DNA of 64,000 bases from Rhodamnia argentea (Eukaryota; Streptophyta; Magnoliopsida; Myrtales; Myrtaceae), in assembly GCF_020921035.1 (NCBI RefSeq), contig NC_063159.1, positions 3,782,001 to 3,846,000 of the forward strand, given 5' to 3'. Below the pieces are notes generated by a model. It was not told the DNA's origin, ran no database searches, and was given only the letters and a program-made list of their open reading frames with translations. Shown here piece after piece: positions 1 to 64,000 of the stretch (its first letter is position 1; each line of letters opens with the position of its first letter). The translations under genes and the position numbers were made by a program.

Positions 1-1829
1 ATTTAATATCTCGCAACGGAATCTCAAACTTATTCTTTTCGATGTTTCGATTGCGCTGATAATATAAAAATTAAAATTTACCTTCGCAATATATTCGACA
101 AGTAAGAAATTTTAGACTGTTTAATTAACTAATTATCAATCTTTAGACTAGTTAATTAACTAATCCTTTGACAAAAAAAAAAATAACTAATCCTCCAAAA
201 AATTCGCAGAAAATTAAATTGAAGAGAAGATTGTTAGTAGCTAAGGCTGTGTATGGTAACATTTCTGTTCTCGGGAACATATTTGGAATAGAAACAGTTT
301 TTTGTATTTTTGTTCCCAGCTATGATTTTCGAGATCAGAAACGCGTTTGGCTAGTAAAAAAAAATACTTTTTTCACCCAAAGGAAGGATCTACAATTGGT
401 GGCGGGCGGCTGGGGTGGGGGGGACGGTGGCGGATGATTGGAAGCGGGGGACCGGCGCCGGCGACCGACGGCAGCATCCGCTTCAACTCCTCGCCGACAA
501 TGGCGGGCGGTGATGGCTTGCACAAGCTCGTCCTCGAATTGTTCTTAAAGAGTGTTTCAAAATTTAAAAATAAATTTTTTTTTATTTCTCATTTTTGCTT
601 TAAAAATGTTTTTGTTTCTTAAAAGTATTTCGAGAACATTTTTGGAACAAGTTTTTATCATATGTATTTCTATTTTCAAAGTATTTGAAATAAAAATACT
701 TTTTCTAGAATGTTAGCATATAGACTCTGAACTAATCATCTCGACGACAAGAATGTCAAAAGTGCGTATGAAATCTACGGGAGTACAATTCGAACGTTCC
801 TCGATCCTCCCGTTGGTTGTTCGAAACTGACAACCTGTCCGTTGTCAATTGTCATCTTTGACCCTGAAATGGCAAAAATAGAAAAAAAAATAATTGAATT
901 ATGACCTGCCGGTGCGCATCTTATGACATTCCGGTTTTCCCTCACAAATCAAATCAATTTTTAACACGTGTGGCCTTCTCAGAGCGCTGGCGTCGCCTAC
1001 TGTCATTCCTCGGCTTTCGCATTAATTCACCTCTTTTTTTAAACATGAAAAAGCAAATCCTCTCCAGTAACCCGCCGCCACAGCTCTGGACCGTCGGATC
1101 GGATCTCCCCGTGACCCTGCCTTGCCACGTGGCGAAGGCCCTCTCGATTCGTCATTCCAAATCGACGTGCAACCGCCGCACCCGATTGGCCCCCACACGG
1201 TCCGCGATCGGATGCTGGCCAATCGTACGGGGGGCGGGGCCCCGGTTGGTGGGGGAGTAGTCGTGGCTTCCAACGCGGAGAATCGACCGGGGATTATTAG
1301 GCACAGCTGGCAGAATCGTTACGCCGGCGAGGTGAAGCTCAAACTGAAAATGAAAATCAAATATCAAAACGATAATCAATTTTAAGCATTTTCGACACAC
1401 AGGAAATTAATTTTAAATATTTTAAATAAATTAAATATCAAAATATAAATTCATCTGTAATATATATACTTAAGTCATATATCCAACCATCCCAAAATTA
1501 ATATACATTATTAATAAATAAATAAAAAATAATCGTGAATTTCTAACGGAAGAAGAATAAAAAAACTTATCGCTGATATTTTTATATGTGTAATAATTTA
1601 CATATTATATATAACGTGTTTTAATGTGTCAAAATTCTTTATTTTTTAAGCAATGACGTGTCGGCGTGATGTGTCGTATCGTATCGCGTCGTGTGTCGGT
1701 ATCGATGCTACTTAGATAGCAACTCTCTCGGGGGCATGATCTCACCACGTCAACCACTTCAACTTTTCTCTCTCTTACATTTTCTCCACAAAAACCGACA
1801 TTCAACATCGGAGGGTCCACTTGAGGAAA
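1..1829. other. AT-rich left flank without a recognisable gene
   Basis: This stretch is mostly AT-rich. The ORFs in it are short and none shows a family motif or conserved exon structure. It holds a candidate Tourist-like MITE at 245-727 (separate entry) whose interior includes a GC-rich patch near 395-540. A second GC-rich patch lies at about 1060-1330 and could be a promoter-like or degenerate segment, but I see no gene attached to it. Near 1650-1700 there is a short degenerate run built of GTCG/GTAT steps. Nothing else is supported. Confidence 0.5.
245..727. mobile_element. Candidate Tourist/Harbinger-like MITE (483 bp)
   Basis: The left end reads GGCTGTGTATGGTAACATTT and the right end, read on the minus strand, starts GAGTCTATATGCTAACATTC. 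The two share the TATG-TAACATT core, and both are followed by TTCTG/TTGTTC-type subterminal sequence typical of plant Harbinger ends. The flanking trinucleotides are TAA (242-244) and TGA (728-730), which would be a TWA target duplication with one change. No coding sequence is present, so it would be non-autonomous. It resembles the ends of the large Harbinger element at 54547-63740 in layout but is not the same family. Confidence 0.4.
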
Positions 1830-2255
1830 CCTACGATGATCCCACTCTCTCTTTCTCTCTCTCTAGTATGTAGATCGACGACCGCCCCATTTACTCTGCC
1901 GGCGCGGCGCGAGGGATCATCGTCCCTCGTCATGCTCCATGGCCATCTCATCTTTGTTCCCACATGGCACTCTGCTACTTAGGTTTGAATGCCTTGTTAG
2001 TTTCTCATGATCTAACAGCTGAAATAACTACGGTATATGTTCACACACGCATGAGCTGCTCTTGGGCTTTTATGAACATGCCCGCCGACAATTTCACTTA
2101 CGGTATTACCATGAGCCAACACCTTAAAAAATGCAAAACATAATAAGCAAGCAAGTTTGGAACTTAGCCCAAGAAAAACGAAAATAGCTATACTTTATTC
2201 GGTGCAAATCAAAAGCAACTCCCATTTGATGTTGAATTCAATTGCAGAAGTATTG

Positions 2256-2929
2256 TGGGAAAGTGCCAAAAAGGCCGTAAATCTATTGCATTGGTCAATT
2301 TAATTCTAAATATTTTTGCATTAGTACTAATTAAGTCCTTCTAATCAATTTTGACCGAAAAACGCCGATGTAAATGCTGACTGTTCTACTGACATGGACA
2401 TTATTTAATAAAATTTTTAAAACATATTGTGAAATTTTATAATTTTTTTTTTGTTCTTTTTCTTGCTCTTATGTGCTTTACTTCTTCTTCTTTTTTACCT
2501 ATGGCCCTGGCCGGCCCTCACCCAACCCTAACAAGGGCCGCGATGCCCTCACCGGATTTAGGCCATTCGAGGGCGTCGCAGCCCATGTCGGCCCCAAGCA
2601 ATGCCTTGAGGCCATATTGAGCATGGGATTTGTGGCCGGGAGTGGCATCTTGGCTGGTGACAAAATAAAATAGAGAAGGTGAAAGAAAAGAAAAAGACAT
2701 TAAAATTCAAAAAATACCAAAAAATTATAAAGAAATGTTCGTGACACTACCGGACATTCCACGTCGGAGGGCGGATGTCCACGTCGGTAATTTCCGGTCA
2801 AATTTGACTGAGTAGATTCAGTTGGACTAATGCAAAAAGGTTTAATATTAAATTAATTTAATTAAAATATTTAGGGCTGGACTGAAACTAAAGCACGAAG
2901 TTTGGGACTTCTTTTTTTATACTTTTCCC
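2256..2929. mobile_element. Non-autonomous Mutator-like element (about 674 bp)
   Basis: The ends are inverted: the left begins TGGGAAAGTGCC and the right, on the minus strand, begins GGGAAAAGTATA. Further in, both arms carry TTTTTGCATTAGT followed by a GACCG-GAAA block, in opposite orientation. The flanks are GAAGTATTG (2247-2255) and GAAGTATCA (2930-2938), a 9 bp target duplication with two changes, as expected for Mutator-like elements. The other two copies of this repeat unit lack the insertion and keep an uninterrupted site (GAAGCATTG at about 10720), so the insertion is specific to this copy. There is no transposase ORF. Confidence 0.75.
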
Positions 2930-3382
2930 GAAGTATCATATCGAGAAGGTGCGAAGCAAAAGCGAATCCCATTCACAACGTGGGCCAAGCTAGAATTGCT
3001 GCCAAATGCTACCCCCGTACTCACCTCACTCGTGCTCGTCACATCTCCCGGTTCCTGTGCGAACCCTAGGACTGGCTGGAAGCAAAAACTCGATTACATG
3101 GTCCTCCACCATCCAATGTCAACCTTTCAGCGCGTCAAAAGTATACGAATGCTGTCTTGTCAAGAGCATCATATCACTCTTCCTTAACAGAAAAGGAAAA
3201 AAAAAAAAAAACCGACAATGATTGGAGCGCAAGATCAACGTGTGAACACAGGAGTTCGAAGTTTAGGCTCTTCTGGGGTCGGTGGTGCTGATCAGTACAA
3301 TTGTATTCGAAAGGCACCCTGTTTGATTTGATTCAATCGGCATATCCCGACACACTGTGCAACGATGCACGACACTATCATT

Positions 3383-4148
3383 GGAGAAAATATTTGGTGA
3401 TTGCAAAGCGTCATGTTAATCGCTGACATGACGTGATAAGTATTTTTAATTCATCCCCGTTAACTGGTTGACATGTAGCTGCTGAAGTGAAATAAAAAAA
3501 AAATACAAAAATATGACGTTTCTCTTCTTCCTCCTTCATCACAGTGCAGCATCCTGTCCGGCCACCATATGATTGGCCCAAGCTACACGTCCGTCAACGC
3601 TCGTGGTCGGCTCCATTGTTGCTTGTCTAGTTCTGGCCTCGCCCGTGGCCGCAAGCTCTGCTTGTCCATCCACCGATGGCAAAGACACTGCAATGAGCCA
3701 TGACTGGAGTTTGTCTATCCACCGGCAGCAACGACTATGAGCAACAAGATCAAGATCCGGTTGCTATGACTATAGATCCGCCGTCAACGGCGAGCAATGA
3801 AGGCGAGCGAGGAAGTCCAGATCTAGCCTTCACAATAATGATTGAAAGCAACAAACTTCCAGATCTAGCCCGAGCGAACTTTCAGATCTAGAGCCATGGC
3901 CGCGAGTGATGGCAGCTCGTCAGGCGCTAGTGGCCATGAATGACCAAATCCGAAGAGGCGGCCATAAAGAAACGTGAACATGGCATGGCGACCTTGGACA
4001 AGAACCAAATCCGGAGATAAAAAGTAATCGATTTATTTTTTTATTTTTTTTAATTCTTCTTATGTCAATTTATTATTGGATATGAGTGAAAAATGCACAC
4101 CATGCCAGCGATTGGCATGGCGCTTTGCAATCACTGAATATTATCTCC
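3383..4148. mobile_element. TIR element with about 45 bp inverted ends, family unassigned (766 bp)
   Basis: The left end (GGAGAAAATATTTGGTGATT, continuing through GCAAAGCG and CATG) matches the reverse complement of the right end (GGAGATAATATTCAGTGATT, then GCAAAGCG and CATG) over roughly 45 bp, with an AATCGCTG block at the inner edge. The interior has a moderately GC-rich, gene-like patch (about 3540-4010) but no convincing ORF. The homologous repeat units at 6420 and 11160 lack this DNA, which supports a transposon insertion. I could not find a clear target-site duplication, so the family (Mutator-like, hAT or other) stays open. Confidence 0.6.
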
Positions 4149-4490
4149 GTTAGATATAATGATTGATTCATGACATCGATCAATAATTTATAATTGAACT
4201 AGCACGAGAATACCATATGACCTTGACTTACTGAACAAACCTGACTCACATGATGTTTGTTGCTATCTGAAGACAAGGTGTGAATACGCACCGGACTTTG
4301 GACAGCATTGCACTGCACTGTGCTAACACTTTTGTGTTTGCATCCTTTTTTTTTCCTTTTTTTTTAATTCTCTGTTTTTGGTTATGGGTTAACGCCAAAT
4401 CCTTTACAAGTTCCGTTGGGCCACAGTCATCAACTTTCTTAAGTACCCACCAATCTCAAGTTCTCATTGAGAATACCTTTTAATTACCAT

Positions 4491-7400
4491 GTAATCTGAT
4501 CATTGTCTTGAGAGATTCCACAGATATTATTATTTGATGTATCAACTTCCGAGTGATGATTGTAACATAATCTCAAGGTAGCTAATCTTGTTGATTCGGG
4601 CGAGGTCGAGATGAAAAATCGAAGAGAGAATGAGAGATCTTGTGCTTGACTGGTGCATAACCCTAGTTCGGTGAATGTCGCACGAGCTTTTTAGGTTGGC
4701 ATGCGAGCAGTCTCTCGCATGAACCTAGTGCACCCATTTCTTGGCTAATTAGTCCGTCTAATCTTTCCTATTGGTGTTGTTTTTATGGTGAGTATGCTTA
4801 ACCGGAGAAACATTAATTTAAAGGGTAAAAGCAGCTTGTTCAGGCATATAGGCTCGGTGATCAGTTGATGACCGCTAAATAGGTAAATCCATGGGTAAAA
4901 TCTTTTCGTATGATTAAATCTTTCGATTGCTGGAGACCATTAAAGGCGGCAACAAGAGAGTCATAATTAGACTCATCAAACGGGTGAAAGGGGTCGGCTC
5001 ATAAATGATATGATCCAAATAAATTCATTTAACTCATTTATTGTAATGCAAATATAGTGACCCATACCAAATCCAACTTATACCCAATTCGTACCTAACG
5101 CATTCAATATTCCTAGAACACTTGTTATATCTAATATAATTTAGGAAAATTCATACCCAAACTAAGGTAAGACGTTGGAATGCATAGTGAGTGAGCAAGA
5201 GAGAGAATGAAGAGACAATCATAGAGCTGTATTGGGTCTAAGTAAGCAGGAAATTCATTTATGATTCATTATGTTTAAACCCATTTATTGAATATAAACA
5301 AATCTATATAACAACTCAGCCCATCTTATATGGATTAAGAATGGTTTTGACCCATTTTAACATGTTTAGTCGTGATTGAAGGGAGTTTACACGAGATTAT
5401 GACCGTAAAGGACCTCCGCCATTAGCTCCCTAACATGATAATTTCATTCTCTCCTCTGTAAATATCAGACACATGCTGGTAATCTTCGCTCCAACATGCC
5501 AACACCCCAGTGGAAGTTCCTACTTTTGTGTTCGCACCCACATGTTCTATGTGCTTAAGCATAACACAGCAACAGCTCCAACTCCAATGTAGACTTTTGA
5601 AGCAAGAAACTCAATACTTCTCTTCAAAAGAAAAATGGCATTGCACAATAGATGAAACACATTGACATCAAGCCTAGGACCCTCTCTCTCTCTCTCTCTC
5701 TTATGCAGATCGCCGACCGCCCCTTCACTCCATAGGCACGAGCTGCACGAGTGATCCTCATCTCTGCCTTCACATGGCGTTCTACTACTTAGATTTGGAT
5801 GACTCGTTAGTTTCACATGATCTAACAACTGAAATAAGCACGGTAAATGTTCACACATGAGCCGTTCATGGGTTTTTACAGTATTACCATGGGCCAACAT
5901 CTAAAGAATGCAAATAACAAGCAAGCAAGTTTGGAACTTAGCCCCGGAAAAATGAACGTAGCTGTACTAAAAATCAAACGGTAGCTCCCATTTGACGTTC
6001 AATTTCAACGGCAGAAGCATATGGAAATTCCATTCACAAAGTGGGCCACTGAGCAGTTTTTACTGGATGCTACGTCCGCACTCACTCGTGCTCGTCACAT
6101 CTCCCAGTTCCTGTGCGAACCCTGGAAGGCTTCGAAGCAAAGACTCGATACATGGTCCTCCACTAATCCCAGGTCAACCTTTTGAACGTGTCAGAAGCAT
6201 GTCAGTGTTCTTCTTATTTCTCTTGTCATTCTTACTTGACAAAACAGAAAAGCCCCATGATTGGAGAGCAGGTTCAGTGCGCGAACATCAGAAGTACGAG
6301 GTTTTAGGTTCTTCTGGGGTCGGTGTTGCTGATCAGTACGGTGCAAATTATAGTCAAAAGCCATCGTCTTCGATCTGATTCATTCGTGATCTCCGGACAG
6401 ATTGTGCAATGATGCACGGCACTGTCTGAGAGATAACTACTCCCAAAGCTCCTCCCTTTCTGTTCCTTTGACGACTCGTTCTTATGCGATTCTGGTTCTT
6501 CCATAATTTAAAGAAATTATGGATCCTACATCATATTTTAAGACTTGTTTGCAAAAAAATGACGGATTCTTTCGTTATTATCGATATGTGATCAATGAGA
6601 GCAGAATTTGATCATTTATATAGATAGAGTGAAGGAATCAATAAAAAGTGGAATCGACAATTTCGAATGCAGTCTCAATGATAGGAGAAATTCCAACGAA
6701 ACAGAACTACACTCTTCTTTATCTTGTGAATGGACGAGCATTATTTTTCCTACTTAGCTTTTTATTTCTAGGGGTAGATTATGATCATCTATTTCATAAA
6801 GCTTTATGAAATGGGATAATGTTCGTTTTGAAGAAGATTGATCGGTGTGATTAGACAGTAGATATATCACTGCTGACGCCGTGTAATTTTTCTTTTCTTT
6901 TCTCTGTTCATTTTAGACATTAAACAAAGCCTAATGCTCAAGCTGCACTTTCAATAGTCACATGGCTAGTGACCGAAACCTCGATCTCTTGGTTAATTTG
7001 GTACTTTCCTTCATTTGTCTCAATCCCATGTGGGCATTAGGTGATCTTTATGCTGTGATGGTAGGTCGTGGGTCATTGCATATGATCATGGAGTCATGAC
7101 ATTGATGAATAATTTGGGACTGAACTGGTACGAGAAAACCATATAACCTTAAATTACTTAGCAAAACCTGATTCGCATGATGATATTTGTTGCTATCTGA
7201 AGACGAGGTGTGAACACACGCTGGACATTGGACAACATTGCAGTACACTCTGATGACACTTTTGTGCTTGCATAGATCATGATTTTTTTTTACTTTTTTT
7301 TTTTTTAATGGCCTCACGCCAAATACTTGACAAGTTTCATTGGGCCACAGTCATCAACTTTCTTATGTACCCACCAATCTCAAGTTCTCATTGCGAATAT

Positions 7401-9236
7401 CTTTTTCATGTGATCCGCTCATTGTCTTGAGAGATTCCTGAGATATTATTATTATTTGGGCCTAATTCCCTAAAATATTCCAAAATTTTGGTTAAGTCTC
7501 AAATCTACCTCGAAGTTTGTTTTGTCTAAAAAACCTAAAACTTTAGGTCCAATCTCAAATTTACCCCGAACTTTCTTTTTTGTCTAAGACAAAAATAATC
7601 AATTTCTACTCTAATCTCAAATCCGCCCCCATTAGCCCTCTGTCTAAAAATTGCCTAAGTCCTCTCTTATTTTCTTATCCTAGAATGGTTTCATGTTGGA
7701 CAATTTCAATAATTTTTTATTGGGACAGATTTGTTATCAACTTGGAAATGCCACGCCGATCCGTACTTATTGCCCAATTACTTTACTGATGTGGATTTGT
7801 ATCCGATGTGAAATTGCCACGTCAAGTTGAGACTAGATCACAGAGATGGTTTGAGAATAGATTGAAAATTTGTGATTTTTTTTAGACAAAACAAAAGTAA
7901 GGGTAGATCTAGAACCGGATCTAAAGTTGAGGTTTTTTTCGAGAAAAAAAAAAAGGCTCGGGGTAAATTTGAGTCTAGACCTAAAATTAAGGGTTTTATC
8001 TAAGACAAAAAATATTCGGGCCAGATTTGAGACTGGACATATAGTTTGGAGTTTTTTAGGGAATTACACCATATTATTTGATGTATCGACTTCCTAGTGA
8101 TAAGTATAACATATTCTCAAGGTACCTAATTTTGTCGATCAAGGCGGGGTAGAGATGAAAATCGACATGAGTGTGTGTGTGTGTGAGAGAGAGAGAGAGA
8201 CCTTGTGTTTAACTAGTGCACAACCCTAGTCCCGTGAAAGTCGCATGAGCTTTTCGGGTTGGCATGCAAGTGGCTCTCGCATAAACTTAGTGCACCTACT
8301 TCTTGACTAATTACTCCGTTGAATCTTTTCTATTGGTGTTGGTTTTATGGCATTTGAAGGGGAAAAGCAACTCGTTCAGCAATGTAGGCCTCGTTCATGG
8401 GTTGATGTCCGCTAAATCTATGGGTGCTCTTCTCGTCTTTCCATATGACCAAATCTTCGAGGCCACTAAAGGCGGCCACAAGAAAGTCGTGATTAGATCC
8501 ATCAAACGGATGCATCAAATCGGATCATAAATGATCTAATTCAAATAGGCTTATTTAATTCATTTATGACTCGTGCATCGTAATGCAAATTTAGTGAACC
8601 ATACCCAACACATATTGTCCTCGACCGATATTCCTAAAGTACTTTAATATTAAATCCAATATAGGAAAACTCATGGGATAAGAGTGCGGAGTGATTAAAC
8701 ATAAGATCGAGAGAGAATAAAAAGTTAGATCTAAGTAAATTGAAAACCTGTTTACGACCAATTTATGACCAATTTAACACTCATTATGTTTAAACCCATT
8801 TATGTCTTATTTATTTTATATAACTAACTCATATAACAACTCAACACATCTTATATAGGTTGAAAAATGAATTTATGACCCATTTTGACAAGTCTAACTG
8901 TGATTAAAGGCAGTTTACAAATTATGACGGTAGAGGACCTCCTCCATTAGCTCCCTAACATGACAATTTCATTCTCACCTTTGCAAACATCAGACACGTA
9001 ATAGTAATCTTAACTCCAGCATGCCAACACCCTAGGAGAAGTTCCTACTTTTGTGTTCGCGCACACATGTTCTATGTACTTAAGCATAACACAGGAACAA
9101 CTGCAACGTAGAATGTAGAAGCAAGAAACTCAATACTTCTCTACGAGGTCAAGCTCGCTCAGATCTTATTTGGCATGTACAAGACACAAGTTCAAGAAAT
9201 ATGGAGACCGTCATGCTTGCTTATAACTTCAACCAT
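4491..9236. repeat. 4.75 kb tandem duplication, copy 1 (B-A-B plus gene tail)
   Basis: This block is collinear with 9237-14125 at an offset of about 4705-4750 bp. For example 5547-5900 matches 10267-10605, 6304-6504 matches 11041-11241 and 8303-8530 matches 13062-13259. The block starts at CATGTAATCTGATCATTG (4489). It ends with the last codons and 3' flank of the SSUH2-like gene (TTATAACTTCAACCA, ending 9235). At the join the two parents share ACCA, so the junction shows 4 bp microhomology. About 150 bp matching 13900-14030 is missing near 9145. The block contains the Mutator-like element at 7459-8071 and GA runs near 5688 and 8175. Confidence 0.85.
7459..8071. mobile_element. Mutator-like element with long repetitive inverted arms, copy 1 (613 bp)
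   Basis: It is flanked by TATTATTTG at 7450-7458 and again at 8072-8080, a perfect 9 bp target duplication. The ends are inverted (GGCCTAATTCCCTAAAA and, on the minus strand, TGGTGTAATTCCCTAAAA). Each arm is built from degenerate 55-65 bp units beginning TCTCAAAT-TACC and passing through TTTGTCTAA and AAACTTTA; unit starts are visible at about 7497, 7553 and 7615. No transposase is present. Blocks B at 4491 and 9237 lack the insertion and keep one uninterrupted TATTATTTG site. Confidence 0.8.
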
Positions 9237-12200
9237 GTAATCTGATCATTGTCTTGAGAGATTCCACGGATATTATTATTTGATGTATCAACTCCGAGTG
9301 ATGATTGTAGCATAATCTCAAGGTAACTAATCTTGTTGATTTGGGCGAGGCCGAGATGAAAAATCGACATGAGAGAGAGAGAGAGATCTTGTGCTTGACT
9401 AGAGCATAACCTTAGTTCGGCGAATGTCGCACGAGCTTTTCGGTTTGGCATGCGAGCAATATCTCGCATGAACCTAGTGCACCCATTTCTTGACTAATTA
9501 GTCCATCCAGTATTTCCTGATGGAGTTGTTTTTATGGCGAGTACGTTTAACCCGAGAAACATTTGAAGGGGAAAAGCAACTCGTTTAGGCATATAGGCCT
9601 CGTTGATTGGTTGATGTCCGCAAAATCCATGGGTAAAATCTTCCCATGTGATCAAATCCTTCGATTTTTCAAGGTTATTAAAGGCGGCAATCAGAGAGCT
9701 GTGATTAGACCCATCAAACCGGTGGGTTGAGTGAGGTCGGGTCATAAATTGGTCACTATATTGCAATGCAAATATAGAAACCCATGTCGGACTCGACTCA
9801 TACCAAATTCATACCCAACCCAATCAATATTCCTAAAATACTTTTATATTTAATCCAATTTAGGAAAACTCATACCCAAACTACGGAAATTGTGCATACC
9901 GAGTGAGCGCGAGAGAGAATGAAGAGAGACATATAGGTGAATTGGGTTTAAATAAACAGGAAATTCATTTATGACTCATTATATTTAAACCTATTTATGG
10001 CCCGTTTATTGAATATAATAGACTCATATAATAACTCAGCCCAACTTATATGAATTTAGAATAGACTTATGATCCATTTTAACATGTCTAGTTGTGATTA
10101 AAGGGAGTTTACACGAAATTATGATGGTAAAGGACCTCCACCATTAGCTCCCTAACATGACAATTTCGTTCTCTCCTTTGTATATATCAGATACAAAATG
10201 GTAATCTTCACTCCAGCATGCCAACACCCCAGTGGAAGTTTCTTCTTTTGTGTTTGCACACATGTTCTATGTGCTTAAGCATGACACTGGAACAGCTCCA
10301 ACTCCAACGTAGACTTTAGAAGCAAGAAACTCAATACTTCTCTTCAAAAGAAAAAAGATATCGCCCAATAGATGAAACTCATTGACATCAAACCAAAGAC
10401 CTCTCTCTCTCTCTCTCGTATGCAGATCGACGGCCGCCCCTTCACTCCGCGGGCCCGACGGATCCTTGTCTCTGCCTTCACTAGCCATTCTACTAAGGTT
10501 TGGATGCCTCATTAGTTTCACATGATCTAACAGCTGAAATAAGCACGGTAAATGTTCACGCATGAGCCGTTCATGGGTTTCTACAGTATTACCATGGGCC
10601 AACATCTAAAGAATGCAAATAACAAGCAAGCAAGTTTGGAACTTAGCCCCAAAAAAATGAACGGAGCTGGACTAAAAATCAAACGGTAACTCCCATTCGA
10701 CGTTGAATTTCAACGGCAGAAGCATTGAAGATGTGCGAGTCCAGTGGAAATTCCATTCCCAACGTGGGCCACTTAGCAGTTTTCACTGGATGCTACGTCC
10801 GTACTCACTCGTGCTCGTCACATCTCCCAGTTCCTGTGCGAACCCTGGAAGGCTTCGAAGCAAAGACTCGATACATGGTCCTCCACTAATCACAGGTCAA
10901 CCTTTTGAACGTGTCAGAAGCATATCAGTGTTCTTCTTATTCCTCTGATAAAGAGAATCTTGTCATTCTTACTTGACAAAACAGAAAAGCCACATGATTG
11001 GAGAGCAGGTTCAGCGTGCAAGCATCAGAAGTACGAGGTTTTAGGTTCTTCTGGGGTCGGTGTTGCTGATCAGTACGGTACAAATTATATTCAAAAGCCA
11101 TCGTCTTCGATCTGATTCATTCGTGATCTCCGGACAGATTGTGCAATAATGCACGGCTCTGTCTGAGAAATAACTACTCCCAAAGCTCCTCCCTTTCTGT
11201 TCTTTTGACGACTCGTTCATATGTGGTTCTGGTTCTCCCATATTTTAAAGAAATTATGGATCATACATCATATTTTAAGACTTGTTCGCAAAAAAATGGC
11301 GGATTCTTTCGTTGTTATCGATACGTGATCAATGGGCGCAGAGTTTGATCATTTGTATACAGAGTGAAGGAATCAATAAAAAGTGGAATCGACAATCTCG
11401 AATACAGTCGTCAATGACAGGAGAAATTCCAGCGAAATAGAACTACACTCCTCTTTATCTTGTGAATGGACGGACATTATTTTTCCTACTTACTTTTTTA
11501 TTTCTAGGGGTGGATTCTGATCATCTATTTCATAAAGCTTTATGGAATAGGACAATGTTCGTTTTGAAGAAGTTTGATCGGTGTGATTAGACAGTAAATA
11601 TATCACCGACGCAGTGTAATTTTTCTTTTCTTTTCTTTGTTCGTTTTAGACATTAAACAGAGCCTAATGCTCAAGCTGCACTTTCAATAGTCACATGGCT
11701 CGTGACCAAAACCTCGATCTGTCGGTTAATTTGGTACTTTCCTTATTTGTCTCAATCCCATGTGGGCATTAGGTGATCTTTTGTGCTGTGATGGTAGCTC
11801 GCGGGTCATTGCATTCGATGATGGAGTCATGACATCGATGAATAATTTAGGATTGAACTGGTACGAGAAAACCATATAACCTTAAATTACTTAGCAAAAC
11901 CTGATTCACATGATGATATTTGTTGCTATCTGAGGGCGAGGTGTGAACACACGCTGGACATTGGACAACATTGCAGTACACTCTGATGACACTTTTGTGC
12001 TTGCATAGTTCATGATTTTTTTTTACTTCTCTTTTTTTTTTAATGGCCTCACGCCAAATACTTTACAAGTTTCATTGGGCCACAGTCATCAACTTTCTTA
12101 TGTACCCACCAATCTCAAGTTCTCATTGCGAATATCTTTTTCATGTAATCTGATCATTGTCTTGAGAGATTCCACAGATGTTATTATTTGAGCCTAATTC

Positions 12201-14125
12201 CCTAAAATATTCCAAACTTTTGGTTAAGTCTCAAATCTACCTCGAAGTTTGTTTTGTTTCAGAAAAAAAAAAAAAACCCCCCAAACTTTAGATACAATCT
12301 CAAATCTACCCTGAACTTTTTTTTTTTCTAAGAGAAAATCACCAATTTCTGCTCTAATCTCAAATCTGCCCCCATTTCCCCTCTGTCTAAGAATCGCCCT
12401 AAGTCCTCTTTTATTTTCATATCCTAGAATGGCTTCATGTTGGACAATTTCAATAATTTTTTATGGGGCGAATTTGTTATCGACGTGGAAATGCCACGTC
12501 GATCCGTACTTATTGCTCAATTACTTCACCGATATGGATTTGTAATCGATGTGGAAATGCCACGTCAAGTTGAGACTGGATCACGGAGATGGTTTGAGAA
12601 TAGATTGAAAATGTGTGAATTTTTTTTAGACAAAACAAAAGTCGGGATAAACCTGGGACTGGACCTAAAGTTGAGAGCTTTTTCCGAGACAAAAGAAAAG
12701 CTCGAGGTAAATTTGGGACTGTACCTCAAAATTAGGGGCTTTATCTAAGACAAAAAAGATTCAGGCCAGATTTTGGAGATTGAACCTACAGTTTGGAGGT
12801 TTTTTAGGAAATTAGACCTTATTATTTGATGTATCGACTTCCGAGTGATAGTTATAACATATTCTCAAGGTACCTAATTTTGTCGATTAGGGCGAGGCAG
12901 AGATGAAAAATCGACATGAGAGAGAGAGACCTTGTGTTTAACTGGTGCACAACCCTAATCCCGCGAAAGTCGCTTGAACTTTTCGGGTTGGCATGCAAGC
13001 AGCTCTCGCATAAATTTAGTGCACCTATTTCTTGACTAATTAGTCCGTTTAATCTTTTCTATTGGTGTTGCTTTTATGGCATTTGAAGGGGAAAAGCAAC
13101 TCGTTCAGGCATGTAGGCCTCGTTCATGGGCTGATGTCCGCTAAATCTATGGGTGCTCTTCTCGTCTTTCCATATGACCAAATCTTCAAGGCCACTAAAG
13201 GCTGCCACAAGAAAGTCATGATTAGATCCATCAAACGGATGGATTTAATAATATCATAAATGATCCGATCCAAATAGACTTATTTAATCCATTTATGACT
13301 CATGCATCGTAATGCAAATCTAGTGATCCAGATCAGATCCGACCCATACCCAATACATATTCTCATCAACCGATATTCCTAAAGTACTTTAATATTAAAT
13401 CTAATATAGGAAAACTCATATCCAAACTGGGATAAAAATGCAGAATGAATAAGCACAAGATCGAGAGAGAATGAAAAGTTGGATCTAAGTAAATTGAAAA
13501 TCCGCTTACGACTTATTTATTACCAATTTAACACTCATTATGTTTAAACCCATTTATGTCCTATTTATTTCATATAACAAACTCATATAACAACTCAAAA
13601 CATCTTATATAGGTTGAGAAATGAATATATGACCTATTTTGACAAATCTAACCGTGATTAAAGGCAGTTTACACGATTATGACGGTAGAGGACCTCCTCC
13701 ATTAGCTCCCTAACATGACAATTTCATTCTCACCTTTGCAAACATCAGACACATAATAGTAATCTTAACTCCAGCATGCCAACACCCTAGGGGAAGTTCC
13801 TACTTTTGTGTTCACGCACACATGTTCTACGTGCTTAAGCACAACACAGGAACAACTGCAACGTAGAATGTAGAAGCAAGAAACTCAATACTTCTCTTCA
13901 AAAGAAAAAAGACATAGCACAATATGTCAAACACATAGACATCAAACAAAATGCACGCCTCAAAAGCCGCAACCAATCCAAAGCACCACAAGGAAAAAAA
14001 TGAAGGAAGCCGACATATGGCAGTCTCTCGCAATGAGGTCGAGCTTGCTCAGATCTTATTTGGCATGTACAAGACACAAGTTCCAGAAATATGGAGACCA
14101 TCATGCTTGCTTATAACTTCAACCA
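9237..14125. repeat. 4.75 kb tandem duplication, copy 2
   Basis: This is the second copy of the block at 4491-9236, in direct orientation. It ends inside the 3' end of the SSUH2-like gene, where the sequence continues into intact coding sequence (CTTCAACCACTCC at 14116-14128) instead of jumping back to block B. It contains the shared Mutator-like element (12191-12818) and keeps the approximately 150 bp (about 13900-14030) that copy 1 has lost. The segment 13946-14110 is the 3' UTR/flank of the minus-strand gene, with the stop codon at 14111-14113. Confidence 0.85.
12191..12818. mobile_element. Mutator-like element with long repetitive inverted arms, copy 2 (628 bp)
   Basis: This is the orthologous copy of the element at 7459-8071, at the same place in the duplicated block. 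It is flanked by TTATTATTTG on both sides (12181-12190 and 12819-12828). The inverted ends and the internal TCTCAAAT-type units are the same. Sharing the insertion point and target duplication shows that it inserted before the 4.75 kb duplication. A longer poly-A run near 12267 is the main length difference. No ORF is conserved. Confidence 0.8.
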
Positions 14126-17100
14126 CTCCAAGCAAGGACAGAGTCCCCAGCAAAATCGAGCCGGATAGTAGTCCTTCAAATAGACCTCCCTGCTGTATCC
14201 AATGATGTAGAAACTGAAGGCCCTCTTACGATGCGTCATGGTCACGCGCGTCACTGGCACGACCGAGATTGTGTGCCTCTCGCATATCACCCTCGCGGTC
14301 GGAGGCACAGCAGCCCTCTCGGAGATGACTTCGGAAGAGAACTTATTGAGGAAGAATGAGTCCGCAAAAAAGGCCGGGGTGCACTGATATGCTTGAGTGT
14401 TGCACAACTGGACCCCTCTTGCTCTGTGGAATACCTCATCCGGAACCGAAGCGGCTCCACTTGTTGCACTCACTTTTCGGGTGGATAGAGTCTTCCTGCA
14501 ACGGCAGAATAGTATCTTAGACCAATGTTTGTTCAACCACCCGATGAATACTCGAGGCATGCAAATTAAAACCGTTCTACTTCTACCCTTCAAAGGACAC
14601 CTAAATCTTCAGAGCTATAAAAACTAACACACTTACACGAAATATACACCTCACAACATGCTATCACAACTGAGCACTGCATATATTTTCTAATAACATA
14701 CTATCACAACTGAAAACATGAAAGCATGTTATCCAACACAATTTTTTGTTGAATTCAAGTTGGTATGCAAATTATAGCATCTCCAGTTCCTGCACTCATA
14801 AGATTTCCACAATTGCTTCGCATTGAACCAATCGCATTGAACCAATAAGGAACTATGTGTGCCATAAGCAGCTGTTATCATGATAAGTTGCTGTTAAGAT
14901 GCAAAACTATAGAGTCCGAAAGTGGAAGCAAGAGTCAACAATACTCTACAGAAATTGAAGGTTTGCTTCCTACGGAAAAACAGGCATATAGTTGTGATTG
15001 TGCAGTAACAGAGGGATAGCAAGCAGGCATTATACATATCTTTGTCAAAAAGTACGGTGTCAAGACTTTTGTGCGACCAGTTAGTTCACCTACTATCTTT
15101 ACAGTGTAGCAAAACTTCCAAAAGCACACGAGCACACATACCATTTGACAACAGCAACACCTCGTGAGAGAAGAGACCCACTTCCGAGACATGTTTTGCA
15201 TTGAATAAGTCCACGAGATCCACAAGTTGCACAAGGAATCTTCCCCTTGCCATTGCATTTGGCACATCTATGAAAACAGTATTATTAACACGATATCATT
15301 CACAATAAACCATCAGCGTACAGTGTTCTGATGCAAGTATATATCAGGAACAATAACAGCACAATCAGATGAGCCAACCAACCAGTCTGCTGAAATCATC
15401 TCGCCCAACAGCATGAACTATCATGATGAGACTAAGATTTTGCACCAAAAATTTGAACTTTGCAGACATTAAGCCCTAGTCTAGATGGAAAAGAATGCTG
15501 ATGACCCGAGAACAAGACAAAGCTTAGGAATATGTAGCCAAGATTGCAAATTTCAGAGCAAAGCTATTACATGGAATCAGATCCATCTCTATGAGCAATT
15601 AAACCCCTTCCATGACAACCAGGGCATGTGGTCATCTGATTTTCCTTATAAAACCCACGTTCCTGATCTTCATTGCAAGTGGGACACACTCGATCTCCCC
15701 GTCCATCACAACCTGCACAACTTTTCTCAAATTATTCTAGTTCATAAACAAAGCCACATATCACATGACCGATCATGATTGTGACGTAAATAGAAATTTT
15801 TCCTCCTTTTTTATCTATTTTTTGAATCTATGTAAGAGGATTATCATAGACGGCATACAGCAGATAACAGAAAAACCCTACGGTGCAGAGGAATAAAGAT
15901 GGCCAGCCAGTATCACAAATTCAAACATCCTTCTATTAAAAGCTGAAGAATTAATGTATCCAAAAATCTACCTGAGCATTTCTCTATAGTCTCAGAATGA
16001 GGAACTTGTGCCCGTGTCTCCTTGTAGGGAACAAATAGGACGGGAAATTGAGATCTCAGATCCAATTCCCAAATTCCCAGTTCAGGACCCTTATCCTTTC
16101 CATCAATGTTGCCGCCACGGTGGGGTTCAGTTTCTCTTATAATTTCTCTCTCCTCCACAAAGGAATCTAAAGTTCCCACATAAACATTGCAATCTTCAAC
16201 TGCGTGAATCTTCCAAGTACGAGCCGGACGACTTCCCCAACAGCAGCGATGACCAACATGATCAATAAGCAACTCCCGTATCTCTACTTCATCCAGTATT
16301 TGCCTACAAAGGTGACCCGGTCAATAGACCATTGTTCCAGCATGCAATAGGCACAACTTTTTTACATCACTTATCAGAGATCATGAAACAAAGGATAATC
16401 GCAGTTACATGTCAAAGTGTCAATTAAACAATGACCAACACTAATATCGCATGGCAAGCAAGAAATACACCCTGCAAGTATTTCTAATCAAAGTTTAATA
16501 CAGGAATATGGCATTCCGTTGGCTTAACTGAAAATACTCACGAGAGTTCCACACAGAAAATGGACGATATGCCAAATTCATCACTCTTGAAAAATAATGG
16601 AATGACACAAAAGCATTTTCACTCGCATGGATTGCAAATCTCAGCATGAAAGCATGCTATATATCATACACTTCCTCCACACTATACTGATTAAACAGGG
16701 AAAAAGGAACAGTTGCATTTTCTTGATCAATATAGTACCTTATCCCTGTTAGAAGTTCTGTGAAAATATGAGTAAAAATCTCCATCCCTTGTATTAAAGA
16801 AAGATGTCATTTTTCAATAATAAAGCTGGAAGGTTAAAAAAAAGACTCACTTTTTTGGTTATACCAATTTTACCGGAGAGACAACAATGAGCTTTATTCC
16901 ATGACAAGTCAGAAACTTTACGGAATTCTGAAGGATGGGAAAAAAAAAAAAAACCTATAGGAAGTGGCTGACGAGAGTTGGTTATTTCTCAAGGATAACA
17001 GTAGCATTCCCAGCAAACCAAGCTTCCTATATAAACGTTACAGAAAGTGTTGAAGGCAATCACACTTCTCTTTTCTCTGTACTGGGCATCCAATTAACCC

Positions 17101-18140
17101 TCTTTCGTCTGACCAAGGATTATATTATGCATGTACCAATACACATCTGAAAATTAAAAAAAAAAAAACTAGTTCATTATGTGATTTCAAACCACATAAG
17201 TATCATGATCCTGCAAACTGAATCGAGAGCACCAGACAATATTACGAGATAAAGATGTTTCAGCTGAGCTGGATGGACAACTGAAACTATGGCAGCAACA
17301 AAAGTAAATTGAAGTAGGGAAGGCTGGAAGCACAAGAAAATGACTGAAAACTTTGTGTCATAACTCGTTACGGTATGACTGGGGAGTAGCAAAATTGTTT
17401 CAGCTAACTGTTACACACATGGAAAATGATCCTCAAGAAAAAACAACAGCGGATCCACCAGGTCGTACCTCTGAAATTCACTGGTGGTTCCACCATAGCC
17501 CTCTCCATATCCACCTTGATATACAATTGCTTGCTCTGCAGAGCACAAGATTCGATAGTGATAAGAACTGAGTTAAACTGCCCCGTCCCAAAGTTTCGAC
17601 TTTCCAGCACGAAGAGTCGAACCCAAAATCAATCAAGCCAAAGGATCACGCATTCCGCAGTTTCGCAAGCCGAACGACGATCATAATCACGACGTTTAGC
17701 AAGTAATTAAAAGATTCAGGCACCCAAATTTCATCTACCCAACCCACATTCTTGCAGAATACGCTTAACCCAGAATCCAAAATTCGGAGATAGGCGACGC
17801 ACGTACCACTGGGAGCGGGATCGGGCTCGGGCGAAGAGACGAGAGCGGCGTGGATAGAGGGCGGATAGCGATCGGAGACGGCGGCGGCGGAACGAATCTC
17901 GTCGACGCTGACTTCGGTGCCAGCCAAAGAAGCGGTGGGGATCACAGAGCCGGTCCTGCCCACGTACTGGTACGACCGCCACTTGTCGGGCGCGGTCTCT
18001 TTTTCCCCATTTTCGCTCCTTATCTCTTCAAGTGGACCCCGAAAGTCACAAGACCGAGACTAGACATTCCAGTCGCAAGAACGGAAGAGGGAAACCCAGA
18101 GAGCAAAACGATGCGTACCTGAGAGCAGAGGTTCCTCCAT
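14111..18140 (-). CDS. SSUH2-like / DnaJ-type Cys-rich domain protein, seven exons, 430 aa
   Basis: Predicted exons on the minus strand are 18140-18119, 18025-17807, 17535-17469, 16303-15972, 15712-15571, 15267-15142 and 14495-14111. All introns are GT-AG, the phases agree, and together they give 430 codons. The start is the ATG at 18140. The N-terminal third is plant-specific (VGRTGSVIPTASLAGTEVS, then EPDPAPS). The middle has LLIDHVGHRCCWG and LDLRSQFPVLFVPYKETR. Residues about 211-300 carry repeated CxxCxGxG-like zinc-binding units (CSGCDGRG, CPTC, CPGCHGRG, CAKCNGKG, CATCGSRG, CKTCLGSG), as in the DnaJ zinc finger. There is no J domain. The C-terminal 128 residues are the conserved SSUH2-type tail ending in CLEWLKL. 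The family is thought to be chaperone-like, and its client is unknown. The first intron's acceptor (before 18025) is the least certain junction. The 3' end was copied by the neighbouring tandem duplication. Confidence 0.85.
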
Positions 18141-19487
18141 CTTTCTGGTCTCAGAGGGCACTCACAGAGAGGGAGGGAGGCAGAGGTCGAATATAAACGC
18201 GGGGAAACTGCCTTTCCTTAACCAAGAAGGTAAGAGAAGCTACGAGGGAAGCGATTTTTGTCTGAATTCGAGTCGTAGCAAGATGGGAGGAGGGTCCACG
18301 CCTTACAGGATGGAGATGAGGAGGCGCGCGATGAGAAGGATCGATGCAAGAAATGCGTTCGACTTTCCTTTCCCTTTGTTTTTTCACTGTCTTTGATACG
18401 TGTTTAATATGATTCTTAAACTATATAAAATTAATTCAAGTTAAGGAATCACGTTATACATTAAATTAAAATGTAAAAATCATTTATTTCATTATTCATA
18501 CATCATTCTACTTAGGAGGCGTCCTAAAATGCAGTTAGATACGATATTTTCAAAGTGGTGGATTGATATTATTTTCTTGACCTAAAAATGAACAACAATA
18601 AAAGAAAAAAAAAACACTCCAAGGCGGAAAATAATGGAAAAAAAAATGAAAATGATTTAGTTATCACTGATGGGCAATTGAGATCAGGCTTTGGATATGT
18701 GATTGAATAGGGAAATGAATGAAACATGGGTTCTATGGGCAAGATCAATCATGGTTGATGAATAGACTTACTATATGAATTAGAATGGGGGATCTATTCC
18801 TATATGCTACACTCATCTCATGCACCCTCCAGTCCACAGTTGGTTGGGTTCACATCACATATCTACTTCTCACCCAAAGAAGTAAAAAAATAAAAGGAAA
18901 AAGGACAAAAAAAAAAAAAAAGGACTCCTGCCTCACTGCTCACTCTTGCGCTCCCTTTGTATCTTTACCTCTACCAACTCACTACCCCCGCCTTAGCACT
19001 AACCATAACCAACTACCATTGGGACCGCTATTACAAGCTATTGCCATCAAAGCCCACATCGTGATTCTCTTTCTCTCTGTACCGCCTATTATGCATCTCT
19101 GTAATCCATGACTGTCACCTTCTCCGTGGTTGATGGCCACAAAATCAAGACCAACCATAGTTGTCGACCTATCCCATCATATTTCTAACTTAGAGGCCAC
19201 TGTATGTGTTATGTGTTGTGTGCATATTGCAAAACCTTACTTCCTCACTCACCCGTCCCCACCCCCGGCCCCTTGAGAATGTGAGGAATCGAACCCTAAC
19301 CTCCCCTTTCCCTAATGGAAAGGGCGGTCACTGGGGCAACTCCTAATTGTTATCATAAGAGGGAGATTGCAAAGCAGTAACTCAATCATAGAGACAGAGG
19401 AGACAATAATGATAGCCGATGTCGACGATTTTGTTGTATGTAACTCAAAGGTAGTGACATGTGAAGGTTAAAAGGCATATATGATAC
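18141..19487. other. Intergenic region: SSUH2-like gene promoter side and a SINE candidate
   Basis: The part next to 18140 is the 5' UTR and promoter of the minus-strand gene; it is purine-rich and has a weak TATA-like TTTATAT on the minus strand near 18193-18199. From 18400 the DNA is AT-rich with A-runs (about 18604 and 18907). A candidate tRNA-derived SINE lies at about 19215-19355 (separate entry). I see no supported protein gene. The retrotransposon begins at 19488. Confidence 0.5.
19215..19355 (-). mobile_element. Candidate tRNA-derived SINE fragment
   Basis: Read on the minus strand, this stretch has a near-perfect RNA polymerase III B box, GGTTCGATTCC (19285-19295). About 40 bases upstream lies a TTGCCCCAGTGA segment (about 19332-19343) resembling an A box. 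The region between is pyrimidine/purine biased (CTTTCCATTAGGG), as in many plant SINEs. I cannot see clear target duplications or a poly-A/poly-T tail, so this may be a truncated copy or a decayed tRNA-related sequence. Confidence 0.4.
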
Positions 19488-19807
19488 CGTTGACACTTAA
19501 AATAATCCAAGAGAGACTCGTGACAAGCACGTGAGGAAGCGATAATCGGCTACAGGAAGGGACACCGAAGCAAGGAACGTATCAATCGGAAAGGTGCCAC
19601 GTGTCGGGATAAATTCCGGCGCCACTTCCTTCTAGAGCAAGAAAAGCGCGCGGAGGGAGGCCACGATCGAAGCGGTTGGCGGTAATCCCCACGAGGTAAA
19701 AAGAAAAGGCGCGAAGACCGGGAAACCGTCATCCACGTGGCTTATGGAAAAGAGCAAAGCGTGGGGGCAAAGGAAGAAACCGCTCGGCGGTTACCAAAGA
19801 GCTTGCC

Positions 19808-19815
19808 TATAAATA
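19808..19815 (+). promoter_or_regulatory. LTR TATA box
   Basis: TATAAATA sits in CCTATAAATACC, a textbook plant TATA context, within the 5' LTR. Transcription of the genomic RNA would start about 30 bp downstream, near 19840. The same box is at 34540-34547 in the 3' LTR. Confidence 0.7.
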
Positions 19816-19935
19816 CCTCGCAATAGCAAGATACAAAGACACGACAAATCCAAAACACTTGCATTTTCAAATTAGCTCTTAGCTCTTAACCTTTAGCCTT
19901 TAGCCTAGCCTAGTTGTAGCTTTCGGATCCCCGTC

Positions 19936-20174
19936 GTCGATTCAATTCCGGCGAGTATCATATCCAGAGTTAGGTGTCGTCGATTAGATTCCGGCGTCTA
20001 CTCGTTAGGTTCATCACCGTCGATTAAATTCCGGTGTTGCACCCTTCACCCATCCCGTCCAAGACCGTCGATTCAATTCCGGTATTGTGTCCTATAATTC
20101 CCCGTCCAGTCTTGTTGATTGAATTCCAGCATTGTGTCCTACGTTATTTCCCGATCCCGTCGATTCAATTCCAG
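19936..20174 (+). repeat. Six-fold 16 bp motif in LTR R/U5
   Basis: The motif GTCGATTCAATTCCGG, with one to four changes per copy, recurs six times with spacing 43, 40, 48, 47 and 45 bp. Between copies there is unrelated sequence ending in CGT or CCGT. The set is conserved in the 3' LTR (34668-34906). It lies downstream of the TATA box, so it would be in the RNA. Confidence 0.85.
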
Positions 20175-20450
20175 GGTCACGTCGAAGTCTGTCAACATAT
20201 CGTCACCATTGCGCATTGGGCCGTCGAAGTTGTCGAAAACCCGTTCGTAACGCGCCCTTTTGTGTAAATCTATTGCATTTGACACTCTCTGTCCAAAACC
20301 GACCCGGAACCCCTTTTCGGAAAACGAACGGATTAAGTTCGATAAAAGATTCTCGCGTAAGCAACCTTCATTGGGCCATAGTCAATCTGGGCTTAGAACC
20401 CATAACCAGCAAAGCCTTGTCGAGGGATTTTAACGCGCAACAATCTTTTT

Positions 20451-20469
20451 TGGCACGCCCGGTGGGACC
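20451..20469 (+). promoter_or_regulatory. Primer-binding site for minus-strand DNA synthesis
   Basis: TGGCACGCCCGGTGGGACC starts eight bases after the 5' LTR. TGG is complementary to the CCA end of a tRNA. The sequence resembles the primer site of other Tat-type elements and is closest, among those I can recall, to an arginine tRNA. I could not align it to a tRNA set, so the tRNA identity is a guess. Confidence 0.7.
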
Positions 20470-20564
20470 TTTGGTGTCGGTTCGAGAGAAGTGCTATGCC
20501 ACGCACATGAGGACGTAACAACATAGACGGTGGTGGAGACGAACCCCAGGAAGAAATACAACGA

Positions 20565-22515
20565 ATGGAGTCATCCACGGCCCACCAAGAGGACGTCGAG
20601 GTCTCTCGACGTAACATTGAGGAGCCAAGGAGAAATCCGGAAATGACGCATGTCATGTTAACATCGATAAGGCGTACCATCGAAGAAGTCCGGAACGAGT
20701 TTGCTGATCACATGGTCCAACGGATGACCGAAGTTGTCGGGCCGTTAATCATCAACACGTATCACGAATGTGCTGCGGGGTAGCATGGGACTACAATTAA
20801 TCCACCTCATGCTCAAGAAGGGAATGGTTTCGTGCCAACAGAAAACGGGGGTCTACCAAGAACAACACCGCCAAATGGAGGTCTTGCGAGGGCGAATGCT
20901 CAACCTTTAGCACCTCCGCGGATTCTGCAACGAGGGGAGACGTTGCCGGCCAATGAACCTAGACCCACGGTAAATGCGGACACATGTATGTTCCCTAGAC
21001 ATCCTATTCGACAAGATATACCTGCGGATACCGTTATGCTTCCGGGACACCCTGTTCGATAAGACGAGAATATGGCTCGTCGGGAAGTAGCTGCCCTACA
21101 TAACCCCGTCCCTATCAATGAACAACCGGTACCCATGATTATCGAAAATCAGGGGGCAATGCCCTTTAGGGGGCAATGGCAGGCTAGGGGGCAAGATCAA
21201 TTACCCCAAGTCGGGGGGCAAGGACAAGATCGACACCAGGCCGCACGACCTGGATATCGCCAGATGAATCGGGCCCTACAACCACCAGGTCCCGAGCCAA
21301 TGTTTCACTTTGTTGTGCAACCCATATATCATCCACCACAACTTGAATATCAAATGCCATATCAACCGCAGTACCATCGATCAGTATTCGACCGTGTACC
21401 CGTATACATGGACCCAATGGTAGGATACCGGGCTAATGTTTACCGAAAACCGTACCCAGATTGGATGGATACGATCCCGTATCCAAGAGGGTTTAAAATA
21501 CCCGAGTTCACATTTTTTTCTGGCGAGGATGATCAGCCCACGTATGAACATATCAATCGTTTCCTAGCACTATGTGGGGATGCTACACATGCGGATCACT
21601 GGAAATTAAGGCTCTTTCCATTATCCTTGTCGAAAACAGCCTTTACATGGTATACCGCACTACCACCCAATTCGGTGTTGACATGGGAACAGATGGAGCG
21701 CTTGTTTCATGGCCGGTTTCAAAGAGCGGTGTCGAACGGGTCGGTAGCGGATTTGTCGACAATGAAGCAAATGACAAACGAGACGGTCGACCGGTTTATT
21801 GCAAGGTTTAAACGGGCTAGGAACAAATGCTTAGTTCCTTTACCGGAAAAGACATTTGCTGAGTTCGCTTTCAACGGATTGAAATTCGAAATACGAGATA
21901 GGATGGTGGGGCATCCATGTGCAGATCTATTCGAATTATCCACGATGGCAACAAAGCATGAAAGCTCGCTCAAGGAAAAAGACAAAAGGCATACCCGAAG
22001 AGGAGATGCAAGTTTTGTCGAGCCACCCGATTTCGACGAAGAGTCAACGGAGCCTGTTGAGGTAGCCGTCGCCCAATTAACCATCGACAAGCCATACACT
22101 TGCCAAGCACCGAAGCCAGCAAGGATGAAAGAAAAGTCAACTATAATGGCTAAAGCAAAAGAGGCGGTGTACTATTCATTCGATGTGAATCGGGCGTAAG
22201 AAATTTTCGACATATCGCTGGCCGACGGACAAATCGAGCCGACGGAGGGGCGTAAGATACCGTCCAAAGAAGAATTAGCGGGGAAGAAGTATTGCAAATG
22301 GCACCACTCATGGAGCCATAACACATCGGATTGTCTAGTCCTTAAAAAGAACATTTAAGAAGCGATTCGACAAGGAAAGATCAAATTCGCTGAAGACAAA
22401 GGGAAACCCTCGATGGATGTGGACGCGGATCATTTTCCAATGATGACTGGAATGGTATCTTTAAAGTAGTCGAGTAAAGGCCATACGTCAACAAATTATG
22501 CGCTTATTGCAGGCG
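20565..22515 (+). pseudogene. gag: gag of the Tat element (broken)
   Basis: Capsid/nucleocapsid polyprotein of the retrotransposon. One reading frame runs from the ATG at 20565 to about 22515. A proline/glutamine-rich N-terminal part is followed by a typical gag core (FKIPEFTFFSGEDDQPTYEH, then FPLSLSKTAFTWYTALPP and ADLSTMKQMTNETVDRFIAR; 21500-21800). The frame ends in a zinc-knuckle-like CKWHHSWSHNTSDC (22293-22334), which keeps C-x2-H-x4-H-x4-C spacing with His in the second position. In-frame stops lie at 20781, 21060, 22197, 22356 and 22467, and the frame is lost near 22515. The largest open piece is 21072-22199 (375 codons). It cannot make a full-length protein. Confidence 0.85.
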
Positions 22516-22519
22516 AAAA

Positions 22520-23940
22520 TTGGGAAACATGAATACACCCGAGGAAGGGTACCAAAAGAGCGATCGAACTAGTCGGAGGGATAAGACGCCTTTTCACATC
22601 GAAAGTACCGGACCTCGAAGAAGTTCCAATCATCGGAGAGTTTATAAGTCATTTAAGCGGAGATACGATGAAGGGGACCCCACAATTGGTACTTTAGGTG
22701 AGCCAAGCGGCAAGTTTGATTATTACGTAAGCTATGGTCCACCAACCCCACATCCTCAAGAAAGAGTCCACTATGGATGGGGAAAGGAGTTCGACAGAAA
22801 TTTTCGACAAGGCCTTCATAAGCCACATCGTCGACGCACTCTTAAGATACCAAGCAACCCTGTAGAGGGGTCATGGTATGAGGTGACGGAAGATCAAGAA
22901 AAGGAGAAAATCTTGACCCGAACTCAGAAGAGAAGGGTGCAAAGAAAGAACAGGGTCCGCATACTACGGCAACAGGAGATTCCGGCCAGTCATGACTCGA
23001 TGGCAGCGGCTCCTAACCGCACCAAACTGCGGAGGCCGAGAAATCTGGTTTGGCGACGACGACTAGAAGAGACACACCCAGCTCAAGAAAAAGAGGACAA
23101 GGGTACAAAGACACGTAAAACATCCGCGTCTAAATCCCGATTTAAAACCCCTGTTAGCGTGTCGGTATCCCCTCTAAGCTCTTGTATGGTACGAGTTAAA
23201 TTGCCACGCGAGTTTCGACTCGAATCGACCTCAGGTGACGGCGGCGACAAAGAAACGACGCAAGAAAAGGAAGGGGCTCGGTTTTGCTTCGGCGATGAAG
23301 AAACCATGGAATTCGGGAAACCCATGGAAGATCTCTCAAATCATTTGAGGTCGCTCAATATAAATGCCAAGATCAACGGACGGCCGGTAATGAAAGTACT
23401 TGTGGATGGGGGTTCAACGTTAAATCTCATTCCATACCGCTTCTTCAAGAAAATAGGAAGAAATGATGATGAAATAATCCCATCGAATATACAATTGTCC
23501 GATTTCACTCGCGAAATTACTCAAGTAAAGGGAGTATATGTCGGCGACCCGACCGTCGGATCTAAAACATCGAGGACGTCTTTTGCGTCGTCGACGCCGA
23601 CGGATCTTATAACTTGCTGTTGGGACGAGATTGGATACATGGAAACCAATGTGTCCCATTGACGCTTCACCAGATCTTGGCATTTTGGAATGGGGACAAA
23701 GTCGAATATGTAAAAGCCAATTTCCGGACTTGTGTTACCTGGACCCGTATATCCGGCCGGGACAAAGTGATGCCGGATGATTGCCTTCGCATATCCAAGC
23801 CGCCCGAAGTGGACCCAAGAGATATTGCATTCTGCCGTTTCGACAAAGGGAATACCAAATGGATCCCAAGAAAGGAACCGGTGGAACCAATCGACCCGTT
23901 TTCCGATGGAAAGTCGGTCATTTGCGCAAAACCTCGCTAA
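22520..23940 (+). pseudogene. pol: Pol: linker and aspartic protease (frameshifted)
   Basis: The first 380 codons (22520-23662) are basic and poorly conserved, then enter the retroviral-type aspartic protease. The active-site motif is VDGGSTLNLIP (about 23404) and the second conserved motif, LLGRDWIHGN (about 23620-23650), lies in another frame. A frameshift therefore falls between about 23555 and 23600, and a second one near 23930 brings the frame back to that of RT. The protease would cut the polyprotein in the virus-like particle. Because of the shifts this copy should be inactive. Confidence 0.85.
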
Positions 23941-25540
23941 GAGGTATGTGGCCTACGGGGCCGAGCAAAGTGATCAAGCAAGACAGCTTGCAGACGGCAT
24001 TTTAGATTTTGAAGAATCCCCATTTAAGGAGGACGACAAGGTAATTCAAGCTCAAGACCCACCGGAAGAGGTCAATCTCGGAGATGAGGCCCGTCCTCAA
24101 CCTACTTATGTGAGCCAATTACTCGATCAGCGGTACAAGGTTCAAATGGTAAACCCGTTGAGAAAATATAAGGATTGTTTTGCTTGGAATTACCATGAGA
24201 TGCCGGGTCTTTCGAGGAGCATAGTTGAGCATCGATTGCCAATTAAGAGGGGATTTCGACCACACCAACAAAGTGCTAGAAGGTTTGCTCCCGAAGTAAT
24301 CCTTAAAATCAAGGAGGAGATCGAGCGTCTCCTTTCGGCCGAATTCATAAGATCAGCAAGGTACGTCGAATGGTTGTCGAATATTGTGCCTGTCAAGAAG
24401 AAGAATGGAAAACTCCGAGTGTGTGTTGATTTCCGCGACCTTAACGCGGCCACCCCGAAAGACGAGTACCGGATGCCCATGGCCGATGTGTTGATCGATT
24501 TGGCCTCCAATAATGAAATGATGTCCCTCATGGACGGACATTCCAGGTATAATCAGATATTTATAGCAGCAGAGGATGTTCACAAGACAACATTTAGATG
24601 CCCTGGGGCCATTGGTACGTTCGAATGGGTAGTCATGCCTTTCGGATTGAAGAATGCTGGTGCTACGTATCAAAGGGCAATGAATTACATTTTCCACGAT
24701 ATGATTGGGGAATTCTTGGAGGTCTACATCGATGACGTCATCGTCAAGACAGACCGGGAAAGTCATCTGGACCACCTAGAGCAAGCTTTTGAGAGAATGC
24801 GCAAATTTAAGTTAAAAATGAATCCTTTGAAATGCGCCTTCGGGATAAAAGGCGATAATTTCCTTGGTTTTTTGGTTCATCAAAGAGGTATAGAGGTAGA
24901 CATGAATAAAGCTAAGGCTATTTCAGAGTTACCGTCTCTTGATAATAAAAAACAGCTGTAAATGTTAATCGGGAAATTAAATTTATTGCGGCGTTTTATA
25001 GCTAACCTCTCGGGAAAAATCGAAGTTTTCTCCCCGTTGCTCAAATTGAAGAATGAGCGAGAGTTTGTGTGGGAAGAGAAACATCAGGTGGCTTTCGACG
25101 GGTTAAAAGAGTATTTCATCAAGCCACCAGTGTTGACGCCACCAAAGGCGGGATGGCCATTGAAGTTGTATTTATCGGCCGCCGATACAACGATCGGGAG
25201 TATCTTGGCTCAAGAAAACGACGAAGGGAAAGAGCAGGCCGTGTACTACCTAAGTAGGATGCTCAACGATGCCGAGACGAGATACACGTCCATCGAAAAA
25301 CTATATTTATCACTCTACTACGCCTGTACAAAATTACGACATTATATGTTGCCGACTACGGTACATGTAATTTGTAAAACAGACGTGATTAAGTACATGT
25401 TGTCCAGGCCAATCATTAGGGGCCGAATTACAAAATGGGCGTTCACTCTAATAGAAATTGATCTGATTTATGTGCCGCTCAAAGCGGTGAAAGGGCGGGC
25501 AATATCCGATTTCATTACCGAATACCCTTCGGGTTTAAAA
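23941..25540 (+). pseudogene. pol: Pol: reverse transcriptase and first RNase H (one internal stop)
   Basis: The frame is continuous with the protease frame. RT motifs in order are PVKKKNGKLRVCVDFRDLN (about 24385), MPFGLKNAGATYQRAMN (about 24637) and the catalytic YIDD at 24725-24736, followed by the connection GFLVHQRGIEVD. TAA at 24959-24961 interrupts the frame just before GKLNLLRRFIANLSGK. RNase H then follows (LYLSAADTTIGSILAQE, VYYLSRMLNDAETRYTSIEK). The stop separates RT from RNase H, so the copy is defective. RT and RNase H copy the RNA into DNA and remove the template. Confidence 0.9.
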
Positions 25541-26185
25541 GTCGAGGATGATGAAAATTATCCGGGTATTGCGCCTTGGATATTATATTTCGATGGGTCG
25601 GTGACATCCGGTTCAGAAGGTGCAGGTATCATGGTTATATCACCTTTTCAACGTAAAACAAAACTAATATTCAGGCTCGACTTTGAATGCTCAAATAACC
25701 AAGCCGAGTATGAAGCCCCGATCGTGGGATCGAATGTTTTAATTGACATGGGGATCAGGTCAATTAAAGTGAAGGGCGATTCTTAGTTGGTGATCAAACG
25801 GCTAAATGGTGAGTATCAATGTTTGAATGAAAACATTATTAGGCATCACCATCCGGCAAAAGAATTGTTGTCGAAGTTCGTCGAATACGAGCTAATCTAT
25901 GTCAAGAGGAGTGAAAATTCAGAAGCTAATGAATTGGTTCGGATGGCGTCGGGATATCGTATATCAAAAGAACTAGCGGACCACATCATTACTCGGGTAA
26001 GGACCTTACCATCAATAGATGCTCGGGTAATGATGATTGAGCGATCCGAAAGTTCGGGAGAAACCGGTGGCCAACAAGATTGGAGAACCCCTTTGGTAAA
26101 CTACTTGAAAAACCCAGGTTACGGCAGTAGGGACTTCAAAAGAAAAGCCTTAAAATATCTGTCGATCGACAATGAGTTATATTGA
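25541..26185 (+). pseudogene. pol: Pol: second, archaeal-type RNase H (aRNH) and linker
   Basis: After the first RNase H a second RNase H-like domain begins with WILYFDGSVTSGSEGAG (about 25576). It continues with LDFECSNNQAEYEAPIVGSN and ends at VKGDS, where TAG at 25784-25786 interrupts it. The next 132 codons (25787-26185) continue in the same frame (KRLNGEYQCLNENI, LSKFVEYELIYVKR). A dual RNase H arrangement is the mark of the Tat lineage of plant Ty3/gypsy elements. Stops at 26183 and 26198 follow. Confidence 0.85.
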
Positions 26186-27355
26186 AAGACCATCGACTGA
26201 TCGCTTCTCAAATGCTTGGGGCAAGAGGAAGCAATGCTAATCATGACGGAAGTCCATGAAGGGATCCGTGGTGCGCATCAGGCTGGATTGAAAACAAAGT
26301 GGTTGTTAAGGCGACATGGGTATTTTTGGCCAACAATCACCCAAGACTGCATCGATTACGCGAAGGGGTGTCAATCGTGCCAAAGGCATGGACCAATCCA
26401 GCAAGTACCGGCCGCACCGATGAACCCAATTATCAAGCCGTGGCCTTTTCGGGGTTGGGCAATGGACATAATAGGGAAAATTTATCCTCCCTCATCGAAG
26501 AAGCACAGTTTCATTTTAGTGGCCACAGATTACTTCACAAAATGGGTTGAAGCGGCGTCATACAAAAGCGTGACACAAAAAACGGTTAGGGAGTTCATCG
26601 AAGAGCGAATTATTCATCAATTTGGAATTCCAGAGACTATCACCGCTGACCAAGGGACGGTCTTCACGAGCCAAGAAATACGAGATTTTGCTAAGTCGAG
26701 GGGTATCAAGATGATTCATTCGACGCCCTATTACGCTCAAGCTAATGGCCAAGCAGAAGCTTCCAACAAAATAATCATCGGATTAATTAAAAAGCATTTG
26801 GAGGACAACCCAAGGGAATGAGACTCATTGTTGTCGACGGTGTTATGGGCTTATCGAACTTCCAAAAGATCAAGCACTGGAGTCACTCCTTACATGCTAA
26901 CACATGGACAAGAGGCCGTGTTACCCCCGGAGATTACGGTGCAATCATTAAGAGTAAAACTCCAGGATGGTATGGCTAAAGAGCAAGACGATGAAATGAT
27001 GTACGCCAATATTGATGAATTGAGAGAGAACCGAGCCACGTCACTGGAAAAATTGATGGCTCAGAAGCGAAGGGTTGCCAAGGCTTACAACAAACACGTG
27101 AAAGCTAAGCGTTTCGACGTAGGAGACTTGGTATGGAAGACTATTTTGCCTATGAACCTCGACAGCGAAAAGTTTGGCAAATGGTCGTCGAAGTGGGAAG
27201 GACCATACTTGGTAATAGACGCCCTCCCGGGGAATGCATATATAGTAATAGAGATCGATGGAAGAGAACTACAACGCTCGATCAACGGGAAGTATTTGAA
27301 AAAATTCTATCCATCGATGTGGGAAATGCAAGGAGAATCAGAAAGCGAAGAGTAA
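26186..27355 (+). pseudogene. pol: Pol: integrase (one internal stop)
   Basis: The HHCC zinc finger is visible (VHEGIRGAHQ, then CQSCQRHG). The catalytic core has D at 26528-26530 (ATDYFTKW), D at 26648-26650 (TADQGTVF) and E at 26756-26758 (GQAEASNK). Thirty-five residues separate the second D and the E, as in DD35E integrases. TGA at 26819-26821 interrupts the frame after NPRE. The C-terminal part (26828-27355) has the GPY-type module FGKWSSKWEGPYLV and ends at the TAA at 27353. There is no chromodomain, in keeping with Tat elements. Confidence 0.9.
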
Positions 27356-27485
27356 GAAAGATCAATTCCATTCATTCAGTAAAAACTTTTTACAATCTTC
27401 CTCCCTTTCCCTCTCTTTCTCTCTTTCTTTTTCCTTCTTTCCCTTTCTCTCTCTCCTCCTCTTGCTCGCTCGCCCCAACAGGCCC
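27356..27485. other. Pyrimidine-rich spacer between pol and the antisense genes
   Basis: A (CT)-rich tract (about 27400-27465) separates the 3' end of pol from the 3' end of the convergent minus-strand gene at 27486. It is the point where sense and antisense transcription units would meet. Confidence 0.6.
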
Positions 27486-28232
27486 TTACCGGAAGTGCTC
27501 CCTAAAACGGACCACGAAGCCTCGCAGTAGGCACTCCAACTTGGCATTCTCTTCTCTCGCGCGGTGATGAGCTTCAGCCAACTCTTCCAAGACCACCTCC
27601 AGCTTGTCCTTCTCACTCTCCAGCCGCTGAAGGTGCTCATTCCGACTCTGCAGAAGACCATTGGTAGAGTCCAACATGGCCTTCAGACCCTCCAAAGGGA
27701 GCCCAATGGAAGCCAAGGAACGGGTCTCGCAGGCTTCAGCCAATTCATGTTCCCGCTGCTCGGATTCCTTGAGAGGCCTTCGCAGTGTCGGCGGGCCGAT
27801 GGTCAGGCGGTCGGAAACAATGTTCCGAAGTTGAAGGACGCTAGCGTGAGAGGCATGGAGGGCTTCTTGGACGTTGCAGAGTTCCTTGTGCACCACCTCG
27901 CCGTTCTCAATCTCCTCGATCTTACACCAAACTTCATGTTCGGTGAGATCGTGCTGAGACATGGTCGCTAGATTCTCGCGAAACTTCTCCAGCCCGTAGC
28001 CGAAGAGTGTAACAAATTCTTCGTAGTCCGACTGGAACGGGTGGTCAGAGGGAAGATTTTGGGGCGCAGAGCGGCCGAAGCAGGCATGCAGCTTCTCGAG
28101 AGCCCGTGGTTTCACCACCAGCATGGTATAGGTGTAACTCGGAAGGGAGATAATCTCCCTCCGTATAGCCGAGAACTCACGGCTGAAGTATGTAGGAGGA
28201 GATGAAGTCGTAGAAGAAGATGCACGCTCCAT
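27486..28232 (-). CDS. Antisense gene C: intact coiled-coil protein, 248 aa
   Basis: This is an uninterrupted minus-strand ORF of 248 codons inside a retrotransposon whose gag, pol and other antisense genes are all broken. I do not recognise a named family. Residues 1-110 are mixed (SREFSAIRREIISLPSYTYT, RALEKLHACFGRSAPQ, YEEFVTLFGYGLEKFRENLA). From about residue 110 the sequence is charged and heptad-like (EEIENGEVVHKELCNVQEAL; later RNEHLQRLESEKDKLEVVLE and REENAKLECLL), predicting a long coiled coil. There is no signal peptide or membrane segment. A perfect TATAAATA box lies 77 bp upstream of the ATG. Its coiled-coil end recalls that of gene A, but I cannot show homology by eye. Function unknown. 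Confidence 0.65.
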   Translation of the reverse strand: MERASSSTTSSPPTYFSREFSAIRREIISLPSYTYTMLVVKPRALEKLHACFGRSAPQNLPSDHPFQSDYEEFVTLFGYGLEKFRENLATMSQHDLTEHEVWCKIEEIENGEVVHKELCNVQEALHASHASVLQLRNIVSDRLTIGPPTLRRPLKESEQREHELAEACETRSLASIGLPLEGLKAMLDSTNGLLQSRNEHLQRLESEKDKLEVVLEELAEAHHRAREENAKLECLLRGFVVRFREHFR

Positions 28233-28308
28233 TAGGGCTTTGAGAAGTTTTCTCTAAGAATCAAAGGCGTAAGGGTTTGGATGAAGACGCACTCCAGGCA
28301 AGTGATCC

Positions 28309-28316
28309 TATTTATA
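28309..28316 (-). promoter_or_regulatory. TATA box of antisense gene C
   Basis: On the minus strand the sequence reads TCTATAAATAGG. The octamer is the same as in the LTR and in front of gene B. A start site about 30 bp downstream would leave a leader of about 45 nt before the ATG at 28232. Confidence 0.6.
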
Positions 28317-28693
28317 GATAAAGGCCAAGGAACGGTTCATCCCACGATGCCGAGTATCCGCCCACGACCTTCCGACGATCGAGGCGGTAAAAGTTAGTGG
28401 ACGGTTATCGAGGCGAGAAGGTATATCGCGATTGGTGAAACACGTAAGTAACCATAATGACGCGAGTGGCGGGTTTCCCGCCGGCTATTAACCACGACGA
28501 ACCGTCATGACGATTTGAATTCGGAAGGAGAATCGGAAACGACGTCTTTCATTAAATGCCGCATGGAAAAAGGATGATCCTGAGAAGATCATGTCATGAT
28601 GAACTTTGAAAAATTGACACTAAGACCGGGAGTTCAATGATAGAATAAGACGATAAGGACAGGTAGCATTAATGTGGAACTAGCAACAACGGA

Positions 28694-30957
28694 CTACAAT
28701 ACGTCTTGTTCAAGATTCAAGACAAAACTATGAAGTTGCATTTCATCATTGCAGTTGGTGTCAACAATTGCCTCCTTTCGATGACCGGCCCGCATCATAT
28801 CAAGGTGCAATGATTCGCAAATTGCCTCTTGCTGTTTGACTACCTTCAATTGTGCAGATAGTACTTGCAAGGTGGTACGGCCGTCACTTTCCAGGGTATC
28901 AAGAACACTACGGCGATAAGCCGACTCATTATCAGCAAGAAGGGAATCTGTTTCCAACTTGTCGATAATCGCTAGTTCACGCCGCCTTGTCCTGAAGGAT
29001 CTTAAAGTCGAGCCAAATGTGAGGAAGAGTTCATTAATGGTAAATCCAAGGGCACGACATTGGACCGGATAGGGCAAATGGGCTAGAAAAGCAAGGAGAG
29101 CTTTGATCTCGTCCTCACCGTACGCTTGGTTACATATGTAGGCATATCCTCCTCCTAGTAAGTCATGCAAGCGTGACCACTTGCCGCGAAGGTATGAATA
29201 GTCACAGCGAAGAGTATTCGATGGGCCAACCGAGGCACTCACCATGTTCATATGAACAACCCACGATTGGTTGGGTAAGTCATCCGTGCGGCCGTTAGAA
29301 GCTAGTGAATCATCCGGGAAGAAAGTCGGATCAACAATTACATCAAGCAAGAATCCAGAGAAGTACCCACTTCCATTATCAGATTGTTTATATCAACAAA
29401 GGGTTTACCTTCATCGACTGGTTGCTCAAGTATAATGCTCGATATAACGAAAGGAGCGGGTCTTCTTAGAGGATGCAGCAAGCCCAATGAGTGTCGACGG
29501 ACTTTCGAGAGAACGTCCATCAGACCGGTTGAGAACAAAGAGGAGCGGTAGGAGAGCCACCACTTGTCGAAAAATGAGGTGCTACATGGATGGTCAGAGA
29601 AGCCGACAAATACAAAGCGCCCGAGAACGGCATGAACAACTTCGATATGGCCCATCATGTCGCTTACCTCTTTCTTGCGACCGGAGAAAGGGAAATTCAT
29701 GGAATACACCACCGGCATTGGAATCCCCTGAGTAAGCCCGAATTGGCGAGCACAATAATGAGGATTGTAAATCTCGAATCCCGATGAGAATTTGCCGCCA
29801 CCGGACAAATTCATGGCTAAGTCAGCTGGGGCAAACACACTCATCCGGAAAAGACGAGAATCGGGATCTGCACTGGAGGAGCTATAGATATCATTATCAA
29901 CGGGCAGCCTGGAGAAATCAAAGCTGGTGAGAGACAACAGTTCAATAAGAAAGTCGTCGAAAGCGGTAAGATTGTCGGGGGCACAGTGAAGGGTCCGATT
30001 GAACGCCATGGGTATATCATCCCTTTTCGATGATTCGGTTGTCGAAGTGAGTGCTTGATCAAAAAACATATGAGGAAAGTACACTCGGAGCCAATGGTGC
30101 AGAATCCATAAAGGACCCGAAAAGGGAGCATGATGATTGTCCATCAGCGAAGATTGAGCATCCGACAATCCTCGATATAATGCAGCCAGGAACATCCGGC
30201 CTAGGCCAATATTAACACCACATGCCAGTTCATAGGTCATATCAAGAAATTCTGAGGAAATTCGACATGTGGGGAGACAAAAAACATATTTGCAAAGCTA
30301 ACATAGAATGAAGGCTGTATGTTCCTCGAGAAGAATGGGTCCCGAAGGTTTAGCATGGCGATCCATGAATTCGCCGTATGACAGGTCAAGGCAGCAGGAC
30401 GTATCAAGGAAAAATTGGTCGTCCGGAGGACGAGGGTCACCGTCGATAAATGGAGAAAGACCGGTCAAAAATCAAATATCAAGAAGGGTAGGAGTCACTG
30501 GACCAATAGGCAAAAAGAAACAGTTCGATGACGGTGACCAAAAGCAACACAAACTACCAACGAGGCTATACTCCGAGGGGTCAATAGATGTACCGCAAAA
30601 GGACAATAGGACATCTATCCCGGCTTGTGCCCGGATGGTAGCTGCTTCTCCTTTTAGTCTTTTGTACCAGTTGTAAAACTAATGGTCGAAGGTTGGGTAT
30701 GAAGAAAATCTATAGTTACTCGACGACCAAGCAGAGGTACAAATAACGGATTGCTCAAAGGGTAAGACTTCTTCAGAGCAATGAGGAAAGCAAGTAATCA
30801 GTGAAGAAGGGGGTGGCAAACTTGTGAGATGCGGACCCAAAATTATGTGACCATTGTTGGGTTGGTGATCCATGAAGGATAAGGAAAGTTCCCTTTTGGC
30901 ATCGTTGTGAGAAAAAGCGTCGAAGCGCGACAGGCGTGGAGCTGCGCGAGTACTCAT
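28694..30957 (-). pseudogene. Antisense gene B: plant mobile domain (PMD) protein, broken
   Basis: One minus-strand frame runs from the ATG at 30957 to 29338, with three in-frame stops (complement of 30679-30681, 30472-30474 and 30298-30300). A one-base shift near 29340-29370 then carries it to 28694, about 754 codons in all. The PMD signature is FFLPIGPVTPTLLD followed by FLTGLSPF. Further on are LSYGEFMDRH, SGPLWILHHWLRVYFP and NPHYCARQFGLTQGIPMP. The C-terminal part (28694-29350) is charged and probably helical. It is a clear paralogue of gene A. PMD proteins of plants (MAIN/MAIL type and transposon-borne relatives) are linked to silencing and gene expression, but the role of transposon-borne copies is unknown. 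An exact TATAAATA lies 51 bp upstream of the ATG. Confidence 0.75.
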
Positions 30958-31007
30958 GTGAACTTGATAGCAAAGTTCGTATGAAATTGGCGTTTGGAGG
31001 CAATCAT

Positions 31008-31015
31008 TATTTATA
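31008..31015 (-). promoter_or_regulatory. TATA box of antisense gene B
   Basis: The minus strand reads CCTTATAAATAATG. TATAAATA is 51 bp upstream of the gene B ATG (30957), giving a leader of about 20 nt. Confidence 0.6.
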
Positions 31016-31128
31016 AGGGATTTTGAAGTAACCGACTCGGGATTGAGATGGCAGTTACTCGGACGTGGGCAATTACATGGATCGTGGCGTAATGCAATAC
31101 GGAAAATAAGGAGAAAGAAAGGGAGATT

Positions 31129-33953
31129 TTATTGACGAAAATCGGGATCTGGAGCCGTCTTGATCTCCTCAAGCGGTTCACAGAGTAAACGTTCAAACTT
31201 CTTATTTTTATCTATGTACATATTCCTAGTATGACGTCGGTCTACTTCTGCCCGCATAACCCGAGCGCAATCGGCTCGTTTCCTCTCTTCTAAGGAAGTC
31301 GCGAACGTTTTCGGTTGATCTTCTATAGAGGATCGACGAGAAAGTATTGTCGATCGCCGACTTCGAGTCTCCTCTAGTTCTCTCTCTATCGCCGGTCTTT
31401 GTTGCTCCAGGGTAGCCTCCTTCTTATCTAAAGCAGCAAGCTCGTCGACAGAGGATTGAAGGGACTGTTCTCCTTGAGTTACAAGTTGCCTCGCCTCTTG
31501 AGTCTCGGAGCTAGGAGAAAAGAGCTGATCGGGAAAATTCGACTGAGCAAGCACCTTGTCCCGACAACGTCGAAAATGCATAAAGGGAGTAGGAAAGTGC
31601 TCCAAGAATGTTTTCAAATTGCAGACTAAGCCTTCAGGAAGCTTCGCGCTGATTTCCTCTTTGACCGACCACTCCATCACGGATTGGATGTTTCAAATAT
31701 TCGATGGGTTGTCAACAAAAGAGGCTACCCCTGAATGAACAAGGTCGAGGGAGCAAGATAGCATGATTCCCAGCTTGCTGAAAATCTCTGAGTCAGGTGA
31801 GCTGCTTGATTCAGGCATACTCGGGTGATCTGAAGAGCGAGAAGATCCAGCGGGATGAGCTTGAACGTCTTCGATGGGCGACGGAAGAAGAGAAGCAGCG
31901 GGAAGATCCCGGATAATATCCGCAGATGAAGGGTCTTCAGGTGTTGAGGGACCTTCAGCTATTAAAGGAGCTTCGACCATCGGGGTCGGGACAATGGCAA
32001 GGGTCATCGAAGAAGGTTCCCCTTGAGGCTCTATAGGCGAAGGAGCCGCGGGTTCGGACGGATCCTTAGCAATGGTAATATTGCTAGACCCCCCAATGAG
32101 TGGATCAAGATCTACCAAAGAATCTTCAGGACAAACGGTTGGAGACGCTTCGACAAGTCGAGGGACTATCGGAGATTCCACCGGAGATTTGCTCTTCTTC
32201 GCTATCATCTTTCGCCGTTTAAGAGAAGTGAGCGTCTCCTCATCGGCTCCGTCGTCAGAATCGTCACCTAACAACGAACATAAAGCAAAAATCACCTCGG
32301 GCCAGTAACACTGCGAAGACCGGGAAGAAAGAGACCCACCCGAAACGGTCGTCGGACGTTTGCGACCACCAATCGAGAGGGCTCTGGTGGCACCCTTTTT
32401 CCTAGTTTTCTTCAAAGCGGGACCAAAGGGCTGTATCCGGCTACTCTAGAGGATGGATGAGATGGCATCTTCGAAAGGGCTTTCGAAGGCAAAGGACGTC
32501 CACCAGGTCGTAAACTCGGAAGTCACGCCAGGGCTAGAACGAAGTATTGTTGGGATAACCCCCGAAAACCACCGGTACATCATGGTGGTAATCTCGGCAC
32601 AGCGGGTGAACGGTTCGTCAATCTTGATATTATACATCTTCTTGTCCATCGATGGGAAATCCATGAGATAAGGGATAGGCATAGGCACCGCCTGTCGAAG
32701 ACCGAATTGCCTAGCGCAGTAATGAGGAGAATATGATTCGAAGCCTGGATAGAACCTACCCTTAAGACATAGCCGGATTGGAAGGTCTCTAGGGAATAGG
32801 ACAAAGGTCCAAAAATCACGGTGGTTGAACCGTTTCAAGGTTCGAGAGTTGAAACAAGAATTGAACTCGTCTGAGCGGTAAGGAAAGAAATCTATTCGAT
32901 CAGCCTCGTGAGACAGAAGTCGTCGAAGGAAGAACCGAAAAGGCTGAACATCACCGGGGACCTTTGAGGGGACAGCTTGGAGTAGTCGTATACCAAGCTT
33001 CAAAGGAACCATGTTGGGATTGAAGGAAGGGACGCTCTCAAACATGAAAGGGAAGTAGAATGCAATCCAAGATTGAAGAATCCAGAGCGGCCCCGACAAG
33101 ACACCATCCTCTTCCGAATTCGACATTAGCCGAGCGGCATAAGAAACACTCCTGTACGAGACGCAAGAGCAAGAGGGCCAAGGGCAACAAGATTCCCTTT
33201 TGCTAGAAGTAGGGCGAGATCGTAATAGTCCTTGGACACTTTGAGTGTTGGGCTAAAGAATAGATATTTCGATGACCGAGTTAAAAGAAGGAAGGTCATT
33301 CGTTCCTCGAGGGAAACATCCCCCGGACGTTTTACTATGGGCATCGATAAACTTCCCATAAGCAAGAGAATCGTCAGAAATGGGGCAATCCTTAGTTTTT
33401 CCTAGATTCTTGACCGAGGCCCCATAAGGAGAGAGACCAGCTATGACGAAAGTATCTAGAAGGGTTACAGACATGGGACCCCACGGGAAGAAAAAGCAAT
33501 TAGTGGAGGAGGACCAAAAGCTTGTAACGGACCCCCAGCGAGACCTCTATTCAAATCATGGGACAACATGCCGACCTCAAGTGCTGTCCCGATTTGCGCT
33601 GTTTCCCGGAGGCCAACTGTTGGAATATCCTCTTGAAGCCTTTGGAACCAAGTATAAGCCCTGTCATCAAATGACGGAAAACTCCTAAATCGCCGAGCCG
33701 GCATGGACCAAATGTCCTTTAGCGAAGAAGCTTGAATGGGAAGCTGCTCGTCGGCCCGCATTGGAAAGCAAGACCGAAGAGATGATGGAATGTGGTGGTG
33801 ATCATGGAGACTAGGCCCGAGAATGAGACCGGCGTGCTCTCGTCGAGAGTTCAACAACTTGAGGAAACGGTGATCGGCGTTATCACTATTGATGATCCCA
33901 TCGAAGCGGGCGATGAGTTGGTGAGAAAGGAACTCGGGAGTTTCGGTCGCCAT
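31129..33953 (-). pseudogene. Antisense gene A: PMD protein with coiled-coil C-terminus, broken
   Basis: About 940 codons run from the ATG at 33953 (MATETPEFLSHQLIARFDG) to 31129. The PMD core is FFFPWGPMSVTLLDTFVIAG and LSPYGAS. It continues through SGPLWILQSWIAFYFPFMF and SYSPHYCARQFGLRQAVPMP, with the same order and spacing as gene B. After the PMD there is a Ser/Pro-rich linker (31693-32415, starting KKTRKKGATRAL). A predicted coiled coil follows (LAALDKKEATLEQQRPAIER, then ELEETRSRRS). Damage visible: frameshifts near 33490, 33310 and 33180, TAG at 32446-32448 and TGA at 31693-31695. A telomere-box-like AAACCCTAAACC lies in the 5' leader. No intron is visible. It is inactive as it stands. 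Confidence 0.75.
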
Positions 33954-34030
33954 GAAAGCTTGGAATGCTCAGAGAAAGGGGTTTAGGGTTTAAGGGAAAA
34001 CCGCTGATGAAGAAAGACGACAATTGGGAG

Positions 34031-34040
34031 CTTTTTTAAG
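34031..34040 (-). promoter_or_regulatory. Weak TATA-like site upstream of antisense gene A
   Basis: The minus strand reads CTTAAAAAAG about 80 bp before the ATG at 33953. It is much poorer than the exact TATAAATA boxes of genes B and C. I list it because it is at the expected distance. Confidence 0.25.
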
Positions 34041-34208
34041 ATCCTTAAAAAGCAAGATGAAAAAGGCCGGTGCACGGTACGAAGTCGAAAAGGTTGCGCT
34101 TTGGGAAAAGAGATCAAAGGGAAAGCGTAATCATCATTTGTATAGCTGGAGATCACCAAACCAGAGGAAGATATTTTAAAAGAGGTAAATCTTCGATTTA
34201 CATCTTTT

Positions 34209-34219
34209 AAGGGGGCATA
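34209..34219 (+). promoter_or_regulatory. Polypurine tract
   Basis: AAGGGGGCATA directly abuts the 3' LTR, which starts TGTTGACAC at 34220. It is the expected plus-strand primer, and its form (purines followed by a short CATA) is common in Tat-type elements. Confidence 0.8.
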
Positions 34220-35174
34220 TGTTGACACTTAAAATAATCCAAGAGAGACTCGTGACAAGCACGTGAGGAAGCGATAATCAGCTACGGGAAGGGACACCGA
34301 AGCAAGGAACGTATCAATCAGAAAGGTGCCACGTGTCGGGATAAATTCTGGCGCCACTTCCTTCTAGAGCAAGAAAAGCGCGCGGAGGGAGGCCACGATC
34401 GAAGCGGTTGGCGGTAATCCCCACGAGGTAAAAAGAAAAGGCGCGAAGACTAGGAAACCGTCATCCACGTGGCTTATGGAAAAGAGCAAAGCGTGGGGGC
34501 AAAGGAAGAAACCGCTCAGCGGTTACCAAAGAGCTTGCCTATAAATACCTCGCAATAGCAAGATACAAAGACACGACAAATCCAAAACACTTGCATTTTC
34601 AAACTAGCTCTTAGCTCTTAACCTTTAGCCTTTAGCTTAGCCTAGCAGTAGCTTTCGGATCCCCGTCGTCGATTCAATTCCGGCGAGTATCATATCCAGA
34701 GTTAGGTGTCGTCGATTAGATTCCGGCATCTACTCGTTAGGTTCAGCACCGTCGATTAAATTCCGGTGTTGCACCCTTCACCCATCCTGTCCAATACCGT
34801 CGATTCAATTCCGGTATTGTGTCCTATAATTCCCCGTGCAAGGCTGTTGATTGAATTCCAGCATTGTGTCCTACGTTATTTCCCGATCCTGTCGATTCAA
34901 TTCCAGGGTCACATCGAAGTTTGTCAACATATCGTCATCATTGCGCATTGGGCCGTCGAAGTTGTCGAAAGCCTGTTCGTAACGCGCCCTTTTGTGTAAA
35001 TCTATTGCATTTGACACTCTCTGTCCAAAACCGACCCTTAACCCCTTTTCGGAAAACGAACGGATTAAGTTCGATAAAAGATTCTCGCGTAAGCAACCTT
35101 CATTGGGCCATAGTCAATCCGGGCTTAGAACCCATAACCAAGAAAGCCTTGTCGAGAGATTTTAACGCGCAATG
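34220..35174 (+). repeat. 3' LTR (955 bp)
   Basis: It starts TGTTGACACTTAA and ends GCGCAATG, where the 5' LTR has GCGCAACA. It is the same length as the 5' LTR and differs from it by about 35 substitutions (hand count), including a dense cluster near 34837-34845. It carries the TATA box at 34540-34547 and the six GTCGATT-type motifs. Confidence 0.95.
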
Positions 35175-37469
35175 GATACTAAATTTACTAATGAATAAAG
35201 CATAAATATCATGCACATCTAACATCAAGTGATAAGCTATGCCAATCATAATAAGAAATGAATAGATTCATTTTACAAATGGTGTGATTAAATTAATTGA
35301 TTTTCTTTGTTGGATATATTCATATGTCTATATCTAAGGTTTGCGTAAAACTACAATCAATAAAATTTTCGTAATTCTACCTTCTCAAAAGGAGGGATAT
35401 GAAATTGTTTTTACTTTCTTAGGGATCATGAGATTGAATCTAACTATAAAAAGAATGCTAGACTGATAAAAAGCTCGCTTATCTTATAGTCGGACGTGTA
35501 ATTTAGACATAATGTCCCAACTATAATAGAATGAGGCTTTTAATGATCATAGCAAGCTTAAAAAAACCTAGAGGTTGGAAAATAAAAATGGCATAAATCA
35601 GGCCGATATCATATAGATTAGTAGGTAAATACCTCTTTCTAATATGTATTAATTTATACTTTTATCCTTGTGTCCATATTCTAGAAGTGATGAGTTGTTG
35701 AGGACATTTTGGAAAGAAAAAAGATTTCCCTCAAAATAGGCATATCTCTTTTCATCATTGTGATTTGTTCAATGTGGCCATCGAACTATTCTAAATATTC
35801 AATCTAATATATGAACTTTCAATTTGTTTAATTTAGTCCCTCAACTCTTCATAGAAAGTCTTCAGTTTTCATAAATGTTGTATTGTTTGGAATTTAGGAT
35901 ATCTTTACATCAACCCATTTCCTATTTCAATAAAAAAAAAAAATATGACCATCTTTTGTATTACCTTTTTACTTTTTTGGTCTTTACAAATATTAGGATA
36001 GTTCATTTGAGTATATTTTAGCTTATAATATTCATAATAGTGAAAGTAAAATCTCATTTAGAATTGCATCGAGTTGATATTTTTGTTATTTTTATTTCCT
36101 GATTTACAGATCAGACTAAATTTAGTAAGAAAGCATGACGTTAAAAATAAGTTTTATCTATCTAAAAAATTAGGAACAAGTTTCAGAATAATTTAACTGC
36201 GAGGAGTCTATAGATAGATTGGTATCGTCATTAACTATTCTTAGGAAATCACTTCTTTTTAGAATAAAATGGATGTAAATCAATATCACTCTAAATGGTT
36301 ATATTTTGACTATATTGAATATCATAAGTAAAAATATATCTACATGGGACTATAGTAATATTTATATAGCGTAAATAATAGAATAATTGTGAAAATTTTG
36401 GAATAGTACTGAACAATCGATTTGACTTTGTTATGGGAACTAAATTGAACAAAATAAAAGTTTAGGTATTGTATTAAATATTTATGAATAGTTCAAAAAT
36501 CATATTAAACGAACTAAAAGTGAATGAATGATTTTGTATATTCAGTTAGAATTCAGGGATTATTTGTATTATTATTTCTAATTATACTTGTAACTCGTTG
36601 CAATTTGTGTCAACAACGCATGAAAATTTGATTGAAAAAGCTAAAATTGCGTGCCGTAGCTCACGACAAAGAGAACATAAAAATTCGGCATGTCATTTTA
36701 TGTAATATTTGTATCTTTCTATTCATATTTTGTGTTTTTTCTCGTGTCATATTCTCGATGTGTGAGTAGATTATGCCTAACATTACCACATATATTCATT
36801 GTGTATTACGCGAATTGTCACGAGTTTCCAATAGGCATTTGCCAAGCACGTGTTTCTAAAAAGTCTACGATTTTTATCTCTCACTTTTCTCACGTTACAT
36901 GTAAAAAATACTTTCAAAATCAAGCCATTTCATACTAAATTTACCAAATGAATAGCCTTTGCAACAAAATTCATTTTGTTCTACAATACACAAATAAACA
37001 AATAGATAAATTGATTTTCCCAATCGAACCTAACGCGCCTCCTTAATCGTCGGTTGTCCGTCGGATGCCAGCTTGCCACGGTCCTTGTATGGCAACTTAA
37101 ATCATCTTCCTTCATCGAGATATTTATTATATACGAAGTTGGGTTGGGCTGTCTTCGTAAGGCTCCGTTTATTTAACGAAAAGTAATAATTTTAAAAATG
37201 TGTTTTTTAAATTATATATTTTTGGCGAATCAAACGGGTTCGGTATTAAAATGCCTTGATGCTACGGCAAAATGTGATACTTCTATCGGTTGTAGGATCA
37301 TTCGGCCTTGTCGCCGGTGGTGACTGGTGTTTAGCCAAAACCTTTGAATTTAGGGTTTTTCTTGTCGGATTTTATCCGTGAAGAATTTGGAGAGAAGTTT
37401 CCTCAAATTGGTGAAATTGCCGGAATCTAAGGTCGAGAAGGAGGAGGTTGCATAGATTTCCGGAGGAAG
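35175..37469. other. AT-rich intergenic region with a long inverted repeat
   Basis: No gene is supported. The region contains the inverted-repeat element listed at 35771-36505 and A/T runs. The last few hundred bases (about 37100-37469) should hold the promoter and 5' UTR of the HAKAI gene, with an AT-rich TATTATATAC segment at about 37125. Confidence 0.5.
35771..36505. mobile_element. Candidate MITE with about 90 bp inverted arms
   Basis: The left arm (35771-35865; CGAACTATTCTAAATATTCA, then GTTTAATTTAGTCCCTCAAC) matches the reverse complement of the right arm (36410-36505; TGAACTATTCATAAATATTT, then GTTCAATTTAGTTCCC). Similarity is roughly 70-75% by eye. I could not fix exact ends or a target duplication. 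No coding sequence lies between the arms. Confidence 0.45.
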
Positions 37470-40400
37470 ATGCTTCAGATTCGATTGAAGAGGGACCCGA
37501 TCTCCGAGGGTGGCGGAGGGTTGAAGCCGTCGCCCGTGGAGACCGTGACGGTCGCTTGTCCCGACCACCTCGTCCTCGCCGACCTCCCGGTGGCGAAGGG
37601 CCTCGGGTCCGTCGCTGCCACCTCGCTCGTGAGGCCCGTCGGCCGCAAGTCTCGCCGCCAGCTCGGCGAGCGCGTCCACTTCTGCGTTCGCTGCGACTTT
37701 CCCATCGCCATCTATGGGCGCCTGGTGTGCATTCTTTGTTGCTTGATCGAACGAGTGGATGTCAGGGCCTTGGTCGCCTTGCTAACAGGTTTATTCCTTG
37801 TTTTTTGTTGGCAGAGTCCCTGTGAGCATGCCTTTTGTCTGGACTGTGCTAGGAGTGATTCAATCTGTTATCTGTAAGTACGTCTTTCCTATGGCGCTCG
37901 TTACGACAAAATGCATCTCCTTAAGCAATACTGGGTACGGTTTGCGCTGTCTAGTTGGTGTAATTTTAGTGGATCCGGGGTTCTGAAAATGAAGACGAGT
38001 GCAAACTCTGGCTTGATAGAGCAGTCTCCATGTATACATGAAACTTAGACTAACCCCCCAATTAAACAATTGTGAAAGGAGACCTGCTTTAAGAATCATC
38101 ATTTAGTATCTCCTCTGTCATATCTTCCTCATCTTATTGTACTGCCCTGTAATATATCTTTGCCTGCCAAGTTCTTTGGTTCCTCAACTGATTCCTATGT
38201 TTGACACTGTAAGTTTCTCGGTCACCTCGGGATAACTAGAATTTTAGTCGGAATATCAGTAGTAAATGGTCTGCATGTGACGTGACTATGGTAGATGTTA
38301 GATTCTCAGGCCGACAAGTAATGGCGTAAGATAGAGAAAGAGAATGGACTAGCTATGACAAGGTGCGAGTGCAGAAGGATCTGGATCAAATGTAGCATTA
38401 GGAGCATCAGCTGCAATGACAATATTCTGGATGTTTTCACTGGATTTTGTGTTTAGGATACTCAAGATCCTCAATGTGAATGAGTATCCTCAATGTGTAG
38501 ATGGTCACTGGTTGGGATGGAGTGTATGCATCTTCTAAGTAATCATGATCATGTAAACTGAGTTTTTGATATGCGGAATTTCTGTGTTTTGACCATCCAA
38601 TAACTACATTTAATGGCTGAGGCTAACTCAATTTTTTTTCATTAGTCAGGAACTCTACAGTAAAGGCACATTCTTCTGTTGATCTGTTTGTGTCAGAATT
38701 CCCAACTAGTTATGCAATGGCGATTTTTCTGCTGCTTCTGAGATTTTTATGTTGATTTTAGTCAGTTTGCATGGTGTGTGACCTATTATAATTTGTTAGT
38801 CTCTTACTGGATCCTATTTTCTAGTCAAGCAGCTGAAGTGGAGTGAACTGGAGAGTTTATTCATGAATGGAACGGACTGTGTTGAACTTTTGTTTGCCCA
38901 CTTGGATTTATATACCCATACCCTGCCTGCCCTCTACATGAGAGCAATGTAATTCTAGGTGACACAAATGTCACATGCAATTTTATGTTGGGTCCTATAG
39001 TTGGTTCAATGCATTAGTCAATTATTTTCTTTGCTGGGATAGAAAAATTAGGTCAGATTTTATTGGTAAATTAGATTGTGGCTTTTGGGACAGGATGCCG
39101 AGGGTATCTCTCTTTGCAATGATCTATTAGCAAAACATAACAGAACGTAAGCAAGTTCAGTGCTTGCAATGGGAAGATAAATGTACCAGGTACTTGCAAC
39201 GGGAAGATTAATGTTTGCAAGAAGCAAATTGCTTTGTCTAAGGGTAGACTTATTGCTTCTTTGCTACCATTTGCAAGGATAGCAGAACAAGAGCAAGTTG
39301 AGTACGTGCAAAAGGAAAAATCATTGAAGCACATTGCTTTTTGTAAGGGTAGACTGATGCTTCTTTGTTGCCATTAGCAAACTATTGGTGGGGGTATTTT
39401 ACTATTCTTCACCTGTTTCTTAATTAAAATGTAGCAGCTGCAGAAATTATAGCCTTCAGGGCAACGAACAGTAACTACATTTTGAAAATTTAATTGTAGC
39501 AATCATTTCTAGCATTGAAAACTTTATGAGATCATATTGACGAGTGAGCTGAATAAATAGTTAATTCTTTGTGTGACGCAGGTGTGATGAGCGTATACAG
39601 AAAATTCAGACCATAAAGATGATGGAGGGAATCTTTATATGTGCAGCACCCCACTGTCTGAAGTCTTTTCTAAAGAAAAGTGAATTTGAATCTCATATAC
39701 ATGAGACCCATGTTGACCTTCTTCAGCCAAATGCTGAAAAGGAAGATGGAAATGAATCAGATGCACGCGGTATCAAACAATCTGCTGCTTCTGATTCTAC
39801 TGCACGAGCTCCACCGAGGCCTGTCTTTTCTCCTGGTTCATCACAGCTTCATGATCGTGACGACAAGGCTCGCCATCAGCATGGTAGAGAACAGCCTCCT
39901 CCAAGGCCAATTATGCACCAGAAGCCACCGGCTTTCTTAGGGCAGGTCCAAAACAATCCTTCAGATTTGCAAGCAGACAACCAACGTCTTCCGGGGTTTG
40001 ATAGGCGCTTCCATATGGATGCGCAGGGTGGACCACAACAAGAATCTAGCCATTTCCCAGAGAGACAGCCTGGAGTTTTATCAGACTCTCCCTTTCAAGA
40101 ATACCCTCTGCATTCTATTCAACAACCAAACTTTGTTGTGCCATTACAGTCCAATCAAATGCTGACGCCCCCACCTCCTTTCAGTTTCCCTCCTTTCCCC
40201 ATGGAGGGAGCTCAACCATTTTTTCCCGCACCCTATGATATAGTGCGGCAGGATTCAGCTCCTGAAGGTGGTCCAGAGCCAGGTTCATTGTTGGGATTCC
40301 CACCAGGTCCGCCTGGTGGTGTGAACTTCATGGCCGGCTATCCTCAGCCATGGAACACTGGGATGGCTGCACCATTTGAACCTCCAACAGGAGGCCAAGG

Positions 40401-40752
40401 AGCTGGAGATGGTTATGCAAATCCTGCAGATGTCCAAGGAAGAATCCCGTTATACCAGGGTGAATACATGCGAAATTCAGGAACATTACCTTTGAATCCT
40501 CCTCCCCCACCTCCTTTAGCTAGCAAGGGTATGGAAACTGCTCGAGGAGGTAGCAGTGTCGATGTAAGAGATGGCAAGGGAATATTGGCACCACAACCCT
40601 TGCCCCTTCCACCACCACCACCGCCGGGACCTCCATCTCACATTTCGCAGATCCAGCGGGGCAAGTTCTATCCGGGCGATATGGGGCATGAGGGACAGGG
40701 TTATGGGTGGCAGCAAGAGAACCGGGATAGCTTCGGGAGCAGTCACGAGTAG
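37470..40752 (+). CDS. HAKAI: E3 ubiquitin ligase HAKAI, three exons, 494 aa
   Basis: Exons are 37470-37724, 37815-37873 and 39582-40752. Both introns are GT-AG and the phases fit. HAKAI is a nuclear RING ligase that in plants belongs to the m6A mRNA methyltransferase complex with MTA, FIP37 and VIRILIZER. The HYB-type domain is complete. C72, C75, C88, H90, C93, C96, C103 and C106 form the RING, and C125, C130, H143 and H148 form the adjoining C2H2 finger (GIFICAAPHC, then FESHIHETHVD). The rest is a long disordered proline/glutamine-rich tail with PPPPPP runs, as in other plant HAKAI proteins. The RING is split across all three exons, which is what fixes the gene model. Nothing looks broken. 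Confidence 0.93.
39142..39385 (+). repeat. Diverged tandem repeat in HAKAI intron 2
   Basis: Two neighbouring segments (about 39142-39286 and 39287-39385) share AGAAC-AAGCAAGTT, TTGCTTTG-TAAGGGTAGACT and TGCTTCTTTG-TACCATT. The first has an additional internal repeat of ACTTGCAA-GGGAAGAT. It lies wholly in the 1.7 kb intron, so it does not alter the protein. Confidence 0.6.
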
Positions 40753-42072
40753 AGATGCCAATTTTCCATAATCTTATGTATCCCTGTTTTTTATAGCACT
40801 GAACTGATTGATAAAGCTTCATCTGTAATGCTGTTTGACGGTATTGGTCCCCAGTCACTGTATTCTTGGCTTTGTTCCTTGTTCTGCCTGAAGCCACCCT
40901 CAAATGCCAAAGCAGGTTGCCTATTTGATACTTTCACCTTTTTATTGTTAGCACGCGGACCGTTTATTTCAACCATTGCTGATACCAGGGATTCCCGTTG
41001 CAGTATTTCTTCTTTTCAAATACAATCTTTGCTTTTGCGATATGACTGTCTCCTCCCTAGGTTCACATTGGGGAATGGAGAATTACCTTATTTTACTTCG
41101 GTGCTGATATTCAGACTGAGCTATAGAGCGTGCTTATGTCATAGCCATTCAGGTAAAATGAGCAGTGAACAGTGTGCCGACTTGCACTGTTAGAACAAGC
41201 CAATCATGTCAAATAATGTCCTGGATTGCGAGGTGTCAACTAAATTGTCCTGGGATCCTGGACAGGAATGATTCATGATCCTGGAACAACCACAACATTT
41301 GACAATTTTGTGCTAGGATGTTCTCAGTTGCTTGAAATCCCCCATGGTCAGTAGGTGATCACGATATTGTTCATCATTACACTGCTTCTTTGATTCTGCT
41401 CTTATAGGATTGTTCGAAGTGACCAAAAATGTGTTGCCTCTGGTTTTGTTAGTACTTCTCCACAAGTAATTCCAGTTAACGTAAGTCAGGAAACGATAAC
41501 AGAAATTTACTGTAGACAGCTTCTAGTTCACAATGTCTACAGCAGTTCGCCTACATAAACCATGACAAATATCAATTACAAGGATATTTACTTGAACTTG
41601 CACCAACCAATGTTCACACACCAATTGATCAACCACAGAAGCGATTTGGTCAATCCAATAACACGTTAAGAGTGAGAGACGCAGAGAAATGCTTATCATA
41701 CTTCAAGCCTAGCCCCAAAAGAAATTAAAATTTGTATGAATCGCAAGTACATACAAGTTTACTTTTTCATGCGTTCAACGAACAAGAAGGATGCTCTCCA
41801 GATACTCAACACAACATTTTTGCCCCAGTTGAAAGGTACCGTTGGACAGACTCCTCATAGAAGCTCCAGATTCAGGCTCCAACTTGATAAGCAAAACACT
41901 ATATTGACCCCCCCAAAAAAAAATGGCATATAGGGAAAGGAAAAAAAAAAGCACTCAGAGCTCACTAATAATCTTGTCCACTCCAGCATCTTGGAAAAAT
42001 GGAATGGAATGGGAGACAGAGACAGAAAAGGAAGATACAGTGGCTACAGAGAAGGGTGAGAGATGTAGGACA
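40753..42072. other. Intergenic region between convergent HAKAI and reticulon genes
   Basis: The first part is the HAKAI 3' UTR and the last part is the 3' UTR of the minus-strand reticulon gene. The small ORFs here show no family signature. A-runs occur at about 41922 and 41940. I see no further gene or clear transposon. Confidence 0.5.
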
Positions 42073-44227
42073 TCAACTCAGCTTTTTCTGCTCTGCAATC
42101 CATTGCTGAACTTTGCTGATACAACCCTCAGATAATTTCGAGTAAAACTGCACGGCACTGCCATAACCTGCCATGACGTACTTATCAAAATGTCCTTCAT
42201 GCTTCTCATAGAGAGCTGGAACTGTGAGGATGATGACAAGGCCTGCCATTTGGTGGTACAAGATTTTGAGTGGAATGAATCGGTTAATACAATGCCATAG
42301 CAATACGCATTTTGAAATTCATTTTCGACTACCGATTCTGGAAAAGGACAGTGATGATGAAACTTACTTGTGTATCCCAATGTGAGGAAATCAGTCAAGC
42401 TGCCAACTACGAAAATCAGCAACAGGGATACAGCAAATTTAAAGAACATCCATGTATCTTTACCCAAGGCAACATCTTGGAAAACCAAGAGCAGAGCATT
42501 TATATGAGTTCGAGCTACAGCTACCAGATTGTTCATCATATCTTCTGATATGTGCATCTCTGGTAGTGGTGGAGGTGGTCTGCGAAAGTGGAAACAAACA
42601 TAAAGTAAAACTGAGTATCAATTGAAAAAGGTTTTGATGTCATCGTATGTAAATGTCATCAGTGGTTCCATGCTCATATGCCATCAAGAAGGAGATACTA
42701 CTTGCCAGCAATTTCATTTATATGGTATATGTCACCAACAAGAATGAAGTATCTTTTTTACACTTAACAAATCTGCTCTGACTCATTGAATCGATAGCAA
42801 ACAATGTCACTGGGAAGCTGTATCTCAGATGCAGCCTCAGCACATCAAATGTTCAAGACACAGAGTAGACTATGCCTGCTGGTAACGATTGGATTAGATG
42901 CCCAATGCCTTTAAGTTTAAGATATCCCTTGTAGCTCAAACATGCTGCTATGCAAATAATAATGGCTTGCTAATTGTCATCGGGATCCTATAAACTTTGC
43001 AGCATGAAAATCAAACTGACCAGTAATCGAGTTGATTCAATTTCAAGCAGTAAGCACCTTCTTCCTGGAGGACTTTAATACGGATCTGCAGTGGCAACAA
43101 AGCTTAACACTTCTCTAATAACTAATACATAGAAGAACTTTGAAGTGGAAGAGAATAGCAAGGTGTTTGATTCCTTAGAAATTCTCCCAATTTTCAATCG
43201 ATCAGTCCCCTTTGCCATCCAACCGTTACACCGTTGAGCATCTGCTTTTCTTCTTGTTAATTCTTTTTTCCTTTGAAACGATTTGTAGTAGGCAATAAAT
43301 GTGGTCTGGATCTATGGGGCTTAGATGGTGAATATACTCAGATCAAAGACTATTTCTGTGGTAGTGGATCACAAAGAGGAAACAGTCAATGGTAAGAAAT
43401 GGTAAGATCCTAAATTTGCAGATTCTCAATCAGAATCAATGCCCCACCAGAATCTCTTTAATCAATATCATTCGAGATTGTAACTATATATTGCAGACAT
43501 AGACAACAAGAGATTCACATCTGATCATCGCATAACTAATGAATCACGCAACCACTAGAAGGAAAACCATGTTTCTGTCAGATGCAGTTTAATAACCACC
43601 GAAGTATCAGAGCACGATGAAAATAACGCTCATTTACACTTAGTGCAGTTAACAGAAAGCACTTTACATTAGACTCACCTATTAAGTACAGCCGCAGATT
43701 TGGCCCAAAGAAAGAGAATTGTGGTGAGGAGGAGCAGAACACTGGAGGATAGTGATACTAGAGTATATCCAGATATTTCAAACACAACCCAAGCGGCTAG
43801 AGTCACTACCAGCGTCCCCCATGTCAATTTTTTCCTCCTCCATAATATAACATCTGCAACTGTTCAAAACACAAACAAAATGGGGAAAATCCACCATTGA
43901 TTCCTCAACAACATATAATGCGAAAATTCATGGATCAGAGGCAAAATCCACGACAGTCATACATTCAACGGGTAAGTATCAATTTACAAAGAAGAATCAA
44001 GAAGACCCATCAACGACACAACACTGCATTCAAAGTCAAGTGCACCGATTACTAACGAAAAGAGAAAAGAAGAAACTTTTAGCAATTGGGCAAGATCGAA
44101 CGGCCGATGATTGGAAAGCAGAGACGGATTGTAACGAGGAAAAAAGGTAGAAAGTCATACCAAGACCTCCGCCAAGCACTTCATGGACAGTTCTCTGCCG
44201 GTTGAACAATCGGTCGGACGGACCCAT
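42073..44227 (-). CDS. Reticulon-like protein (RTNLB family), four exons, 207 aa
   Basis: Predicted exons on the minus strand are 44227-44161, 43853-43679, 42579-42368 and 42242-42073. All introns are GT-AG, the phases agree and the total is 207 codons plus stop. RTNLB proteins insert hairpins into the ER membrane and shape tubules. The reticulon homology domain starts after VHEVLGGGL (DVILWRRKKLTWGTL). The first hydrophobic hairpin is VVTLAAWVVFEISGYTLVSL followed by SSSVLLLLTTILFLWAKSA. The linker is PPPPLPEMHISED. The second hairpin is FFKFAVSLLLIFVVGSLTD followed by LVIILTVPALYEKHEG. The protein ends in a short tail (KVQQWIAEQKKLS). The short N-terminus and small size fit the short RTNLB subgroup. 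I did not assign a number. Confidence 0.9.
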
Positions 44228-45506
44228 TTCCGAAGAAAAGATCGGAATCCTTGGAGACCCGTTGTCCTAGAACATCTGAACGTGTTGTTCGGAGACCAGT
44301 TCAGAGGAGCAGCCGCAATGCCATGCCTTGGACTCTCTCAAGTTTCTTAATTTTCTTTTTTTCTGTTTCGTATTTATTGAAACCACTGAGTTTAGCGGTA
44401 TGGAATTAAAGCACCACTCGAAAAATCTTAAAGAACAAAAAACAGGGGATGGATGAATGTTGAAAGTTGAAAGTTGTGATTGGTGGGTGTGGTCTCGCAT
44501 TTCCAGCCTAAAAGCAGAAAGAGCATCGGTCATTATCACTCATGACCTCTCCTCTCTGGTTCCATCCATGTCCTCTCTTTTTCTCTTCCCTTTCTTTTGT
44601 GAGCTAGCTAACTAATAAAGAAGTAAGTAGACTAATAAGGGTGATCATGAACATGATCATCCATATTCACATCCAAGTTTTGATTTTTTTTTTTCTACCT
44701 ATTAAAAATAAATGTCGGATATTATTCCTAAGTCCAGCGATCCGTAAAAATTATTAATACAGTTATTTATTGGACGTGCGACGTGTGATTAGTTTGTGTA
44801 ATTAACTTTTTTGGCATGCCAATTACTCGCGAGTTTGTTTGGACATTCCATGTATAAGTTGTAGGAAGCAGTGCCTCTTCAAACGAAATACTCCTAACCA
44901 ATTACTGAGAATTAAACAAGTGGGATCGTGCAACGGTACGCTTCAACAGTTCATTAATTGAACAACTTGACATGGCTTCAAGATCGGGGAAGAAGACCCC
45001 ATGGCCATCAATGCGTTATTCTCCCCCCTAAGGGCCACAACTCTGTGTGAACCACAGTAGAATATTGTCTCCCGTCTTCTCTTACTGAGCAAATTTCTAA
45101 AGTACTATAACGGATAATTCATTCCGAAGAGAGCGCTCTCTTGGTCCGGTCAAGGTCTCGGCGACCCCTCAACCAACCATGCTCAAGATCAATGTCCCAA
45201 TTCCACAGGGAAAACACTTGTATAGACCATGTAGAAGCGGATCATTAACAGACAGCGAGTCGAATGCTAGGTAGTAGCTTTCAGCTCTATCCATGACAAG
45301 TAATCTGCTAAGATAATCCCAAGATTCACCCTCACGCCTCCCCTGAATTCTACGTAAGAAAGGCATTCACTATCAGGAGCTGCGATAGATTATTTGCACA
45401 ATTGTGATGAACTTTGAGCCTCAGTGAATGCAATTTATCGATTCTACATCCTCAAATTTCGCAGTTCCTTCCAAAAAAAATTAGAAAGTCAAAACAATAT
45501 TACGTT
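44228..45506. other. Intergenic region between the reticulon 5' end and the ataxin-3 3' end
   Basis: The 5' UTR and promoter of the minus-strand reticulon gene lie above 44228, and the 3' flank of ataxin-3 lies below 45506. ORFs here are short and unlike any family I know. Nothing else is supported. Confidence 0.5.
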
Positions 45507-48500
45507 CTATCTTGTTTCCTTCTCGGCTTGACTGGTTGCAGCTTCGCTTGTTTCATTCTTGGCTTGACTGGTTGCAGCTTCGCTTGTTTCCTTCTTGGCT
45601 TGACTGGTTGCAGCTTCGGTTGCAGCTTCGCTTGTTTCATTCTTGGCTTGACTGGTTGCAGCTTCGCTTGCTTGAGGGGTCACGGTGGTATCCATCAGGC
45701 TGGCAGCTATTGCAGCCTTCAAGTCCTCATCTTCCATATCAGAAAGGGTTTGATCAGTTTGATCGATTCTTTGAGGAGGAGGTTGCGTTGTATTGCAAGA
45801 TTTTATGATTCTCTCGGCATCTTCAGGGGATAGCCACTGGCCATAACCACTGGGGGCTTCGGATGATGAAATTGGGAATTCTCTCGGGAAATTCCCCCTC
45901 ACCAGGAAAATACTCCACCCAAAGCCTTTGAGTGAGTCCAAATAGGCAGAGAGATAGAACTTGGAGAGATGCTGTGGTGCAGCATATAGGCTGTCGAAGT
46001 TATACCACTCTCCATTCACTTTCCTAATGCAGAACCAGTGGTCCTGCAAATGGCATATGAAGGCATTTTCCAGCTCCGGATCTATCTGCGCCGGTTCGGC
46101 GACCGGTGAGTTCAGGGGGATGACCAGCAGGTCAAACACCTCTAAAGCCTTTTCTAAAACCTGCAACCAAAGATTCGTGTAATAGTTACTTACCCATGCG
46201 CATGTTCGAGAGTAGTGTCAAGTGTACATCATATAAGATTTGTCCAAATGAAAAATCAAATGAGTCGAAACAACCTATAAGGTAACTATTTAAGGACAAA
46301 TACTTTCCAACTTATCAGAAAAGGTAAGCACATCTCCCCCATATACCAACCGGTTTTCAGGAGGAAAGAAAGAGAGGAGGGAGGGGAAGGAAACGAAAGG
46401 ACAGAAGGAAAGGAGGAGTGGGGTTCACTTTTAAATTTAAAATGAGAAGTTGTAGAATCTTATTGACTATAGGCAACTCTGAAGAAATGACTCATTATGA
46501 ACTCTTTTGACCATCACTTTTAGAAACAACAAAGAATCAGCATAGCAACTATTACCACCTTAATCTTCACGTTCAATCACTCAAATGCAGGAAACCTCTT
46601 AGCAACATCGTCATCAGATGTACAAATCAGTAGATAGTCGAAGTCCCTGCCATTTATCCAAATTTTCCGACAATAGATAGTTGTCCATCCCCACCATTTC
46701 TCCAAATATTTCAAGCATCACATTTTCAGATGATACAATTAATAGAATGCATGCTATACGATGTGTACTCCACCAATCACATAACACGAAATTCACTTAT
46801 GCTTGGGTTGGGAAAAGAAAGAAGGGGGGGTGGAGGGGGGGTGTTGTTGGGAGATAGAGAGAGGCACTAGAGTAATAACGGTATCTCAATGTTATTAATA
46901 TCTTCTTTTAGTAAATTTCTCTTCTAATTGCCTTGTGGTATAGCTATACTACCTAGCTCATTCATAAAAGAGCAAGCGCTACCAGTGGTGAGATCATTTC
47001 TTGAGCCCGGAAAGCAGAAAGGAATCCCATTATTATCTTAACAAAATTCTTAACTCCTTCTGCAGCTTTCTTTAGCAACTGTCGGGATGCATTAACTCAA
47101 AAAAAGAACTTGTCAGATACTTACGTGTTAATTACTGGTTTGAAGCTGCCAAAGAGACTATCATTGACTCAAAAGCTAACATGGTTATGTCCACAGCATA
47201 TTTTACGAATATGCGTTAAATACGCCATAACAGGATCAAAGCATCGTGACAAAACAAAGGTGGAAGAAACTTCAGAATTTGACAAAACTGTCAAGCAGAT
47301 CAGAGTTACACCATGACTACACCTATACTGAGGCAAACATGATGATCCATTGAATTTCACACCCACAGCTTCTTCACAAGATGCACCATTTGAGTTTGTC
47401 AATACATACAAATAAATAAGTTCCACTACTGAAATGTGTCTTCTCTTCTGGTAATGTAGAACTTAAGCATGTATGTTCAATTTTTTTTTTTTAAAGCATG
47501 TATGTTCATTTGACAATATGTAGGCAATCTTACAGTACAATATATGGTTAGTGGAGAAAAAAAGAGAAAAACTGGAGAAAGGACTCCTAAGATGCTTTAA
47601 ACCACCTAACAAGCCCAAGTGATCACTTTCGGTAAATTATCTATCACAAGAGGATTGTTATTCTAACTTAAGCACAAAACTCTAGTCAACCTTATAAAAG
47701 TCACAAGCATAACAAACAGGGCAAAGTTACCGAATAAAAAGGACGACATATAAGTTGAATTTGAAAGAAAGACTACACAATAACAATTTACATCAGATTG
47801 GACAGGATTCGCAACCTGCACATGAGCACTGGCATGCACACACGAGCTGAGCTCTAGATGTGTGCAAACATAAAAAACCAAATAATGCCTGTTTGTACAA
47901 AAGATAATATGTGCCTAAATGCAGAACCGGAGCTATAAATTCCACAACCACGTCATGCAGAACATAGTGACATCAATACGCACTGCACAGAATCATAATT
48001 CAAGGTAGAGGTGCAGTTAATGTGCAACATCATGTTTGAACCATTGGTCGTGAAAAATTGCTCTAATTGCAAGGCTAGGAAGCTGAGTCTTCCATTGGAA
48101 GTTGGAAGCATACGCTCTTAATACTAAACCCAAATTCATGACTTGTTTTAAGTATTGGAACATTGTCTCAAGCGCCCAGGTGAACATTTTTCAGTAAACA
48201 GCTCGGCCGGCCAGCCAGTTGTCAAATATATGAAACTTGTTAGCAACCACCCTGAGGACACTAATTAAGCTTCATCTAATGTAATTGGAAGATGTAAACA
48301 ACAGCTATTATCCATCAGACTCATCATTCTTCCTTGCCACTTCTATCCACGTCCTACCACACTTAGTCGGACAAGGCTTGGTTTATTGTTGTACCACCCC
48401 CCCTCCCACCAAAACCTTTTCCTTCTCTTGCTGTAGCTCTGTTTGTTGGATGATACAGACATCAAATTTCTGCAATTAAATTATTTTCTATGGCTTTGTC

Positions 48501-50822
48501 AACTGTAGATACTCCACAAAGTTCGATCTTTTTATCTTTTAGTCGACAGCTATTCGTGTAATGTCTATACAACTGAAAACAACCCTGAAGAGATTCAACA
48601 ATGGGAAAAATTATCCATCAAGTCTAACCAACAATCAAAATGTCAAGGCCCCGAGAGCAATGTAACACACAAATGCCTACTTACATAGTTGCACTGCCAA
48701 ATCATGCTGGTAGTCCCCTATTTCTTGTCAGGTAAACGCAAAGAACCTTACAGCCCGTTCATTAAATTAGGATTTGGCTGGTTAAGCATCACATTAAGCA
48801 CAAAAGACTACAAGTTTTACTCCATCTCTTGTGGATTCACAAAGAAGTAGATTACCTTTGGTATCATACGCATTAGCATCCTCATCAATATTTGGAGCCC
48901 CTCACATGCTCAGAGACTGTTCGATATAGAGGTTTAAGGCTATGTTCTTGTATATCTTGTGATTTTATAATCTTAGTTTATTTTTCAGCCACAACTACAT
49001 TTAAAAAAGAGGACCTGAAAGAACAAAATTCTAGAAAGTCAAAAGCCAGGCAGAGTGTTTTGACTGCTAATGATATAGAACCTAAATAGATTAAGTGCAT
49101 ATCTTTAAAGCATCATGCTCAGTGATGACGTGTTCTTTTCAGAATTCAGTAAAAGGTGGAGTAGAGAAAAAAAAAAAAAAAAACTGTAGATTGCTATTTC
49201 AAATCCAACCCATTTCAATTGATGAGTTGTCGTTTGCAATTTCTTAGGCAATTTAAATTAGTATGTCATCAGAAAAACTCTATGCTTTTCCCCTGTTTAC
49301 TTGTTGACAAACCCATGATTTCAAAGTGTCATCGTATAAGTAGATAGCATATTAAACATGACATCATCCACCGAGTTAAGCTGTGTATCTGGTCGTTAGG
49401 CATTGAAACCGTAACTCTTTGATGGGGAGATAGGAGGGGGAAGGAAAAATGGTGTTGGAGAAGAAAATTTTACACTTTCCTTCCAATACACTCTCGCATA
49501 AAGTTCAATTTTCTTTCCAAAATCTTCCAGGCCGACCTCTCATTTTCCCTCTCCCTCTTCCTCTCCCTCTCTCCCAAACAAAACATTAATATAATCTGAA
49601 AAGTAAGGCAAAGTGTCATGCAATCCCACAATTTCAATCAATTTAGTTCGCTTTTATTCAACTGCTCCACCCCTATGGATGAACACACAACAAAAAGACG
49701 ACAACCATCTGTGTAGACTTCCGAAACAAAATAAACATTTATTTATGTATAGTGAAGGGACATAAGCATGCTACTAAGCATTTGATGAGCCATTTCTTGC
49801 TTTTTGGAAGTTCTTTGCATTACGTCGATAATGAGGCATATTCCTCCATTGAAAGACGAATCCTTTTGGTAGCAATTCTATACTTTTGCTCATTTCTAAT
49901 TTAGAGAAGTTCACAATTTCAATTTTGCCCAAAAATCTATAACAGCAAGTGTATTAGTGTCTTCATATACCGGAATTTTTCTTCGACATGATTGTCAATT
50001 ATGGTACCTATTTCACCGATACCAACAAATTAGTTAGCTACTTTGACATGGTTGTCAATTATGGCACCTGTTTCACCGATACCAACGAATTTGTAGACTA
50101 GCTCACTAATTTGGATGCGTGAATCTAGGAGACCGATACACCATGTGCTTGATATAATACAGACACGGCCAAAAAACGTTTGAATCCATGATACAGATAA
50201 GAGCACGCATAAGACCTAGATTAGTACTAGGATGATCTAAAAGATCCTAACTACCAGGGTGCATTTGCAGAATACAACATTCCGCGTGGTTGAAAACTAA
50301 TTACTTGCCATAGGTAGACATCAACATGAATAATCACCATGACGCTTATCCTACATTTAAAGAAGGAAAGCTCCATCTATAGCGAAAGAAGCACAAACAA
50401 GGATTTTCAATGCGATAACAACCACTTCATCCGTCATGGAACGAGAGCTCTAATGAACAAGACAACTCAACAGCGCCTGACCAAAGCCATCGAAATCATT
50501 CTAAAAGGCCCGATCAGAAAGGTCCAACGAGGCTCAATTTCGAGCGGGGGGGCGAAGAAAGCAGAAGAAAGCGAACCTGGATACTGAAATCGCCGTCCAG
50601 TGAGACGTTGTGGGACTCCTGGGAGAGGAAATCGCCGCCCCCGGCGGCGCCCTGCGGCATCATCATCTGGCGCTCCTTGCGGTCGAGATCGGAGGCGAGG
50701 GCGGCCAAATCGAACTCGGAGAAGAAGGGGCCCTGCAGGACGGTGTTGACGCAGTGCACCGCGCACAGCTTCGACTCCTGCACCTCGTGGTACAGCATCC
50801 CTCCATTGCTGGCTCCCTCCAT
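45507..50822 (-). CDS. ATXN3: Ataxin-3 homologue, Josephin deubiquitinase, two exons, 299 aa
   Basis: Exon 1 is 50822-50577 (82 codons) and exon 2 is 46160-45507. The join SIQ|VLEKALEV is in phase 0 and matches the family exactly, so the 4.4 kb intron 46161-50576 is real. Ataxin-3 trims ubiquitin chains. The Josephin domain has Q15 and the nucleophile C20 (EVQESKLCAVHCVNT), H123 (QDHWFCIRK) and D138 (WYNFDSL); Asp instead of the animal Asn at the last site is usual in plants. A ubiquitin-interacting motif follows (DEDLKAAIAASLMD). The C-terminal 60 residues are SEAATSQAKxET repeats encoded by a minisatellite. The start at 50822 (MEGASNGGMLYHEVQ) is preferred over an in-frame upstream ATG because it matches the family. 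Confidence 0.93.
45525..45670 (-). repeat. 36 bp coding minisatellite at the ataxin-3 C-terminus
   Basis: GGCTTGACTGGTTGCAGCTT starts a 36 bp unit (12 codons, SEAATSQAK-N/K-ET) seen at 45525, 45561 and 45597, with a partial copy from 45645. The third copy has a 12 bp in-frame insertion. The unit length is a multiple of three, so copy-number change keeps the frame open to the stop at 45507-45509. Confidence 0.9.
49981..50100. repeat. 60 bp direct tandem duplication in the ataxin-3 intron
   Basis: Two adjacent 60 bp units (49981-50040 and 50041-50100) share CTTCGACATG/CTTTGACATG, TTGTCAATTATGG and TTTCACCGATACCAAC. They differ at roughly a dozen positions. The remainder of the 4.4 kb intron shows a pyrimidine/purine-rich patch at 49430-49580 that may be a small inverted-repeat element, and an A-run at 49169, but no nested gene. 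Confidence 0.75.
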
Positions 50823-52169
50823 TTCCGCAAATTGGGGACGAAGACGCAGAGGAGACGAGACGAAACGCAACCCTAGCGATTGGATTTTGGAATATTTCTC
50901 TCTCCCTATTCGGGCGATTTTGCTCGTCGATTTTCGTTTTGGATCGTCTCTTTTCCCCATTTTTCCCCTGGACGCCGCGACCGCGAGTCAGCACGTGCCC
51001 GCCACGTGTCTGAGGCAACCGTCCCTCCTCCAGTGGATCGGATCGGATCGGGTCGGGTCGGGTCGGTCGTTAAATGGGAGTAGCCTGTCGCCTTTTTTGG
51101 GTCTTTTGCCTTGATTACGTTCCTTCCCCATGGATGGGAAAATATCTTTTCTTTTCCAATTTTGCACGCCATTCTTTCCTCCTTTCTTCCTTCGTTTGTG
51201 AATTTCGCTCGATACTTTCTCCTTCCCCTAAAACAAAAAAAAACCAATCTAGTCGGGATCTCCTATAATCATGGATCGGGCGACCGACCCACGAGTCTAT
51301 CTCGATCCATTTAGTGCAATGACAGCCCGAACACAAATTTTGACGAGTCGAGAAGCGATCATCTTTTAGTTGATGAGTAGGATTTGATTCCGCTCTAGCC
51401 ACGCCCATCCCGCTTGATAAAAATGTTTTATCTTTATTTTCTACTTATTGGCAGGCCTCAATAATAAGTGAGGTCGATGCTATTCTAATCTCGACTTACC
51501 CCAAAGATCATCTCTCGCATGTATATCAAGGAGGTCCCTTTTTTTTCCAATTTTTAAGGCAAATCTTGTACAAACAACATGGAGACAGAGCCGCATTTAC
51601 CTGTCGGTTTAAATGCAAACAATAATGTGATTGACCTTCTCAAATTGCATATGGCGGAAGAACTTGACAAGTCGCGATTTATTGAACTGACTTTGGGCAC
51701 GTGACGAATCAAAGCCACTGGTCAGTTACTTGGCCTAACGCTGGTAAAAAGTCAAAGGTCATGTCGCACGAAATCGGTGTTGACTCCGTTGACATTAAAT
51801 CAAAACTACTCAGCCTTGGTTTTCCACTTCCAGATTCCTCGTAGATAGAGGAAGAAACGAGATTATTTTAGCTTAGAGTTGGCATTACAGGTAGGGATAT
51901 GTCTCGGTAGTTCCACCAAGCAATGGCCTAGGACCTGTCCAAATTGCGATATCGACGACGGAGAATCAGGTCCGGCTGAGTTCGTTGCCCGGCCAAAACC
52001 CCAAGATTCCAATTTGACAGCAACGATCACAACTCTGGCGCAAAGTACACTTCATCCTACAATGAACACTCGAGTGCAGTTAAAAAATCCGAACGAAGAT
52101 CTCATTACAAGGAGTTCCAGTAAATCTGAGATTGTATCACATTCCTACTTGAACAAATCAAACAAGCCA
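50823..52169. other. Ataxin-3 promoter side and intergenic DNA
   Basis: The first about 150 bp are the 5' UTR of the minus-strand gene. A GATCG/GGTCG microsatellite lies at about 51035-51067. An ORF on the plus strand at 51879-52253 (124 codons) has low-complexity, Ser/Lys-rich sequence (TRSSSKSEIVSHSYLNKS) and no family match that I know. I leave it uncalled. Confidence 0.45.
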
Positions 52170-54420
52170 ACAAAAAAAAATCTTAAGACTCTGCTATTTG
52201 AATTAGAACTAGCTGCTGCATCAAGCCGGGCTTCTCATCAGAGTAACATTTAATCATCTGTGGTCCAAGACTACTCACAACACTACAACTTCTCGAGGTT
52301 TGATTTGACAGTAATCATCTACAAGTTCTTGAAATGTCCAAGTCTATAACGATGTATTCTCCAATCCATGTTTAGAGCTTTCTTCGTGCCAGCTACATCT
52401 TATCTGTAAAAAAAACATCTCTTAAGAGAAAAAGCTAACTATTTACTCTCAATTCTCAACCATCGGAGCACCTCGAAAGATAACGGTCGCTCTAAACATG
52501 ACCATTTTGCTCAAAACAGAGAACCTAAGATCAGCGCTTTTTAATGGCAGAGCCAACTTATCAAAAGGCTGAAGATATAAACGTAGCCAGATATTTCCAA
52601 GCGAATCCATTCGCTCCTCGGACAAAACCAAGAGTTGAAGGTAACAGCGGAACGGCAATAATCTTGAAGCAACACAAAGAATCGTCATCAAGACGAAGAA
52701 AAATGACTCATCGAGCCGCTCGCTCCAAAGGGCGGAGACTGAAGCGTGAGGATCACGCGGAAGGAAGGGATTGCTATCGCAACGAAGAAAAACAAAAGAG
52801 AGTGAGACTGAGAGGTTTAGCGAGACTTAACAGATCTTTGTTCAAGAAGATGGAAAACAATAGCAAAAAAGCAGGATTCGATCCGTAAGATTTCATGAGC
52901 TTCGCCATTTTCAGCTGCCTCGCCAAAATCTCATTACAAGAAGGTCGACCGTTCCATCATATGTGAGCGCCAGGCGATCCTAAATCTCCTCATCTTAGAT
53001 ACGAAAAGCTCTATTAAACTCAATAAGAGATAGAGCGCTGCGCCTAACACTAATAACTTTAGCACTTAATGTAAGTATTCTCTTTTACTGTTGTATTGGA
53101 GAAATTGGCGTTGTAAGGAAAGTTGAATCTTATAATCAGAATACCTGTGTAGATGCCAGAATTCCGAGAAAAATTGCCTCAGTCTCACTCTTTGCAGATC
53201 TTTCCTTTCATTTGTGAAATCCAAGCTCTGCGATTGCATTAGAGGTAGCTGCTACAGTTCTTCAAAACAAAACTGATTGAATTGAGTTGGTGATACATTA
53301 AACTAGACTTCCCATCAGAGTTAGACTTAATTCACCAATGCTGAACACGTACTTGTCTACCATGACATGAGACATCTTGTCTTTTACGACTACTTGAAGC
53401 TGGCCCTGTCCATCAGGAGTATAATTGGAGGAAAGACACATAATACCATACAAAAATCCAAAAATCCAGTCTATAATGATGTATTCTCAATTCCATGTTC
53501 AGAGCTTCCAACTGATTTAGTCGAATCTTCAAACCAGCTGCATTGAAGCCACTGACTATTTACTGTATACATTTAGATGTGGCACTCACAAAAACTGTAG
53601 CTAATCTATTGAGTATCCCTCAACTGGTTTCGGCCTACCGTGGCCATCGTCAGGAGAGCGGTATTAACCCTCAACCAGTTTTGGCTAAAATTGGAGCATT
53701 AATATGATCAAATTAAAGTCAGTTTTGTCCCTCCACTGTGGTGTTCTCCTCCACGCTTCTTCTTCTTCTCTTCTCCTGCTTTCTCTTCTCTTGCTTTCAC
53801 AAGAAAGCTTCTTCTTCTCCCGCTTCTTCTTCTTCTCAAATGTTCTCAAATGTTCTCATTCCCCCGCCCGTCCCTCTTTCCCATCCTCCATCATCCAATG
53901 CCACCTTAAATTTTTGCTCAAAACAGAGAACCCAACACTAGATCTTCTTCTAGAGTGCAGTGGCAGAGCCAACTTATCAAAAGGCCGAAAATATAATTGT
54001 GGAGACATATTCCAATCGTATCAATTCGATCCATCCTCACAGTAACCCCTGATAGTTGGACAGAACCGAGAGTTGAAGGCAACAACTGAACCACCATAAT
54101 CTTGAAGCCACACACCGACCCGCCATGTTCGCAGTCGTTCATCGGGACGGTCGGAACATCAAACCAATTCATCAAATCGCTCACTTCGAACAGGTGGAGA
54201 GTGAAGCGGGCGAATCACGCGGAAGGGAGGGATCGACATAGCTACGACGAGAACGAATCGATGCAGAGACAAGAGAGAGTGAGACTGACAGGCTTAGTGA
54301 GATTTGCCAGATGTTTGTCGAAGAAGATGGAAAGCAAGAGCGAAAAGCAGGATCGGATCGACCCGACCCGACCCGATTTCATTAGCTTCGCCATTTTCAG
54401 CCGCCACAGAAGCCCTAGAT
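52170..54420. repeat. Diverged direct duplication, gene not recognised
   Basis: The segment about 52170-52930 is repeated at about 53240-54420. Shared landmarks are GTCTATAA-GATGTATTCTC (52353 and 53472), TTGCTCAAAACAGAGAACC (52509 and 53917), GGCAGAGCCAACTTATCAAA (52545 and 53963) and the end block AGATTTCATGAGCTTCGCC / GATTTCATTAGCTTCGCC. The right copy has an extra about 330 bp (53570-53900) with TTCTTCTTCT runs. On the minus strand both copies have an ATG followed by AKLMKS and short, non-identical ORFs (about 49 and 44 codons). A TATA-like TATTTAAA lies upstream of the right copy at about 54461. It could be the 5' part of an unknown minus-strand gene or transcript; function not recognised. 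Confidence 0.5.
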
Positions 54421-54753
54421 TTCATGAGCTTTTGTTCTGTATAACGTCGAGCTAACCTATTTAAAGGGAAACCCTAATCGACGGGGACGATGAAACATAA
54501 TTAATACTTTTTCACAAAATATTACCTAAATTATTTAAAATAATTAGGGTCTGCATGTTAACAATTTTGTTTTTGTGATTCTGTTCCCAAAAGCAAAAAA
54601 AATAAGAATCATGTTTGATAACACATATAATTTTGATTATGATTCTAGAAGCGGAATCGGTTTTGAAGAAAAAATGACCATTTTTGCAAAACCACAAAAA
54701 AGTTGGTTTTGACAAAAATAATCACTTTTACAAAACACAAAAACTTTTTCTTT

Positions 54754-54826
54754 CCTCCTTTCTTTCGTTACTTTGCTTGACCTCTCGGAAGGTCTTTCGT
54801 TACTTTGCTTTTGACCTCTCGGAAGG
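54754..54826 (+). repeat. 33 bp tandem duplication near the left Harbinger end
   Basis: TCTTTCGTTACTTTGCTT followed by GACCTCTCGGAAGG occurs twice in a row (about 54761-54792 and 54793-54826). The second copy has two additional T residues. Confidence 0.8.
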
Positions 54827-55074
54827 ATACTCCGCCACGACACTCTTGAGACTCTCGTTCGCGACTCAATTCATTGCTTCGTCCGCCGCTCTTGTGACCC
54901 GCCAGCTCTACCGCCGTCATCCGTTGTTCCTGTTGAACGACTCTGGTAAGTTTCGCTTGACCGAGATATGTCCTCATCTTCTCGCTTGAGCCAGATTCGC
55001 CGTCTCGTCGCCCGAGCCCGAATAGGGCGGCTCTTGCCGGATCGGCGAGGGCAACCACCCTCTTGGCCTAAGGT

Positions 55075-55225
55075 GAGACTCGCACTCGCTAATCTCGACT
55101 AGGGCTGCCCTAATCGAGCGACGCAAACTTTCCCCTCGCTGAACTCGACCGGGGTCACCCTAATCGGACGACGCGAGCATCCCCTCAGTGATCTCGACTA
55201 GGGCCGCCCTAATTGGGCGACGAGA
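55075..55225 (+). repeat. Three degenerate 55-60 bp tandem units
   Basis: The motif CTCGACTAGGGCTGCCCTAA-TCG-GCGACGC recurs at about 55098, 55145 and 55192, with CTCGAC(C/T)-GGG-(C/T)-CCCTAAT and CGACG in each unit and CCCCTC-TGA between them. It is GC-rich relative to its surroundings and lies upstream of the Myb/SANT gene inside the putative Harbinger element. Confidence 0.65.
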
Positions 55226-56386
55226 TGGCGAGCTTCGGCGAGGAGACGATGTAAATGTGAATATGCATACGTGGTTTTTCTTGTTAAACTTGCATCATAC
55301 AAAGATTCAATTTCTCCTTTTCCCAGTTCACTGGTTCAATGTCATTGACTCTCTCCGTTTCTTTCTTTTTCACTTCCTTGATCAATGCAATTTAGTCATT
55401 CTCTCTCTAAATTATGGAGGCTAGAGTTTAAAAACCGACATGAATATACGCGGTTGTCGATTTCCGGACTCGTTATCTGCATATCTAAAAGGGGGAATTG
55501 TGCAATTCGATCGATTCCGATCGATTTGAAATGGGTGTAGTGAAAGTTGCGTGAGTGATATGACGATGTGAACTTCTACAACAGAGATTGTGTTCTTGAT
55601 GCCTGAACTTTGTCTGCAGGAAGAAAAACTAAAATCACGCCAGACGCACCATCTGCACATCAGTTGTCTCTGTCCTTGAATGAATTTGGAACGTCCTGAA
55701 ATATGTTGAGGTGATTCTGTCTTTGGCTACCTGGCAAGTTCCCGTTCAGCGAGTGAGATTTTCCTGTGTGCAGGTTCTGAAATTTATATCTTCTGTTGGC
55801 ATTCCTCTTTATGTACTTCACGTTATTTTTGGCTTAGCGAAGAAAACTCAGTAGCTGTCATGTGCTTTTGCTTTTTGATCTGTAAGAACGAAGCTTTATA
55901 GATACAGACAACCAAAGCATGTACCCTGCCGTGTGCAATTTCTCTCTGCAGTTTTGTGTATTTTGAGCTAATATGAATAAGTGACAATGTGGATAGATAC
56001 CTTAAATTTTTTACTATGAACTAATCAACTCAATATACTGAGGGGGGAAAAATCCTATGTACTTACAAAATACAAAGAACAAAAGTTATGGTGACTTTAA
56101 ATAGTATATGCTTTTCAGAATTTTGAGGTGTTCATACTAGCAGAATGTGCATGTAGCATTTCTTGGAAAAGTTTCGCTGTTGTTGTGCACTACTATTAAG
56201 TTGCTGTGATTTCTTTCAAATTTGTAGAGTCAAATGGGTGTACCAAGTTTCAATTTCTATTATATTTGTTGTACATATAGATATAAGAACATAGCAATTC
56301 TAGATCCAATTGCATTTCCTAATGCTTACTTCGCTTAAATTGTATGTATATGCATTTGACCATGTTATAGTTGCTTGTGGTAGCCA

Positions 56387-57353
56387 ATGGCATCCCAAAA
56401 AGATGAATCTAGTGCAAAGTGGACCGACTCTTTAACCAACCTCTTTATAAGTTTGATGGTGGAAGAGGTAAAAAAAGGAAACCACACCTCTTGTACTTTC
56501 AACAAAGTGGGGTGGAAAACCATACGGGCTGAATTCACTACTCAGACAGGACTTGAATATAAGCAAGCACGGATGAAGAACAAGATGAACAGATTGAGAA
56601 GAGATTTTGGTAGTTTTAAGAAGCTGCTTTCACAATCCGGATTTGGCTGGGATTATGTAAATAAAGTAGTTGTTGTCGATGATCCAAGTATATGGGAAAA
56701 ACACATCAAGGCATCATTTAGCTTTGGTCATTTTAGATCATTATATATGTCTGTTTTAAAAGGTTTTCTTATGTCGCTAAAGTATGTCATTATTGTGAAA
56801 ATTGCAGGAAAATAATGAGTGGGCAAAGTTTAAGAAGGATGGGTTTCCTCAATATTCCGAGCTGTCTATTATATTTGGTGATACCTATGCTCTCGGGGAG
56901 GAAGCAAGAGGAAATGTGGAAGATTTGATGGTGTCGGAGGAAGGTGACAATCGTGGCAATCATGCAGACGATGATCCAAACGAATTTGGTGAACATCCCA
57001 TTGATCATGGAGTCTTTACAAGTGGACAACACAACTTGGATATGACTCCAAATAGCAAGAGGAGAAGAAAGAGTATCGCTTCTGATGTTGCCAATACCTG
57101 CAAAGTCTTACAAGAGATGATGAAATCTAGGGCAAGTCAACAGAGTGACTCTGCTGCCACCTCACAAGTCACATCATCGCCTGTAGACCCCTTTTTCGTA
57201 TCTGCTGTGATTGAGGTCCTACTTAGCATGCCCGAGGTGGATTCGGATCTTTACCACAAAGCATTGGAACGAGCAATGGATAGTGCCACATGGAGGGAGG
57301 CTTTCATCCAAACTCCAACCGAGATGAGAAATGGACTTCTCCAACGTCTTTAG
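56387..57353 (+). CDS. Harbinger ORF1: Myb/SANT-like DNA-binding protein, 289 aa
   Basis: Exons are 56387-56710 and 56808-57353. The join WEKHIK|ENNEWAKFKK is in phase 0, as in relatives. The N-terminal Myb/SANT-like domain (Myb_DNA-bind_3 type) is clear: KWTDSLTNLFISLMVEEVKK, then FNKVGWKTIRAEFTTQTG and KQARMKNKMNRLRRDFGSFK. The second exon has the conserved WAKFKKDGFPQYSELSIIFG, an acidic stretch, a basic nuclear-localisation-like SKRRRKS (about residue 190) and a C-terminal helical tail. In Harbinger transposons this protein binds the ends and helps bring the transposase into the nucleus. The donor appears to be GC (56711) instead of GT, which may lower splicing efficiency. No stop or frameshift is seen. 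Confidence 0.8.
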
Positions 57354-57658
57354 TAGATGTTGGAAAATGTGTTGGGGATTGCGTGGGATTTTTTGTTTGG
57401 TTTCATTTTACTATATGACTTATGATGTTATTTGGCTTTCATCTCACGATGGATTGCATAGGATTTTTATGTCTATTTTTCTTTTACTTTATGACTTATG
57501 TTATGATGTTATTTGGTTTTCATCCCACGATGGATTGTGTGGGTTTTTTTATATTTGGTTTGCTTTCACTCGACGACTTATGTTATTGGTTGTTATTGGG
57601 TTACTTTTCCCAAACATCTATATTAATGTTCTTGTATTTGTGTGATGGCATAGGTACT

Positions 57659-59046
57659 ATGGACGGGGGACAAAATAGTGAGTCTAATGACCAAGTAGCG
57701 CCAAGTGATCATTACTTGGACGAATGTGATATTGACATAATAATAATATGGTTGTGGATTGTTATGATGGACATGTCCATGCATGCGAAAGAACCTATTA
57801 GGGACAATCAATTGTCGGGAGCCCAATGGATAAGGGAGATTCTTTGTGGACATTCTGATAGAGTGTATGAAGCCTTTAGGCTAGAGAGACATGTTTTTTT
57901 GAACCTGTGTGCTTTAATGACGACAAGAGGTTGGTTGAAAGATAGTCGTTATGTTAGGGTGGATGAACAACTCGGGATCTTTTTATCTTTGGTTGGTCAT
58001 GGTAACTCTAATAGATATTTATGTGAGAGGTTCCAACGCTCCGGACAAACAATCAGCACATATTTCTCTATTGTCTTGAAAGCATTTCTCAAATTGGCAA
58101 AAGAGATTATCGGACCACCTTCTTTTGATGATATCCCGGAGGAGATTCCTATGGATCCGAACCATCAATGCTACTTCAAGGTATGATTTTCATAATATCA
58201 TTATGCCATCAAATACATGTGGTTGATAATATTGTATAACACTAGACTTTTATGAAATTGTAGGGCTGCGTTAGTGCTATTGATGGCACCCACATCAATG
58301 CTTCTGTCTCTGCATCAAAGCAAATCCCGTATAGAGGCGGGAAAGGGATTACCACTCAGAATGTGCTTTATGTTTGTTCATTTGATATGAAATTTACTTT
58401 TGTGTATGCTGGGTGGGAAGGATCTGTGAACGATTGTCGAGTCCTCTCGGCAGCACTAGATACTCCTAGGTTGCAATTTCCTCGACCACCGCCGGGTATT
58501 TGCTTTGTCCATAAGAAGTAATTTTATTTATGATTGTATTGCAACTGCATATCATAACAAATATATATATACCTTGTTATAGGCAAATACTACGTGGTAG
58601 ATTCTGGTTATGCAGCACTTCCGGGATTTCTAACTCCGTTCAAAGGTGAACGGTATCATCCGAACGATTATAGGGGTAAAGGGAGACGACCTAGAACAGC
58701 AAAAGAAATGTTCAACCGTAGGCACTCTTCGCTAAGAAATGTCATTGAGAGGTCATTTGGGGCATTGAAAAATCGTTTTACCATTTTGAGACGTATGCCT
58801 CCATTCAAAGTTCGAAAACAAGCATATATTGTAATTGCATGTTGTGCTCTTCATAATTACATTCGTGACCAAGATAGGATGGACAGAAACTTTTCTCGAT
58901 ATGGTGATCCGGAGTACCCATGTGGACCTATACAAGAAGAGGTTGCCGATGATATATCTCATGAGGGAGCTACCGAGATAAACATGCTTAGGAAAAGTAT
59001 TGCCAATAAAATGGCAAGGGATAACAATATGGCTGAAATTCCATGA
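57659..59046 (+). CDS. Harbinger transposase, DDE_Tnp_4 nuclease, 405 aa
   Basis: Exons are 57659-58180, 58264-58495 and 58583-59046. Both introns are GT-AG and the joined frame is open for 405 codons. The N-terminal part has the HTH-like segment typical of the family (RDNQLSGAQWIREILCGHSD, GQTISTYFSIVLKAF). Catalytic residues are D181 in SAIDGTH, D258 in VVDSGY and E307 in NVIERSFG. Other conserved pieces are NDCRVLSAAL, PRPPPGKYY and KEMFNRRHSSLRN. It cuts the terminal inverted repeats and integrates at TWA sites. The start is the first ATG (MDGGQNSESNDQ). It lies 305 bp after ORF1 in the same orientation. All three catalytic residues are present, so it could be active. Confidence 0.88.
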
Positions 59047-59214
59047 CTTTATGTTGATGGGGCTGTAAATGGAGGTTTTTTTGGACTTAATTTTTTGCTG
59101 GCTTTTTTGGTTCATTGTGAAATCTGGTCAGAGAGATGATGATCATGCAAAAGTCCCTCTTTTTGGCAAGGCATACTCTTGTGCATTACACCATCAGTTG
59201 GCACGAGTTGCTAG

Positions 59215-59609
59215 GAGCTGTTGGAGAGGTATTTGCCGGCTGGTCAAGTGGTCTTGGCCAACGTTTACCGTGCAGCTGAAGCAGTTGAGGACTTCACTGG
59301 TGTGCTTACATCATTGAAAATGGAACTTGATGACAGTATTGGATTGAGCGGCGAGGTTAAGTTCTCCTCATGACTGAGAAGGCCAAACACTTCCTGCACC
59401 TGCTACTTTTTCTTTCCTCATGTTTATGACTTATAGTTTTCTTGCAGGATGTAAAGCCCTTGTCAGATGAGAATGCCAGTGCCCTTCAAAAAATTTATGA
59501 ATGGTATACTGCCTATCTGGATGCATTTGGACCTGATGAGGCTTATTTAAGAAAGAAAGTAGAAACAGAGTTGGGAACTAAGATGATTCACTTAAAGATG
59601 AGATGTTGA
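59215..59609 (+). pseudogene. Two-exon host-gene-like fragment downstream of the transposase
   Basis: Two ORF pieces join across a GT-AG intron (59356-59447) in phase 0. The first is ELLERYLPAGQVVLANVYRA, continuing AAEAVEDFTGVLTSLKMELD (59215-59355). The second is DVKPLSDENASALQKIYEWY, then LDAFGPDEAYLRKKVETELG, ending in TGA (59448-59609). The amino-acid composition and the intact splice sites look like a real protein-coding gene fragment, not random ORF. I do not recognise the family. It lacks a start and begins after an in-frame TAG, so it is a fragment, about 170 bp past the transposase stop. Confidence 0.5.
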
Positions 59610-59749
59610 GGCCTCGGCTCTGAATGGGGGAAAGGTGAAGATATTTATTTCTCATGACCAGGCCTTGGCGTTTTTTTTTTCTTTTCATGGTTATATTTTT
59701 ATGTAGTTGTTTAAATCAGATGTTGCGGTCTGATATGCCACAAGAAAGC

Positions 59750-61104
59750 TCCATCATCTAGAGAGTAACTACTATTAACTAGCTCCTTATCGGCCCTAAC
59801 TGAGGTGGAGTAGCTGGTTTCTACTTGTCACAATCTCGACCTGCGCTGGCTGCTGGTTCTACTTTTCGGTTGTAGATTCCCTACTACAACCTTTCGGCTT
59901 ATGTGCTTACATTTTCACCCTTGGTCTTCTGGACTCTCTTTTGGCTTTGCGGTCTGCGGTATTGGTTTCCTCTATCATGTTGTCTCCTTTCTTCTGTTGT
60001 CTTGTCTTCTTTTGGTTAGCTGGCCTGTGTCCTGCCTTTTCGCTGTTCTGGTTTCTTGCGAGCCTCCCCTGGCTTGGTGTCCAACCTTCAATTTCTCTCG
60101 GGTTGGGCTATTGTTTGCTGTTACTGGTTGTCTGTTGCTGGTACTGGGGCTGTGTTACCATTACTGTTCTGCTTTTGCTGGTTTTGCTATTGACTCCTCC
60201 ATCTGACATGTTGGTTACTGGGGGGTGTTGCTGTCTTTCTCTACTACTGCGGTAGTCTGGCTGCTGGGGTTTTGAAACTTCCCTCTCCTTGGATGCTGCT
60301 GGTTGTTTTGTTCGTGTGTTGGTTGTTTTTGGTTCTTGTTTTTCTATTTTGTATTCACTTGCTGGTTTTTCTTTGGTTTTTCCTTCATGTTGGCTACTTG
60401 TTTGGCCTTGGGGTTGTTTTTTTTTTTTTTTTTCACTTGCTGGTTTTTGATGTTGGCCTCCATTCACGCTAACCCCTGTTGGCTGCTCCTGCTGCTCCTT
60501 CAGTTTTGTTTCCCTGGAGTCCTGCTGCCTCAGGCCTCTGCGGTCCTCCCTACTGGCCTTCCCTTGCTCTTTCTTTCTTGTTTGGCTGCCTCCTAGCCCT
60601 GTTGGTCCTTTTATTTGGCGTTGAGTTGCTGCTGCTGTTTCATTGCCATCTTCTCTTGTTACTCTCTTCTTGGCTCGATGTGCCTCTCATGGTTGCTGCT
60701 CACCTGGTTGCCGTGGACTCACTGCTGCTGCTTCTGGTTTTGGATCTCCTTGGCTGCCGCCCCTTCGTTGTTGCTGCTCTTCTTGGCTGCTGCTCCACCG
60801 ATGCTGCTGCTGCTGCTAGTGGCCTCCTCAGTACTCTTTTGTTCTCCCAAGCTTTACTGGTTTTTGGTTTTCCTGGATGTCTCTCCAGTTTTGGCCCCTT
60901 GTTTGGCCTTCGCTCTTTATCCTGGTCCTTTATGCCTTGGGCTTGTGCTTTATCTGTTGTTTCTTTGCTCTTTTGCGACCGATTCACCTTTGAACTCCGT
61001 ATGTCACGCACTGTGCCATATTGAGTTCATGGTTTTTGTGTCCGGTCTCTTATGTACCTAGTGCTTTGGAAAGATCAATACATACTTACCTTATAAAAAA
61101 AAGA
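59750..61104 (+). other. GCTG/TTTT-rich, low-complexity region ending in a short poly-A
   Basis: The plus strand is rich in GCTGGTT, CTGCTG and TTGTTTT steps and poor in A. This creates several long but meaningless Leu/Cys/Phe-rich ORFs on the plus strand and Lys/Gln/Ser-rich ones on the minus strand. The region ends with AGATCAATACATACTTACCT and TATAAAAAAAA (about 61068-61103), which looks like the 3' end of a retroposon (LINE or SINE type). I could not find a matching target duplication. Confidence 0.35.
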
Positions 61105-61839
61105 ACTATTTAAAGCGATGTGTTCAACTTGATTTTGCCCTTTCTAGGGAACTGTTGATTAACATTTGTTTCATATCCCTTAATTGTTGACACAATGGTG
61201 GGGTTAGGATGTATCATGTAATGTTTCCCATGTTTATATTGGTCATGAAGAAATTTTCGAATTTTCTCCCCTTTGATAGTTGATTATAGTTGCTTCCAGT
61301 GCTAAAACATGAACATTCCCATGATCCTAAATAACGTGTTCTAAGAAGAAGATGAACCTGAAGAAAAGGGAAAAAAGAATGGATGTTCCTTTGGTGGTTT
61401 CTGTATTGATGAATACTGATGGTGCTTGGCTTTCAAACGCATTTGGAAGGCACTCGTGATACAGTGAGATTTCCATATTCAGTGCAGGAGATAGAAGTCG
61501 AAAATGCTCAGATCGATTTGATTATATGACTCAAAACTGATGCATAGTTGTTGAAATGGTGATTATTCTGATAGAAGATTATCCAACTTCGCTTAGGATA
61601 CGCGTCTTTGCAAATTGAATGCCTTCTAATATACTAGAAACTCATCCACAATCTTCAATCTCAGCGTGCAATAAACCTGTCTCTATTTCTGTTTTCCCAA
61701 CTTTTACTGGTTTGCCGTAAGCTGACAATTAACAATTCTCCAGCAATGTGACCAACTTCGTCCAAAACTACCCATTTATTACATGAACAATCACAAAGAG
61801 TCCCTAGATCAAACAAGCACTAAATATAGGACATCCTTC

Positions 61840-62856
61840 TCAGCCTAGTGCCTCTCCTCCATGACCATGACTCTGCCGGAGACTTGGGCAGAGGCGGAAG
61901 CTATAGGAGCTTCTGGCACAGGCCGAATTGCCACCCCTTCCAGTGACAGAACTCCTGAATGATCGAGTGCCGCAGCATTTCTTGGAGCATCGTCTCGTTC
62001 AAGCTCGAGCACCGCGAGAAGTCTGTCCTCACAGTCACGAACTCGTCCCTGCTTGCAGTTGCAGCGCTTGAACAGCAGGTGAAACAGCTCCTCACGGTCA
62101 GGAATTCCTCCTTGTCGTGTTCGTAGTGATTGGCCTCCTATCGATGGGCGAAAGATAGCTCATCCGTGCCCGGAGAGAAGACAAAGGAAAAGCTCTCAGT
62201 AGTGAAGTTCGCCTTACGCCTTAGCTTCTCCATGGCTCGACTGCGAATCTCCAAAACAACCTCTTAAGAAGCACCGATAATTCATTACAAAGGTTATAAT
62301 TGATCCTAGATTCCGCCTCTGGGCGCAATGGTGTGAGGCTTCCGTAACTAGAAGAACTCTCATGACTAATTTGACAAATGCAATTGTCTGTTCATGGATA
62401 AAGCTCATATCAAGTTTCTTGCCAAACAGAGGAGATACGATCAAAGCCGATGAGTTAATACTCCTTCCTGAACTGATTTAGTATGACACAACAAAGACAT
62501 GAACGTCGAAAAGGTTCGTAAGACGAAAACGCAACAATTTTTCTTTAACTTTTACGTAAAGGAGAAATCATTACTTCATGTTCATCATCGGAATCGCTCA
62601 TCGGATGCTCCTCTTTGGGGCTTGACTGCGAGAGCTGTCTATCAAAAGTATGGCACTGAGAGAATGCTTCCTTGAGTGCTGCAGAGAGGCACTTGCATTT
62701 CGTAGGTGGGTTTGGTGGCTCTTCTTCATGATAGAACACGCCCATGTTTGGTAAGCTCAGAGGCAAAGGCTTTGCTGGTGGGTGCGGGAAGACTCCTGGT
62801 TGATTTTTAAGACAGGAAAGGATTGTGAGCAAGAAAATATCAACAACACAATCCAA
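61840..62856 (-). pseudogene. Broken minus-strand fragment of a conserved plant gene of unknown function
   Basis: Minus-strand exon-like pieces are visible. The first is 62800-62563 (NQPGVFPHPPAKPLPLSLPN, then KCLSAALKEAFSQCHTFDRQ, with a donor after DDEHE). The second is about 62250-61850 (MEKLRRKANFTTESFSFVFS, then SCFTCCSSAATASRDEFVTV, RTDFSRCSSLNE, FCHWKGWQFGLCQK, LPPLPKSPAESWSWRRGTR). In-frame TAG codons occur after ELSFAHR and after GLCQKLL. The Cys/Ser-rich motifs and the LPPLPKSPxESWSWR end look like a conserved uncharacterised plant protein. The stops argue for a pseudogene or captured fragment. It lies inside the putative Harbinger ends. Confidence 0.45.
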
Positions 62857-63600
62857 TCAATTCTTTGAAGTGCTCTGTGATAGTGGCCTCACAGCTTTCT
62901 GAAAATTGTTGGCTTTTAATCTTTAGGGTAAAGACTAAGATAAAATAAAAATATAACGTGACCCACAATTCCATTTCAAGCTTTCTTCCTTCACCACCGA
63001 ATATGGCTGTGATTTGTAGGTGCCTCTTGATCAAAACCTGTTGATTGTTGAACTTTCATGTCAAAAGCTTGTTATTTTTGCAGGAATCCTTAAAAATTTT
63101 CCCAAAGGGGGATGCATGAAGTAAACTAAACATTACATAGATTTCACTTGAAGCCATATTTAGCAATTTATGGAAAATGGCCAATTTGATATTTCATCAA
63201 GTTTATTTATGTTGTTGCCGATGAGCGGATTTTCCACACCACCTAACTTTTGAAGCCATATTTGTTGTGCAGTGTCTAGTAACATGTGCAAAATGCTCAT
63301 TGAATTTCATTTACGTAAAACATGTCCACGATTATATCGACATATGCTTATGCGCATAGGGACGTGACAAGTAGCAAAGTTTAGCATTTACATTTTGCAA
63401 ATTAAAATTTGGATCTTATTTATAACATGCTGAAAAAAAAAGTGTATTTCAAATTATTATTTTTTGTGTATTGAAAATTGATCTTCAATTTACGAAGAAA
63501 ATTTTAAAGTAATTACAAAATTAATTGATTTAAATAAAAAAAATTGGGAAGAGAAAGTATTTTTGGGAACATAAATTTTGTACGGTTATCAAACGTGTTT
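62857..63600. other. AT-rich interior next to the right Harbinger end
   Basis: I see no gene in this stretch. From about 63590 the subterminal repeats of the Harbinger element begin (GGTTATCAAAC at about 63576 and 63624, and two AATCATTATAACCATAATC-like copies near 63655-63705). Confidence 0.5.
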
Positions 63601-63740
63601 CTATTCATGAACAGAATCACAATACGGTTATCAAACACATTCTGATTCTCTAAAAACTCATTATAACCATAATCATAATCGGAAAAAATCATTATAACCA
63701 TAATCTGTTTTTGGGAACAGAATTGTTGCCATGCGGAACC

Positions 63741-64000
63741 TTAATGAATGAAAACTCGTTTCATTATTCACAAAAAAATATAGTACAAATTTTTTATGGA
63801 TAACATTTTTATTGACTTCCCAACAATACGAAGGTCATTTAAAAAAAAATACTTTCAAATTAGTCATTTTATGTTAAATAAGCAAAGCTCAAGTTTCATT
63901 AAGAATCAAAGGTGTTGCAATCAAGTAAATTGTTTAAACAAATTGGAAAGTGATTTTCTACATATTTTGAATGATGATGATTTGAGTGAAAATAAGTTGA
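63741..64000. other. Right flank, AT-rich, no feature seen
   Basis: The stretch after the TTA target duplication (63741-63743) is AT-rich with A-runs and no ORF or repeat that I can support. Confidence 0.4.

Follow-up and report, generated by a model that had tools for sequence, protein, structure and literature searches.

Three antisense genes, including a tandem PMD pair, form a resident block in a Ty3/gypsy retrotransposon of Rhodamnia argentea

According to Neumann et al. 2019 (PMC6317226), 57% of Ogre elements carry an extra open reading frame (eORF) with a plant mobile domain (PMD, pfam10536), and 3' eORFs in reverse orientation form a class with a name of its own. The PMD also defines a host gene family, while two of its clades, PMD-A1 and PMD-A2, occur in Gypsy elements only and are widespread in angiosperms (Ikeda et al. 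2017, PMC5418596). In Arabidopsis, the PMD proteins studied act in silencing and expression (PMC5418596, PMC7156037); two of them, MAIN and MAIL1, are interaction partners and also bind to PP7L (PMC7156037). For MULE elements, interference with host silencing has been the subject of similar speculation (PMC5418596). Antisense ORFs of a second kind are known from Retand, Grande and RIRE2; regulatory or retrotransposition roles are favoured for them, and in Grande the protein is found in the nucleus (Vicient and Casacuberta 2020, PMC7264820; Vicient 2025, PMC11963269). The available portions of this literature treat it as unsettled whether such extra ORFs have any function in plant retrotransposons.

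Here we describe a Ty3/gypsy element that spans positions 19488-35174 of a 64-kb stretch of Rhodamnia argentea DNA (the window). Its retroviral features are as follows:

19483-19487 and 35175-35179: target-site duplication GATAC, read from the letters
19488..20442, plus strand: 5' LTR (96.7% identity by self-BLAST; edges from the letters)
20451..20469, plus strand: primer-binding-site-like TGGCACGCCCGGTGGGACC, read from the letters
21072..27355, plus strand: gag (Retrotrans_gag), protease-like region, RT, RNase H, part of a second RNase H, and integrase (Pfam and reading frames)
34209..34219, plus strand: polypurine-tract-like AAGGGGGCATA ahead of the 3' LTR, read from the letters
34220..35174, plus strand: 3' LTR (self-BLAST; edges from the letters)

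The paired LTRs and the target-site duplication mark an LTR retrotransposon, and the order gag, RT, RNase H, integrase marks it as Ty3/gypsy. Self-BLAST placed the LTRs at 19489-20440 and 34221-35172, and these bounds were then refined from the letters. The primer-binding-site-like sequence may resemble the 3' end of tRNA-Arg. Scanning the window against Rfam and for tRNAs gave no match. The protease-like region fell below the Pfam cut-off, and gag-pol of the window copy is interrupted by stops. By eye, motifs of a second RNase H (aRH), the mark of the Tat lineage when it lies between RNase H and integrase, were seen in the frame that runs from 25400; with the profiles only half of this domain scores, below cut-off (RNase_H, E 0.014; RVT_3, E 0.04), because a stop splits it. 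In one relative, L052, RVT_3 matched at E 2.8e-13, adjoining the RT/RNase H frame. The element probably belongs to the Tat lineage and, within it, is probably of Ogre type, the presence of PMD genes favouring Ogre over Retand on the published account (PMC6317226).

Integrase and the 3' LTR are separated by 6.9 kb that hold three genes, A, B and C, all on the minus strand:

27486..28232, minus strand: gene C, 248 aa, open (frames, Pfam)
28309..28316, minus strand: TATAAATA, 77-84 bases ahead of the C start codon, with the same letters in 20 of 21 copies
28694..29313, minus strand: proposed exon 2 of gene A, a C-terminal domain (sequence comparison of copies)
29314..29408, minus strand: proposed phase-1 intron of gene A, donor GTAAAC in 21/21 copies
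29409..30957, minus strand: exon 1 of gene A, with the PMD (PF10536, E 6.4e-14)
31008..31015, minus strand: TATAAATA, 51-58 bases ahead of the A start codon, identical in all 20 copies that keep the site and deleted in one of 21
31129..32267, minus strand: exon 2 of gene B, basic/low-complexity, then a coiled-coil-like tail (by eye)
32268..32339, minus strand: proposed phase-1 intron of gene B, 72 nt, GT and AG in 21/21 copies
32340..33953, minus strand: exon 1 of gene B, with the PMD (PF10536, E 9e-9); broken in the window copy by frame shifts in reading and one stop

A first-pass annotation had proposed three large minus-strand frames at 27486-33953, two of them encoding paralogous PMD proteins. 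The frame listing bore out the frames, and profile searches placed both A and B in the PMD family: the piece of A at 29338-30297 scored 52.3 bits and that of B at 32446-33252 scored 35.4 bits, barely above the gathering cut-off of 34.9. The two proteins are collinear from the N-terminus to the end of the PMD, their core is about 32% identical, and the blocks SGPLWIL and PHYCARQFGL, which the annotation had pointed out, are found in both. The annotated frames are real; to be added is that each of the two genes, A at 28694-30957 and B at 31129-33953 on the minus strand, has the C-terminal domain of its own listed above. A conserved basic stretch lies at the end of the B PMD. In the window copy, the PMD frame of A is interrupted by three in-frame stops, and B has frame breaks and two in-frame stops. 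Eight pieces of A and B (leaving out 30237-30464, 30472-30678 and 33253-33546) gave no PF04195 match at E 0.1. The PMD piece of A found no homologue at E 0.001 in a set of 5.8 billion proteins, the A PMD had no match in viral contigs and none by sequence in the PDB at E 1, and an AlphaFold2 prediction of A aligned with B reached a pLDDT of 31.8 and was set aside.

Gene C had been described as an intact coiled-coil gene. It is indeed open in the window copy, but its frame is intact in only 8 of 21 copies, and the coiled coil, in the C-terminal half, is a judgement by eye. C gave no Pfam match over cut-off, no PF04195 (TRP28) match at E 1, and no homologue at E 0.001 among the 5.8 billion proteins. 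We considered C as a tail of A and rejected this, because A already possesses a tail and C starts from a separate ATG preceded by a TATA box. The constancy of TATAAATA among copies strongly suggests that the two sites are antisense TATA boxes for A and C; no such box was found ahead of B.

The block is resident in the element family. All 40 scored integrase matches, out of 163 candidates, adjoin C and/or A: 33 adjoin a listed C or A, and the remaining seven, once fetched, all carried both. C was present in 40 scored matches out of 112 candidates, and A in 40 scored matches out of 126. The order integrase-C-A-B and the strand were uniform in 20/20 fetched flanks, 18 of them whole and two (L011 and L025) truncated. 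Relatives without the genes, or a block confined to one copy, had been named in advance as the signs of a chance insertion, and neither was seen among the 40 scored integrase matches, none of which lacked a C or A neighbour (the neighbour criterion covering C and A only). That the frames arose by chance, or by a one-off nested insertion, might be read from the broken state of A and B in the window copy, but with C and/or A beside every scored integrase and the block in every flank we regard this as next to impossible.

The block also extends to distant relatives. In ten divergent loci, whose A protein is 51-74% identical, C is kept in eight (L050 and L052 show no C), and B adjoins A in three of the four loci read on the B side, the exception being L051. 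In a phylogenetic tree, A rows from five loci split from B rows from four loci (support 85/92 and 99/99), so the pair is older than the divergence of these loci. Taken together, the A and B rows are set off, with support 100/99, from five further PMD rows of the Rhodamnia argentea genome. The earlier description of the interval as 6.8 kb of nonretroviral DNA goes too far, since the block has long belonged to the element. Its claim of an ordered antisense three-gene block with a tandem PMD pair holds. That the gene set has been held together through long evolution suggests that the element uses it.

In B, the sequence strongly suggests a phase-1 intron after the PMD. Within the 72 nt, in-frame stop cells number 12/458, against 33/13,485 in the neighbouring coding parts; the three-base rhythm is lost; and the in-frame stops include some common to copies. 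Stops common to copies also occur outside it, namely a TGA at codon 32433 in 7/21 copies and five shared stops in B exon 2. Three divergent loci have an intron-like stretch at this phase-1 position of B, and A has one, less intact, at the matching place; in L052 the B frame is open without splicing too. Several of the proposed introns are very short (63-77 nt). A probably has a homologous, partly decayed intron. Its 3' end reads GG in 18/21 copies, which makes splicing of A in the window family unsure, and no GT-AG pair that is conserved, matches in phase and has a good acceptor was found in the region; GT and AG are both present in A of only 2/5 loci. Three alternatives for the A intron, one of 39 nt, one of 254 nt and the pair 29341-29238, were discarded because of their length, a weak acceptor or a non-coding-like rhythm.

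The comparison of copies called for by the first-pass annotation revealed purifying selection on C, A and B, both within the family and between loci, so these frames are more than chance. Within the family, we compared shared with singleton changes as an odds ratio, which was 0.48 for C, 0.47 for A exon 1, 0.50 for the A tail, 0.25 for B exon 1 and 0.46 for B exon 2. The C-A spacer, used as a control, gave 1.36; a second control, the stretch before B, leaned the same way as the genes (0.58) without significance (p 0.17). With transversions alone, where counts are few, the test failed for the second exons of A and B; at threshold 3 it was not significant for C (p 0.053), A exon 1 (p 0.17) or B exon 1 (p 0.052), and the only parts to pass at threshold 2 were A exon 1 (p 0.038) and B exon 1 (p 0.0027). 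Between loci, dN/dS was 0.134/0.556 for C (versus L054), 0.141/0.633 for A and 0.087/0.738 for B (both versus L050); integrase is more constrained, at 0.05 versus L054. The signal is mirrored in one plus-strand frame; the probable cause is that this frame and the coding frame share their third positions.

Selection bears on two further explanations. One holds that antisense transcription itself matters: it would regulate the element through double-stranded RNA or promoter interference, and the proteins would be secondary. The conserved antisense TATA boxes would fit, and the possibility has been raised for antisense ORFs (PMC7264820), but constraint at the protein level in C, A and B, absent from the spacer, makes it improbable. 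The other treats A, B and C as captured host genes carried as passengers. PMD is a host family as well (PMC5418596), and the Rhodamnia argentea genome has further PMD loci; yet retention of the block in the fetched copies and most divergent loci, under purifying selection, and the grouping of A with B away from the other genomic PMD rows leave this very unlikely.

On balance, we favour reading the block as a long-standing accessory module of a probable Tat element of Ogre type, an antisense, intron-bearing PMD pair plus C, whose products would most likely act on the host PMD pathway. C and A would be driven from their own TATA boxes. A and B, which appear to share one plan (N-terminal region, PMD, phase-1 intron, C-terminal tail), would be made from spliced antisense mRNAs. 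The sense genomic RNA would hold only the complement of the intron; as the spliceosome cannot read this, the intron would survive each round of reverse transcription, and antisense placement would protect the introns during retrotransposition. That A and B were kept as a diverged pair suggests that their proteins work together, as host MAIN and MAIL1 do. Their likeliest role would be nuclear, acting on the host PMD silencing and transcription pathway in favour of the element, which may thereby interfere with host silencing.

Alternatively, the proteins could resemble retroviral accessory proteins and serve replication rather than silencing, by handling nucleic acids or by aiding nuclear import or the assembly of particles. 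The roles favoured for other antisense ORFs and the nuclear Grande protein (PMC7264820, PMC11963269) point this way, as do the coiled-coil-like appearance of C and the tails and the basic stretch of B. The studied Arabidopsis PMD proteins, however, act in silencing and expression, and we judge a replication role possible but rather unlikely. A bolder form of the favoured module is rather unlikely: the element's own PMD pair might imitate MAIN-MAIL1 to blunt or redirect silencing, with PMD-A1 and PMD-A2 being the two genes of this module and C a dedicated partner.

Selection acts on three antisense genes in one family, and divergent relatives have for the most part retained them. Together with the likeness of the PMD pair to a host pair known to act in silencing, this opens the idea of an element-encoded counter-silencing protein set to testing. 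Spliced antisense RNA would be a simple diagnostic of the conserved putative intron, which could also explain the upkeep of antisense placement.

The first-pass annotation had suggested that such a block may be undescribed. PMD eORFs and reverse-oriented 3' eORFs are in fact published, but no account of a tandem pair joined by a third gene, or of such an intron, was found in the literature searched, as far as its available text goes. The TATAAATA boxes ahead of A and C and the proposed introns of B and A are new here. Like the Ogre eORFs (PMC6317226), the block joins a PMD extra ORF to an element that is probably of Tat type; the available text on those eORFs does not mention a tandem pair, a third gene or an eORF intron. 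The antisense ORFs of Retand, Grande and RIRE2 (PMC11963269, PMC7264820) resemble it in having, in Grande, their own promoter, but carry a TRP28 domain rather than a PMD, and C has no PF04195 match. PMD-A1 and PMD-A2 (PMC5418596) are likewise Gypsy-encoded, although the available text does not state that they are two genes of one element. Host MAIN and MAIL1 with PP7L (PMC7156037) offer the likeness of PMD proteins acting as an interacting pair; unlike A and B, which stand apart from the five genomic PMD rows in our tree, they are host genes of the PMD-C clade.

The 64-kb window lies on contig 10 of the 346.7-Mb assembly searched here (G000) and contains an LTR retrotransposon. From the stop of its integrase (27355) to the start of its 3' LTR (34220), three minus-strand genes are present:

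19488-35174, plus strand: LTR retrotransposon (paired LTRs, site duplication, gag-pol order)
28232-27486, minus strand: gene C, open in the window copy
30957-28694, minus strand: gene A, plant mobile domain (PMD; Pfam)
33953-31129, minus strand: gene B, PMD (Pfam)

The LTRs are 955 bases each and 96.7% identical (BLAST), with 34 differences over 956 aligned sites (K2P 0.037), which we take to be about 1.4 My of divergence at an assumed rate of 1.3e-8. A GATAC duplication flanks both outer ends, PBS-like and polypurine-like stretches are present, and gag, a protease-like piece, RT, RNase H and integrase follow in Ty3/gypsy order (Pfam, frames). Between RNase H and integrase lies a probable second RNase H. 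In the window copy a stop interrupts it and its score is below the cut-off, and in a divergent relative, L052, it reaches E 2.8e-13; PMC6317226 describes a second RNase H at this place in Tat elements of the Ogre and Retand clades. Elsewhere in the window, a tandem duplication of 4.7 kb occupies 4486-13897 (87.7% identity) and itself contains shorter repeats, and a 377-aa open frame at 39619-40752 on the plus strand had no Pfam match at E 0.1.

The block is resident in the element and is not a chance insertion. In DNA searches of the genome, which included the window each time, 40 candidates were scored per query, out of 112 for C, 126 for A and 163 for integrase. Flanks were examined for 20 of the 39 scored C matches other than the window, and all 20 carried integrase, C, A and B in one order and strand; 18 were whole as far as the LTR start, while L011 lacked part of A and B, and L025 lacked the B start and the LTR. 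The first-pass annotation had proposed that relatives lacking the block would point to chance insertion, and C, A or both were found beside all 40 scored integrase matches: among the matches listed, a same-strand C or A match adjoined 33, and the remaining 7, when fetched, contained C, the spacer and A.

The same annotation had called A and B paralogous, and this was confirmed, as both match PMD and align from the N terminus to the PMD end. Gene C matched no Pfam family over the cut-off. In the window copy, A is interrupted by three in-frame stops and B by two, and the B frame is also broken. C is whole in 8 of 21 family copies, and its openness in the window is therefore not remarkable by itself. 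The minus strand of the window contains TATAAATA five times; two of these, probable TATA boxes of A and C, lie 51 to 58 bases before the A start codon (deleted in one copy and unchanged in the other 20) and 77 to 84 bases before that of C (identical in 20 of 21), and no box of this type was found before B. The B codon at 32431-32433 is CAG, CTG, CGA, CGG or, in 7 of 21 copies, TGA, which would end the protein directly after the PMD and may represent either a second, shorter form of B or recurrent loss.

Searching the genome at the protein level with the A PMD gave 125 scored matches from 424 candidates, with identity down to 51%. From this list, we hand-picked ten divergent loci (A protein 51 to 74% identical), counted here as loci rather than as element families. 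C was present in eight. It lay between integrase and A in seven (L051, L053, L054, L055, L056, L058 and L059); in L057, A is interrupted and the fetched stretch ends within C. At the C position, L050 carries different sequence, and L052 shows RT/RNase H portions of pol and neither integrase nor C. Four loci were read on the B side, and in three of them B adjoined A (B-core identity to the window element 82%, 51% and 51%); L051 has only a B-tail fragment, 3.4 kb farther on. In a PMD tree of 14 rows (five A, four B and five other PMD rows of the same genome), A and B rows separated with supports of 85/92 and 99/99, the first of which falls short of what the tree program itself regards as firm. 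Because of this separation, the A-B duplication most likely predates the divergence of the examined loci. A and B together were set apart from the other five rows (100/99), although the outer joins are less sure because the program warns of long branches. PMD matches are very frequent in the genome (117 scored of 2465 candidates, on many contigs, e.g., L032 to L042). A 22-kb cluster on contig 2 (29032414-29054872) holds five, three without internal stops, and its loci L029 and L030 were the only 2 of 14 fetched PMD loci matched by the A or B core (E 0.01). Several translated loci are of a FHMPEGE...TITLEDIA type, split near profile positions 196-237, which is apparently another mobile family; L041 (contig 5, 20147300-20149600) has two such stretches on one strand, with starts 0.8 kb apart.

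Just after the PMD, B contains a probable intron, a 72-base stretch bounded by GT and AG in all 21 copies, with mostly GTGAGT or GTGGGT as donor, in which the three-base rhythm of its neighbours is lost. Stop codons occupied 12 of 458 cells inside it versus 33 of 13,485 in the coding sequence on either side, a comparison that is not blind, since the bounds were set after looking. At the same place, B of three divergent loci has a GTAAGT, GTAAGC or GTGATA donor and an AG acceptor, and joining the predicted exons gives a continuous frame in phase 1, as in the window family; the L052 frame is also open without joining. At this phase-1 place in A, five loci were compared: four have GT and three have AG, both together only in L050 and L052. 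Among the divergent loci, four were read at the A acceptor (window 29314-29315), and three have AG there; in 18 of 21 family copies it is GG, which makes splicing of A doubtful in the window family, where the A tail lies in another frame because the removed length is 95. Across loci, the proposed A and B introns have canonical donors in 8 of 9 and canonical acceptors in 7 of 9, with lengths of 63 to 117 nt. Both genes restart after the proposed intron with similar acidic sequence, so the intron is probably older than the A-B duplication.

Within the family, we compared changes common to at least three copies with singletons, taken as mostly post-insertion changes, in the predicted antisense frames.

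Nonsynonymous/synonymous changes in 21 copies, shared versus singleton; p-values are guides, because the copies are related
C: 50/66 versus 116/73, p 0.0014
A exon 1: 94/92 versus 234/107, p 3.5e-5
A tail: 40/37 versus 97/45, p 0.013
B exon 1 (without 33157-33467, where the window frame is broken): 73/124 versus 297/128, p 1e-14
B exon 2: 75/78 versus 173/83, p 1.6e-4
Control, C-A spacer: 24/7 versus 78/31, p 0.81
Control, stretch before B: 16/10 versus 88/32, odds ratio 0.58, p 0.17

The ratio was lower in shared changes for all five gene parts, which points to purifying selection, with the same picture at sharing thresholds of 2 and 5. With transversions alone, where counts are few, no gene part reached p 0.05 at threshold 3, the first exons of A and B alone did so at threshold 2, and the A and B tails showed no such lean. 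Between loci, dN/dS was 0.24 for C (L054), 0.22 for A (L050) and 0.12 for B (L050), and 0.05 for an integrase piece against L054; dS was saturated in farther pairs.

By established splicing rules, the complement of an intron should not be read as a splice site. Gag-pol is copied from the sense RNA, on which an antisense intron would thus go unread, so that antisense genes could keep introns through retrotransposition. Such introns would imply that the antisense genes give rise to separate mRNAs, which are spliced. The Arabidopsis PMD proteins studied act in silencing and expression, according to PMC5418596 and PMC7156037, and the latter describes MAIN and MAIL1 as interacting mutually and with PP7L. 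A diverged PMD pair kept in tandem would fit two partners of one complex. By this analogy, we tentatively favour, as the most likely role, a nuclear one in which the host PMD pathway is turned to the element's advantage. A role in replication ranks next, somewhat behind.

The three-gene block poses a real, testable question. It had been suggested at first pass that a block with a tandem PMD pair may be undescribed, and for the pair and third gene this stands within a literature search that went no deeper than listings for most papers: neither a conserved tandem PMD pair accompanied by a third gene nor any intron in antisense genes of this sort was mentioned there. Other components are known: PMD in Ogre eORFs and reverse 3' eORFs (PMC6317226) and Gypsy-only PMD clades (PMC5418596) are in print, and PMC9289625 is cited with these sources. 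Grande likewise has a published antisense gene with its own promoter (PMC7264820, PMC11963269), and the former paper calls for looking for antisense and spliced transcripts.
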